From positions 1 through 44,274 of the forward strand of contig MEGH01000036.1 of the NCBI GenBank assembly GCA_001725415.1: a stretch of 44,274 bases of DNA, given 5' to 3'. Shown here in pieces: positions 1 to 44,274 of this stretch (its first letter is position 1; each line of letters opens with the position of its first letter). This DNA comes from Pseudonocardia sp. SCN 73-27. GTDB taxonomy: Bacteria > Actinomycetota > Actinomycetes > Mycobacteriales > Pseudonocardiaceae. The notes below the pieces were generated by a model, which worked only from the letters and a program-made list of their open reading frames with translations, ran no database searches and was not told the origin of the DNA. Made by a program: the position numbers and the translations under genes.

Positions 1-270
1 GGTGTCCTGCACCGGGCCCGCCCAACCGAGGCCGGCGCCGTGCACGAGCAGCCGCACCTGCCCGTCGGCGGCGGCGCGGACGGTCTCGACGCCCTCGGCG
101 GTCGCGAGGTCGGCGACGACGGCGCGGCCCCCGCACGCGGCGGCGACGGTGTCGAGCCGGGCCCGGTCGCGCCCGGTGACGACGACGCCCCACCCGGCGT
201 CGGCGAGCCGGAGCGCGAGCGCGGCGCCGATGCCGGACGAGCCACCGGTCACCAGCGCGGTCCCCGTCAC
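1..270 (-). CDS. Short-chain dehydrogenase/reductase, N-terminal part (cut by window edge)
   Basis: The first 90 codons of a short-chain dehydrogenase/reductase are present; the rest lies beyond base 1. Starting at the GTG at 270, the protein reads into a beta-strand followed by the dinucleotide-binding motif TGGSSGIG at residues 8-15. An Arg after the second strand (VVVTGRDR) suggests NADP(H), and HGAG replaces the usual NNAG motif near residue 78. The catalytic Ser-Tyr-Lys region is not in the window, so the substrate cannot be inferred. The start lies 4 bases beyond the stop of the upstream transporter gene, so the two probably share a transcript. High GC3 and the intact Rossmann motif make the reading frame secure; the opposite-strand reading is a shadow. 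Confidence 0.8.
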   Translation of the reverse strand, partial: MTGTALVTGGSSGIGAALALRLADAGWGVVVTGRDRARLDTVAAACGGRAVVADLATAEGVETVRAAADGQVRLLVHGAGLGWAGPVQDT

Positions 271-274
271 CGGC

Positions 275-1210
275 TCACCCCGGCGCGGGCCCGGCGGGAC
301 GGGCGCCGACGGCCTCCATCGCCTCCAAGCGGTGCAGCAGGTGCGTGCCGCGCGCGGTGATGAGCACGATCCCCGCGATGACCACCACCGCGGCGATGCA
401 CTCGCCGGCGAGCTCGGCGGGGGAGGTGTCGAGCTGTTCGCCCAGCCAGCCGACGCCGATGAGGACGGCGACCACCGGGTCGACACTCGTGATCACCGCG
501 ACCGCGGGCGAGATGAGCTTGCCCTGCTGGAACGTGTTCTGGCTGAGCAGGAACCCGAGCGGCCCGATCACGCACACCACGTAGAGCGCCATGTGGGAGA
601 ACGGTTCGGTCCAGCCGACCTGCAGCTGCCCGGTGACGACCTTCATGAGCCCGGCCGTGACGCCGTAGAGGACCCCGGTGGCCAGGGCGAGCGCCAGGAC
701 CCGCGACGGGTGCGACACGACCGCCGCGTACACGAGGCAGCCGACGACCAGCGCGGCGAGCGCGATCCCGAGCGGCAGCCCGTCGGACAGGTCGAGGTTC
801 TCGTGCGCCGCGCCCGGGATGGGCCGGGCCAGCAGCAGGAATGCGGAGAGCCCGGCCGCGCAGCACAGCGCGCCGAGCAGGATCACGACGTCGGGGCGGC
901 GGCGCGCCATGAGTGCCGAGAACCCGGCGGCGAACGCGACACCGGTGACCAGCAGCGGCTGCACGACGGCGATCGGCCCGAACGCGAGCGCGACCAGCTG
1001 CAGCACGAGCGCGACGACCGTGGCGACCAGGCCCAGCAGCCACATCGGGCGGCCGAACAGCTCGACCAGCAGCCGCGGGCTCAGCGTCGGGGTGACCTCC
1101 ACCTCCTTGGTGGCCCGCTGCTGGGCGGCGGTGGCCAGGCCGAAGCCCGCGGCGCCCAGGACGGCAGCGGGTACCGCGATGAACATCCCCACCGAGGAGT
1201 CCACAGCCAC
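275..1210 (-). CDS. DMT-family membrane transporter (EamA-like)
   Basis: This 311-residue protein is almost wholly made of hydrophobic segments, about nine or ten predicted membrane helices in a pattern like the drug/metabolite transporter superfamily. The first helix (residues about 9-28) ends in a short polar stretch with QQRATKEV, and the second half repeats the helix pattern, as expected from the internal duplication of DMT proteins. The chosen start is the GTG at 1210. The substrate is unknown. It ends 4 bases before the SDR start and begins 46 bases after the glycosyltransferase-acyltransferase fusion gene, so all three may form one minus-strand operon. Assignment rests on hydrophobicity and overall resemblance, not on a specific motif. 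Confidence 0.7.
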   Translation of the reverse strand: MAVDSSVGMFIAVPAAVLGAAGFGLATAAQQRATKEVEVTPTLSPRLLVELFGRPMWLLGLVATVVALVLQLVALAFGPIAVVQPLLVTGVAFAAGFSALMARRRPDVVILLGALCCAAGLSAFLLLARPIPGAAHENLDLSDGLPLGIALAALVVGCLVYAAVVSHPSRVLALALATGVLYGVTAGLMKVVTGQLQVGWTEPFSHMALYVVCVIGPLGFLLSQNTFQQGKLISPAVAVITSVDPVVAVLIGVGWLGEQLDTSPAELAGECIAAVVVIAGIVLITARGTHLLHRLEAMEAVGARPAGPAPG

Positions 1211-1255
1211 CCCCTGCCCGTGCCCCTCGTGCTCTTCCTGCTGTTGTGCGTGCGG

Positions 1256-3745
1256 TCACCCCCGGCCGCACGCTTCACTCATATCGCGCAACGACGCGCG
1301 CAGACAATCAGGTATTCCCCCGATGTCGCGGACGATACCGGCGTCCACCGACACTCCCAGCGTCGTCCACCGTCCCCAGTTCAGCGCACCGACGGCGAGG
1401 CCGACCCCTTCTGCCAGCGGCAACACAGGGTAGACCTCCGCGATGAGAGCGCCCTGCATGTGGAGCGGCCTGCGCGCCCCGGGCATGACGGAGGCGAGCA
1501 GATGGAAGAACCGTCGTCCGTAGACGCCGCCGACGAGCAGCCGCTGGGCGCGTCCGGGCAGCAGGCCGAGCAGCCGCAGTACCGCGGCGGCGCCCTCGGG
1601 CTGCCCGCTGGTGGTGCCGCGCTCGAGGAGCTCGGCGACCCGTGCGACGCGGGCGGCCGGCGTCATCGGTCCGGTGGGCAGGTCGAGCGACACCGCGGCG
1701 GTGCGGTTGCCCGCCGAGCGGCTGCCGACGCCACGGGCGGTGCGCGTGGTGAGCGGAACCATGGTGCGGACCCGCTCGGGCGCGCCGCCGGGCGCGTGCG
1801 CCTCGAGGTGCCGGTGCAGGAACTCGGCGACGACGGCCAGCACCAGCGCGGTGGTGCCGACGCCGTGGCTGCGCGCGGCGTCGCGGACCTGCTTGCCGTC
1901 GAGCCGGACACCGATGCGGTGGTGGCCGGGCCCGCCGACCGTCCCGGTGAGCGGTGACCGGCCGGCGGTGCCGGCGGTCGCGAGCCCGGCGACGCCGCGG
2001 ACGATCCGCGCCGCGGCGCGCACCCGGTCCCGCGTCGTGGGCGGCCCACCGGTGTCACCGGGGCCGCGGGCGGGCAGGGCGGCCTCCTCGTCGGTGAACA
2101 GCCGGATCAGGGCGTCGGTGACGGCGAGCCCGTCGCCGAGGGAGTGGTGGACCTTGGCCAGCACCCCGATGCCCTCGCCGCCGGTGTGCCGGGCGATGAG
2201 TATCTGCCAGCCGGTCCGCTCGGCGTCGACGGGATCGGCGAAGAACGCGGTGAGCGCGTCGTCCCAGGTCGCGTGGTCGCCGCCGGGGCCGACGGAGACG
2301 GTGTCGGGGCGGACGTGCCGGTCGGGGTCGGGGGCGGGCTCGACGACCCAGCGACGCGGCCGCCCCGGTTCGACGGGGGCGAGGCGGCGGGTGAGCAGCT
2401 CGATGCCGCCGGCCCGTTCGGTGACCAGCCGGGCGACGTGGTCGCGCCACGCCGCGGCCACCTCGGGGCCCGCGTCGGGGCCGGTGACGTCCTCCACGAG
2501 CAGGCGGGTGCCGACCTGCTGCGGGACGTCGGCGGTCGCGGCGTGCAGGAACAGCGCGTCCTGGGCGCGGACCCGCTCGCCCGGCACGGTGTCGGCCCGG
2601 GCCGGGATCAGGGCGGCGACGTCGGCGGCCAGGTCGCGGCCGACGAGCCGGGACCGCAGCGTCGCCGTGACGGTGGCGCGCGCCGCGGGGTCGACGAGGG
2701 CGGCGACGGCGTCGCGGAGGTCGTCGGTCCCGGGGCAGACGGTGGCCAGGCCCTCCCGTTCGAGCAGCTCGGCATTGGCGCGGCCGTGCCCGGGGATCGG
2801 CGCGAACAGCAGCAGCGGGCGTGCGCAGGCCAGCGCCTCCAGCGCGGTCGCGCCGCCGGCGTTGGTGACGACGGCGTCGCAGTCGCGCGTCGTCGTGGCC
2901 GGGTCGGACACCCAGTCGACGACGCGCATCCGCACCCCGCGCGGATGGTGCCCGGCGAGACGCTCGAGCCGGGTCCGCACCGACGGCACCCGGCCCGCGC
3001 TGACGAGGACGTCGCCGCCGCCGTCGAGCACGGCCGCGCAGGCCCCGGCGACGTCGCCGAAGGCCAGCGACCCGCACGACACGTAGACCAGTGGTCGGGT
3101 GCGGGCGGGCACGTCGTCGGCGGGCGGGGTGAACGCGCCGGCCACGGGCAGCGCGCCGACGCGGACGGCGGCGCCGGGGACGGCGCGCCGCAGCATCCGC
3201 GCACCCTCCGGGGTGCTGACGAGGTGCAGGTCCAGCGCCTTGTCGCCCCACAGCGGGTGCGGTGCCGGGTCGGCGACGAGCGCAGCCACGGGCACGGTCA
3301 GGTGTCCGGTGCGGCGCAGCCGGCCGAGGCCCAGCACCGCCTCCGGGAAGGTGGCGACGACCAGGTCGGGCTCGTGGGCGGCGACGGCCGTCGCGATGCC
3401 GCGGGCGCTCCAGCGCGCCACGACGGCGCGGGTCCCGGCCCGGAACGGCGGCACGCGCCACAGCAGCCGGAAGTACAGCTCGTAGAGCCACGGCAGCCGG
3501 CGGACGCAGCCGGCGTAGATCGCGGGGAAGAGCGACCCGGCGGCGGGGCCCATCGCGTCGAGGGTCTCGGTCCAGACGACCTCGACGCCCGGCCAGAGAG
3601 CACGGGCGCGTTCCTCGACGGCGCGCGCGGCGGCGTGGTGGCCCTCGCCGAGGCTGCCGGTGACGAGCAGGACCCGCCGGGGTGGCCCGGGGCAGGCCGC
3701 GACAGCGGACGGAGGAAGAGGTGCCGTGGTGGTGGAGGTGCTCAT
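1256..3745 (-). CDS. Fusion: MGDG-synthase-type glycosyltransferase + wax ester synthase/diacylglycerol acyltransferase
   Basis: This 829-residue protein contains two enzymes. Residues about 23-380 resemble the MGDG synthase/MurG-like glycosyltransferases that add sugars to lipid acceptors: GSLGEGHHAAARAV at 30-43 is the N-terminal acceptor-loop motif, YVSCGSLAFGD at 221-231 opens the donor domain, and NAGGATALEAL with PGHGRANA (about 295-324) forms the nucleotide-sugar site. Residues about 390-829 resemble bacterial wax ester synthase/DGAT acyltransferases: the catalytic HHxxxDG motif is HHSLGDG at 533-539. A later NRTAAVSLDLP segment matches the second conserved block of that family. One continuous frame with high GC3 joins the halves, and I see no frameshift. 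The ATG at 3745 starts 92 bases from the divergent paralogous glycosyltransferase. An acylated glycolipid product is inference. Confidence 0.85.
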   Translation of the reverse strand: MSTSTTTAPLPPSAVAACPGPPRRVLLVTGSLGEGHHAAARAVEERARALWPGVEVVWTETLDAMGPAAGSLFPAIYAGCVRRLPWLYELYFRLLWRVPPFRAGTRAVVARWSARGIATAVAAHEPDLVVATFPEAVLGLGRLRRTGHLTVPVAALVADPAPHPLWGDKALDLHLVSTPEGARMLRRAVPGAAVRVGALPVAGAFTPPADDVPARTRPLVYVSCGSLAFGDVAGACAAVLDGGGDVLVSAGRVPSVRTRLERLAGHHPRGVRMRVVDWVSDPATTTRDCDAVVTNAGGATALEALACARPLLLFAPIPGHGRANAELLEREGLATVCPGTDDLRDAVAALVDPAARATVTATLRSRLVGRDLAADVAALIPARADTVPGERVRAQDALFLHAATADVPQQVGTRLLVEDVTGPDAGPEVAAAWRDHVARLVTERAGGIELLTRRLAPVEPGRPRRWVVEPAPDPDRHVRPDTVSVGPGGDHATWDDALTAFFADPVDAERTGWQILIARHTGGEGIGVLAKVHHSLGDGLAVTDALIRLFTDEEAALPARGPGDTGGPPTTRDRVRAAARIVRGVAGLATAGTAGRSPLTGTVGGPGHHRIGVRLDGKQVRDAARSHGVGTTALVLAVVAEFLHRHLEAHAPGGAPERVRTMVPLTTRTARGVGSRSAGNRTAAVSLDLPTGPMTPAARVARVAELLERGTTSGQPEGAAAVLRLLGLLPGRAQRLLVGGVYGRRFFHLLASVMPGARRPLHMQGALIAEVYPVLPLAEGVGLAVGALNWGRWTTLGVSVDAGIVRDIGGIPDCLRASLRDMSEACGRG

Positions 3746-3833
3746 GCCGCTACCCGTTCCGTGCTCGTGCCGGTGTGACCCTCACCGGGGGAGGGGCGGG
3801 ACGGCCCGCCCGCCGTGGTCGGCGTGATCGCGC

Positions 3834-3846
3834 TAGCGTGCGTGTC
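3834..3846 (+). promoter_or_regulatory. Leaderless promoter, -10 TAGCGT
   Basis: TAGCGT at 3834-3839 fits the actinobacterial -10 pattern TANNNT. Seven bases separate it from the GTG at 3847, placing the expected transcription start on the first base of the start codon. The same layout precedes the genes at 16553, 18614 and 37640. Confidence 0.5.
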
Positions 3847-4989
3847 GTGGAGCTGATCGGCCCGGACGACGGGCCGGGTCGAGTGCTGGTGCTGTCGGCG
3901 CCGGTGGGGGAGGGCCACGTCGCCGCGGCCCGGGCCCTGGCTGCCCGGATGCGGGCGCTCTGGCCCCGAACGGTCGTCCGCGAGGTGGAGAGCACCGGAA
4001 GCAGGGCCCGCGACACGTCGCTGGCCCGCAGCTACGCCGCGACGATGCGCTTCGCGCCCGGTCTCTACGGGGTCGCCTACGACGCGCTGCTGCACGCCCC
4101 GCGCGCCGCCGCCCCGTTCAAGGCGGTCAGCGCGTCGCGGGTGGGTCACGACCTGGCCCCGCTCGTCGACGAGGAGCATCCCGACCTCGTCGTGTCGACC
4201 TACCCGATGACCACCGGCGGGCTGGCGTGGCTGCGCCGCCACGGCCGGCTGCCGGGGCGAAGTGTCGCCGTCGTCACCGACATGGCCGTCCACCCGTACT
4301 GGGCGTGGCGTGACGTCGACGAGACGTGGACGCTGCTGGAGTCCTCCCGCGACCAGGCGCTGGCCGCGGTCCCCGGCGCCGACGTGCGGGTCGCGCCCGC
4401 GGCCGTCGACGTGCGGTTCGCGCCCCGCGACCGGGAGGCGGCCCGCGCCGACCTCGGGCTGCCCCGCGACGGCTTCACGGTGCTCGTGTCGGGCGGCTCG
4501 CTGGGTTTCGGCGACGTCGACCACGTCGTCGACGCCGTGCTGGCCGCGGACGGTCCCGGGACGCCGGTGCGGGCCGTCGTGCTGTGCGGGCGCAACGAGC
4601 GGCTCCGTGGTGCGCTGGAGGCGCGGGGACTGCCGCCGGCCACGCTGCAGGCGCTGGGCTGGACCGACCGGGTGCCCGATCTGATCGCGGCGAGCGACGT
4701 CGTCCTCACCACCGCGGGCGGAGTCATCGCGACCGAGGCGCTGGCGGTGGGCCGGCCCGTCGTGTTCGCCGCGCCGGTGGCCGGGCACGGGCGTGCCGGG
4801 GCGCGGCTGGCCGAGGACGCCGGGCTGGCGCTGGTCTGCCCGCGCCCGTCCGACGTCACCGCCACGATCACGCGGCTGGCCACCGACCCGGAGGTCGTCG
4901 CACCGCTGGCCGCGCGGGCCGCGGAGTTCGGCGTCCGTGATCTCGACGCCGCCCTGCGGGCCCTGGGTGCGCGGGTGCGCAACGCCTGA
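3847..4989 (+). CDS. MGDG-synthase/MurG-like glycosyltransferase
   Basis: A 380-residue glycosyltransferase of the same family as the N-terminal half of the divergent fusion gene. It carries SAPVGEGHVAAARALAAR near the N terminus (lipid acceptor loop), VSTYPMTTGGLAWL, VSGGSLGFGD (start of the donor domain, comparable with YVSCGSLAFGD in the neighbour) and TTAGGVIATEAL with AGHGRAGA for nucleotide-sugar binding. It lacks the acyltransferase domain. The open frame extends upstream to 3682, but coding signal begins near VVELIG. I choose the GTG at 3847 because a -10 hexamer ends seven bases before it; the GTG at 3838 is the alternative. The pair probably arose by duplication. Transfer of a sugar to a diacylglycerol-like or polyprenoid lipid is family-based inference. 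Confidence 0.8.
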   Translation: MELIGPDDGPGRVLVLSAPVGEGHVAAARALAARMRALWPRTVVREVESTGSRARDTSLARSYAATMRFAPGLYGVAYDALLHAPRAAAPFKAVSASRVGHDLAPLVDEEHPDLVVSTYPMTTGGLAWLRRHGRLPGRSVAVVTDMAVHPYWAWRDVDETWTLLESSRDQALAAVPGADVRVAPAAVDVRFAPRDREAARADLGLPRDGFTVLVSGGSLGFGDVDHVVDAVLAADGPGTPVRAVVLCGRNERLRGALEARGLPPATLQALGWTDRVPDLIAASDVVLTTAGGVIATEALAVGRPVVFAAPVAGHGRAGARLAEDAGLALVCPRPSDVTATITRLATDPEVVAPLAARAAEFGVRDLDAALRALGARVRNA

Positions 4990-4997
4990 CCCGCAGG

Positions 4998-5678
4998 TCA
5001 GCCCACGCGCATCCGGGCCGCGGTGGGCAGGCCGACGCGCAGCCGGATGCCCTGTCCGCGCATGGAGCGGTGGAACCACAGCAGCGACGTGACGATCCCG
5101 AGGCCCACCAGCGAGTACGAGCCGGCCGTCGACACCATCAGGTAGTTGCCGACGGTCTGGGTGGCCAGCACCGCGAGCGTCGTGGCTCCGTTGACCAGGA
5201 AGACGATCGCCCACAGCAGCGACACCCGCCTGAAGAACCGCTTCATGTGCGGGTGCCCGGTGAGGCTGTCGGGGAAGGCGCAGAAGTCGTCGGCCAGCTT
5301 GGCCAGCAGCGGTCGGTCGAAGCCGAGCGTCACCAGCAGCAGCAACGCGAAGACGAAGTTCTGCACCGTCGGCTGCAGGAAGTACAGGAACGCGCTTCCC
5401 GTGCACAGACCGACGACGGTCCGGGCCACCAGCAGCACGGTGCTGAGGACGAGGATCGCCGGGATCTTCCGGCGCATGACCAGCCTGCGCCCGATGGCCA
5501 CCGCCGACCAGGACAGGGCTGCGATCAGCCCTGCGTCGAACCCCGCGTGGGTGAACAGCACCCAGAACAGGGCCAGCGGGACGAGCGTCGACTCCAGGAG
5601 GGGACGCCCGGCCTGCCGCAGCAGAGACCCGACGGGCGGGAGATGGATCAGGGTGGTCACACGGGGGTGGTCCGGCAT
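4998..5678 (-). CDS. VC0807-type multi-pass membrane protein
   Basis: A protein of 226 residues (from ATG 5678) with about six hydrophobic segments. A central soluble patch, DRPLLAKLADDFCAFPD, is followed by HPHMKRFFRRVSLLWA, a layout I associate with the VC0807 family of uncharacterised membrane proteins. The frame could begin at ATG 5717, but that codon lies inside a good -10 hexamer (TATGCT, 5719-5714 on the minus strand), so transcription would begin after it. The later ATG at 5678 has GGAGAGG upstream, although at a long spacing. The gene converges on the glycosyltransferase, leaving only 8 bases between stop codons. It follows hpnH in the same direction but appears to have its own promoter. 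No function is known to me. Confidence 0.65.
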   Translation of the reverse strand: MPDHPRVTTLIHLPPVGSLLRQAGRPLLESTLVPLALFWVLFTHAGFDAGLIAALSWSAVAIGRRLVMRRKIPAILVLSTVLLVARTVVGLCTGSAFLYFLQPTVQNFVFALLLLVTLGFDRPLLAKLADDFCAFPDSLTGHPHMKRFFRRVSLLWAIVFLVNGATTLAVLATQTVGNYLMVSTAGSYSLVGLGIVTSLLWFHRSMRGQGIRLRVGLPTAARMRVG

Positions 5679-5713
5679 TCGCGCGGTCCGCCTCTCCAGT
5701 CGGGGTCCCCAAA

Positions 5714-5743
5714 GCATACCGACCCCGATAACGAGGAGATAAC
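5714..5743 (-). promoter_or_regulatory. Promoter with GTTATC direct repeats before the membrane protein gene
   Basis: On the minus strand a -10 TATGCT (5719-5714) is preceded by two GTTATC copies whose starts are 11 bases apart (plus-strand GATAAC at 5727-5732 and 5738-5743), bracketed by CCCCG and CGGGG. The repeats occupy the -35 region, so they could be an operator or part of the promoter itself. Confidence 0.35.
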
Positions 5744-5796
5744 GGGGCCGACGCCCGAATTGCGGCGCCCCGGGCCGCGCGGGACGTGGCGACCCC

Positions 5797-6801
5797 TCAG
5801 CTTCCTGTCGCGGCGCGCAGGGACTGGCGCAGCGACCCCATCGTCACGAACACTGCCGAGGGCTCGTACCCGCAGTGCGCCATGCAGTTCGCGCACCGTT
5901 CGTCCTTGCCCCGGCCGAACGCGTCCCAGTCCGTCTCGTCGATGAGTTCCCGGTACGTCTTCACGTACCCGTCGTCCAGCAAATAACACGGCTTCTGCCA
6001 GCCGAGCAACGAGTACGACGGAATGGCCCACGCCGTGCAGTTCAGGTCGATCTTGCCCTCGAGGAAGTCGAGGAACACCGGCGAGTGGTTGAGCCGCCAC
6101 TTCTTGCGCCGGCCGCCGTCGAACGCCTTGCGGAACAGCTCCCGGGTCTGCTCGACGCCGAGCCAGTGCTCCTGGTCGGGCGCCTTCTCGTAGGCGTAGC
6201 CGGGGGAGATCTGCATGTTGTCGACGCCGAGCTCGTCGTTGAGGTAGTCGAGCACGTCGATGACGTCCTGCGGCGTGTCGGTGTCGAAGAACGTCGTGTT
6301 CGTGTTGACGCGGAAGCCCAGCTCCTGGGCCTGCTTGATCGCGGCGACCGCCTGGTCGAACACGCCGTCCTTGCTCACCGACGCGTCGTGGCGTTCGCGC
6401 AGGCCGTCGATGTGGACCATCCACGCGAAGTTCTTGTGCGGGCTGAACCTGTGGATGTGCTTGGGCAGCAGCACCGCGTTGGTGCACAGGAACACGATCT
6501 TGTTCCTGTCGAGCAGCTGCCGGACGATCTCGTCGATCTGCGGGTGCATCAGCGGCTCGCCGCCGGCGATGGACACCATCGGCGCGCCGGACTCCTCGAT
6601 CGCGCCGACCGCCTGCTCGACGGGCATGCGCTGCTTGAGCAGCGCGGCGGGCTGCTGGATCTTGCCGCAGCCGTTGCACTTCAGGTTGCACGCGAACAGC
6701 GGTTCGAGCTCGACGAGCAGCGGGAACTTCTCGACGCGCTTGATCTTCTGCTTCATCAGGTACGCGCCCAGCCGCACGGACTGACGCATCGGCATCGCCA
6801 T
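5797..6801 (-). CDS. hpnH: Adenosyl-hopene transferase HpnH (radical SAM)
   Basis: A 334-residue radical SAM enzyme matching HpnH, which adds the 5'-deoxyadenosyl group of SAM to hopene to make adenosylhopane, the first C35 hopanoid. The CxxxCxxC cluster ligands are C38, C42 and C45 (CNLKCNGC), followed by SIAGGEPLMHP, the glycine-rich SAM-binding segment. A C-terminal cysteine group (RCANCMAHCGYEP) is also typical of the family. The length is normal. It ends the hopanoid operon: its ATG shares one base with the TAA stop of the HpnG-IspH gene (TAATG), and AAGGAGGTGAG lies just upstream, so translation is probably coupled. HpnH and the HpnG domain act on consecutive intermediates. Confidence 0.95.
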   Translation of the reverse strand: MAMPMRQSVRLGAYLMKQKIKRVEKFPLLVELEPLFACNLKCNGCGKIQQPAALLKQRMPVEQAVGAIEESGAPMVSIAGGEPLMHPQIDEIVRQLLDRNKIVFLCTNAVLLPKHIHRFSPHKNFAWMVHIDGLRERHDASVSKDGVFDQAVAAIKQAQELGFRVNTNTTFFDTDTPQDVIDVLDYLNDELGVDNMQISPGYAYEKAPDQEHWLGVEQTRELFRKAFDGGRRKKWRLNHSPVFLDFLEGKIDLNCTAWAIPSYSLLGWQKPCYLLDDGYVKTYRELIDETDWDAFGRGKDERCANCMAHCGYEPSAVFVTMGSLRQSLRAATGS

Positions 6802-8330
6802 TACCGGCTCACCTCCTTGGGAAGGGTGAATCTGACGTTCTCGGAACCGGTCGAGGTGGCCGTGACGGTCACCGGGCCGAGCCCGGACATGCAGGAGACG
6901 ACCTCGTCGACGAGGTCGTCGGGAGCGGACGCGCCCGCCGACAGCCCGACCCGGCGCACACCGGCGAGCCAGGTCAGGTCGAGCTCGCCGACGTCGTCGA
7001 CGAGGTGGGCGGGCACACCCTGCCGGGCGGCGACCTCGGCGAGGCGCCGCGAGTTGGACGAGTTCGGGGAGCCGACGACGACCACGAGGTCGACGTCGGC
7101 GGCGACGGCGCGGACGGCGCGCTGCCGGTTGGTCGTGGCGTAGCAGATGTCGTCCTGGCGGGGTGCGCGGATCGCGGGGAACCGCTCGCGCAGGATCGCG
7201 GCGATCCGGTCGGCCTCGTCGACGGCCAGGGTCGTCTGCATGGCGTAGGCGACGCGGGTGGGGTCGGGCACGTCGACGGTGCGGGCGTGCTGCTCGTCCT
7301 CGACGACCCGGATGTGCGCGGGCGCCTCGCCGACGGTGCCCTCGACCTCCTCGTGGTCGGCGTGCCCGATGAGCAGGACGGTCTGTCCGCGCCCGGTGTA
7401 CCGTCTCACCTCGGTGTGCACCTTGGCCACCAGCGGGCAGGTCGCGTCGACGACCTGCAGGCGGCGGGCGTCTGCGTCGGCGCGGACGGCGGGGGAGACC
7501 CCGTGCGCGGCGAGGACGACGTGGGCGCCGTGGGGTACCTCGTCGACCTCCTGCACGAAGATCGCGCCGCGGTCGGTGAGCCGCCGCACGACGTGGGCGT
7601 TGTGCACGATCTGGCGGCGCACGTAGACGGGGGCGCCGAACCGGTCGATGGCACGGTCGACGATCTCGATGGCCCGTTCGACGCCGGCGCAGAACGAGCG
7701 CGGCTCGGCCAGCCGGACGGTGCGGGGGCCGGTGGCGTCGAGCCAGGCCCGCAGGGCGGGCGCGGCGCGGCGCAGGGTGCGCAGCGCGGTGAGCCCGCGG
7801 ACGGGGGTGCCGGGGCGCAGCAGGGGAGCGCCGGGGGTGTCGACGACGACGCGGACCACCGCGAACGGTCCGCCCGCGGCGGCGGTGGCGAGGTCGGCGG
7901 ACTCCATGTCGACGGCGAGCGCACCCGTCGTGGACAGGGCGATCCGAGTGTCCCCGTCGACGACCCCGTCGGTGGTGACGACCGGCCCGACGTGCACCCG
8001 CAGCCCGAGAGCCCGCAGCGCGGCGGCGAGCGGCTCGGCCGTCGGCACGGCGACGGGCCCTCGCGCGCCGGAACCGTCGCGGACCTCGGAGGCGACGACG
8101 ACGTCACCGGGCCGGACCTGCGGGGCGAGCGCCCCGGCCACCCCGGCGACGAGCACGGGCCGCGGGCCGTCGGCGCCCAGGGCGCGGGCGGCCGCGGCGG
8201 AGCGCCTGCCCATCCCGGTGCGGGCGATCCGCACCCCGGTCAGGGCGTCGACGTCGAGGGCGCGGCGTTCCACGCCGAGCGGTGCGCACACCACCGGCGG
8301 TCCGAGTGCGTCCGGCACGGCGGCCCTCAC
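6801..8330 (-). CDS. hpnG/ispH: Fusion: HpnG-type hopanoid phosphorylase/nucleosidase + IspH (HMBPP reductase)
   Basis: A 509-residue two-domain protein. Residues 1-200 resemble HpnG, the nucleoside-phosphorylase-type enzyme that removes adenine from adenosylhopane: VVCAPLGVERRAL, a Gly-rich VAGVAGAL, TTDGVV and the DMES segment at 141-144, which in this superfamily holds the catalytic/ribose-binding Glu. Residues about 204-509 are IspH, which reduces HMBPP to IPP and DMAPP in the MEP pathway. Iron-sulfur ligands are C214 (SFCAGVERA), C298 (ATCPLV) and C396 (DICYATTNRQ); substrate histidines are H243 and H276, and GSPNSSNSRRL is the conserved SxN loop. The start GTG at 8330 overlaps the cyclase stop (GTGA). 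The frame is open further upstream to 8999, but that stretch is a shadow of the cyclase gene. Confidence 0.9.
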   Translation of the reverse strand: MRAAVPDALGPPVVCAPLGVERRALDVDALTGVRIARTGMGRRSAAAARALGADGPRPVLVAGVAGALAPQVRPGDVVVASEVRDGSGARGPVAVPTAEPLAAALRALGLRVHVGPVVTTDGVVDGDTRIALSTTGALAVDMESADLATAAAGGPFAVVRVVVDTPGAPLLRPGTPVRGLTALRTLRRAAPALRAWLDATGPRTVRLAEPRSFCAGVERAIEIVDRAIDRFGAPVYVRRQIVHNAHVVRRLTDRGAIFVQEVDEVPHGAHVVLAAHGVSPAVRADADARRLQVVDATCPLVAKVHTEVRRYTGRGQTVLLIGHADHEEVEGTVGEAPAHIRVVEDEQHARTVDVPDPTRVAYAMQTTLAVDEADRIAAILRERFPAIRAPRQDDICYATTNRQRAVRAVAADVDLVVVVGSPNSSNSRRLAEVAARQGVPAHLVDDVGELDLTWLAGVRRVGLSAGASAPDDLVDEVVSCMSGLGPVTVTATSTGSENVRFTLPKEVSR

Positions 8331-10228
8331 GACGGCTGCCCGTTCACGTACCGGCCGAGCGCCGAGACCGGGAAGACCATGCGGTAGAGGTGGTAGCGGA
8401 TGTAGAAGGCGCCGGGGAAGCCGGTGCCGGTGTAGAGCGTCTCCTCCCACGACCCGTCGGGCAGCTGGGTGTCGACGAGGTACCGGACGCCCCGTTCCAC
8501 GACCTCTCCGTCCTCGCCGGCGGCCAGCAGCGCGAGCAGCGCCCACGCCGTCTGCGACGCGGTGGAGGCGCCCTTGCCGATCCAGGCCGGGTCCTCGTAG
8601 GAGCGCAGGTCCTCGCCCCAGCCGCCGTCGGTGTTCTGATGGCGTTCCAGCCAGGCCACGGCGCGGCGGATCGGTGGCGTGTCCGGGTCGATGCCCCCGG
8701 CGACGAGCGCGGGGACGACACCGCCCGTGCCGTAGACGTGGTTGGCGCCCCAGCGGCCGAACCACGACCCGTCGCGCTCCTGCGCGGCCAGCAGCCATTC
8801 GACGCCGCGACGGCACTCCGTCGTGTGCGCGAGCCCCTCGGCGGCCATCATCTCCACGACGTGCGCGGTGACGTCGGCCGACGGCGGGTCGATGACGGCG
8901 CCGAAGTCGCAGAACGGCAGCTTGGTGACGAGCTCGCGGGTGTTGTCGGCGTCGAAGGCGCCCCAGCCGCCGTCGCGCGACTGCATGCCGACCGTCCACG
9001 CGACCCCGCGGTCGACCGCCGCCCGCACCCGCTCCGGCACCGGGTGGGCGACGCGGCGGAGGGCGAGGACGACCTCGGCGGTGTCGTCGGTGTCGGGGTA
9101 GCCGTCGTTGTCGAACTCGAACGCCCAGCCGCCCGTGGGGATCTCGGGGCGGCGCACGGCCCAGTCACCGCGGACACCGGTGATCTCCTCGGCGAGCAGC
9201 CACTCGGCTGCGGCGAGGACGTCGGGGTCGTCGGCGGGGACACCGGCGTCGAGCAGCGCGGTCACTGCGAGGCACGTGTCCCACACAGGTGACTGGCACG
9301 CCTCCAGGCGGCGCACGACGCCGTCCGGGGTCTGCTCGCGGATCAGGAACCGGTCGAGGCCGCGGAGCCCGGCGGCGACGGCGGGATGGTCGAGCGGGTA
9401 GCCGAGCAGGTGCAGCGCCAGGATCGAGTACACCCACGGCGGCTGGATGCCGCCCCACGAGCCGTCGGCCTCCTGGCGGGCCAGCACCCACTCCGCCGCC
9501 CGGCGCATCGCGAGCCTGCGCACGCCGCGCAGGGGGCGCCGGGAGTAGGCGTGCAGCACCTTGTCGAGGCGCTGGAACGCCCCCGCCCAGCTCCAGGGCT
9601 TTCCGAGTGGTGGGGCGGCGGCACCGGTGCGCAGCTCGTCGACGTCGAAGGGGAGCGGCCGGCAGGGCCGCAGCGTCGCGACCACGGTGAGGGGGACGAC
9701 GGTCTGGCGTGCCCAGCAGGACCAGTCGTAGACGTTGAGCGGGAACCACTTCGGCAGGAAGATCAGCTCGGGCGGCATGTCGGGCAGCTCGTCCCAGGAC
9801 CACAGTCCGAACAGTGCCAGCCAGATGCGGGTGAAGACGCGGCTGCGCTCCAACCCGCCCTGCGAGACGACGAACTTCTGCGCGCGCAGCATGTGCTCGG
9901 CGTCGGGGGCGTCGCCGGCGAGCCGCAGCGCGACCCATGCCTCGATCGTCGTCGAGAGGTCCGCGGGGCCGTCCTGGAACGTCGCCCAGCTGCCGTCGGC
10001 ACGCTGGCGCGACCGGATCCAGCGGGCCGCCTCCGCGGTCTCGGTGTCGGTGCGGATGCCCAGGAACTCTCGCAGCAGCAGGTCCTCGGCGTCCATCGTC
10101 ACGTTGGTCTCGAGCTCGCCCTGCCACCAGCCGTCGGGATGACGACCGGCGCGCAGGAATGCGACGGCAGCGTCCAGCGCAGCCCGCGGCGTGCGGGTCG
10201 CGAGGAGCTCCGGCGCGGTGAGGGTCAT
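8327..10228 (-). CDS. shc: Squalene-hopene cyclase
   Basis: A 633-residue class II triterpene cyclase that converts squalene to hopene at the membrane. The protonating DxDD motif is DTDDTA at 379-384. QW-type repeats occur along the chain, for example GSWATFQDG, GSWGGIQ, GGWGAFDAD, GSWFGRWG and GGWGEDL. PKWFPLNVYDWSCWARQT near 159-175 is a conserved SHC segment. The length is normal for the family. Its ATG shares one base with the stop of the polyprenyl synthase gene (TGATG), and its stop overlaps the start of the HpnG-IspH gene by 4 bases. In the operon it takes squalene from HpnC/D/E and passes hopene to HpnH. Confidence 0.96.
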   Translation of the reverse strand: MTLTAPELLATRTPRAALDAAVAFLRAGRHPDGWWQGELETNVTMDAEDLLLREFLGIRTDTETAEAARWIRSRQRADGSWATFQDGPADLSTTIEAWVALRLAGDAPDAEHMLRAQKFVVSQGGLERSRVFTRIWLALFGLWSWDELPDMPPELIFLPKWFPLNVYDWSCWARQTVVPLTVVATLRPCRPLPFDVDELRTGAAAPPLGKPWSWAGAFQRLDKVLHAYSRRPLRGVRRLAMRRAAEWVLARQEADGSWGGIQPPWVYSILALHLLGYPLDHPAVAAGLRGLDRFLIREQTPDGVVRRLEACQSPVWDTCLAVTALLDAGVPADDPDVLAAAEWLLAEEITGVRGDWAVRRPEIPTGGWAFEFDNDGYPDTDDTAEVVLALRRVAHPVPERVRAAVDRGVAWTVGMQSRDGGWGAFDADNTRELVTKLPFCDFGAVIDPPSADVTAHVVEMMAAEGLAHTTECRRGVEWLLAAQERDGSWFGRWGANHVYGTGGVVPALVAGGIDPDTPPIRRAVAWLERHQNTDGGWGEDLRSYEDPAWIGKGASTASQTAWALLALLAAGEDGEVVERGVRYLVDTQLPDGSWEETLYTGTGFPGAFYIRYHLYRMVFPVSALGRYVNGQPS

Positions 10229-11283
10229 CAGAACTCCCTGTCGACGAGGTGGTGGGCCAGGGCGACGAGCTCACTGCACGCCCCGGGCACGAGCCCGGCG
10301 CCGGTGACGGCGTCGAGTGCGGCGTCGCGGCGGCGGCGGGCCTCGGCGGCAGCCCAGGCGCGGCCCCCGCCCTGCTCGACGAGCCGCGCGGCGGCGCGCA
10401 GCTCCTCCTCGGTCGGGTCGCCGTCGCGGGCCAGCCACGTGGCCAGCTCGCGGCCCGCGTCGCCGCCGTTGCGGACGGCAAACGTCACCGGCAGTGACTT
10501 CTTGCGCGATCGCAGGTCCGACAGCACCGGTTTGCCGGTGACCGCCGGGTCGCCCCAGATGCCGAGCAGGTCGTCGACCAGCTGGAACGCCATACCGACC
10601 TCGTGGCCGTAGACGTGCAGGGCCTCGGTCTGCGAGGCCGGCGCACCGGCGAGGACGGCACCGATCGACGCGCTCGCCGCCAGCAGCGACCCGGTCTTGC
10701 CCGACGCCATCGACAGGCACTCGTCGACGCCGACGTCGTCGCGGGTCTCGAAGGCGAGGTCCTCGGCCTGGCCGCGGATCAGCTCCCGGGTGGTGACGGC
10801 CAGCAGCCGGGCCGCGGCCGCGGCATGCGGGGACGGCGCCTCGAGCAGCACCTCCTGGGCGAGGGCGAGCATCGCGTCGCCGCACAGGATCGCCGACGAC
10901 GCCCCCCACTGCACCCACACCGTGGTGCGGTGGCGGCGTTCGGTGTCGCCGTCCATGAGGTCGTCGTGCAGCAGCGAGAAGTTGTGCACCAGCTCGACGG
11001 CGACCGCCCCGGGCACCCCCGTGCCGGCGTCGGCACCGGCCGCGGTGGCCGAGAGCAGCGCCAGCGCGGGACGCACCGCCTTGCCGCCGCCTGCGCCGGG
11101 CGAGCCGTCGAGCTCGGTCCAGCCGAGGTGGTAGCGGGCCTGGGTGCGGCTCGCGTCGTCGAGGCGGTCGACGGCGGCCTGCAGCGCCGGGGTGACGGCG
11201 TCGCGGCCACGCCGCAGCACCCGGGTCGCGACGTCGCGGTGGTCGCCTCCCGGAGTGATGGACTGCCCGAGGGTCGCGGTCAT
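10228..11283 (-). CDS. Polyprenyl (farnesyl/geranylgeranyl) diphosphate synthase
   Basis: A 351-residue trans-prenyltransferase that condenses IPP with allylic diphosphates. The first Asp-rich motif is DDLMD at 107-111 (HDDLMDGDTERRHR). The second reads DDLLGIWGD from D237, with Gly at the fifth position, a form I know from actinobacterial family members. GKxxR-type IPP binding appears as GKAVRP (67-72). The product length (C15 or C20) cannot be decided from sequence, but the location between hpnE and shc suggests farnesyl diphosphate for squalene. The start is ATG 11283, which overlaps the hpnE stop (ATGA); the frame is open upstream only as an hpnE shadow. Confidence 0.9.
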   Translation of the reverse strand: MTATLGQSITPGGDHRDVATRVLRRGRDAVTPALQAAVDRLDDASRTQARYHLGWTELDGSPGAGGGKAVRPALALLSATAAGADAGTGVPGAVAVELVHNFSLLHDDLMDGDTERRHRTTVWVQWGASSAILCGDAMLALAQEVLLEAPSPHAAAAARLLAVTTRELIRGQAEDLAFETRDDVGVDECLSMASGKTGSLLAASASIGAVLAGAPASQTEALHVYGHEVGMAFQLVDDLLGIWGDPAVTGKPVLSDLRSRKKSLPVTFAVRNGGDAGRELATWLARDGDPTEEELRAAARLVEQGGGRAWAAAEARRRRDAALDAVTGAGLVPGACSELVALAHHLVDREF

Positions 11284-12686
11284 GCCGCCACCCCCGCGGT
11301 GACGCTCGTGTGGGCGAGCGCGGCCGCGGCGGCCGCCTCCCCGCTGCGCACGGCACCCTCCATCGTCGCGGGCCACCCGGTGGCGGTCCATGCCCCGGCC
11401 AGGGTCACACCGGGCAGCGCGGTGACCGGTCCGGGGCGCAGCGCGGCCTGACCGGGCGCGGCCCGGAAGGTGGCGTGCGGCTCGCGCGTCACGAAGAAGT
11501 CGAGCACGTGCGCGGACGCGGCGTCGGGGAGCACCGCGGCAAGCGCCGGCAGCATCAGCTCACGCAGTGCGGCGAGCGGCATGCCGACGAGGTCGTCGGC
11601 GGCCGACAGCGACACGGCCACGTACTGGGCGTCCGGCGGGTGCACGTGGCGGGCTCCCGAGGAGTCGGTGCGGTCGAACACCCACTGGACCGGGCTGTCG
11701 ACGGCCGCGGCGAAGTCGTGGTGCAGCACCCGGCGGTCGTAGACGACGTGCACGTCGACGATCGGGGAGCTGCCGAGCCGCTCGGCCCAGCCCGCAGCGA
11801 GGTCGAACGCCCCCTCCGGAAGCAGCCGGGTCGCGACGGTGGGTGGGACGGCGGACACGATCCGGTCGACCACGTACTCCTCCTCTCCGCCGGGCCCGGG
11901 GTCGCCGGGTCCGGCCTGCGCGTGCGTCTTCTGTGTGACGGCGACCCGCCAGCCGTCGGGTCCCGCGGTGAGCGCTCGGACCTTCGCCCGGGTCCGGACG
12001 TCGACGCCCGCGGTGGCCAGCGCGGCCCGCGCGGCGTCGTCGTGCAGGCGGCCCAGCGGGACGCGGGCCCAGCCGACGTCGCCCGCGGCGGCGTCGGTGA
12101 GCAGGCCCAGCTGGAACACCGTGGCGGCCAGGGCGAGCGAGGCCTTCTCGGCGCGGGCGTTGAGCGTCGCGATGCCGACGAGGTCCCACAGCGTCGCCAC
12201 GGCCCGCGGGCTCTGCCCGTGCGCGGCCAGCCAGTCACCGAACGCCCGGCCGTCGACCGCCGGGTCGGCCGGGTCGACCCGGCCCAGCGCGAGCGCGGCG
12301 CGCAGGACGCGGAGCCGGTCGGCGAGCGGCATGGGTGCGTAGCGCAGCAGCGCCGCACCCAGGTGGAACGGGGCGGGCAACCCGGTGCGCCGCAACCGGG
12401 ACGGCCGCGCACCGGGGGCCAGGACGGGGATGTCGAGCCGGTCCTGCAGCGCGACCTGGTCGCGGACGCCGAGCCGGTCGAGGAACGCCAGGTAGGAGGT
12501 GCAGCAGCGCAGGACGACGTGCTGGCCGGTGTCGACGTCGAGCTCACCGCGACGGAACGAGCCCGCGACCCCGCCGAGACGTGCCCGCGACTCCCACAGC
12601 GTCACGTGCGCGCCCGCGTCGGCGCACCGCAGCGCGGCGGCGACGCCGGCGAGCCCGCCCCCGATCACCCCCACGCGGACACTCAC
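11280..12686 (-). CDS. hpnE: Hydroxysqualene dehydroxylase HpnE
   Basis: A 468-residue FAD-dependent amine-oxidase-type protein. It opens with VGVIGGGLAGVAAALR, the FAD dinucleotide-binding fold, followed by VTLWESRARLGG, the acidic end of the second strand and the conserved RxGG. The C terminus has GVTLAGAWTATGWPATMEGA, the second FAD contact. In the HpnCDE route, this enzyme reduces hydroxysqualene to squalene. The start GTG at 12686 overlaps the hpnD stop by 4 bases (GTGA); a longer open frame to 13151 is a shadow of hpnD. Phytoene-desaturase relatives share the fold, but the position between hpnD and a prenyl synthase settles the call. Confidence 0.92.
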   Translation of the reverse strand: MSVRVGVIGGGLAGVAAALRCADAGAHVTLWESRARLGGVAGSFRRGELDVDTGQHVVLRCCTSYLAFLDRLGVRDQVALQDRLDIPVLAPGARPSRLRRTGLPAPFHLGAALLRYAPMPLADRLRVLRAALALGRVDPADPAVDGRAFGDWLAAHGQSPRAVATLWDLVGIATLNARAEKASLALAATVFQLGLLTDAAAGDVGWARVPLGRLHDDAARAALATAGVDVRTRAKVRALTAGPDGWRVAVTQKTHAQAGPGDPGPGGEEEYVVDRIVSAVPPTVATRLLPEGAFDLAAGWAERLGSSPIVDVHVVYDRRVLHHDFAAAVDSPVQWVFDRTDSSGARHVHPPDAQYVAVSLSAADDLVGMPLAALRELMLPALAAVLPDAASAHVLDFFVTREPHATFRAAPGQAALRPGPVTALPGVTLAGAWTATGWPATMEGAVRSGEAAAAAALAHTSVTAGVAA

Positions 12687-13615
12687 ACCCGCACACCTCC
12701 CGGCGCCCGCCCGGCCAGCGCCTTCACCGCGACCCCGACCTTCTGCCGGCCCGACAGCGACCGGCGCTGGTGGTAGACCGACGGCGGGTCGGCGGCGATG
12801 TCGTCGAGCAGCTGGCGGTAGATGCCGGCCATCGCGGTGGCGCAGGCGGCGCTGCGCCGGTCGAGCAGCGGGACCAGCCGCAGCCCGTCGGCGTACCACT
12901 GCCGGGCCCGCGCGGCCGAGAAGCGGATCAGCTCGGCCAGCGCGCCGTCCGGGTCGGGAAGGTTGCCGCGGTCGTCGAGACGCAGATCGACGCCGAACCG
13001 GGCGAGCTCGTCGGTCGGCAGGTAGACGCGGCCGTTGCCCAGGTCCTCGCGGATGTCGCGCAGGATGTTCGTCTGCTGCAGGGCGATGCCCAGGGCGTCG
13101 GCGTAGGCGGGGGCCTCCGGGTACGGGCGGGACCCGAAGATGCCCAGGCACAGCCGCCCCACCGAGCCCGCGACCTGGCGGCAGTAGCCGGCCATGTCGT
13201 CGAAGGTGGCGTAGGGGGCGCTCGCGCCGGGCTCGTCGTCCATCCGCACGTCGGCCTCGACGCCGTCGACGAGCTCGTCGAACGCGCCGAGCGGGATCGG
13301 GTAGTGCCGGGCGGCGTCGGTGACCGCGACCATCACCGGGTCGCGCGGGTCGGGCTCGGCCTCGCGGGCCTGCCGCACCGACATGCGGACCTGCTCCAGC
13401 GCGGCGAGCTTTCCGGCGGTCGACGGGTCGCCTCCCGCGTCGCCGTCGCCGATGTCGTCGATGCGCCGTGCCAGCGCGTACACCGCCGACAGCGCCGCAC
13501 GCTTACGGGGCGGGAGGAGCCGGATACCGTAGTAGAAGTTCCGCGCCTGGTCCCGCGTGATCGCCTCGCTCGCCGCGTACGCGCGCTCGACGGGGGTGGA
13601 CGGGCTGCGGCTCAT
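12683..13615 (-). CDS. hpnD: Presqualene diphosphate synthase HpnD
   Basis: A 310-residue squalene/phytoene-synthase-type enzyme that joins two farnesyl diphosphates into presqualene diphosphate. It has both Asp-rich motifs: DDIGD at 53-57 (ALARRIDDIGDGD) and NILRDIREDLGNGRVYLP further on, together with NFYYGIRLLP near the N terminus, typical of HpnD. The C terminus ends normally in a basic tail. The start ATG at 13615 overlaps the hpnC stop (ATGA). It and HpnC are homologues but act in sequence rather than redundantly. Confidence 0.93.
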   Translation of the reverse strand: MSRSPSTPVERAYAASEAITRDQARNFYYGIRLLPPRKRAALSAVYALARRIDDIGDGDAGGDPSTAGKLAALEQVRMSVRQAREAEPDPRDPVMVAVTDAARHYPIPLGAFDELVDGVEADVRMDDEPGASAPYATFDDMAGYCRQVAGSVGRLCLGIFGSRPYPEAPAYADALGIALQQTNILRDIREDLGNGRVYLPTDELARFGVDLRLDDRGNLPDPDGALAELIRFSAARARQWYADGLRLVPLLDRRSAACATAMAGIYRQLLDDIAADPPSVYHQRRSLSGRQKVGVAVKALAGRAPGGVRV

Positions 13616-14574
13616 ACGGTGCCCTGCTTCCGGGACTCGTGCTCTCGTGACGGACGGGTCAGGTCGCGGACCAGATGCCGGACGACGTCGCGGCGTTTCG
13701 CCTCCGGCGCTCCGGCGAGGACGTCGAACCCGCTGCGGCGCAACGCATCCGCCGCGGCCCGGCCGCCCGCGGCGTACCCGGCCACTGCGATCCGGGCCCA
13801 GCCGTGCAGCCGGCCGATCAACGGTGCGCCCTCGTCGAGCAGCGCGCATGCCCGGCCGGTGACCTCGGCGAGCAGCGCGCGCAGCGCGGGAGAGGCGTGC
13901 GGAGCGTCGAGTTCACTCTCCTCGACACCGAACGCGGCCAGGTCGTCGGTGGGCAGGTACACCCGGCCGCGGGCCCGGTCCTCGGCGACGTCCTGGCAGT
14001 GCTCGAGGATCTGCAGGGCGGTGCAGATCCGGTCCGACCAGCGCTGCAGGTCGGACCCGGGTGGGGCGTCCACACCGAACACGGAGAGGACCATCCGGCC
14101 GATCGGGTCGGCCGAGAGCACGCAGTAGCCGAGCAGCTCGTCCCACGTGCGGTACCGCGTGACGTACTGGTCGGCGAGGTTGGCCGCGACGAGCCGTTCG
14201 AACGGTTCCCTGGTCAGCCCGCACGCCCGCGCCGTCGGCACCAGCCGGCGCAGGACGGGCGCCTCCGGACCGGCGCCGTCGACATCCCAGACCCGCCGCA
14301 GGTCGGTGCACAGCCCGTGCAGCCGCGCGGTCCGTTCGGCGGCCTCCTCCGGGGTGACGGGACACAGAACCTGTTGCGCCCCATCGGAGTCGCCGTCACC
14401 GATGTCGTCGATGACGCGGACGACGTCGTAGACCGCCCGCAGGTGGGCGCGGGTCGCCGCCGGCAGCACCCGCAGTGCCACCGGGAAGTTCTCGGACCGC
14501 TCCGCGTCCCGCAGACGGGCCTCCGTCGGCTCCGCCGCGGGCACCGGCGCCGCCCCCGTCCGCCGATCTCCCAC
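13612..14574 (-). CDS. hpnC: Hydroxysqualene synthase HpnC
   Basis: A 320-residue squalene-synthase-type enzyme, first gene of the hopanoid operon, which converts presqualene diphosphate to hydroxysqualene. It shows ERSENFPVALRVLP near the N terminus (the ENFPVA form is characteristic of HpnC), VIDDIGDGD as the first Asp-rich motif, and HCQDVAEDRARGRVYLP as the second. I place the start at the GTG 14574; the much longer open frame upstream lies antisense to the PucR gene. CAGGAT ends seven bases before this GTG and could be a weak -10 for a leaderless message. The divergent PucR-type gene starts 125 bases away. Confidence 0.9.
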   Translation of the reverse strand: MGDRRTGAAPVPAAEPTEARLRDAERSENFPVALRVLPAATRAHLRAVYDVVRVIDDIGDGDSDGAQQVLCPVTPEEAAERTARLHGLCTDLRRVWDVDGAGPEAPVLRRLVPTARACGLTREPFERLVAANLADQYVTRYRTWDELLGYCVLSADPIGRMVLSVFGVDAPPGSDLQRWSDRICTALQILEHCQDVAEDRARGRVYLPTDDLAAFGVEESELDAPHASPALRALLAEVTGRACALLDEGAPLIGRLHGWARIAVAGYAAGGRAAADALRRSGFDVLAGAPEAKRRDVVRHLVRDLTRPSREHESRKQGTV

Positions 14575-14699
14575 GACCCGAATCCTGCTCCCGCTGTGCG
14601 GCGATCTCTGCGCACCTGCGGTTAATTCTGGACGCCCGGACTTGTCACATCCTGATAAACCAGGTGAGTGAAGTACCCCGACAGGCGTAGAAAAGATGT
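14575..14699. promoter_or_regulatory. Divergent hpnC / pucR promoter region
   Basis: This 125-base gap is more AT-rich than its surroundings. On the plus strand TAGAAA (14688-14693) lies six bases before the GTG of the regulator and could be a weak -10. A small dyad, CCTG-N6-CAGG at 14651-14664, sits between the two starts and is a possible operator. No clear -35 is visible in either direction. Confidence 0.4.
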
Positions 14700-15890
14700 G
14701 TGGACGTTCAGGACTCGTCCCTGACCGAGCTGCTGCCGGTGCTGGCGGACCGCCTTCCCGCGCTGCTCGCCGAGGTGCGCTCAGCACTCGGTGAGGAGTG
14801 GCCCGACTACGCCGATTTCCTGCACGAGCACGAGGTCGAGGTCGAGGTCGCCGCCGAGGCCGCGCTGCGCCGTCTCGTGACGATGGCCGGGTCCCCGAGC
14901 GCCGACGACGGCGTCGGCCCCGAACTGTTCGAGGAGATCGGCCGCATCCAGTGGCGGGAGGGCCGTGACCTGTCGGCCCTGCTCGGCGCCTACCAGGTCG
15001 GGGCGCGGGTCTGCTGGCACCACGTGTCGGCCGCCGCCGTCGAGATCGGCGTCGAGCCCCGCACCCTCGCCTCCCTCGCCGAGGCCGTGTTCTTCTTCGT
15101 CGACAAGCTGTCGTCCTCATCGGCGCGCGGCTACGTCCTCGAACAGTCCGAAGAGGCCGCCACCCGCGAACGTCAGCGCGACGAGCTCGTCTCATTGCTG
15201 CTGTCCGACCGGGCCGACCAGGCCGCCGTTCGCGTCGCCGCCGCCCGCGCCGGATGGACGGTGCCCAGCGAGGTCGGGGTCGTCCTCATCCAGCGTGACA
15301 GCCCGATCGGGCACCGCGTCCTCTCCCGCATGGACGCCTCCTGCCTGGTGTTCAGCCGCCCACCGCTGCTCGGCGCGATCGTGCCGGACCCGTCCCGGCC
15401 CGGGCTGCGCCGCCGGCTCGGCCTGATGCTGCGCGGCGCGGGTGCCGTCGTCGGCGTGACCGTGCCGCCCGACCGGCTGCCCGCGAGCCTGCAGATCGCC
15501 GAGATCGCCGCCCGCCTGCAGCGCACCGGTGTGCTGGCCGACGACCCGATCTTCACCGACGAGCACCTCGACGCGATCATCGTGCACCGCGAGCCGCGGC
15601 TGCTCGAGGCGCTGCGCGGGCAGGTCCTCGGCCCGCTGCACTCGTCGACGCCGGCGTCGCGGGAACGGCTCGTCGAGACGCTGGGGGCGTGGCTGCGGCA
15701 CATGGGCGACCGCCAGGCCATCGCCGCCGAGCTGCACGTGCACCCCCAGACCGTGCGCTACCGCCTGGCCAAGCTGCACGAGCTGTTCGGCGACGACCTC
15801 GACGACCCCGAGATGCGGGCCCGGCTGATGCTGGCCCTGTCGTGGGGCGAGCCGCACGCCTCGGCGACGGAGCCGGTCAGCTCGTCGTGA
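14700..15890 (+). CDS. PucR-family transcriptional regulator
   Basis: A 396-residue regulator. The C-terminal 70 residues form the PucR helix-turn-helix: a leader helix (LVETLGAWLRHMGDRQAIA) then AELHVHPQTVRYRLAKLHELF and a DDLDDPEMRARLMLAL tail, where HxxTVRYRLxK is the family hallmark. The middle (about 150-290) resembles the GGDEF-like PucR effector region, and the N-terminal half is an alpha-helical RsbT-co-antagonist-like segment. GTG 14700 is the likely start. It is divergent to the hopanoid operon and so is a candidate regulator of it, though this is only positional. Its 3' end overlaps the convergent aldolase gene by 14 bases. Confidence 0.88.
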   Translation: MDVQDSSLTELLPVLADRLPALLAEVRSALGEEWPDYADFLHEHEVEVEVAAEAALRRLVTMAGSPSADDGVGPELFEEIGRIQWREGRDLSALLGAYQVGARVCWHHVSAAAVEIGVEPRTLASLAEAVFFFVDKLSSSSARGYVLEQSEEAATRERQRDELVSLLLSDRADQAAVRVAAARAGWTVPSEVGVVLIQRDSPIGHRVLSRMDASCLVFSRPPLLGAIVPDPSRPGLRRRLGLMLRGAGAVVGVTVPPDRLPASLQIAEIAARLQRTGVLADDPIFTDEHLDAIIVHREPRLLEALRGQVLGPLHSSTPASRERLVETLGAWLRHMGDRQAIAAELHVHPQTVRYRLAKLHELFGDDLDDPEMRARLMLALSWGEPHASATEPVSSS

Positions 15891-16533
15891 CCTCGTCGGC
15901 CGGTGGCTGCCCGTAGCCGCCGAGCATCGCCGCGACGCGATCGATCTCCTCCGGCGGCAGCAGCCGCGGCGTCCCCACGAGGCTCGCCTGGTGCCACAGC
16001 CGGCACAGCCACTCCAGGTACAGGCTGCGGGTGTAGGCCGTCGCGAGGTCGGGGCCGTACGTCGTCGCGCCGTGGTTGCGCAGGACGACTGCACTGCGTC
16101 CCGCCATCGCCGCGACGCTCACCCGCGCCAGCTCGGCCGTCCCGTACGTCGCGTACGGCGCCACCCGGACCGGGCCGCCCAGTGTCGCGACCATGTAGTG
16201 CACCGCCGGCAGCTCGTCGAGCAGCAGCGACACCGCCGTCGCATACAGCGGATGGGTGTGGACGACCGCGCCCGCGTCCGTCGCCCGGTACACCGCCAGG
16301 TGCATGGGCAGCTCACTCGACGGCACCGGGCCGGCCTCGGCCGGGTTCCCGTCCAGGTCGACGACGCACACACCCTCCGCGGTCAGCGCCTCGTAGGCGA
16401 CACCCGTCGGTGTGACCGCGACCAGGTCGCCCACCCGCACGCTGATGTTGCCCGACGTCGCCACCGTCAGGTCGTCGTCGCGCATCCGCAGGCAGTGCTC
16501 GACCACGGCCTCACGCGCTTCCCGCAGCAGCAT
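15877..16533 (-). CDS. Class II aldolase (L-fuculose-phosphate aldolase-like)
   Basis: A 218-residue class II aldolase/adducin-type zinc enzyme that would split a sugar 1-phosphate into dihydroxyacetone phosphate and an aldehyde. The phosphate loop is SGNIS (27-31). The catalytic acid is E74 (PSSELPMH), and the zinc ligands are H92, H94 (VHTHP) and H154 (LRNHG), nearly the same spacing as in the E. coli fuculose-phosphate aldolase (E73, H92, H94, H155). The ATG at 16533 lies 19 bases from the divergent kinase start, so the two share one very short promoter region. Together they could phosphorylate and cleave a ketose. The actual sugar is unknown and no isomerase or transporter is adjacent. 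Confidence 0.87.
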   Translation of the reverse strand: MLLREAREAVVEHCLRMRDDDLTVATSGNISVRVGDLVAVTPTGVAYEALTAEGVCVVDLDGNPAEAGPVPSSELPMHLAVYRATDAGAVVHTHPLYATAVSLLLDELPAVHYMVATLGGPVRVAPYATYGTAELARVSVAAMAGRSAVVLRNHGATTYGPDLATAYTRSLYLEWLCRLWHQASLVGTPRLLPPEEIDRVAAMLGGYGQPPADEVTTS

Positions 16534-16539
16534 GGTCGT

Positions 16540-16546
16540 TATCGTC
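16540..16546. promoter_or_regulatory. Overlapping back-to-back -10 elements for aldolase and kinase
   Basis: On the plus strand TATCGT (16540-16545) ends seven bases before the kinase GTG at 16553. On the minus strand GACGAT (16546-16541) ends seven bases before the aldolase ATG at 16533. The two hexamers occupy almost the same bases, so polymerases could not bind both at once. The plus-strand element is the better match to TANNNT. Confidence 0.45.
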
Positions 16547-16552
16547 GCCGTC

Positions 16553-17992
16553 GTGACCGAGAGCGACCCCGGCGGGTCCGTGTGGCTGGGCGTCGACCTC
16601 GGCACACAAGGAGTGCGCGCCGTTGCCGTCGACGCTGCCGGGACCGTTGCCGGGGCGGGGCAGGAGCCGCTGCGCCACGACCTGCGCGACGGCCCGCGCC
16701 ACGAACAGGACCCAGCCGAGTGGTGGACGGCCACGTGCGCCGCCGTCCGCGGCGCGGTCGCCGGCCTGCGCGGTCGCCCGGTCGCAGCCGTCGCCGTCGA
16801 CTCCACCTCCGGCACGCTCGTCGTCCAGGACCGCCGCGGCCTGCCCGCCGGTCCCGCCTGGATGTACGACGACACCCGCGCCGCGTCCCGCGTCCCCGCC
16901 GTCCAGGAGGCCGGTTCGTCGGTGTGGACCGCGCTCGGTTACCGGATGCAGGCGGCCTGGGCGCTGCCCAAGCTCGTCGAGCTCTGCGCGACCGGCGCCG
17001 TCGCGGCCGGGCACACCGTCGTCCACCAGGCCGACCACGTCATCGCCCGGCTCGCCGGCCGGCCCGTCGCCACCGACACCAGCCACGCCCTCAAGACCGG
17101 CTACGACCTGCTCGCCGACCGCTGGCCCACCGACGTCCTCGACCGGCTCGGCGTCGACCCGCGCGTACTCCCCGACGTCGTCGTCCCCGGCACCCGCATC
17201 GCGTCCGTGTCGGCCGCGGCAGCCGCGGAGTCCGGACTCCCGGCCGGGACGCCGATCGTGGCCGGGATGACCGACGGCTGCGCCGCCCAGGTCGCCACGG
17301 GCGCGCTCGCCCCCGGCCGGTGGTGCTCCGCACTCGGCACGACGCTCGTCCTCAAGGGCGCGACGCCCGACCTCCTGCGCGACGCGAGCGGCGGCGTCTA
17401 CTGCCACCGCCATCCCGACGGCGGCTGGCTCCCCGGCGGCGCCTCCAACGTCGGTGCCGGGGTGCTCTCGCGTGACCTACCGGGCGTCGACCCCGGCTCG
17501 CTCGTCCCGGCGCCCGACGTCCCGCCCGGCGCGATGTACCCGCTGGTGGGGCGGGGGGAGCGGTTCCCGTTCACCGATCCCGGCTTCGGGGGCCTCGACG
17601 TCGGCGGACCGGCCTCGCCGACCGCGGCCGAGACGTTCGCCCGGGTCGCGCACGGGGTCGCGTTCGTCGAGAAGCTGGCCTTCGACGTCCTCAACGACCT
17701 CGGCGCCGACGTCTCCGGCCCCGTGGTCGCGACGGGCGGGACGAGTCGCAACGGGTGGTGGACGCAGCTGCGCGCCGACGTCCTCGGCCGCCCGGTCTCG
17801 GTCCCCGAAGAGGCGGGATCGGCCTTCGGTGCCGCGATCCTCGCCGCCGCTCCGCCGGGCTCACTGGCCCGTACGGCCGCCGCGATGGTGCGGCTGCGCG
17901 CGACCGTCGACCCCCGCCCCGGCCGCACCGACCTCGCCGACGGCTACGCCCGCCTCCGCGCCGAGCTGACCACCCGAGGCCTGCTCCTGTGA
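16553..17992 (+). CDS. FGGY-family carbohydrate kinase (xylulokinase-like)
   Basis: A 479-residue sugar kinase of the FGGY family. The N-terminal ATP-binding phosphate-1 motif reads LGVDLGTQGVRAVAVD, and DSTSGTLVV with GPAWMYDDTRA forms the sugar pocket region. AGMTDGCAAQ carries the catalytic Asp, and PVVATGGTSRNGWWTQLRAD is the second FGGY signature with the adenosine motif. The length matches xylulokinases. Two starts are possible: ATG 16532 or GTG 16553. I choose GTG 16553 because TATCGT lies seven bases before it, matching other leaderless starts here. It is divergent from a class II aldolase, and the two probably act in the same ketose pathway. Confidence 0.85.
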   Translation: MTESDPGGSVWLGVDLGTQGVRAVAVDAAGTVAGAGQEPLRHDLRDGPRHEQDPAEWWTATCAAVRGAVAGLRGRPVAAVAVDSTSGTLVVQDRRGLPAGPAWMYDDTRAASRVPAVQEAGSSVWTALGYRMQAAWALPKLVELCATGAVAAGHTVVHQADHVIARLAGRPVATDTSHALKTGYDLLADRWPTDVLDRLGVDPRVLPDVVVPGTRIASVSAAAAAESGLPAGTPIVAGMTDGCAAQVATGALAPGRWCSALGTTLVLKGATPDLLRDASGGVYCHRHPDGGWLPGGASNVGAGVLSRDLPGVDPGSLVPAPDVPPGAMYPLVGRGERFPFTDPGFGGLDVGGPASPTAAETFARVAHGVAFVEKLAFDVLNDLGADVSGPVVATGGTSRNGWWTQLRADVLGRPVSVPEEAGSAFGAAILAAAPPGSLARTAAAMVRLRATVDPRPGRTDLADGYARLRAELTTRGLLL

Positions 17993-18050
17993 CCCGCCCG
18001 TCCGACACACCCCTGTGCGCGGCTCTGGTGGCGGCCGGGGCTGTCGCAGG

Positions 18051-18614
18051 TCAGGCGCCGGTCCAGCAGCCGATGATCGTGCGGGCCACCAGCAGCGCCA
18101 CCTGCGGCGGGGTCAGGGGAGGGGTGCCCAGGCCCGGGGGCAGAGCGGTGTCGTCGACGACCAGCACCTTGAAGTCCTTGCGCACCACCACCGACCCGTT
18201 GCTGGTGACGAACGCGCCCTCGCCCAGCCCGTCGAGCGTGTGCGCCGACCCGAGCCGACGGACGGTCTCGTCGAAGAACGCCGTCGTCTCCGGCACCGAC
18301 GACAGCTCCTTGACCGACAGTGTGAAGGCGCCGCCCTCGTAGCGGTAGCGGCACGAGTAGACGTGGTCGGACCAGGTCGGGGTGTCGACGCTCAGCGGCG
18401 GCAGGCCGAGGGCCTCGGTGACGTCCTCCTTCGCCTCCTCGGCGCACACCATGACCGCGCTCGCCGACGGGTCGGCGCCCGCGGGCTCGGCCGTCACCGG
18501 GGCCAGGGCGGAGGGGACCGGCTGGGCCGGCGGGGACGTCGAGCAGCCCCCCAGGAGGCCCCCGAGGAGCACGACCGCGACGGCGGGCGCGATGCCGGAC
18601 ACGAGACGACGCAT
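18051..18614 (-). CDS. Predicted lipoprotein of unknown function
   Basis: A 187-residue protein with a lipoprotein signal peptide: MRR, a hydrophobic stretch, then the lipobox LGGC with lipidated C24. A low-complexity Pro/Ala/Ser linker follows to about residue 50, and the mature domain contains three cysteines (VCAEEAKEDV, SCRYRYEGG and GCWTGA). GAFTLSVKELSSVPETTAFFDE suggests a small alpha/beta domain of the kind seen in actinobacterial surface lipoproteins. I do not recognise the family. The ATG at 18614 is preceded, with seven intervening bases, by TACCCT, so the message is probably leaderless. Confidence 0.75.
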   Translation of the reverse strand: MRRLVSGIAPAVAVVLLGGLLGGCSTSPPAQPVPSALAPVTAEPAGADPSASAVMVCAEEAKEDVTEALGLPPLSVDTPTWSDHVYSCRYRYEGGAFTLSVKELSSVPETTAFFDETVRRLGSAHTLDGLGEGAFVTSNGSVVVRKDFKVLVVDDTALPPGLGTPPLTPPQVALLVARTIIGCWTGA

Positions 18615-18627
18615 GGCGCGGAGGGTA
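18615..18627 (-). promoter_or_regulatory. Leaderless promoter of the lipoprotein gene, -10 TACCCT
   Basis: On the minus strand TACCCT (18627-18622), then CCGCGCC, then the ATG. The spacing is identical to the layouts before 3847, 16553 and 37640. Confidence 0.5.
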
Positions 18628-18779
18628 GAGGTCGGCGTGATGTGCGTCGCCTACGCTCGGTTTCGGTAACGATTCAGAAGATCGACGCGTCATACCGGGT
18701 GAGCGCGACGACGCGCCCCGGCCGGGCCGTCGACCCGGCCGAGAGCTCCCGACACCGACCAGCATCGGAGGAACACAAG

Positions 18780-18902
18780 ATGGCCACGTTCGACCGCCGC
18801 ACCATGTGGGCCGCGATGGTCCGTACCGCCCGCCGCTTCGACGAGTGGACCCTCGTGACGTTCAACCCCCGCATCCCCGTGGGCTCGCACGAGGAGCGCT
18901 GA
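18780..18902 (+). CDS. Small protein of 40 residues, unknown
   Basis: An ATG at 18780 with GGAGGA a few bases upstream opens a 40-residue reading frame ending in TGA. The protein begins MATFDRRTMWAAMVRTARRF and continues to VTFNPRIPVGSHEER; it is basic and amphipathic, with two tryptophans. A strong hairpin terminator follows 39 bases after the stop. Ribosome site, GC3 bias and a downstream terminator argue for a real gene. I do not recognise the family, and the length is too short for a firm call. Confidence 0.55.
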   Translation: MATFDRRTMWAAMVRTARRFDEWTLVTFNPRIPVGSHEER

Positions 18903-18941
18903 GATGACGCCCCCGGCGCACGACCCCGGGGGAGCACGAGA

Positions 18942-18976
18942 AAGGGCCGGTACCGCGTGAGCGGGTACCGGCCCTT
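18942..18976. terminator. Bidirectional hairpin terminator
   Basis: A perfect 13-bp stem (AAGGGCCGGTACC at 18942-18954 with its complement at 18964-18976) and a 9-base loop lies between the converging small gene and the small membrane protein gene. A short CTTCCTC follows on the plus strand. Confidence 0.75.
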
Positions 18977-18992
18977 CCTCGTCGTCAGGTGA

Positions 18993-19343
18993 TCAGTGCC
19001 CCGGAGGGCGGTCGTCGGAGGCCGCCTCGGCGAGCTGTTCCGCCGTCGGCGGCTTGAGCGGGCGCAGCACCACCCACAACCCGAACAGCAGCGACACGAC
19101 GAGCATGCCGATGCCCATGTCGAGGTTGATGTTCGAGCCACCCGTCTTCGCCAGGTCGGCCGCGTCGGTCGACACCAGCCCCATGATCAGCAGCACGAGG
19201 CCGTAGACCAGGAACAGCAGCGCGATGATGGTGCGCAGGTCGAACAGGTTGGCTGCGGCCGACGGCGGTGCGTCGGTCCCGGTCTGCATCGCGTCGGCAG
19301 GGCCCGTCCCGGCTGGGTTGTGGCCTTCGGAAGAGTCGGTCAT
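18993..19343 (-). CDS. Small membrane protein paired with the sodium symporter
   Basis: A 116-residue protein with a polar, Pro/Ala-rich N terminus (about 35 residues) and two membrane helices: TIIALLFLVYGLVLLIMGLV and, after a short loop (GGSNINLDMG), IGMLVVSLLFGLWVVL. A charged tail ends in DDRPPGH. It starts 25 bases after the symporter stop and is probably co-transcribed. Other sodium/solute symporters are often followed by small two-helix membrane proteins, so an accessory role is plausible but unproven. Confidence 0.7.
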   Translation of the reverse strand: MTDSSEGHNPAGTGPADAMQTGTDAPPSAAANLFDLRTIIALLFLVYGLVLLIMGLVSTDAADLAKTGGSNINLDMGIGMLVVSLLFGLWVVLRPLKPPTAEQLAEAASDDRPPGH

Positions 19344-19368
19344 CCGTCTCGCTCCTTCGGTCTCGGGC

Positions 19369-21066
19369 TCAGAGGAAGATGATGTAGAGGACGACGACCA
19401 GGATCAACACCAGCACGGCCAGCAGCTGCGGCGAGCGGTACCAGCCGGCGTCATCGCCCTCGGCGGTGTGCGTCCGGCTCGACCGCGGCGTGAGGCTCCA
19501 CACCAGCCCGGTGAGCTCGGCCTCCGGCTTCGGCTGACCCGACAGCGACACCAGTGCGGCGACGCCGACACCGACGATGAACGCCGCGCTCGCGCCGACG
19601 AAGCTGCCCGCCTGGTTGGACAGCTGCAGGACGTCGAAGCGCACGAGCAGGTCGACGGCGACGGCGGCCACCGTGCCGGACAGCAGGCCGATCCACGCCG
19701 CCGTGCCCGTCATCCGCTTCCAGAACAGGCCGAGGATGAAGATCGCGAACAGCGGGGCGTTGAAGAAGCTGAACAGCGCCTGGATGTAGTCCATCAGGTT
19801 CTGCGAGCCCGACGCGATGAACGCGGTGCCGATGGCCAGGACGCAGCCGATGACGGTGACCCAGCGGCCGACCTGCAGGTAGTAGCGGTCGGACTTGCCG
19901 GGCCGGATCCAGTCCTGCCACAGGTCGTAGGTGAAGACCGTGTTGAAGGAGCTGATGTTGGCCGCCATGCCCGCCATGAACGCGGCGAGCAGACCGGCGA
20001 TCGCGACGCCCAGGATGCCGTTGGGCAGCAGGTCCTTCATGAGCAGCGTCAGCGAGTCGTTGTAGGTGATGCCGTTGACCGAGCCGCCCGCCGCCTTGAC
20101 CGCCTGGATCTGCGGGAGCAGGACGGCGGCGATCATGCCGGGGATGACGACGACGAGCGGGATGAGCGCCTTCGGGAACGCGCCGATGATCGGCGTCCGC
20201 CGGGCGGCGGACATGCTCTTGGCCGACAGTGCGCGCTGGACCTCGGCGAAGTTCGTCGTCCAGTAGCCGAAGGAGAGCACGAAGCCGAGGCCGAACACGA
20301 TGCCGATGACCGACAGCACCGGGTTGGCGATCTCGGTGAGCTCGGTCCCCGGCCACGACGAGAGCTGCTCGGCGCCACCCGGGCCGGCCGTGACCTTCTC
20401 GACCAGGCCGTTCCAGCCGCCGACGCGGTTGAGACCGACCAGGGTGAGCGGGATCAGCAGGGCGAGGATGACGAAGAACTGCAGGACCTCGTTGTAGATC
20501 GCGGCCGAGAGCCCGCCGAGGGTGGTGTAGGCGAGGACGACGAGCGCGGCGACCGGGATCGCGACGGTCAGCGGCCAGCCGAGCAGGGCCTCGATGATCA
20601 GGCCGAGCGCGAACAGGTTGACGCCCGCGATCAGGATCGACGCGACCGCGAAGATGACGCCCTGGATGCGCTGGGTCGTCCTGTTGAAGCGTTTGGCCAG
20701 GAACTCGGGAACGCTGCGTGCCTTGGAGCCGTAGTAGAACGGCATCATCACCAGGCCGAGGAACACCATGGCCGGGATGGCGCCGATCCAGTAGTAGTGC
20801 ACCGTCGCGATGCCGTACTGGGCGCCGTTCGCCATCATGCCGATGAGCTCGAGCGCGCCGAGGTTCGCGGAGATGAACGCGAGACCGGTGACCCACGCGG
20901 GCATCGAGCGGCCCGACAGCAGGAAGTCGAGGCTGGAGGACACCGACCGGCGGGCCATGTAGCCGATGCCGAGGACGAGCAGGAAGTAGAAGGCGACGAG
21001 CAGGTAGTCGACCGCGCTGGCGTCGAGCCGTACGTCGGCATTGGCCTGGGCGAGGATGCTGGTCAT
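19369..21066 (-). CDS. Sodium/solute symporter (SSS family, SGLT-like), probable galactose uptake
   Basis: A 565-residue transporter with about 14 membrane helices. DFLLSGRSMPAWVTGLAFIS, NLGALELIGMMANGAQYGI and YYGSKARSVPEFLAKRFN follow the order seen in bacterial sodium/galactose symporters of the vSGLT type, and FAEVQRALSAK is another conserved SSS loop. A cytoplasmic segment before the last helix (TPRSSRTHTAEG) is less conserved. ATG 21066 has a GAGGAGG ribosome site upstream; the open frame continues to 21921 only as an antisense shadow of the DeoR gene. It is divergent from the DeoR-galT-galK operon, so the likely substrate is galactose (inference). Confidence 0.88.
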   Translation of the reverse strand: MTSILAQANADVRLDASAVDYLLVAFYFLLVLGIGYMARRSVSSSLDFLLSGRSMPAWVTGLAFISANLGALELIGMMANGAQYGIATVHYYWIGAIPAMVFLGLVMMPFYYGSKARSVPEFLAKRFNRTTQRIQGVIFAVASILIAGVNLFALGLIIEALLGWPLTVAIPVAALVVLAYTTLGGLSAAIYNEVLQFFVILALLIPLTLVGLNRVGGWNGLVEKVTAGPGGAEQLSSWPGTELTEIANPVLSVIGIVFGLGFVLSFGYWTTNFAEVQRALSAKSMSAARRTPIIGAFPKALIPLVVVIPGMIAAVLLPQIQAVKAAGGSVNGITYNDSLTLLMKDLLPNGILGVAIAGLLAAFMAGMAANISSFNTVFTYDLWQDWIRPGKSDRYYLQVGRWVTVIGCVLAIGTAFIASGSQNLMDYIQALFSFFNAPLFAIFILGLFWKRMTGTAAWIGLLSGTVAAVAVDLLVRFDVLQLSNQAGSFVGASAAFIVGVGVAALVSLSGQPKPEAELTGLVWSLTPRSSRTHTAEGDDAGWYRSPQLLAVLVLILVVVLYIIFL

Positions 21067-21346
21067 GCCGCCCTCCTCGCGGAATGGCGTGGTCCGTGCC
21101 GTCCGCTTCGCATCATCGCGACTCCCGTGTGTCCGTCGATGTCCCGGGAAAACAGTTGTGCACGGCAAGGTACCGGGTTCGGACACAATCCAACAATTGT
21201 CGACGTAACGATCCGGCACAGATGCGCCCCGTGTGACGGGATCGGTGATCCGTACCACACATCCGGTGATCCTGCGCGTTGACGACTGGGGGATCGCGTT
21301 GCATTCTGTGTGAACTCGTGCGGCGTCGTCCTCCTGGGGAGGGAAC
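21067..21346. promoter_or_regulatory. Divergent symporter / galactose-operon control region
   Basis: This 280-base gap has no gene. Plus strand: TTGACG (21279-21284), 17 bases, CATTCT (21302-21307), a good promoter for the DeoR-galT-galK operon. Minus strand: TTGTTG (21196-21191), 18 bases, TACCTT (21172-21167) could drive the symporter. Two copies of CGGTGATCC at 21243-21251 and 21264-21272, 21 bases apart, sit just upstream of the plus-strand -35. ACAGTTGT (21152-21159) and the palindrome ACAATTGT (21193-21200) flank the minus-strand promoter. Confidence 0.6.
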
Positions 21347-22138
21347 GTGGGTCTGCTCGCGCAGCAGCGGCGGGAGCTGATCCTCGAACAGGTCCGCGCC
21401 CGCGGCGCGGTCCGCGTCAGCGACCTCGCCGGCCACTTCGGCGTCTCCGACATGACCGTCCGCCGCGACCTCGATGTCCTTGCGCGCCAAAGGCTCGTCG
21501 ACAAGGTGCATGGCGGGGCCACTGCCGTCGGGACACCCAGCACCGAGGAGCCCGGCTTCCTCGTGAAGTCCCAGCGCCAGCTCGCCGAGAAGGAGGCCGT
21601 CGCGCGGGCCGCGGCGCGGCTCGTCGAGCCCGGTTCGGCGATCGGCCTGTCCGCGGGGACCACCACGTGGGCGCTGGCGCGGCTGCTCGGCGACGTCCCC
21701 GGGCTGACGATCGTCACCAACTCGATGGCCGTCGCCGACGTCTTCCGCGCCGCACCCCGCCCCGACCTGACCGTCATCCTCACCGGGGGCATCCGCACAC
21801 CGTCCGAGGCGCTCGTCGGGCCCGTCGCGGTGGCGTCGCTGCGCAGCCTCAACCTCGACGCGGTGTTCCTCGGAGTGCACGGCATGTCGGCCGCCGCCGG
21901 GTTCACCACACCCAACCTCACCGAGTCCGAGACCGACCGGGCGCTCGTCGAGGCCGGTCAACGCCTCGTCGTCGTCGCCGACCACACGAAATGGGGGACA
22001 GTGGGCATCTCGACGATCGCGGCGCTCTCCGACGCCGACGTACTCGTCACCGACGACGGCCTGGCCGACGACGCCCGGGCGGTCCTCGCCGGGGAGGTCG
22101 ACGAACTGGTCGTCGCGCCCGTGGCGGGCGCGGCATGA
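21347..22138 (+). CDS. DeoR-family regulator of the galactose genes
   Basis: A 263-residue DeoR/GlpR-type repressor. The N-terminal winged helix-turn-helix reads LILEQVRARGAVRVSDLAGH then FGVSDMTVRRDLDVLAR, and VHGGATAVG is the family signature after the DNA-binding domain. The C-terminal sugar-phosphate-sensing domain contains GLSAGTTTWALAR, VTNSMAVAD, VILTGG and VVADHTKWG. Start GTG 21347 follows GGGGAGGGAAC. Its stop overlaps the galT ATG (ATGA), so it is the first gene of the operon and probably autoregulated. The inducer is likely a sugar phosphate such as galactose 1-phosphate (inference). Confidence 0.92.
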   Translation: MGLLAQQRRELILEQVRARGAVRVSDLAGHFGVSDMTVRRDLDVLARQRLVDKVHGGATAVGTPSTEEPGFLVKSQRQLAEKEAVARAAARLVEPGSAIGLSAGTTTWALARLLGDVPGLTIVTNSMAVADVFRAAPRPDLTVILTGGIRTPSEALVGPVAVASLRSLNLDAVFLGVHGMSAAAGFTTPNLTESETDRALVEAGQRLVVVADHTKWGTVGISTIAALSDADVLVTDDGLADDARAVLAGEVDELVVAPVAGAA

Positions 22139-23211
22139 GGCGCACGGACGGCACGCTCGCCGACGGCCGGCACATCATGTGGTTCGACGAGGACGGCACG
22201 CCCGAGCGCGACCCGGCGACGCTCGTCGACCACCGCGACCTGCCCCGTACGGTGTCGGCGTCGCAATTGCGCTACGACACCCTCGCGGGCGAGTGGGTGG
22301 CGGTGGCCTCGCACCGCCAGGACCGCACCTACCAGCCGCCCGCCGACCAGTGCCCGCTCGACCCGACCCACGGCGAGCACCACACCGAGATCCCCACGCC
22401 CGACTACCAGGTCGTGGTGTTCGAGAACCGGTTCCCGTCGTTCGGCGGCGGCGCCCCGCTCTCGGGGGAGACACCCGACCCGGCGGCCGGGCGATGCGAG
22501 GTCGTCTGCTTCACCAGCGACCACTCGTCGTCGTTCGGGGAGCTGACGGCCGCGCGGGTGCGCCTCGTCCTCGACGTGTGGGCCGACCGCACCGCCGAGC
22601 TCGCGGCGCTTCCCGGTGTGGCACAGGTGTTCCCGTTCGAGAACCGGGGCGCCGAGATCGGCGTGACGCTCGCGCACCCGCACGGCCAGATCTACGCCTA
22701 CCCGTACGTGCCGCCGATCCCCGCGCGGATGCTCGACCGGGCCCGCGCGCACATGGCCGCGACCGGCCGCAACCTGTTCGACGACGTGCTGCGCGCCGAA
22801 CGGGCGGGCGAACGGGTCGTCGTCGCGGGGGAGCACTGGACGGCGTTCGTGCCGGAGGCCGCGAGGTACCCGGTGGAGGTGCACCTCTACCCGCACCGCC
22901 AGGTCCCCGACATCCCCGCGCTCACCGACGCCGAGCGCGACGAGTTCGCCGAGATCTACCTCGACGTCCTCGGCCGCCTCGACGCGCTCTACGGCGACCC
23001 GCTCCCGTACGTCGCGGGCTGGCAGCAGGCGCCGGTGCGGCCCGAGCACGACGGCGACCGCGAGCTCGCCCGCCTACACCTGCGGATCTCCTCGATCCGC
23101 CGGGCACCGGGCAAGCTCAAGTACCTCGCCGGGTCGGAGACGGGGGCGGGGGCGTTCGTGTCGGACGTGCTCGCGGAGTCCGTGGCCCAGCGGCTGCGGG
23201 ACGCGCGGTGA
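22135..23211 (+). CDS. galT: Galactose-1-phosphate uridylyltransferase
   Basis: A 358-residue GalT, which exchanges galactose 1-phosphate with UDP-glucose in the Leloir pathway. The active-site HPHGQIYAYPYVPP motif begins at 181, with the nucleophilic histidine in HPH. FENRFPSFGGG (96-106) and VCFTSDHSSSF are conserved family segments. The ATG overlaps the DeoR stop, and the GalT stop overlaps the galK GTG (GTGA), so all three are translationally coupled. The open frame continues upstream to 21310, but this is a shadow of the regulator. Confidence 0.95.
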   Translation: MRRTDGTLADGRHIMWFDEDGTPERDPATLVDHRDLPRTVSASQLRYDTLAGEWVAVASHRQDRTYQPPADQCPLDPTHGEHHTEIPTPDYQVVVFENRFPSFGGGAPLSGETPDPAAGRCEVVCFTSDHSSSFGELTAARVRLVLDVWADRTAELAALPGVAQVFPFENRGAEIGVTLAHPHGQIYAYPYVPPIPARMLDRARAHMAATGRNLFDDVLRAERAGERVVVAGEHWTAFVPEAARYPVEVHLYPHRQVPDIPALTDAERDEFAEIYLDVLGRLDALYGDPLPYVAGWQQAPVRPEHDGDRELARLHLRISSIRRAPGKLKYLAGSETGAGAFVSDVLAESVAQRLRDAR

Positions 23212-24389
23212 CGCTCCCGGGGACCCTCGGCTTCGCCGACGTCTTCGGCGGCACCCCCGATGTCGTGTGGCGGGCGCCGGGCCGGGTCAACCTGATCGGC
23301 GAGCACACCGACTACAACGACGGCTTCGTGCTGCCGTGGGCGCTTCCGCTCGGGGTGACAGCAGCGTTGCGGCGCAACGACTCCGGTGTCCTGCGCATGG
23401 TGTCGCGGCAACACGGCGGCTCCGACGGCGGAGTCGTCGAGGCACCGGTCGCGGGTCTGGAGCCCGGGTCGGTCGAGGGCTGGGCCGGCTACCCCGCGGG
23501 CGTCGTGTGGCGGCTGCGCGAGGCCGGGATCCTCGGCGGGGAGGGCTTCGACCTCGTCGTCGACGGTGACGTGCCCGCCGGGGCGGGGCTGTCGTCGTCG
23601 GCGGCGCTCGAGTGCGTCGTGGTCCGCGCGATCGACGACGTGCTCGGTCTCGGCCTCTCGGGTCCCGAGGCCGCCGCGCACGCCCGCGGCGCGGAGAACG
23701 ACTTCGTCGGCGTGCCCAGCGGTGTCATGGACCAGATGGCGTCGCTGCTGTGCGCGGAGGGCAGCGCGCTGTTCCTCGACACCCGCAGCATGGCCACTCG
23801 CCAGGTCCCGCTCGACCTCGACACGGGCGCCGGCGCCGGGCTCGCGCTGCTGCTGGTCGACACCAACGCCCCGCACCAGCTCGTCGACGGCGAGTACGCC
23901 GACCGGCAACGTGCCTGTGCTGCAGGCGCCGCCGCCCTCGGGGTCACAGCCCTGCGCGACGTCCCGCTCGCCGGTCTCGACGACGCGCTCGCCCGGATCG
24001 ACGACCGCGTCGTGCGCCGACGGGTGCGCCACGTCGTCACCGAGAACGCGCGGGTCCTCGACGTCGTCGGCCTGCTCGACGACGGCCGTCCCGACGAGAT
24101 CGGCCCGCTGCTCACCGAGTCCCACGTGTCGCTGCGCGACGACTTCGAGGTCACCGTCCCCGAGCTGGACACGGCCGTCGAGGCCGCGCTCGCCGCGGGG
24201 GCGCTCGGCGCTCGTATGACCGGTGGCGGGTTCGGCGGCAGCGTCGTGGTCCTTGCCCGGTCCGCCGACGCCGACACGGTCACCGACGCGGTCGCCGCGG
24301 CGTTCGCCACGCGCGGGTTCGCCGCGCCCCGCCCGGTGCCCGCCACCCCGTCGGCCGGAGCCCATCGGCTCAGCGGGCCCACCCGCTGA
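23208..24389 (+). CDS. galK: Galactokinase
   Basis: A 393-residue GHMP-family kinase that phosphorylates galactose at C1. The galactokinase signature GRVNLIGEHTDYNDGFVLP lies near residues 24-42. The ATP loop is VPAGAGLSSSAALE, and the C-terminal GHMP motif is ARMTGGGFGGSVVVLA. GVPSGVMDQMAS carries the catalytic Asp. Start GTG 23208 overlaps the galT stop. A perfect hairpin overlaps the stop codon. No galE lies in the window, so UDP-galactose epimerisation must be encoded elsewhere. Confidence 0.95.
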   Translation: MTLPGTLGFADVFGGTPDVVWRAPGRVNLIGEHTDYNDGFVLPWALPLGVTAALRRNDSGVLRMVSRQHGGSDGGVVEAPVAGLEPGSVEGWAGYPAGVVWRLREAGILGGEGFDLVVDGDVPAGAGLSSSAALECVVVRAIDDVLGLGLSGPEAAAHARGAENDFVGVPSGVMDQMASLLCAEGSALFLDTRSMATRQVPLDLDTGAGAGLALLLVDTNAPHQLVDGEYADRQRACAAGAAALGVTALRDVPLAGLDDALARIDDRVVRRRVRHVVTENARVLDVVGLLDDGRPDEIGPLLTESHVSLRDDFEVTVPELDTAVEAALAAGALGARMTGGGFGGSVVVLARSADADTVTDAVAAAFATRGFAAPRPVPATPSAGAHRLSGPTR

Positions 24390-24392
24390 GCC
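24367..24392 (+). terminator. galK terminator hairpin spanning the stop codon
   Basis: A perfect 11-bp stem (GGCTCAGCGGG at 24367-24377, complement at 24382-24392) with loop CCCA. The galK TGA lies in the right arm. No T-tract follows, as is common in high-GC actinobacteria. Confidence 0.6.
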
Positions 24393-24398
24393 CGGACA

Positions 24399-24442
24399 CA
24401 ACCCCACGGTCGTCGTTCCGGCCCGACCGAGCGGTGGGGTTG
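24399..24442. repeat. Palindromic intergenic element, copy A
   Basis: Arms CAACCCCAC (24399-24407) and GTGGGGTTG (24434-24442), with a second inner pair CGGTCG / CGACCG. Its first 16 bases match copy C at 41160 except for one base. Confidence 0.6.
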
Positions 24443-24458
24443 CACCCGCCCATCCGCA

Positions 24459-24506
24459 CGCAACCTCATTGTCGTGTCCGGCCCCGGAGAGGACCGTGAG
24501 GTTGCG
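24459..24506. repeat. Palindromic intergenic element, copy B
   Basis: Arms CGCAACCTCA (24459-24468) and TGAGGTTGCG (24497-24506), 28-base interior. The right arm with its flank, ACCGTGAGGTTGCG, is nearly the reverse complement of the left arm of copy C at 41158. Confidence 0.65.
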
Positions 24507-24583
24507 CGCGGGACCGCCGGCAGCCGCCCCCGCGCGGCACCGCCGGCAGCCGGCCCCGCGCGGGACCGCCGGCAGCCTGCCTG
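24506..24583. repeat. Three tandem copies of a 26-bp unit
   Basis: Units begin at 24506, 24532 and 24558, each starting GCGCGG and sharing ACCGCCGGCAGCC. The third copy diverges at its end. They fill most of the rest of the gap between galK and the GT4 gene; nothing in them looks coding. Confidence 0.65.
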
Positions 24584-24596
24584 TGGGGGCGCACCG

Positions 24597-24614
24597 GCTC
24601 AGCGGCGGCTGAGC
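24597..24614 (-). terminator. Weak hairpin at the GT4 gene stop
   Basis: Stem GCTCAGC / GCTGAGC (24597-24603 and 24608-24614) with loop GGCG, overlapping the glycosyltransferase stop codon. It shares the sequence GGCTCAGCGG with the galK terminator across the gap. Confidence 0.35.
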
Positions 24615-25798
24615 GCCCCCGAGCGGGCGTCGAGCAGACCCGCGTAGATCGACGCCAGCTCGCGGGCCCAGCGGCCGGCCTCGAAGCGGTCGAGGAACCG
24701 CCGGCGCGCGGCCGCGGAGAGCCGTTCGCGCCGGTCGGGGTCGGCGGCGAGCTCCGCGACGACCGTCGCGATCCGGCCGGCCTCCAGCGGCACCAGCACG
24801 CCGGTGTCGCGGGTGACGATCTCGGGGATGCCACCGGTCGTGCTCGCGACCGCGGGCACCCCGGTGGCCAGGCCCTCGACGAGCGCGCGGGGCATCGCGT
24901 CGTTACGGGTGGTGTGCACCATGAGGTCCGCGGCGCGCAGCAGCGTCAGCCGGTCGGGGCTGGGATGGAAGACGACCCGCGCGGCGAGCTCGTCGTCGCG
25001 GTCGACACGGGACTCCAGCCACGGCCGCAGCGGCCCGTCGCCGCCGAGGACGACGGTGACGGCTGCACTGTCGGGGAGCGCGGACACGGCGTCGAGCAGC
25101 AGGTCCTGGCCCTTGCCGCGGCGCATCGGCGCGACCGACGCCACGAGCAGCGTCCCGGGCGCGACGCCGAGCCGGTCACGCAGCCGCTCCCGCTCGCCGG
25201 CGTCGCCGAGCCCGGGGTCGGTGACGCCGTTCGGCAGCACCACGAGATCGGCCGCGGCGCCGGCGTACCAGTCGCGCTGCAGCTGCGAGATCGCGATCGT
25301 GCGGGTGACGAACCGGCGGCGTGCCAGTATTTTCGCGGCCCGTTTCGCGCGGTCGCCGACGGCGGCGGGCTGGGACTCGATGCGGTGCAGCGTCGACACC
25401 ACCGGCAGCCGCAGCCGCGCCCCGGCCGCACCCCCGACGACGTCGGCGTTGCCGATGTGGGTGTGCACGACCTCGGCGCGGTGGCGGCGCAGCACCTCGA
25501 TCGCGCGGGTCACCGCCCGTGGGTCCCACGGCGCGCTGCCGAGGTCCTCGACCGCAACCCCCAGGCGGTGCAGCTCGGCGGCGACGGGGGAGCGGGTCGC
25601 CGTCGAGATGGCGACGACGACCATCTCCATGCCGGCCGCGGGTGCCGCCCGGGCGAGGTCGACGAGGCCGTTCTCGGGTTCGTCGGGATGCAGCGACGCG
25701 ACGACATGGGCAACGCGCACGGGGCGGGCCTCCTGCTCCGGCCGGTCGGCACCCGGACCCGGGGAGGGGCGACGCCACGGCGGCTGCGTCGCTGTCAC
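24599..25798 (-). CDS. GT4-family glycosyltransferase
   Basis: A 399-residue retaining glycosyltransferase with the GT-B fold. VRVAHVVASLHPDEPENGLVD opens the acceptor domain. VVHTHIGNADVVG, VSTLHRIE and LVVLPNGVTDPG are typical interdomain elements, and VASVAPMRRGKGQDLLLDAV starts the donor domain. The nucleotide-sugar site includes MPRALVEGLATGVPAVASTTGGIPE, the EX7E-like region. The chosen start is GTG 25798; GTG 25720 just before VRVAHVV is possible because the first 26 residues look poorly conserved. TAGGGT (25828-25823, minus) is a plausible -10. The acceptor is unknown; cell-surface polysaccharide or glycolipid synthesis is a general inference. Confidence 0.85.
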   Translation of the reverse strand: MTATQPPWRRPSPGPGADRPEQEARPVRVAHVVASLHPDEPENGLVDLARAAPAAGMEMVVVAISTATRSPVAAELHRLGVAVEDLGSAPWDPRAVTRAIEVLRRHRAEVVHTHIGNADVVGGAAGARLRLPVVSTLHRIESQPAAVGDRAKRAAKILARRRFVTRTIAISQLQRDWYAGAAADLVVLPNGVTDPGLGDAGERERLRDRLGVAPGTLLVASVAPMRRGKGQDLLLDAVSALPDSAAVTVVLGGDGPLRPWLESRVDRDDELAARVVFHPSPDRLTLLRAADLMVHTTRNDAMPRALVEGLATGVPAVASTTGGIPEIVTRDTGVLVPLEAGRIATVVAELAADPDRRERLSAAARRRFLDRFEAGRWARELASIYAGLLDARSGALSRR

Positions 25799-25887
25799 CC
25801 CGTCGGGTGATGTCCGCCGCGGACCCTACCGAGGCCTCCCGGGCCGGGCAGGGGCAGGCACCGGTCCACCGGGAACCGGGGCGCGGA

Positions 25888-26139
25888 TCAGGCCGGGCGG
25901 CGGCGCCGACGGCCCTTGCCGTCGGGGGCGGGGGCGGCCACCGAGCACGCGTCGCAGGGCTTCCCGTCGGGCGCCACGAGCGAGGCGGGCGACACGACGT
26001 GGCCGCAGATCGCCCGGTAGCGGCCGGTGTCGGCCGCGGCGGTGCGGGTGAGCTCGGTGTCGGGCACGGCGTGCGAGCGCGAATCCAGCCGACAGGTCAC
26101 CGCGACCGTCACGACCGCGGACGAGGGGTCCGCCGTCAC
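25888..26139 (-). CDS. Small Cys/His protein near the DUF397 module
   Basis: An 83-residue protein starting at GTG 26139. C45 and H47 (ICGHVVSP) with C62 and C65 (KPCDAC) form a CxH-x14-CxxC set that could bind zinc, and the C terminus is a basic run (KGRRRRRP). I have an impression of similar small proteins beside XRE/DUF397 genes in related actinomycetes, but cannot name a family. It is divergent from the DUF397 gene. The upstream extension of this frame to 26718 is antisense shadow. A compact hairpin lies 21 bases upstream of the start. Confidence 0.6.
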   Translation of the reverse strand: MTADPSSAVVTVAVTCRLDSRSHAVPDTELTRTAAADTGRYRAICGHVVSPASLVAPDGKPCDACSVAAPAPDGKGRRRRRPA

Positions 26140-26159
26140 CGCGCCGGCCGTCGTGCCGT

Positions 26160-26181
26160 CGGCAGGGTCGCCACCCTGCCG
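26160..26181. promoter_or_regulatory. 9-bp stem hairpin between divergent small genes
   Basis: CGGCAGGGT (26160-26168), loop CGCC, ACCCTGCCG (26173-26181): a perfect stem just upstream of the small Cys/His gene. It could be an operator or a leader hairpin. Confidence 0.4.
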
Positions 26182-26280
26182 TCGTCCTGCTCGACCCACT
26201 TGCCACGTCCCGTCCGTTCCGGCCCCGACCGGACCCCGGTCCGCTCGCCGCACGCTATCGTTCCCGCCTCGACAGGTGTC

Positions 26281-26315
26281 TGCAAGGTCATCTGCACGTG
26301 CATCTGCATGCACGA
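26281..26315. promoter_or_regulatory. Repeated CTGCA motif with GTGCA/TGCAC dyad upstream of DUF397 gene
   Basis: CTGCA occurs three times here (about 26280, 26292, 26304). GTGCATCTGCATGCAC at 26298-26313 is an imperfect dyad with arms GTGCA and TGCAC. It lies just after the predicted transcription start, a position suited to repression by the nearby XRE protein (inference). Confidence 0.35.
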
Positions 26316-26345
26316 TCCGGCTGTCCGGCACATCGGGGGACGCAC

Positions 26346-26615
26346 ATGACGACATCGGACACACACCCGCACGGGGAGCCCGTGGACGGCGCGGCCTGGC
26401 TGCCCGCCACCGCGCTGCCCGACCTCGCCTGGCGCAGGGCCACCGCCAGCAACCCGAGCGGCGACTGCGTCGAGGTCGCGGCCCTGCCCGACGGGGACGT
26501 CGCCCTCCGCAACTCCCGCGCCCCGCACGGGCCCGCGCTCGTCTACACCCGGGCCGAGCTCGCGGCATTCGTCGACGGCGTCCGCGGCGGCGAGTTCGAC
26601 GACCTCGCGTCCTGA
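26346..26615 (+). CDS. DUF397 domain protein
   Basis: An 89-residue protein with the DUF397 core: LAWRRATASNPSGDCVEVAA, then LPDGDVALRNSRAPHGPALVYTRAELAAFVDGVRGGEFDDL. These small proteins typically sit beside an XRE/DUF5753 regulator in actinomycetes, and Streptomyces pairs of this type (Scr1/Scr2, WhiJ-related) act together in development or as toxin-antitoxin-like pairs. ATG 26346 follows GGGGGA; the frame extends to 26298 without support. TATCGT at 26256-26261 is a good -10 candidate. The regulator gene follows 153 bases downstream in the same direction. Confidence 0.88.
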   Translation: MTTSDTHPHGEPVDGAAWLPATALPDLAWRRATASNPSGDCVEVAALPDGDVALRNSRAPHGPALVYTRAELAAFVDGVRGGEFDDLAS

Positions 26616-26721
26616 CCGCCCTGACCATCTCGACCACCCTGATCGTGCGGGGAGGTGGCGTCCGGTGGTGCCGCTCACCGACCCGGCCGCCGTTCGTCAC
26701 TCCGGAGCGCGCACGCACGGC

Positions 26722-26727
26722 TATGCT
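26722..26727 (+). promoter_or_regulatory. -10 TATGCT before the XRE regulator
   Basis: TATGCT matches the actinobacterial -10 well and lies 41 bases before the GTG at 26769; no clear -35 is visible. Confidence 0.4.
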
Positions 26728-26768
26728 GCGTCACTGACCGTGCGTTCCCGGCGTCTGGAGCTCGTCCC

Positions 26769-27659
26769 GTGACCACACCCGGACCACCGCCGCGGCTGCC
26801 CGATCCCGGCCACAGCGGTCCGACAGTCCTGCGCATCGTGCTCGGCACCCAGCTGCGCCGGATGCGCGAGGCCAACGGCGTGACCCGGGAGCAGGCGGGC
26901 GACCACATCCGCGCCTCCCACGCCAAGATCAGCCGTCTCGAGCTCGGCCGGGTCGGGTTCAAGGAACGCGACATCGCCGACCTGCTCACCCTCTACGGCG
27001 TCACCGACCAGCGGGAACGCGACGAGTTCATGGAGCTCGTCACCCAGGCCAACGCCCCCGGCTGGTGGCAGCACTACGGCGACATGCTGCCCAGCTGGTT
27101 CGAGATGTACCTGCGGCTCGAACAGGCCGCGTCGGTCATCCGCACCTTCCAGGTGCAGTTCGTCCCCGGCCTGCTGCAGACCGAGGACTACGCCCGTTCC
27201 GTCATCGTCGCCGGGCACCAGGGCGAGTCCGTCGAGGACATCGACCGTCGCGTCCAGCTGCGCATGACCCGGCAGAAGCTGCTCACCGAGCCGGGATCGC
27301 CGCGGCTGTGGGCGGTCGTCGACGAGGCGGCGCTGCGCAGGCCGTTCGGCCCGCCGCGGGTGATGCGCGGCCAGCTCGACCACCTGATGCAGATGGTCGA
27401 GATGCCCAACGTGTCCGTGCAGGTGCTCCCGTTCCGCTTCGGCGGGCACGCCGCCGCGGGCGGGCCGTTCACGATCCTGCGCTTCGCCGAGCCCGACCTG
27501 CCCGACATCGTCTACCTCGAGCAGCTCACCAGTGCCGTGTACCTGGAGAAGCGCTCGGAGGTGGAGAGCTACCTCGCCGTCATGGAACGGGTGTGCGTGC
27601 AGGCCGAGACGCCGGCCCGCAGCGCCGAGATGCTGATGCGGATCCGCCAGGACCTCTGA
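26769..27659 (+). CDS. XRE-family regulator with DUF5753 (Scr1-like)
   Basis: A 296-residue protein. The N-terminal helix-turn-helix (about 25-80) reads LGTQLRRMREANGVTREQAG, then ASHAKISRLELGRVGFKERDI. The rest is the DUF5753 effector domain: FEMYLRLEQAASVIRTFQVQ, FVPGLLQTEDYARSVI, LRMTRQKLLTEP, VDEAALRRPFG, VSVQVLPFRFGGH and IVYLEQLTSAVYLE. These segments are diagnostic. It pairs with the upstream DUF397 protein. GTG 26769 has GGAG upstream; the frame extends further (26655) with no coding signal. A short hairpin separates it from the convergent methyltransferase gene. Confidence 0.93.
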   Translation: MTTPGPPPRLPDPGHSGPTVLRIVLGTQLRRMREANGVTREQAGDHIRASHAKISRLELGRVGFKERDIADLLTLYGVTDQRERDEFMELVTQANAPGWWQHYGDMLPSWFEMYLRLEQAASVIRTFQVQFVPGLLQTEDYARSVIVAGHQGESVEDIDRRVQLRMTRQKLLTEPGSPRLWAVVDEAALRRPFGPPRVMRGQLDHLMQMVEMPNVSVQVLPFRFGGHAAAGGPFTILRFAEPDLPDIVYLEQLTSAVYLEKRSEVESYLAVMERVCVQAETPARSAEMLMRIRQDL

Positions 27660-27662
27660 CCT

Positions 27663-27678
27663 GCCCGGCGGGCCGGGC
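27663..27678. terminator. Short hairpin between XRE and methyltransferase genes
   Basis: GCCCGGC GG GCCGGGC: a 7-bp perfect stem with a 2-base centre in the 25-base convergent gap. Confidence 0.4.
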
Positions 27679-27684
27679 GACCGG

Positions 27685-28518
27685 TCAGACCTTGCGGCCG
27701 ATCCCGCCCGCGTACAGCGTGTGCACCGGGCTGTCGGTCGGGGTGCCCGCGTCGGGGCGCCAGTCGTTGGCGTAGACCAGGCCCGGCTCGACCATCTCCA
27801 GCCCCTCGAAGAACCGGCGGATCTCGTCCCAGGTGCGGAAGCGGCCCGTGCCCAGGCCACCCTCGAGGAACCCGCGCTCCAGCTTCGCGGCGCGGGGCTC
27901 GTCGTCGTCGAGGAAGTGCGACAGCAGCATGTAGCCGCCGACGGGCAGCGCGTCCCGAAGGGTGCCGACGATGCCGTAAGGGTCCTCGTCGTCGGCCAGG
28001 TGCTGCACGATGCCCGACAGCAGCAGCGCGTACGGCTGCGACAGGTCGATCAGGCCGGTGACCACCGGGTCGGCGAGGATCGACGTCGGGTCGCGCAGGT
28101 CGGCGGTGATGACCGCGGTGGTCGCGTCGCCCGCCAGCAGCGCCCGCCCGTGGGCGAGGACGCCGGGGTCGTTGTCGACGTAGACCACCCGCGTCGACGG
28201 GTCGACCGCGTGGGCGAGCTCGTGGACGTTGCCCTCGGTGGGCAGCCCGGACCCGATGTCGAGGATCTGGCGGATGCCCGCTTCCTCGACCAGCCAGCGG
28301 ACGCCACGCCGCAACAAGTTGCGGTTGTCCTTGGCGATGGCCGGGGCGTCGGGCAGGGCGTCGATGAAGCCCTGCGCGGCGCGCCGGTCGATCTCGAAGT
28401 GCTGCTTGCCGCCGAGCACGTAGTCGTAGACGCGCGCGATCGACGGCCTGCTCAGGTCGGTTGCCTCCGGGTCGTCCTGGGACGTCCCGGGTCCGCCTGC
28501 CGGTCGATCGTTCACCAC
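27685..28518 (-). CDS. SAM-dependent methyltransferase, DUF574 family
   Basis: A 277-residue methyltransferase of the actinomycete DUF574 type. The N-terminal hallmark PSIARVYDYVLGGKQHFEID (25-44) precedes the SAM-binding LDIGSGLPTEGNVHELA (from 86), then VVYVDNDPGVLAHGRALL and the acidic second motif. Family members are very numerous in actinomycetes and often lie close to XRE/DUF397 pairs, as here; the methylated substrate is unknown. GTG 28518 or the adjacent GTG 28515 may start it, with GAGGAG upstream. TAGGGT (28580-28575, minus) is a probable -10, giving a leader of about 50 bases. Confidence 0.9.
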   Translation of the reverse strand: MVNDRPAGGPGTSQDDPEATDLSRPSIARVYDYVLGGKQHFEIDRRAAQGFIDALPDAPAIAKDNRNLLRRGVRWLVEEAGIRQILDIGSGLPTEGNVHELAHAVDPSTRVVYVDNDPGVLAHGRALLAGDATTAVITADLRDPTSILADPVVTGLIDLSQPYALLLSGIVQHLADDEDPYGIVGTLRDALPVGGYMLLSHFLDDDEPRAAKLERGFLEGGLGTGRFRTWDEIRRFFEGLEMVEPGLVYANDWRPDAGTPTDSPVHTLYAGGIGRKV

Positions 28519-28629
28519 GTGCTCCTCGTGCGCTGCAGTCGATCCCGGGGCCGAGCGGCCTGCCGGAGGCGTCGACCCTAGCGAGGGCGGCGCCGCCCCG
28601 GCCCGGGCGGGCGGGGCGTGTCGCCGGGG

Positions 28630-29667
28630 TCAGCCGGTCGGGCCACCGGGGCCGCGCTCGCCGTCGGGGTGCTGTGGCAGCCCGAACAGCGGGAACAGGT
28701 TGGTGTCGAGGAAGTGGCTGAACCCGACGATCCGGTCGCCCTCGACGTGCAGCACCTGGACGGAGAACGGCTGGTGCAGCCCGTTCGGCCCGCTCGGCCG
28801 GTACGAGGCGAACGCCAGCTGGCCGTTGGCCTCGAACGGGAGCAGCCGCGAGCCGCGGCACTCGGCGCCGGGCCGCCCGTCGGCCATCCACATGATGATG
28901 TCGTCGCGGCCCTGCATCCAGAGCGCGAACGGCGGCATGACCTGGACGGCGTCCTCGGCGATGAGACCGACGAGGGCCTCCATGTCGAACGCCTCGAACG
29001 CCGCCACGTACCGCTCCAGCAGCGCCCGGTTCTCGTCGTTCATCGGGTCGGGGCGCTCGTCGGTGGTGTCGCGCGAGCCCATCGTGGCGCGGGCCCGCTG
29101 CAGCGCGCTGTTGACCGACGCGACCGACGTGTCGAGCAGCTCCGCCGTCTCGGCCGCTGACCAGGCCAGTACCTCGCGCAGGATCAGGACCGCGCGCTGG
29201 CGCGGCGGCAGGTACTGCAGGGCGGCGACGAACGCCAGCCGCACCGACTCGCGGGCCACCGCCGTCTCCGCCGGATCGGCCGACGACGGCAGCACCCGCG
29301 AGTCGGCGATCGGCTCCACCCATGCCGTCGCGTCGAGCGGCTCGCCGAGCGCCTCGGCGACCGGCTCACCCGCGGCGGTGAGGTCCATCGGCAGGGCGCG
29401 GCGGTTGCGCCCCTTCAACATGTCGAGGCAGACGTTCGTGGCGATGCGGTACATCCACGAGCGCAGCGACGCCCGCCCGTCGAACCCCGGTAGGCCGCGC
29501 CACGCGCGGATCATGGTCTCCTGGACCGCGTCCTCCGCCTCGAACGCCGAGCCGAGCATCCGGTAGCTGTAGGCCGTGAGCTCGCGGCGGTGCTCCTCCA
29601 GACGCGGATCGAGGCCGCCGGGAGCCGCGGCGTCGGAGGCCGCCGGCTGCGTCGCCAGGTCGGTCAT
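28630..29667 (-). CDS. ECF sigma factor with C-terminal SnoaL-like domain (SigG/TIGR02960 type)
   Basis: A 345-residue extracytoplasmic-function sigma factor. Region 2 reads YSYRMLGSAFEAEDAVQETM then IRAWRGLPGFDGRASLRSWM and YRIATNVCLDMLKGR. Region 4 reads YLPPRQRAVLILREVLAWSA then AETAELLDTSVASVNSALQR. A C-terminal extension of about 130 residues (LLERYVAAFEAFDMEALVGL onward) is a SnoaL-like alpha+beta domain, expected in ECF types that lack a classical anti-sigma partner. The start is ATG 29667; the frame extends to 29706 with an alternative GTG-type start. A -10 TATGCT sits at 29733-29728 (minus). It is close to a separate anti-sigma ATPase gene, but nothing shows that they interact. Confidence 0.9.
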   Translation of the reverse strand: MTDLATQPAASDAAAPGGLDPRLEEHRRELTAYSYRMLGSAFEAEDAVQETMIRAWRGLPGFDGRASLRSWMYRIATNVCLDMLKGRNRRALPMDLTAAGEPVAEALGEPLDATAWVEPIADSRVLPSSADPAETAVARESVRLAFVAALQYLPPRQRAVLILREVLAWSAAETAELLDTSVASVNSALQRARATMGSRDTTDERPDPMNDENRALLERYVAAFEAFDMEALVGLIAEDAVQVMPPFALWMQGRDDIIMWMADGRPGAECRGSRLLPFEANGQLAFASYRPSGPNGLHQPFSVQVLHVEGDRIVGFSHFLDTNLFPLFGLPQHPDGERGPGGPTG

Positions 29668-29824
29668 GGCTCGAACCCCCCCAGGGATCGGACACGAGCC
29701 GGGCACGGCCCGTGCTCTCGTGGGCCCAGCATAGGGAGGCGCACCGACAGAACACCCGTGTCGATCGGCCGGGCGGCCGGCAGGGACCGGCGGGCGGCGC
29801 CGCCGTCGCGGACCGGCTCGCCGG

Positions 29825-30229
29825 TCAGCCCGGCTCGTCGCGCGAGGTCAGGTGGATGGTCGTGCCCGCGCTGCCGTGCTCGATGCGCACGTCGCCCGAC
29901 AGCTCGCGGATCATCGGCAGCCCGAACCCGCGGGTCGCGCAGCGCTGCGGCACACCGTCCCAGTCGCCGCAGTCGTGGACGGTGCAGTCGACGCGCCGGG
30001 TGCCGACACCCGTCGACACGCGGGCGTCGAGCCGGACCCCGTCGCAGCGCTGCGCGCATCCGTGCTCGACGGCGTTGGAGACTGCCTCGTTGACGGCCAG
30101 GACGACGTCGGCTGCCGCCTCGGAGGGCCAACCCGCCGCTGCGAGCCACCGGCCGAGGTTGCGGCGCATGGGTTCCAGTGACGCGGGGTCGCAGGGAACG
30201 GGCCACGACACCGCCCCCGCCCCCGTCAT
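29825..30229 (-). CDS. ATP-binding anti-sigma factor (RsbW/SpoIIAB-like)
   Basis: A 134-residue protein with the GHKL ATPase fold used by serine-kinase anti-sigma factors. The N box is NEAVSNAVEHG at 47-57, the G1 region is VHDCGDWDGVP, and the G2 box is RGFGLPMI at 100-107. It would bind a sigma factor and phosphorylate a STAS-domain antagonist. Two STAS-type proteins are encoded about 1.7 kb away. ATG 30229 has GCGGAGGCGCG upstream, and a sigmaF/sigmaB-type promoter precedes the gene, suggesting control by the sigma factor it may inhibit. The frame is free of disruptions. Confidence 0.88.
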   Translation of the reverse strand: MTGAGAVSWPVPCDPASLEPMRRNLGRWLAAAGWPSEAAADVVLAVNEAVSNAVEHGCAQRCDGVRLDARVSTGVGTRRVDCTVHDCGDWDGVPQRCATRGFGLPMIRELSGDVRIEHGSAGTTIHLTSRDEPG

Positions 30230-30265
30230 CGCGCCTCCGCTGCTCGACGTCCGTCCCAGGCGCGG

Positions 30266-30292
30266 ATACCCGTGCTCCGGCCGGCGTCAAAC
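30266..30292 (-). promoter_or_regulatory. sigmaF/sigmaB-type promoter of the anti-sigma gene
   Basis: On the minus strand GTTT (30292-30289), 17 bases, GGGTAT (30271-30266). This matches the GTTT-N15-17-GGGTAT consensus known for actinobacterial SigF/SigB. Transcription would begin near 30258, about 29 bases before the ATG. The -35 lies within the end of the DinB-like gene. Confidence 0.65.
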
Positions 30293-30826
30293 AGGGCGGT
30301 CGGAGGAGCGCTCCAGGATCCCGCGCAGCAGCGCGGCCTGGCCGGCGTGCTGGGCGTCGTCGTCGACGACCGACACGAGCCGCACGCCCAGGGTGACCGG
30401 CGGGTCCCAGCGGTCGTCGACGACCCGGTCGAGGTCGTCGGCGCCGCCGCCGCGCAGGTAGGCCGTGGTGCGCTCGGTGACCGCGGCGAGGTAGCCGCGA
30501 AGCAACTCGGCGGAGGGCCGGACGGCGGCGACGTCGTCAGGGGTGTGCCCGTACCCGGTGGCCGTGGCGGCGTCGGGGAGGGGGAGGGCGAAGCGGTCGG
30601 CCCAGCCGTCGGCGGTCCAGGTCTGCTCGACGCCGGCGACCTCGCTGACGTGGTCGTCCTGTACCCGGCTGAGGTGCCAGACCAGCCAGGAGACCGTGTT
30701 GGCCCCGGGATCGGCACGCCGGTGCAGGACGGGGTCGGGGCCGGTCTCGTCAATGCCGGCGAGCACGGCGCCGACGGTGTCGGGGATGCGGCTGAACGCC
30801 TCGGCGAGCAGGTCGGCTGGGGTCAC
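30287..30826 (-). CDS. DinB-like / mycothiol-dependent maleylpyruvate-isomerase-like protein (DUF664 type)
   Basis: A 179-residue protein of the DinB four-helix fold. Metal-ligand histidines are expected in NTVSWLVWHLSRVQDDHVSEV (His in the second helix) and DDDAQHAGQAALLRGIL (third position); both segments are present, and GYGHTPDDVAAVRP lies between them. Related actinobacterial enzymes use mycothiol, but the reaction here is unknown. GTG 30826 follows GGAGG at good spacing, and TAGCGT (30871-30866, minus) is a likely -10. The end of the gene contains the -35 of the next gene's sigmaF/B-like promoter. Confidence 0.8.
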   Translation of the reverse strand: MTPADLLAEAFSRIPDTVGAVLAGIDETGPDPVLHRRADPGANTVSWLVWHLSRVQDDHVSEVAGVEQTWTADGWADRFALPLPDAATATGYGHTPDDVAAVRPSAELLRGYLAAVTERTTAYLRGGGADDLDRVVDDRWDPPVTLGVRLVSVVDDDAQHAGQAALLRGILERSSDRPV

Positions 30827-31220
30827 GGGGCAACCTCCGGTGTGGACGGTGCACGGTCGTGACCGACGCTACGCATGTCCCGGAGGTGTCGCAGGCGTGC
30901 GGCTCCCGAGGGCGGTGGCCAACGGTCGCACCTCGGCCGCGTCGTGGGCCGAGCCGAGCGCCTCGACGACGCGGACGAGGTTGGCGAACATCGCGCGAGC
31001 CCGCCTGCGGCGGCCTCACCGAGCAGCATCGCGTCGGACCGGCGCGCGAACGCGTCGACCGGGTCGGTGGCCGCGACCGCGGGCGGGCTGGGCCGACGGG
31101 CTCGGGGTCGAGCCGGGCCCGGCGGCGTCGTCGCGTGGGGAGGCGCGGACGTCGACGGTCTCGACAAGGCCATGACGCACGGGTTCGGCGCGCCCACATC
31201 CGCCGGGGGACACTGACGGC
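30827..31220. other. 394-base gap with a likely degraded gene
   Basis: No intact gene is seen. The start-proximal part contains the DinB gene's promoter. The middle contains two minus-strand segments with coding-like GC3 in different frames, annotated separately as a possible pseudogene. The part near 31100-31200 has no feature I can support beyond the ribosome site of the next gene. Confidence 0.5.
30869..31080 (-). pseudogene. Possible frameshifted gene remnant
   Basis: On the minus strand one frame reads DPVDAFARRSDAMLLGEAAA GGLAR up to about 30992. The adjacent frame takes over at 30991 and reads MFANLVRVVEALGSAHDAAE VRPLATALGSRT to a TAG at 30869. Both parts have strongly biased third positions, and together resemble one helical protein broken by a frameshift. 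I cannot name the family. Alternatively the second part is a 40-residue gene of its own. Confidence 0.3.
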
Positions 31221-31376
31221 GTGGACGACCCCGACACCGACGAGGACGCCGACCGCGGCGGTGCACCGGCATGCTTCGCGCACCTGCTGTGCCCGGAGTG
31301 CGCCGCCGTCCCGGAGGACGGCGCGACGACGTGCTGGCGCTGCGGAACCGACCTGCCGCAGCGTGGGGAGGCCTGA
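31221..31376 (+). CDS. Small zinc-ribbon protein
   Basis: A 51-residue protein starting at GTG 31221, with GGGGGA about 10 bases upstream. C24 and C27 (LLCPECAA) and C38 and C41 (TTCWRCGT) form a two-knuckle zinc ribbon with ten residues between pairs, preceded by an acidic N terminus (VDDPDTDEDADRGG) and C18 in ACFAHLLC. It is the only supported plus-strand gene in this stretch and converges on the next small gene with 7 bases between stops. Function unknown; such ribbons may bind nucleic acid or a protein partner. Confidence 0.65.
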   Translation: MDDPDTDEDADRGGAPACFAHLLCPECAAVPEDGATTCWRCGTDLPQRGEA

Positions 31377-31383
31377 GCGGGGC

Positions 31384-31653
31384 TCAGGCGCGGGGCGCGA
31401 CCCGCTCGGTGCGACGGGCGATGTGTGCCGACGCGGCGGGGGAGAGGCCACGGCGGCGCTCGTCCCAGTCACCGCGGTCGGGCACCTCGACGGGCGACCG
31501 GCCCGTGCCGGCGGCCGCGCAGGGCACGGTGTGCACGTGGGAGTGGTTCCAGACGACGCTGCCGTCGGCCAGCGCGTGGTCGACGTGCGCCAGCTCGACG
31601 TGCGGTTCGTGGTCGGCCACGTGGCCGTAGCAGCGCTCGCAGATGCGGATCAT
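31384..31653 (-). CDS. Small Cys/His-rich protein, unknown
   Basis: An 89-residue protein starting at ATG 31653, with GGAGA upstream. It begins MIRICERCYGHVADHEPHVE; C5 and C8 (CERC), followed by several His and C45 (HTVPCAAAG), suggest metal binding. LAHVDHALADGSVVWNHSHV is a distinctive centre. The last 35 residues are basic and probably disordered. I do not recognise a named family. Confidence 0.6.
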   Translation of the reverse strand: MIRICERCYGHVADHEPHVELAHVDHALADGSVVWNHSHVHTVPCAAAGTGRSPVEVPDRGDWDERRRGLSPAASAHIARRTERVAPRA

Positions 31654-31968
31654 CGGTTGGTCTCCAGCGGCCGGGCCCGCGTCGCCGCGGACGTGTCGGG
31701 GAGGGTGCCGCGTCGACGTCGACGGTGGTGTCGGTCCACCCGTGCGGTGCGGGTCGGGACACCGCAACCGGGAGGAAGTGTCTCATTTCGAGACGATTTC
31801 GCGCTGTTGCCTGCGCCACGCGGCAAGATGCACGGCCGCTGAACCGATCCGGACCGATCCGCGGTTGCCGCGAGGGTCGAGGTCGGCCAAAGTACCTGGT
31901 GAGACGCATCGTGTTGAGCAGCAGCATGCGCGCCGTTCCCCACACGACGTTTCCGGCCGGGAGTGACG
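31654..31968. other. 315-base gap upstream of the STAS gene
   Basis: No gene is supported. It holds a small hairpin, GTCTC-N5-GAGAC at 31780-31794, and a short direct repeat of CCGATCCG near 31848-31865. The last 60 bases contain GGCCGGGAG, the ribosome site of the STAS gene. No convincing -35/-10 pair is seen. Confidence 0.45.
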
Positions 31969-32367
31969 ATGAGTCCGATGATCAGTCCGGCACCGGGTGG
32001 TTTCGAGGTCCGGGCCCATGTGCCGATGCCGTCGGTGGCGGTGCTGCGCCCCGAGGGCGAGCTCGACATGGTGACGGCTCCGGAACTGGTGGTCCGCGTC
32101 GAGTTCCATCTCGACCAGCAGCGCCACGTCGTGCTCGACCTGCGCGACGTCGACCTGCTGACCTCCAATGCGCTGCAGGCCCTGCTCGTCGTCCACAACG
32201 CCGCGCAGCGCCGCGGGCTGCGGCTGCGGATCACCGGTACCGACCACGGCGCCGTCGCCCGCGTCCTCGGACAGACGGGCCTCGACGCGGTGCTGCCGAT
32301 CACCGCGCTGAGCACCGAGGAAGCCGTCGCCGCGCTGGCGCACCCACGTCCCGACGCGCGCGGCTGA
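31969..32367 (+). CDS. STAS-domain anti-sigma factor antagonist
   Basis: A 132-residue STAS protein (RsbV/SpoIIAA type). SVAVLRPEGELDMVTAPELV is the typical first strand-helix, HVVLDLRDVDLLTSNALQAL is the core with S66 near the usual phosphorylation site (the classical DSSG is replaced by LTSNA), and GLRLRITGTDHGAVARVLGQTG completes the fold. It would bind or be phosphorylated by an RsbW-like kinase such as the one at 29825. The ATG at 31969 lies five bases after GGGAG; the GTG 31963 is an alternative start. Confidence 0.85.
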   Translation: MSPMISPAPGGFEVRAHVPMPSVAVLRPEGELDMVTAPELVVRVEFHLDQQRHVVLDLRDVDLLTSNALQALLVVHNAAQRRGLRLRITGTDHGAVARVLGQTGLDAVLPITALSTEEAVAALAHPRPDARG

Positions 32368-32596
32368 CCCGCGGCGGCCGTCGCAGGCCTCGGGCCGCCG
32401 CCCGCCACGCCGTCCAGGCCCACCCGGCGCTCTGGGGCCGTTGGTCCCTACCGGACGGACGTGTGTCGGGTATGGACTCCGCGTCGGCAGCGACGCCTGA
32501 GCCCATCGGGGGCACGTTCCTCACGTGGAGGAGCGGCGGAGGCGCAGGCGCGTCGCCCGTCCCGGGACGTTCCCGGCAGCTCGCCCAGGAGGACCC
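32368..32596. other. Gap between the two STAS-type genes
   Basis: A 229-base region without a gene. GGGTAT at 32468-32473 matches a sigmaF/B -10, but I see no GTTT at the right distance. AGGAGGA near 32587 is the ribosome site for the next gene. Confidence 0.35.
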
Positions 32597-33016
32597 GTGC
32601 GCTCCCCTCACCCGACCATGACCCGTTCCGTGCCGACACACCTCGCGCCCGCCGAGGGCGCCGGCAGCGTGACCGTCGCCTTCCACGGAGACGACGACGT
32701 GGTCGTGTCGGTGCGGGGCGCCCTCGACGCCGCGGCGGTCCGCCGCGCGACGCGGCTGCTCGCGGTGGCCGACGTCGAGGGCGTCCGGCACGTCATCGTC
32801 GACGTCGTCGACGCGCCCGACGCGCCCGCCGCGCTGCGCGGCGCACTCGACCCGCTGCGGACCCGGCTGCAGGCCCGCGGCGGGTGGCTGCTGGTCGAGG
32901 GTGCTCCGGGGACCCCGCACGAGCCCAGCCTGCTCGACGTGTTCGCCGTCTACGCGGAGGCGACCCGCGGTGCCGCAACGGGTGTCCCGGCCCCGCGCAC
33001 CGTCCTCGCCGGCTGA
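32597..33016 (+). CDS. Divergent STAS-like protein
   Basis: A 139-residue protein. After a short leader, SVTVAFHGDDDVVVSVRGAL DAAAVRRATRLLAV and GVRHVIVDVVDAPDAPAALR have the strand-helix order of a STAS domain but lack the conserved serine, and LQARGGWLLVEGAPG matches the last strand. It may be a degenerate or regulatory STAS partner. GTG 32597 has AGGAGGA four bases upstream; ATG 32618 is possible but has no such site. Confidence 0.6.
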   Translation: MRSPHPTMTRSVPTHLAPAEGAGSVTVAFHGDDDVVVSVRGALDAAAVRRATRLLAVADVEGVRHVIVDVVDAPDAPAALRGALDPLRTRLQARGGWLLVEGAPGTPHEPSLLDVFAVYAEATRGAATGVPAPRTVLAG

Positions 33017-33064
33017 CCCGCCGCCGTCGTCGCGGCGGGCGCCGGTGCGCGGCCGCGACGACGG
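33017..33064. terminator. Convergent terminator with two alternative hairpins
   Basis: CCCGCCGC (33017-33024) pairs with GCGGCGGG (33032-33039). Alternatively CCGTCGTCGCGGC (33024-33036) pairs perfectly with 33052-33064. The two share bases and cannot form together. It separates the STAS-like gene from the end of ppgK. Confidence 0.55.
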
Positions 33065-33070
33065 CTCACG

Positions 33071-33832
33071 TCACTTCTCGGAGGCCAGCAGGGCGGCACC
33101 GACGATCCCGGCCTCGTTGAGCAGCTCGGCCGGCACCATCTTCGTGTGGATGTCGACCTTCGACATCCACTTTGACGACTTCTTGCTGACGCCGCCGCCG
33201 ATGACGATCAGGTCCGGCCAGAGCAGCGCCTCGACGACGCCGTAGTAGCGGGTGAGCCGCTCGGCCCAGTCGTCCCACTCCAGGTCCTCGCGCTCGCGGG
33301 CCGAGTCGGCGGCGCGCTTCTCGGCGTCGTAGCCGTCGATCTCCAGGTGGCCCAGCTCGGTGTTGGGCCACAGCTTCCCGTCGATGACCAGCGCGGACCC
33401 GATGCCGGTGCCCAGCGTCGAGACGAGCACGACGCCCTTGTTGCCCTTCGCGGCGCCGAACCGGACCTCGGCCACACCGGCGGCGTCGGCGTCGTTGACC
33501 ACGAGCGCCTTGCGGCCGGTGGCCTTCTTCATCAGCTCGTGGGCGTCGGTGCCGATCCAGCTGCGGTCGATGTTCGCGGCGGTCCGGACGACCCCGTGCT
33601 GCACGACCGCGGGCAGCGTGCAGCCGAACTCGCGGTCCCAGTCGAAGTGGTCGAGCACCTTGGTGACGACCTCGGCGACGGCGTCCGGCGTCGCGGGCTG
33701 GGGTGTCGGGATGCGGAGCCGGTCGTCGGCCAGCTCGCCCTTGCGCAGGTCGACCGGGGCGCCCTTGATGCCGGAGCCGCCGATGTCGATACCGAACCCG
33801 ATGTGCTTGTCGTGCTTGCCCTTCGACGACAT
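33071..33832 (-). CDS. ppgK: Polyphosphate glucokinase
   Basis: A 253-residue ROK-type kinase that phosphorylates glucose using polyphosphate or [19 protein letters not shown] (14-29) is the phosphate-binding motif, VVNDADAAG has the catalytic Asp, [17 protein letters not shown] is the second phosphate loop, and PNTELGH follows. [20 protein letters not shown] is typical of polyphosphate glucokinases. ATG 33832 is 2 bases after the pgm stop, so the pair is co-transcribed. Glucose 6-phosphate formed here is the partner substrate of phosphoglucomutase. Confidence 0.94.
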
Positions 33833-33834
33833 TG

Positions 33835-35478
<1,644 letters not shown>

Positions 35479-35580
35479 GAGGCACAGCCTGCCGTATTCG
35501 TGCACTCGCGCAAGAGCAGCGGGGCGGCGATATCAGGGAGGCACAGCCTGCCGCAATCACCCACGCGCGCAAGAGCTGCG
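35479..35580. repeat. 43-bp imperfect direct repeat upstream of pgm
   Basis: Copies at 35479-35521 and 35538-35580, 59 bases apart, match at 36 of 43 positions. Both begin GAGGCACAGCCTGCCG and end CGCGCAAGAGC. The inner copy abuts the pgm ATG and, on the minus strand, contains TTGCGC, 16 bases, CAGGCT, a weak promoter with seven bases to the ATG. Confidence 0.65.
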
Positions 35581-35597
35581 CGGCGTCGGCTCCGGGC

Positions 35598-36425
35598 TCA
35601 CCCCCGCACCAGCCGAGGGAGCAGCGACGACGCGATCGTGATCATCGCCGCGGCGGCCAGCACGAGCACCCCGAAGTCGAGCCACAGCCGCGCCGGGGTG
35701 CCGATGAGCAGCCCCCGCAGCGCCTCCACCTCGTAACTGAGCGGATTGACGTGGTTGACCACCTGCAGCCAGCCCGGCATCAGCTCGACGGGGTAGAGCG
35801 CGTTGGACGCGAAGAACAGCGGCATCGTGATGGCCTGCCCGATGCCCATCAGCCGGTCCCGCGACAGCACGAGCCCGGCGATCGTGATCGACAGACAGCA
35901 GAAGAACGCCGACCCCAGCAGCAGTGCCGCGACCACGCCGAGCCACTGCAACGGGTTGGCGGACAACGACACCCCGAGCACCAGCGCCAGCAGCAGCACG
36001 ACGACGGCCTGCGCCACCGCCCGCACCCCGGCCGCGAACGCCTTGGCGGTGACGAGCGCGATCCGCGGCGTCGGCGTCACCAGCAGCTTGGACAGCACCC
36101 CGGCGTCGCGTTCCCAGATGATCTGGATGCCGTAGAAGATCGCGATGAACAGCGCCGACTGCGCGAGGATGCCGGGCGCCAGGTAGTCCAGGTACGGGGT
36201 GTCGCCGGTCGGGATCGCGTGGATGCGGGTGAACACCTGCCCGAACACGATCAGCCACAGCGCCGGCTGGACCGCGCGGGTGATCAGCTCGGAGCGGTCG
36301 TGGCGCAGCCGCTGGAGCTCGACCAGGCACATCGTGGCGACGCGGCGGACCGCGGTCGCGAGGATGCCGAGCGGGCCGGGGTCCTCAGCCGAGGCGGCCG
36401 GCGGTGCGACGGGCAGCACGGACAT
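35598..36425 (-). CDS. ABC-2 type transporter permease
   Basis: A 275-residue permease with about six membrane helices, of the ABC-2 (DrrB/NodJ-like) type. [20 protein letters not shown] is the first helix region. [20 protein letters not shown], the segment [20 protein letters not shown], and [31 protein letters not shown] are the conserved ABC-2 membrane-domain segments. It overlaps the ATPase gene by 41 bases and forms an exporter with it. Substrate unknown; drug or lipid export is typical of the family. Confidence 0.9.
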
Positions 36426-37191
36426 CGCGCAGTCCTCCGGATCGGTCGGCGAGGGTGTCGCCGGTGTGGTGGCGGAACACGTCGTCGAGGGTCGCGTCGG
36501 GCCCGATCGCGCCGCGCAGCTCCGCGGGCGTGCCGAGCGCGCGGATGCGGCCCCGGTGCATCAGCGCGATGCGGTCGCACTCGGTGTCGGCCTCCTGCAT
36601 GGCGTGCGTGGTGACCAGGACGGTCATGCCCGTGGCCTCGCGGATCGCGGTGATGCGCTCCCACACGCCGTCGCGGGCGACGGGGTCGAGCCCGACGGTC
36701 GGCTCGTCGAGCACCAGCACCCGAGGCGCGCTGACCAGGGCCTGCGCGAGCTCGAGGCGCCGCACCATGCCGCCGGAGTAGGTCTTGACCTGCTTGTCGG
36801 CGACGTCGAGCAGGTCGACCGCGTCGAGCACCGCGTCGACCTGGGCGGTGCGCTCGCGGCGCGGGACGTCGAAGAGCCGGGCGAACAGGGCGACGTTCTC
36901 ACGGCCGGACAGTGTGCCGTCCGCCGAGAGCTGCTGGGGGACGTAGCCGAGCATGCGACGAACGGCGCTGCGGCGGCGCGCGACGTCGACACCGAAGATC
37001 TCGATCGCCCCCGGCGGTGCGGGCAGCAGCGTGGTGATCATGCGGATGGTGGTTGTCTTGCCGGCGCCGTTGGGGCCGAGCAGGCCGAACACCTCGCCGG
37101 GGCGGACCTCCAGGTCGAGGCCGTCGACGGCGACGGTGTCGCCGAACTGCTGACGCAGTCCGGTGCAGCGGACGGCGGGGTCGCCTGTCAT
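36385..37191 (-). CDS. ABC transporter ATP-binding protein (DrrA-like)
   Basis: A 268-residue ATPase. Walker A is GPNGAGKTT at 39-47, the Q-loop YVPQQLSAD, the signature YSGGMVRRLE, Walker B VLVLDEPTVGLDP, and the H-loop VLVTTHAMQEAD. The C-terminal extension (TLDDVFRHHTGDTL) is of the DrrA/daunorubicin-resistance type. The start overlaps the MarR stop by 4 bases (ATGA), so regulator, ATPase and permease form one operon. Confidence 0.94.
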   Translation of the reverse strand: MTGDPAVRCTGLRQQFGDTVAVDGLDLEVRPGEVFGLLGPNGAGKTTTIRMITTLLPAPPGAIEIFGVDVARRRSAVRRMLGYVPQQLSADGTLSGRENVALFARLFDVPRRERTAQVDAVLDAVDLLDVADKQVKTYSGGMVRRLELAQALVSAPRVLVLDEPTVGLDPVARDGVWERITAIREATGMTVLVTTHAMQEADTECDRIALMHRGRIRALGTPAELRGAIGPDATLDDVFRHHTGDTLADRSGGLRDVRAARRTAGRLG

Positions 37192-37640
37192 CCGGTCTCC
37201 TTCTCGGCGAGCACGTCGGTGAGCCGCGCGAGCGCGGGCAGGGCCGCGGAGAGGGCGGACTGCTCGGCGGCGGAGAGTTCCGCGATGCCCGCGGTGACGA
37301 GCGCGCTGCGGGCGGCGCGCCACCGGGCGAGCCTGGCCCGGGCGGCGTCGGTGAGCTGCAGGCGGGCGGCGCGCCGGTCGGCGGGATCGGGGGTGCGGTG
37401 CAGGAGATCGGCTGCGACGAGCTGGTTGACCAGGGTGCTGACGGTGTTGGCCGCCAGATGCAGGCCCCGTGCCGCGGCGGCGACGCCGACGCCGGGCTCG
37501 GACTCGACGAGCTGCAGCAGCTCCAGCTGCGCCCCGCGCAGCAGGACGGGATCGTGCGACCTCTCGCGCACCCGGCGGCGGACCACCCGGCGCAGGCCGA
37601 CGACGGCGGCCATCAGCTCGTCGCCGCGGGGAGGGGTCAT
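37188..37640 (-). CDS. MarR-family regulator of the ABC exporter
   Basis: A 150-residue MarR-type winged-helix regulator. The recognition region is GVAAAARGLHLAANTVSTLV NQLVAADLLHRTPDPADRRA, where DxRxxRLQLT is the wing. It is the first gene of the exporter operon. The ATG at 37640 lies exactly seven bases after TAGAGT, indicating a leaderless message, and an 11-bp palindrome lies upstream. Autoregulation and control of the transporter are typical of the family and inferred here. Confidence 0.9.
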   Translation of the reverse strand: MTPPRGDELMAAVVGLRRVVRRRVRERSHDPVLLRGAQLELLQLVESEPGVGVAAAARGLHLAANTVSTLVNQLVAADLLHRTPDPADRRAARLQLTDAARARLARWRAARSALVTAGIAELSAAEQSALSAALPALARLTDVLAEKETG

Positions 37641-37653
37641 GCCGGCGACTCTA
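37641..37653 (-). promoter_or_regulatory. Leaderless promoter of the MarR operon, -10 TAGAGT
   Basis: On the minus strand TAGAGT (37653-37648), CGCCGGC, then ATG. Same spacing as the promoters at 3834, 16540 and 18627. Confidence 0.5.
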
Positions 37654-37678
37654 CCTCCGTGACAGAGCTATTGCCCGA

Positions 37679-37689
37679 TGGTAGTACCA
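37679..37689. promoter_or_regulatory. Palindrome TGGTAGTACCA, possible MarR operator
   Basis: A perfect 11-bp palindrome with a single central G, about 40 bases upstream of the marR start and near its -35 region. A second dyad (CTCT/AGAG) spans the -10. Confidence 0.4.
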
Positions 37690-37706
37690 CGTGGGCCGTT
37701 TCGTTG

Positions 37707-37982
37707 TCAGGAGAGCGATGCGTAGTGCATCTGCATGACGACACCCATCGCGATGGCGCCGAGGCCGATGATCAGTGGGATGACGAAGCGGTTGCCCGCG
37801 CCTCGGCGGCGGGACAGGAACGACAGCACGATCGCCGCCAGACCGAACGCGTATCCGGCGAGCGGCATGAAGTAGCCGGCGACGACGCCCGCGACAGCGA
37901 TGACGGTGGCCGCAACGACCTGCGTCGAGCCCTCGCCCAGCCCGCGCGGCTCGGTCTGGTCGGCCGGTCCGGTACCGCTCAT
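37707..37982 (-). CDS. Small membrane protein, unknown
   Basis: A 91-residue protein. After a polar N terminus (MSGTGPADQTEPRGLGEGST), it has two or three membrane segments: VVAATVIAVAGVVAGYFMPL, YAFGLAAIVLSFLS and FVIPLIIGLGAIAMGVVM. RRRGAGN lies between helices two and three. ATG 37982 is preceded by AGGGG and, further up, TACCGT (38027-38022, minus) as a -10. The frame could extend to 38090, but that would include the promoter. Family unknown. Confidence 0.6.
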   Translation of the reverse strand: MSGTGPADQTEPRGLGEGSTQVVAATVIAVAGVVAGYFMPLAGYAFGLAAIVLSFLSRRRGAGNRFVIPLIIGLGAIAMGVVMQMHYASLS

Positions 37983-38119
37983 CACGCTTCGCCCCTGCTC
38001 GTCGACGCCCTTGTGTCCGCCACGGTACCGACGCCGTGACCGCGCGAGGTGGACCGGTCCTCCGGCGGCGGCCGCGTTCGTGCTCGTCACCGGCGGGCTC
38101 GCCGAGTACGACCGCGGCC

Positions 38120-38224
38120 ATGGCAGTGCTCGCCGACGCGCCCTCGGTGAGCTTCCGGTTCCTCGAGGACGTCATGCAGATCAGCGACTCGGACCTGGCC
38201 CGCCCGGCCCCACAGAGCCTGTGC
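38120..38224 (+). pseudogene. Remnant of a winged-helix regulator (HTH_34-like)
   Basis: From ATG 38120 the plus strand reads MAVLADAPSVSFRFLEDVMQ ISDSDLAR, which closely resembles the first half of small winged-helix regulators (an ALADAPxVSFxFLxDxLxISDSDLSR type pattern). The expected second half (the helix after SDLSR, then the wing) is missing; the frame instead runs into an unrelated stretch and a perfect palindrome at 38225. It is probably the stump of a deleted gene; the match is by eye. Confidence 0.4.
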
Positions 38225-38256
38225 GCGGCGATGGTCGCCATGGCGACCATCGCCGC
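38225..38256. terminator. 32-bp perfect palindrome at the methyltransferase stop
   Basis: The two 16-base halves are exact complements with no spacer, centred on CCATGG (outer bases GCGGCGATGG). It begins immediately after the stop codon (38257-38259) of the minus-strand methyltransferase and could act as its terminator or as a cruciform/recombination site. Confidence 0.6.
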
Positions 38257-39066
38257 TCACGAGGGCCGACGTGCAAGGACCTCGCCGTGCAGCAGGGCGA
38301 ACCAGCCGTCGGGATCGGCCGCCCAGGCGCGCCAGCCGGCCGACATCTCCTCCAGGTCGCCCCGGTCGGCGATCCCGCGCTCGACGGCCTGCTCCGCCAC
38401 CCGTGAGCGGGTGATCCGCTCGGCCCAGGCGCCGCCCCACCAGGCCCGCTCCTCGGGCGTCGCGTAGCACCACACCGACGCCGACGCCGTGACCTCGGCG
38501 AACCCGGCCTTCCTCGCCCACGCGTACAGGCGACGGCCCGCGTCGGGCTCGGCCCCGTTCGACTTCGCGACCGCCCGGTACGTGGCGAGCCACGCGTCGA
38601 GCCGCTCGTCGGCGGGGAACCAGGTCATCGCGGCGTAGTCGGCGTCGCGGACCGCGACGACCCCGTCGTCGGTGAGCACCGACCCCATCGCGCGCAGCGC
38701 CGCGACCGGGTCGGTGAGGTGCTGCAGCACCTGATGGGCGTGCACGACGTCGTAGCGGCCGGCCGCCGGGTCGAGCCGGTAGACGTCGGCGACCTCGAAC
38801 CGCAGCGTCGCGATCCCGGCGCCCGTCGCGCGGGCCTCGGCGAGCGGGTCCTCCACCGGCTCGATGCCCAGCGTCGGCCCCGGTGCCACGAGCCGAGCCA
38901 GGTCGGCGGTGATCGTCCCCGGCCCGCTGCCGACGTCGAGCAGCGACAGGCCCGGCCGCAGGTGGGGGAGCAGGTAGGCGGCGGAGTTGGCCGCGGTCCG
39001 GTTCCGGTGCGAACGCAGGACGCTGTCGGCGTGGCCGTGGGTGTAGACGTCCGGGTTCTCAGGCAC
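38257..39066 (-). CDS. Class I SAM-dependent methyltransferase
   Basis: A 269-residue methyltransferase of the UbiE/Methyltransf_11-25 type. LSLLDVGSGPGTITADLA (40-57) is motif I. LGIEPVEDPLAEAR is the acidic second strand, YDVVHAHQVLQHLTDPVAAL is motif post-II/III, and LTDDGVVAVRDADY follows. The C-terminal part (WARKAGFAEVTASASVWCYA) caps the site. GTG 39066 starts it, overlapping the upstream gene end by 8 bases, so the two are co-transcribed. The substrate is unknown. Confidence 0.87.
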   Translation of the reverse strand: MPENPDVYTHGHADSVLRSHRNRTAANSAAYLLPHLRPGLSLLDVGSGPGTITADLARLVAPGPTLGIEPVEDPLAEARATGAGIATLRFEVADVYRLDPAAGRYDVVHAHQVLQHLTDPVAALRAMGSVLTDDGVVAVRDADYAAMTWFPADERLDAWLATYRAVAKSNGAEPDAGRRLYAWARKAGFAEVTASASVWCYATPEERAWWGGAWAERITRSRVAEQAVERGIADRGDLEEMSAGWRAWAADPDGWFALLHGEVLARRPS

Positions 39067-39901
39067 GTGCGCTCACCGCGCCCTCCAGTGCGGCCCGCAT
39101 CGGCTCCACCGGTCCGGGGCGCCCCGTCATCAACGTGACCTGCTCGACGGCCTGGTGCAGCAGCATCGACAGCCCGCTCACCACCCGGCAGCCCGCCGCG
39201 GCCGCCGACGCGGCGAACGGCGTCGGCCAGCCCGCGTACACGGCGTCGAGCACCGCCGTCGACGACGACCACGCCGTCCCGACGAGCCCGTCCGCCGCGC
39301 CGTGGGGCAGCGTCGAGATCACCACCCCGGCGCCCGCGAGCGTCTTCGCCGCGTCGGCCGGATCGGTGAGATCGGCGCGCACGTCCGGGGTGACGCCCAG
39401 GCGTTCCGCGGCCTCGCGCAGCGCCGCGGCCCGCCCGGTGTCGCGCACCAGCACCCGCGGCGCCGGGTCGCCCAGCTCCCGCAGCGCCGCCAGCGCCGCC
39501 CGGGCGGTGCCACCGGCGCCGAGGACGACGGCGTCGCGCGCCGTGGCCACGCCCGCATCCCGGAGCGCCTCGACGATCCCGGCGACGTCGGTGTTGTCGG
39601 CGAACCTGCCGTCGGCGCCGAACACCAGCGTGTTCGCCGCACCCGTGGCCGTGGCCAGCTCCGACACCCGGTCGGCGACGTCGATCGCGACCCGCTTGAG
39701 CGGCATCGTCAGCGACAGCCCCACCCACGCGGCGTCGAGGCCGTCGACGAAACCGGGCAGCCCGGCCTCGTCGCACTCGTGCAGGCCGTACTCCCAGCCG
39801 TCGAGGCCCAACGCGTCGTAGGCGGCCCGGTGCAGGACAGGGGAGAGCGAGTGCGCGACGGGGGAGCCGAGCACGGCGGCGCGGCGTGCGGGTGCGGGCA
39901 T
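39059..39901 (-). CDS. aroE: Shikimate dehydrogenase-like protein (AroE family)
   Basis: A 280-residue AroE-type NADP(H) dehydrogenase of the shikimate pathway. The substrate site has SPVAHSLSPVLHRAAYDALG (13-32), LSLTMPLK with catalytic K69, ANTLVF with N90, and DNTDVAGIV with D105. The nucleotide loop is LGAGGTARAAL (127-137), and DAVYAGWPTPFAASAAAAG and LLHQAVEQ follow near the C terminus. All key residues are present, so it is probably active; quinate/shikimate-type paralogues are a possible alternative. ATG 39901 is preceded by CATACT with six bases between, a possible leaderless promoter. Confidence 0.9.
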   Translation of the reverse strand: MPAPARRAAVLGSPVAHSLSPVLHRAAYDALGLDGWEYGLHECDEAGLPGFVDGLDAAWVGLSLTMPLKRVAIDVADRVSELATATGAANTLVFGADGRFADNTDVAGIVEALRDAGVATARDAVVLGAGGTARAALAALRELGDPAPRVLVRDTGRAAALREAAERLGVTPDVRADLTDPADAAKTLAGAGVVISTLPHGAADGLVGTAWSSSTAVLDAVYAGWPTPFAASAAAAGCRVVSGLSMLLHQAVEQVTLMTGRPGPVEPMRAALEGAVSARA

Positions 39902-39936
39902 TCCCGGAGTATGCGCACCGCCGCGCCCGCCCGCGA

Positions 39937-40278
39937 TCAGTACCCCTGCGGCGGGCCCCAGCTGCGGAAGCGTTCGATCGTGACCTTCCCGGCGTCGGCG
40001 CCCGTGTCCGCGCCGTTCTCGGTCTCCGCACGCTTCGCGAACCGTCGCGCGCCGTACTCGACGCCCGCGAGCGTCATCGCCGACTCCGAGCAGCCCATCC
40101 CGTACTTGGCGCGGACCCGCTCGTCGGCCAGCGTCATCGCCTCGCGGGTGCGCGCGACGAAGTCGGCGAGCGTGTACTCCGCGCCCGCCTCGAAGTAGTC
40201 CTTGACGATCAGCGACGGCGAGTAGAACGACTGCGTCGACCCGTCGGGCCAGCGGACGTCGAACACAACATCGGGCAC
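39937..40278 (-). CDS. MSMEG_0570-family nitrogen-starvation response protein
   Basis: A 113-residue protein whose first part, DVRWPDGSTQSFYSPSLIVK DYFEAGAEYTLADFVARTRE and ADERVRAKYGMGCSES, matches my memory of the MSMEG_0570 family (members read FxVRWPDGxxxxCYSPSLVV and VRAKYGFACSSA). In other actinobacteria this family lies in a large cluster with a nitrilase and a radical SAM protein, which are absent here. It has an unusual charged tail (AKRAETENGADTGADAGKVT). GTG 40278 follows GGAGAG. The role is unknown. Confidence 0.8.
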   Translation of the reverse strand: MPDVVFDVRWPDGSTQSFYSPSLIVKDYFEAGAEYTLADFVARTREAMTLADERVRAKYGMGCSESAMTLAGVEYGARRFAKRAETENGADTGADAGKVTIERFRSWGPPQGY

Positions 40279-40396
40279 GGCTCTCCTCGAGGGGCGCGCG
40301 GTCGGGGCCGATCGGCGACGTCGGCGATCGCACACAGATTAGTCCCCGCACCGCCCCGGCGGCCGCGTCCGGCACCCGGCCCGGGACACTGCCCCC

Positions 40397-41143
40397 GTGA
40401 GATCGGGATCGACGGTGCTCGTGCTCGGTGGCCGGAGCGAGATCGGTGTGGCCGTCGCGGAACGGCTCTCGGCCGCAGGAGCGGGGACGGTCGTGCTCGC
40501 CGCGCGCCGCAGCCACGACCTCGACGACGAGGAACGCCGCGTCCGTGCGGGTGGCGCCGAGGTCGAGCGCGTCGAGTTCGACGCCGACGACCTCGCCTCC
40601 CACCGGCCGCTGATCGACGAGCTCGTCGCCCGCCACGGCCGCCTCGACACCGTGGTCGTCGCCTTCGGGATCCTCGGGCAGCAGGCCCGCGCCGAGACCG
40701 ACGCCGCCCACGCCGTCGAGATCGTCCACACCGACTACGTCGCCCACGTGCACGTCCTCACCCACCTCGCGCAGGTGCTGCGCGCGCAGGGCACCGGCAC
40801 GCTCGTCGTGTACTCGTCGGTGGCGGGGTGGCGGGTGCGGCGGGCCAACTACGTGTACGGCTCGGCCAAGGCGGGTCTCGACGGTTTCGCAAGCGGCATG
40901 GCCGACGCCCTCCACGGCAGCGGCGTCCGGACGCTGCTGGTGCGGCCGGGGTTCGTCGTCGGGCGGATGACGGCGGGGATGACACCGGCGCCGTTGTCGA
41001 GCACACCGCAGCAGGTCGCCGACGCGACGGTCGCGGCGCTGGCGAAGAGGCGCCGGGAGCTGTGGGTGCCCGCGGTGCTGCGGCCGGTGTTCTTCGGGAT
41101 GCGCCTGCTGCCGCGCGCGGTGTGGCGCCGCATCCCGCGCTGA
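40397..41143 (+). CDS. SDR reductase resembling DprE2
   Basis: A 248-residue short-chain dehydrogenase close to the decaprenylphosphoryl-D-ketoribose reductase (DprE2) type. VLVLGGRSEIGVAVAERL (7-24) is the NAD(P) motif; the GGRSEIG form is characteristic of DprE2-like enzymes. FDADDLASH follows, then VVAFGILGQQ, and the catalytic S140/S141 (VVYSSVAG), Y154 and K158 (YGSAK). The C terminus (FFGMRLLPRAVWRRIP) also fits. No DprE1 homologue is in the window. GTG 40397 lies six bases after GACACT, a possible weak -10. Confidence 0.85.
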   Translation: MRSGSTVLVLGGRSEIGVAVAERLSAAGAGTVVLAARRSHDLDDEERRVRAGGAEVERVEFDADDLASHRPLIDELVARHGRLDTVVVAFGILGQQARAETDAAHAVEIVHTDYVAHVHVLTHLAQVLRAQGTGTLVVYSSVAGWRVRRANYVYGSAKAGLDGFASGMADALHGSGVRTLLVRPGFVVGRMTAGMTPAPLSSTPQQVADATVAALAKRRRELWVPAVLRPVFFGMRLLPRAVWRRIPR

Positions 41144-41157
41144 GACCCTGACCCCGG

Positions 41158-41205
41158 CGCAACCTCACGGTCGTCCCGGCGGCGGGTCGCAGCAGGGAGG
41201 TTGCG
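41158..41205. repeat. Palindromic intergenic element, copy C
   Basis: Arms CGCAACCTC (41158-41166) and GAGGTTGCG (41197-41205), placed in the convergent gap between the SDR gene and tatA. It shares long stretches with copies A and B at 24399 and 24459 and may act as a bidirectional terminator. Confidence 0.65.
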
Positions 41206-41218
41206 CGCGGGTCGGCGG

Positions 41219-41461
41219 TCAGCTGCCGGGGGGCTTGGCGTCCGTGGCGGGCTGGGGGGTGGCGGGCTGGGGGGCGGCGGGCTGCGGAGGGGCCGAAGGG
41301 GGCGCGGGGGCGTCGGAACCGTCCTGCGCGCGCAGCTCGGCCTTCAAGATGCGGGTCGACTGGCCGAGGCTGCGGGCGGCGTCGGGGAGCCGTTTCGCCC
41401 CGAACAGCAGGACCGCCACCCCGATGACGATCAGCCAGTGCCACCAGCTCAGCTCACCCAT
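41219..41461 (-). CDS. tatA: Twin-arginine translocase subunit TatA/E
   Basis: An 80-residue protein with one N-terminal helix ([20 protein letters not shown]), the conserved FGxKxLP hinge as FGAKRLPD, and an amphipathic helix ([18 protein letters not shown]), followed by a Pro/Ala-rich tail. This is a complete TatA-family protein that multimerises to form the Tat export channel. tatC is not in the window. ATG 41461 is the start. The Pro/Ala tail is repetitive ([15 protein letters not shown]). Confidence 0.92.
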
Positions 41462-41511
41462 GCCGGTCAGTGTGCCTCTTCCTGTGAATCGCTCATGCAT
41501 CGGACCGGCAA

Positions 41512-41555
41512 TTCTCAGAGGGTTCTCAGGCCATTCGTCCCGCATTCTGACAATG
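41512..41555. promoter_or_regulatory. Four 11-bp-phased direct repeats (response-regulator-type operator)
   Basis: TTC occurs at 41512, 41523, 41534 and 41545: TTCTCAG, TTCTCAG, TTCGTCC and TTCTGAC, each 11 bases from the next. Such phased direct repeats are typical of OmpR/PhoB-family binding sites. The site lies between the divergent tatA and penicillin-binding protein genes. Confidence 0.5.
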
Positions 41556-41681
41556 GTCCGGTGAATCCTGTCGCCAGGTCCGGAAAATGTGTGATGGGCG
41601 GCGGAGTCCGCTTTCGGGAGTTCGTCTCGGACAGGGCCGCGACCCGCCGTGGGCGGACGTCGTCACACGGTCCCCGCCTGG

Positions 41682-41694
41682 TAGACACGCAACG
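41682..41694 (+). promoter_or_regulatory. Possible leaderless promoter of the PBP gene, TAGACA
   Basis: TAGACA (41682-41687), seven bases, GTG 41695. The final base is A instead of the usual T, so this is weaker than the other examples. Confidence 0.35.
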
Positions 41695-43761
41695 GTGAGT
41701 GCGCGGAAGCTGCTGGGCAGGCTCGTCGTCATGATCGTGGCGGCGGGCCTCGTGCTCGCGGCGATGGTGTTCCCGGTCGTCGGCGGCGCGGGCGCCTTCG
41801 CGGGGCAGGTCGTGGAATCCGCGGTCGGGTCGACGAGCGATCTGGAGTCGGGAGTGCTGCCGGCGGCGTCGACCGTCACCGATTCCGCGGGAAATCCGAT
41901 CGCCTATCTCTTCGACCAGTACCGGGTGCCGGTGAAAGCGGCGCAGATATCACCGGCGATGAAGGCGGCGATCGTCGCGATCGAGGACAAACGCTTCTAC
42001 GAGCACGGCGGGTTCGACCCCCTCGGCGCGGCCAGGGCGCTGGTCAACAACTCCAACGGCGGCGCGAGGCAGGGCGCGTCGACGCTCACCGAGCAGTACG
42101 TGAAGAACTACGACCTCTACGTCGCCGCGACCACGGACGCCCAGCGCAGAGCCGCGGTGGCGCCGAGCTACGCGCGCAAGCTCAAGGAGGCCGAGCTCGC
42201 GATCAGCCTCGACCACAAGGTCAGCAAGGACGACATCCTCGCCGATTACCTCAACGTCGTGTACTTCGGCAACGGCGCCTACGGCATCGGCGCCGCGGCG
42301 CGCATCTACTTCGGGACGACCGCCGACCAGCTCACGGTGCCGCAGGCGGCGCTGCTGGCGGGGATGGTGCAGAGCCCGTCGGACTACGACCCGCTGCTGC
42401 ACCCCGACGCGGCGAAGGGGCGTCGCGACGTCGTGATCGGTCAGCTGCGCGACCAGGGCTCGATCACGCCCGACCAGGCGAACACAGCACTCCAGTCGCC
42501 GCTGGGGGTGCAGGCCACGCCGGCGGCGCCCGCGGAGGGCTGCATCGGCGCTGGCGACGCGGGCTTCTTCTGCGCGTACGTGCTGTCGTACCTGGAGCAG
42601 TCGGGCATCACCGCGGACCAGCTGGACTCCGGCGGCTACACGATCAGGACGACGTTGGACCGGGGCGCGCTCGACAAGCTCAAGGCGGCCGTCGACGGCC
42701 AGGTCCCGCCGACGCAGCCGCACGTCGCCGACGTGATCTCGGTGGTCAAGCCCGGTACCGACGGCCATCAGGTGGTGGCCATGGCGGCCAACCGCACCTA
42801 CGGCAACAAGCCGGGGGAGTCGAGCTACGGCCTGCCCTACGTTCCGGAGAACATGGGCGCCGGGTCGGTCTACAAGATCTTCACCGCGGCGACGGCGCTG
42901 GAGCAGGGCCGGCTCGGCATCGACTCGATCATCGACGTCCCCGCCAGCGGCTACACCTCACCGATCTACCGGGGCCCCAGCGGCACCCCGATCCCGGTCC
43001 GCAACGACGGCACCTACGCCCCGCAGCTCTCGCTCACCCAGGCGCTCGCCGAGTCGCCGAACACGGCGTTCGTGAAGCTGGAGGAGTCGACGGGCATCCC
43101 GCCGGTCGTCGACATGGCGGAGCGGCTGGGGCTGACCTCGCTCGCGACGACACCGGCGACGCGTGCGCAGGGCTCGCAGTCGATCGGGGACGTCGCGAAG
43201 TCGCAGCGGCAGGCGTCGTTCACCCTCGGCGTGTCCCCGACGAGCTCGCTGGAGCTGGCCAACGTGATGGCGACGCTGGCGAGCCACGGCACGTGGTGCC
43301 CGCCGAGCCCGCTGGTGTCGGTGACCGACCGGTCCGGGGCGCCGGTGACGGTGACGCAGCCGCAGTGCAAGCAGGTGCTCGACCCGGGGATCGCCGACAG
43401 CATGATGAATGCGCTCAGCCAGGACGACGGCCCGGGTGGCACGTCGGCGGCGGCGGCGGGGGCGATGGGCTGGGACCGGCCGGTCGCGGCGAAGACGGGG
43501 ACGACGCAGCAGTACAAGTCGGCGGCGTTCGTCGGGGCGACGCCGCAACTGGCGGGCGCGTCGATCGTGTTCGACGACAGCAGCTCCCCGCGGCCGATCT
43601 GCGACGGCAGCCCGCCCTACAGCTGCGGGTCGGGCAACATCTACGGCGGCAAGGTGCCCGCCCGGACGTTCTACCAGGGGGTCGGCGACATCCTGGCCGG
43701 GCAGCCGCCGGCGCCGTTGCCGCCGCCGGACCCGCGCTACCTGATGGGCGGCACGTCCTGA
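41695..43761 (+). CDS. Bifunctional penicillin-binding protein (transglycosylase/transpeptidase)
   Basis: A 688-residue class A penicillin-binding protein. A membrane anchor (LVVMIVAAGLVLAAMVFPVV) precedes the glycosyltransferase domain, with catalytic E97 in AIEDKRFYEHGGFDPLGAAR and GASTLTEQYVKN; this domain runs to about 250. The transpeptidase domain has nucleophile S391 in SVYK (391-394), SPN at 454-456 and KTGT from 600. All active-site motifs are present. Cysteines in WCPPSPL, PQCKQ and the C-terminal SCGSGNIYGG may form disulfides. GTG 41695 is chosen over upstream positions for the anchor and the TAGACA element. It ends in a Pro-rich tail and its 3' end overlaps the last gene by 25 bases. 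Confidence 0.93.
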   Translation: MSARKLLGRLVVMIVAAGLVLAAMVFPVVGGAGAFAGQVVESAVGSTSDLESGVLPAASTVTDSAGNPIAYLFDQYRVPVKAAQISPAMKAAIVAIEDKRFYEHGGFDPLGAARALVNNSNGGARQGASTLTEQYVKNYDLYVAATTDAQRRAAVAPSYARKLKEAELAISLDHKVSKDDILADYLNVVYFGNGAYGIGAAARIYFGTTADQLTVPQAALLAGMVQSPSDYDPLLHPDAAKGRRDVVIGQLRDQGSITPDQANTALQSPLGVQATPAAPAEGCIGAGDAGFFCAYVLSYLEQSGITADQLDSGGYTIRTTLDRGALDKLKAAVDGQVPPTQPHVADVISVVKPGTDGHQVVAMAANRTYGNKPGESSYGLPYVPENMGAGSVYKIFTAATALEQGRLGIDSIIDVPASGYTSPIYRGPSGTPIPVRNDGTYAPQLSLTQALAESPNTAFVKLEESTGIPPVVDMAERLGLTSLATTPATRAQGSQSIGDVAKSQRQASFTLGVSPTSSLELANVMATLASHGTWCPPSPLVSVTDRSGAPVTVTQPQCKQVLDPGIADSMMNALSQDDGPGGTSAAAAGAMGWDRPVAAKTGTTQQYKSAAFVGATPQLAGASIVFDDSSSPRPICDGSPPYSCGSGNIYGGKVPARTFYQGVGDILAGQPPAPLPPPDPRYLMGGTS

Positions 43762-44274
43762 CCCTGGGCGGACGCAGCGCCGGGGCCCGGGGCGCGCAGC
43801 ACCACGCAGCACCGGTCGGGTCCGGGGTTGAGGACGGCCCGGTCGGTGGGTTCGTCGCGGGCGTCGAGCACGGCGCGGACCAGGTCGAGGCTCATGCCGC
43901 AGGTCAGGGCGGGGTGGGCGGTGGCGAGCCGGTGGAACGGGCAGTTGACCAGCGTGGTGACGCCGGCGTCGGTGCGGGGTTCGAAGCCGAGACCGGCGAG
44001 CGTCGCGAGGACGTCGCCGTCGCAGGTGCGGGCGGCGTGGGTGCCGGCGGCCGCGGCGGCCGTGCGGACGGCGTCGGCCAGGTGGGTGCCGTGGCCGAGG
44101 GTGTCCTCGGCGGCGGCCGCGAGCACTGACGCGGCGAGGTCGTAGCGGCGTTCGGGCAGGCTGACCTCGAACTCGCGGGCGGAGCGGCGGTACAGCTTGG
44201 TGGGCCGGCCGGCGCCGGGGCCGCGGCGGGTGCCGAGCCTGCGGAACTCGGCGACGAGCAGCTCGTCGTCGACG
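43737..44274 (-). CDS. Winged-helix transcriptional regulator, cut by window edge
   Basis: The C-terminal 178 or so residues of a regulator that begins beyond 44274. Near the window edge the minus strand reads VDDELLVAEFRRLGTRRGPG AGRPTKLYRRS, the recognition-helix end and wing of a winged-helix domain. The rest has RYDLAASVLAAAAEDTLGHG and NCPFHRLATAHPALTCGMSL, where two cysteines and histidines could bind a metal or iron-sulfur cluster, as in SufR-like regulators of the ArsR/DeoR type. Further residues VLRAPGPGAASAQGQDVPP form a flexible tail. The first part of the DNA-binding domain is missing. Confidence 0.7.
   Translation of the reverse strand, partial: VDDELLVAEFRRLGTRRGPGAGRPTKLYRRSAREFEVSLPERRYDLAASVLAAAAEDTLGHGTHLADAVRTAAAAAGTHAARTCDGDVLATLAGLGFEPRTDAGVTTLVNCPFHRLATAHPALTCGMSLDLVRAVLDARDEPTDRAVLNPGPDRCCVVLRAPGPGAASAQGQDVPPIR

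Follow-up and report, generated by a model that had tools for sequence, protein, structure and literature searches.

A glycosyltransferase-WS/DGAT fusion encoded beside hopanoid genes in Pseudonocardia and relatives: a candidate hopanoid-tailoring enzyme

Lipids that receive a sugar and a fatty acid

Hopanoids are sterol-like lipids of bacteria and give rise to geological biomarkers that are long-lived. Several triterpenoid or sterol lipids are finished by the addition of a sugar and then a fatty acid. Staphyloxanthin, for example, is a C30 carotenoid completed by a glucosyltransferase and an acyltransferase, and sterol glucoside acyltransferases carry out the second of these steps on glycosylated sterols; in both systems the enzymes are separate proteins with acceptors other than the one considered here.

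Sugars and fatty acids have also been described on hopanoids. In the HpnI-HpnK-HpnJ route to composite hopanoids, a sugar is placed on bacteriohopanetetrol, and the same source lists HpnB as a glycosyl transferase associated with hopanoids whose function is unknown (PMC12583986). N-acylglucosaminyl-bacteriohopanetetrol has been described from Alicyclobacillus (PMC8537080), while in Hypericibacter terrae bacteriohopanetetrols are reported to bear one or two ester-linked fatty acids, in a paper whose main text does not use the word 'acyltransferase' (PMC12583986). A search of titles and abstract openings, with subscription journals mostly outside its scope, returned neither a fusion of a glycosyltransferase (GT) with a WS/DGAT acyltransferase nor a hopanoid acyltransferase, and the literature covered named no enzyme for hopanoid O-acylation and no acting hopanoid sugar transferase besides HpnI. 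The gene described here would be a single candidate for both reactions, and a named species with a complete genome encodes a relative of 80% identity.

A single frame with two lipid-enzyme halves

The window analysed comprises the first 44,274 bases of a 66,631-base contig from the 6.95-Mb genome of Pseudonocardia sp. SCN 73-27. Its minus strand carries, at 1256..3745 (stop included), an 829-residue frame that starts with ATG and has no internal stop. Three Pfam models score over their gathering cut-offs on the protein: MGDG_synth (PF06925; residues 36-200, 46.2 bits, cut-off 25), WS_DGAT_cat (PF03007; residues 394-589, 42.5 bits, cut-off 23.6) and WS_DGAT_C (PF06974; residues 679-822, 52 bits, cut-off 20.7). 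The GT half occupies residues 22-380 (2606..3682, minus strand) and the WS/DGAT half residues 393-829 (1259..2569, minus strand). A profile built from 13 fused relatives (A2) matches, with its first half, the solved structures of a processive diacylglycerol glucosyltransferase (9wde) and of MGDG synthase 1 (4wyi) and, with its second half, two structures of the WS/DGAT type (6chj and 7nxg).

Sequence motifs are preserved in both halves. His36 and Glu303, which we take to be the conserved His of the GxGH motif and the donor-site Glu of the MGDG synthase/UgtP family, are found in 39/40 and 40/40 aligned fused rows, respectively. The acyltransferase motif HHSLGDG is intact at residues 533-539 (2129..2149, minus strand); across the 47 aligned hopanoid-type WS rows (40 fused and 7 other), both His and the Asp of HHxxxDG are invariant and the Gly is present in 46. 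The preliminary description of this DNA had recognised one uninterrupted frame joining an MGDG-synthase-type domain to a WS/DGAT domain with an intact HHSLGDG, and the domain models, structural matches and motif alignment all agree with it. The architecture that it expected was recovered for PF06925, PF03007 and PF06974 in one chain; the GT28 C-terminal model PF04101 was not called by Pfam in the window's fusion protein, and is called in some relatives and in a neighbouring GT.

Both halves stand apart from their best-known relatives. The GT half is homologous to the diacylglycerol glucosyltransferase UgtP/YpfP and to plant MGD1, sharing their conserved His and Glu; unlike them, it is joined to a WS/DGAT domain and tied to hopanoid clusters, and it scores far under the cut-off for diglucosyl diacylglycerol synthases (NF010135; 85 vs 500 bits). 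The WS half keeps both Pfam domains and the motif of WS/DGAT acyltransferases, yet it does not reach the cut-off of the WS/DGAT subfamily model (TIGR02946; 158.7 vs 309.95 bits). Judged from sequence, each half is a diverged member of a known superfamily and falls outside the narrower model for its best-known activity. The domain families are already known; what is new is their architecture and pathway context. A structure prediction from a 6-sequence alignment gave a pLDDT of 57.9 and a pTM of 0.42, and no claim is built on it.

Fused frames in relatives dispose of two trivial explanations that had been raised at the outset, namely an assembly error and a pair of genes that are always adjacent but separate. 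Homologues in many genomes carry one open fused frame, which is unbroken in relatives down to ~38% identity and also occurs in Pseudonocardia dioxanivorans CB1190, whose chromosome is complete and whose copy reaches 80% identity in the best segment. The dN/dS ratios of both halves are 0.11-0.24 against the three closest relatives and 0.33-0.48 against two distant ones, values that indicate purifying selection on the GT half and the WS half alike.

Hopanoid genes, the transporter and the history of the family

The fusion gene lies beside a hopanoid gene cluster. Some 45 bp downstream of it, on the same strand, is a DMT/EamA-family transporter gene (275..1210, minus; NF038012 and EamA over cut-off). 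On its other side and divergently oriented is a second, unfused GT of the MGDG-synthase type (3847..4989, plus; PF06925 and PF04101 over cut-off; the start codon is our choice), followed by a VC0807-family protein (4998..5717, minus; NF041646, 113.4 bits, cut-off 65). The hopanoid genes then run on the minus strand. HpnH, the adenosylhopane-forming radical SAM enzyme, is encoded at 5797..6801 (TIGR03470, 507.9 bits, cut-off 225) and squalene-hopene cyclase at 8327..10228 (TIGR01507, 743.6 bits, cut-off 431). Between them, one open frame (6801..8330, upstream end approximate) joins an HpnG-like phosphorylase domain to IspH (PNP_UDP_1 and LYTB over cut-off), and is thus a second fusion within the same cluster; the HpnG model TIGR03468 stayed under its cut-off in a scan of only a partial piece of this protein.

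The remaining genes of the cluster, also on the minus strand, encode a polyprenyl diphosphate synthase (10228..11391; PF00348), HpnE (11280..12674, start approximate; TIGR03467, 410.2 bits, cut-off 283), an HpnD-like presqualene diphosphate synthase of the SQS_PSY family (12683..13849, start uncertain; TIGR03465, 271 bits, just under the cut-off of 278.6) and a second SQS_PSY protein that is putatively HpnC by position (13612..15195, start uncertain; PF00494). The top NCBIfam model for the polyprenyl synthase is that of a family 2 encapsulin cargo polyprenyl transferase, at 410 bits and under the cut-off of 450. HpnI (TIGR03472), which belongs to a different GT family, was not found over its cut-off in the window's genome (best 42.7 vs 310 bits); the model also matched in 9/14 control genomes, never over the cut-off. 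A different sugar transferase would therefore be needed for any glycosylated hopanoid made by this organism.

The position of the fusion is conserved. A full fused frame with wide flanks was examined in 35 distinct genomes, that is, the window and 34 further loci, and in 34/35 (window included) hopanoid genes lie in the same stretch. These 34 also have a transporter match, which is hence found in all 33 other hopanoid-linked loci. The exception, locus L054 of genome G010, has no HpnH at the threshold used, and its fused copy is altered at His36, Asp159, Asn295 and Gly539, among other residues.

Within the genus, HpnH was detected in 24 of 62 genomes (over its cut-off in 23), and the fusion family in all 24, in G006 as the WS half only. 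The 38 HpnH-negative genomes include only 2 carriers, the decayed G010 and G084, whose match lies at a contig edge. Carriers were defined here by a match of >300 bits to the A2 profile, contig-edge pieces included (G029 at 309 bits, G081 in two contigs, and G084); G012, with an unfused GT at 276 bits and no HpnH, falls just under this threshold. In the 78%-complete assembly of G076, where HpnH is under the family cut-off, the fusion gene lies in several frames and was counted as present from separate pieces. HpnH is encoded within 12 kb of the gene in 23/24 HpnH-positive genus carriers (in G006, the pieces are on different short contigs) and in 24/28 further HpnH-positive carriers from the order sample, the four exceptions all belonging to one genus.

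Wider samples gave a similar picture. Among 298 genomes of the order, scoring of 3 candidates per genome (E <= 1e-75) yielded 31 matches, 30 of them in genomes with HpnH, which itself occurs in 51/298. These matches are not all fused: four are a GT alone, three are the WS half only, and that of G326, which lacks HpnH, is an unfused GT. Among 394 genomes of the class, scoring of 2 candidates per genome (E <= 1e-80) returned the window and G551, a member of another family in which hopanoid genes and the transporter are present; with so few candidates at such strict thresholds, weaker members are missed. Fisher tests of the association with HpnH give p = 3e-15 in the genus and 2e-26 in the order, shared ancestry and a shared locus being ignored by the test, and the association partly reflects the inheritance of one locus. 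A strong match was absent from 21/51 HpnH-positive order genomes, all from families other than the window's. Loci were examined for 13 of these 21 genomes (12 and one more): the 12 mapped hopanoid loci comprise four with a GT match (L119, L120, L125 and L133), two with a WS match (L127 and L132) and six with neither, and their unfused GTs fall into distant groups of the GT tree. In the window's own family, Pseudonocardiaceae, a predicted hopanoid cluster has been noted in Kutzneria albida (PMC4210621).

The transporter follows the GT rather closely. In a survey of GT/transporter pairing in 19 selected genomes, a strong transporter match (E <= 6.1e-34) was found in 10, each with a copy beside a GT or GT-WS gene at a distance of at most ~1.9 kb; G186 carries an additional copy, located on a different contig, for which no neighbouring GT match was listed. 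A GT match was found in 11/19, the eleventh being the decayed G010, which is without a strong transporter match. Neither was matched in the other eight genomes, three with an eroded GT and five others. The transporter stays with the GT even where both have left the hopanoid cluster, and both are missing where the GT is eroded, which suggests that this DMT-type protein handles the glycosylated product and is a candidate flippase. G012 and G326 retain a related GT-transporter pair and have no HpnH, so this GT group can act outside hopanoid metabolism as well.

Trees were built for the WS half (64 rows, midpoint root) and the GT half (75 rows). The trees and motif counts exclude duplicated loci and incomplete frames (L116, L137 and the fused piece of L057), the WS tree also excludes the L128-L132 fragments, and L113 was kept in the GT tree but omitted from the WS tree and motif count. 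In the WS tree, one group (100/99) unites the 40 GT-WS rows with two rows whose GT is eroded and a single WS-only row, and 16/17 sampled ordinary WS/DGATs cluster separately (93/96), the exception being the long-branch paralogue L006. Three more WS/DGAT-like genes lie within ~26 kb on another contig of the window's genome (G000:C26:179899-205710); L004 and L006 are very long branches in this tree.

In the GT tree, 41 fused GTs and the four unfused GTs of one genus form one group (97/94), with the unfused four nested inside it (100/98), an arrangement that we read as fission. The window's second GT belongs to a separate 18-row group (100/100). Taken together, the two trees are most simply explained by a single origin of the fusion, after which most of the GT would have been lost in one genus and the halves split in another. 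In the GT-eroded genus, ~130 residues remain ahead of the WS half, and the WS half stays in the hopanoid cluster. Two such loci carry an intact WS half behind an eroded GT remnant (L109:9147-10790 and L111:8713-10680); at the threshold used, their hopanoid clusters contain no transporter and no second GT. In the split genus (4 genomes), the GT and transporter are far from the hopanoid cluster, and the hopanoid loci examined (2/4 genomes scanned whole) carry a PAP2-WS fusion.

Fusions of this second kind, PAP2_3-WS/DGAT, are found beside hopanoid genes in other lineages (L058:9348-11345, L127:6622-8799, L141:2897-4933 and L142:3322-5382). Like the GT-WS proteins, they place a WS-type domain behind an N-terminal lipid enzyme; that partner is PAP2, however, and not a GT. 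Their four rows form the neighbouring group of the GT-WS proteins in the WS tree, with weak support for the shared branch (96/27).

The probable acceptor

The repeated occurrence of relatives beside hopanoid genes makes it probable that the enzyme attaches both a sugar and a fatty acid to hopanoids. Our best reading, to which we give a probability of roughly 0.6, is that the fusion protein tailors hopanoids through two active sites, one glycosylating and the other O-acylating the molecule, and that the transporter flips the resulting product. HpnH and the HpnG-like domain would supply ribosylhopane or bacteriohopanetetrol. The GT half would transfer a sugar from a nucleotide sugar to the polyol side chain of this hopanoid, and the WS/DGAT half, through HHxxxDG and an acyl-CoA, would form an ester on the same molecule, at a hydroxyl of the sugar or of the side chain. 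The DMT-type transporter would then flip the glycosylated product across the membrane, and the expected product would be an O-acylated, glycosylated hopanoid. A more specific version is that of an acyl-glycosyl-hopanoid synthase: the side chain of the hopanoid would be first glycosylated and then acylated by a single polypeptide, with the DMT protein that is paired with the GT serving as flippase. This version is plausible but more tentative, and we would put it at somewhat less than even odds.

The preferred hopanoid reading draws on the linkage, the co-occurrence with HpnH, the decay of the non-hopanoid copy and the retention of the WS half after erosion of the GT, and also on the four PAP2-WS/DGAT hopanoid loci, the lack of an HpnI over cut-off and the acylated hopanoids known elsewhere. 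Set against it are the GT-transporter pairs without HpnH, the distance of GT and transporter from the cluster in one genus, the absence of a strong match from 21/51 HpnH-positive genomes of the order, and the activity of the solved GT relatives on diacylglycerol lipids.

This last point is the starting place of the main alternative, in which diacylglycerol is the acceptor: a glycosyl-diacylglycerol would be made and acylated, or diacylglycerol shuttled between membrane glycolipid and storage triacylglycerol, and the adjacency to hopanoid genes would be a mere grouping of membrane-lipid functions. The nearest solved GTs are indeed a diacylglycerol glucosyltransferase and an MGDG synthase, WS/DGATs produce triacylglycerol or wax esters, and the pairs in G012 and G326 persist in genomes without HpnH. 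However, retention of the family tracks HpnH and not WS/DGAT genes generally, which are also present in HpnH-negative genomes of the genus, and the WS half is both well under the WS/DGAT subfamily cut-off and apart from nearly all ordinary WS/DGATs in the tree. Diacylglycerol is thus the weaker reading and in our view unlikely. The preliminary description had suggested a shared lipid substrate for the two halves, with diacylglycerol as a possible acceptor or as cargo between membrane and storage lipids. The fusion, the two enzyme classes and the idea of a shared lipid hold up; diacylglycerol is not favoured, since in different genera and families the gene stays tied to the hopanoid cluster.

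The halves might also serve separate substrates, the GT and transporter making and flipping a glycolipid while the WS half alone acylates the hopanoid, with the fusion setting only their ratio or place. The GT and transporter do travel apart from the WS half, as in the genus where they stand alone and a PAP2-WS fusion occupies the hopanoid cluster, and another genus has kept the WS half after erosion of its GT. Against this, the GT-WS fusion has been retained across several families, a pattern most readily explained by a substrate common to both halves, and we regard separate substrates as rather improbable. An acceptor of the staphyloxanthin type, a C30 carotenoid or another squalene-derived product, would fit the two SQS_PSY proteins and the desaturase-like amine oxidoreductase of the cluster. 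That oxidoreductase is HpnE over its cut-off, though, and hopene cyclase and HpnH are both present, leaving very little room for this explanation.

If the version with an acyl-glycosyl-hopanoid synthase is correct, bacteria would have in this lipid a counterpart of the acyl steryl glycosides, and the WS-type domain of hopanoid clusters, whether fused to a GT or to PAP2, would be a hopanoid O-acyltransferase. The fusion would also point to the transporter and to the alternative PAP2-WS proteins as parts of the same lipid-finishing step.

Beyond the hopanoid genes, the window continues at 15880-23211 with genes for a class II aldolase, a PucR-type regulator, an FGGY kinase, a sodium:solute symporter and a galactose-1-phosphate uridylyltransferase.
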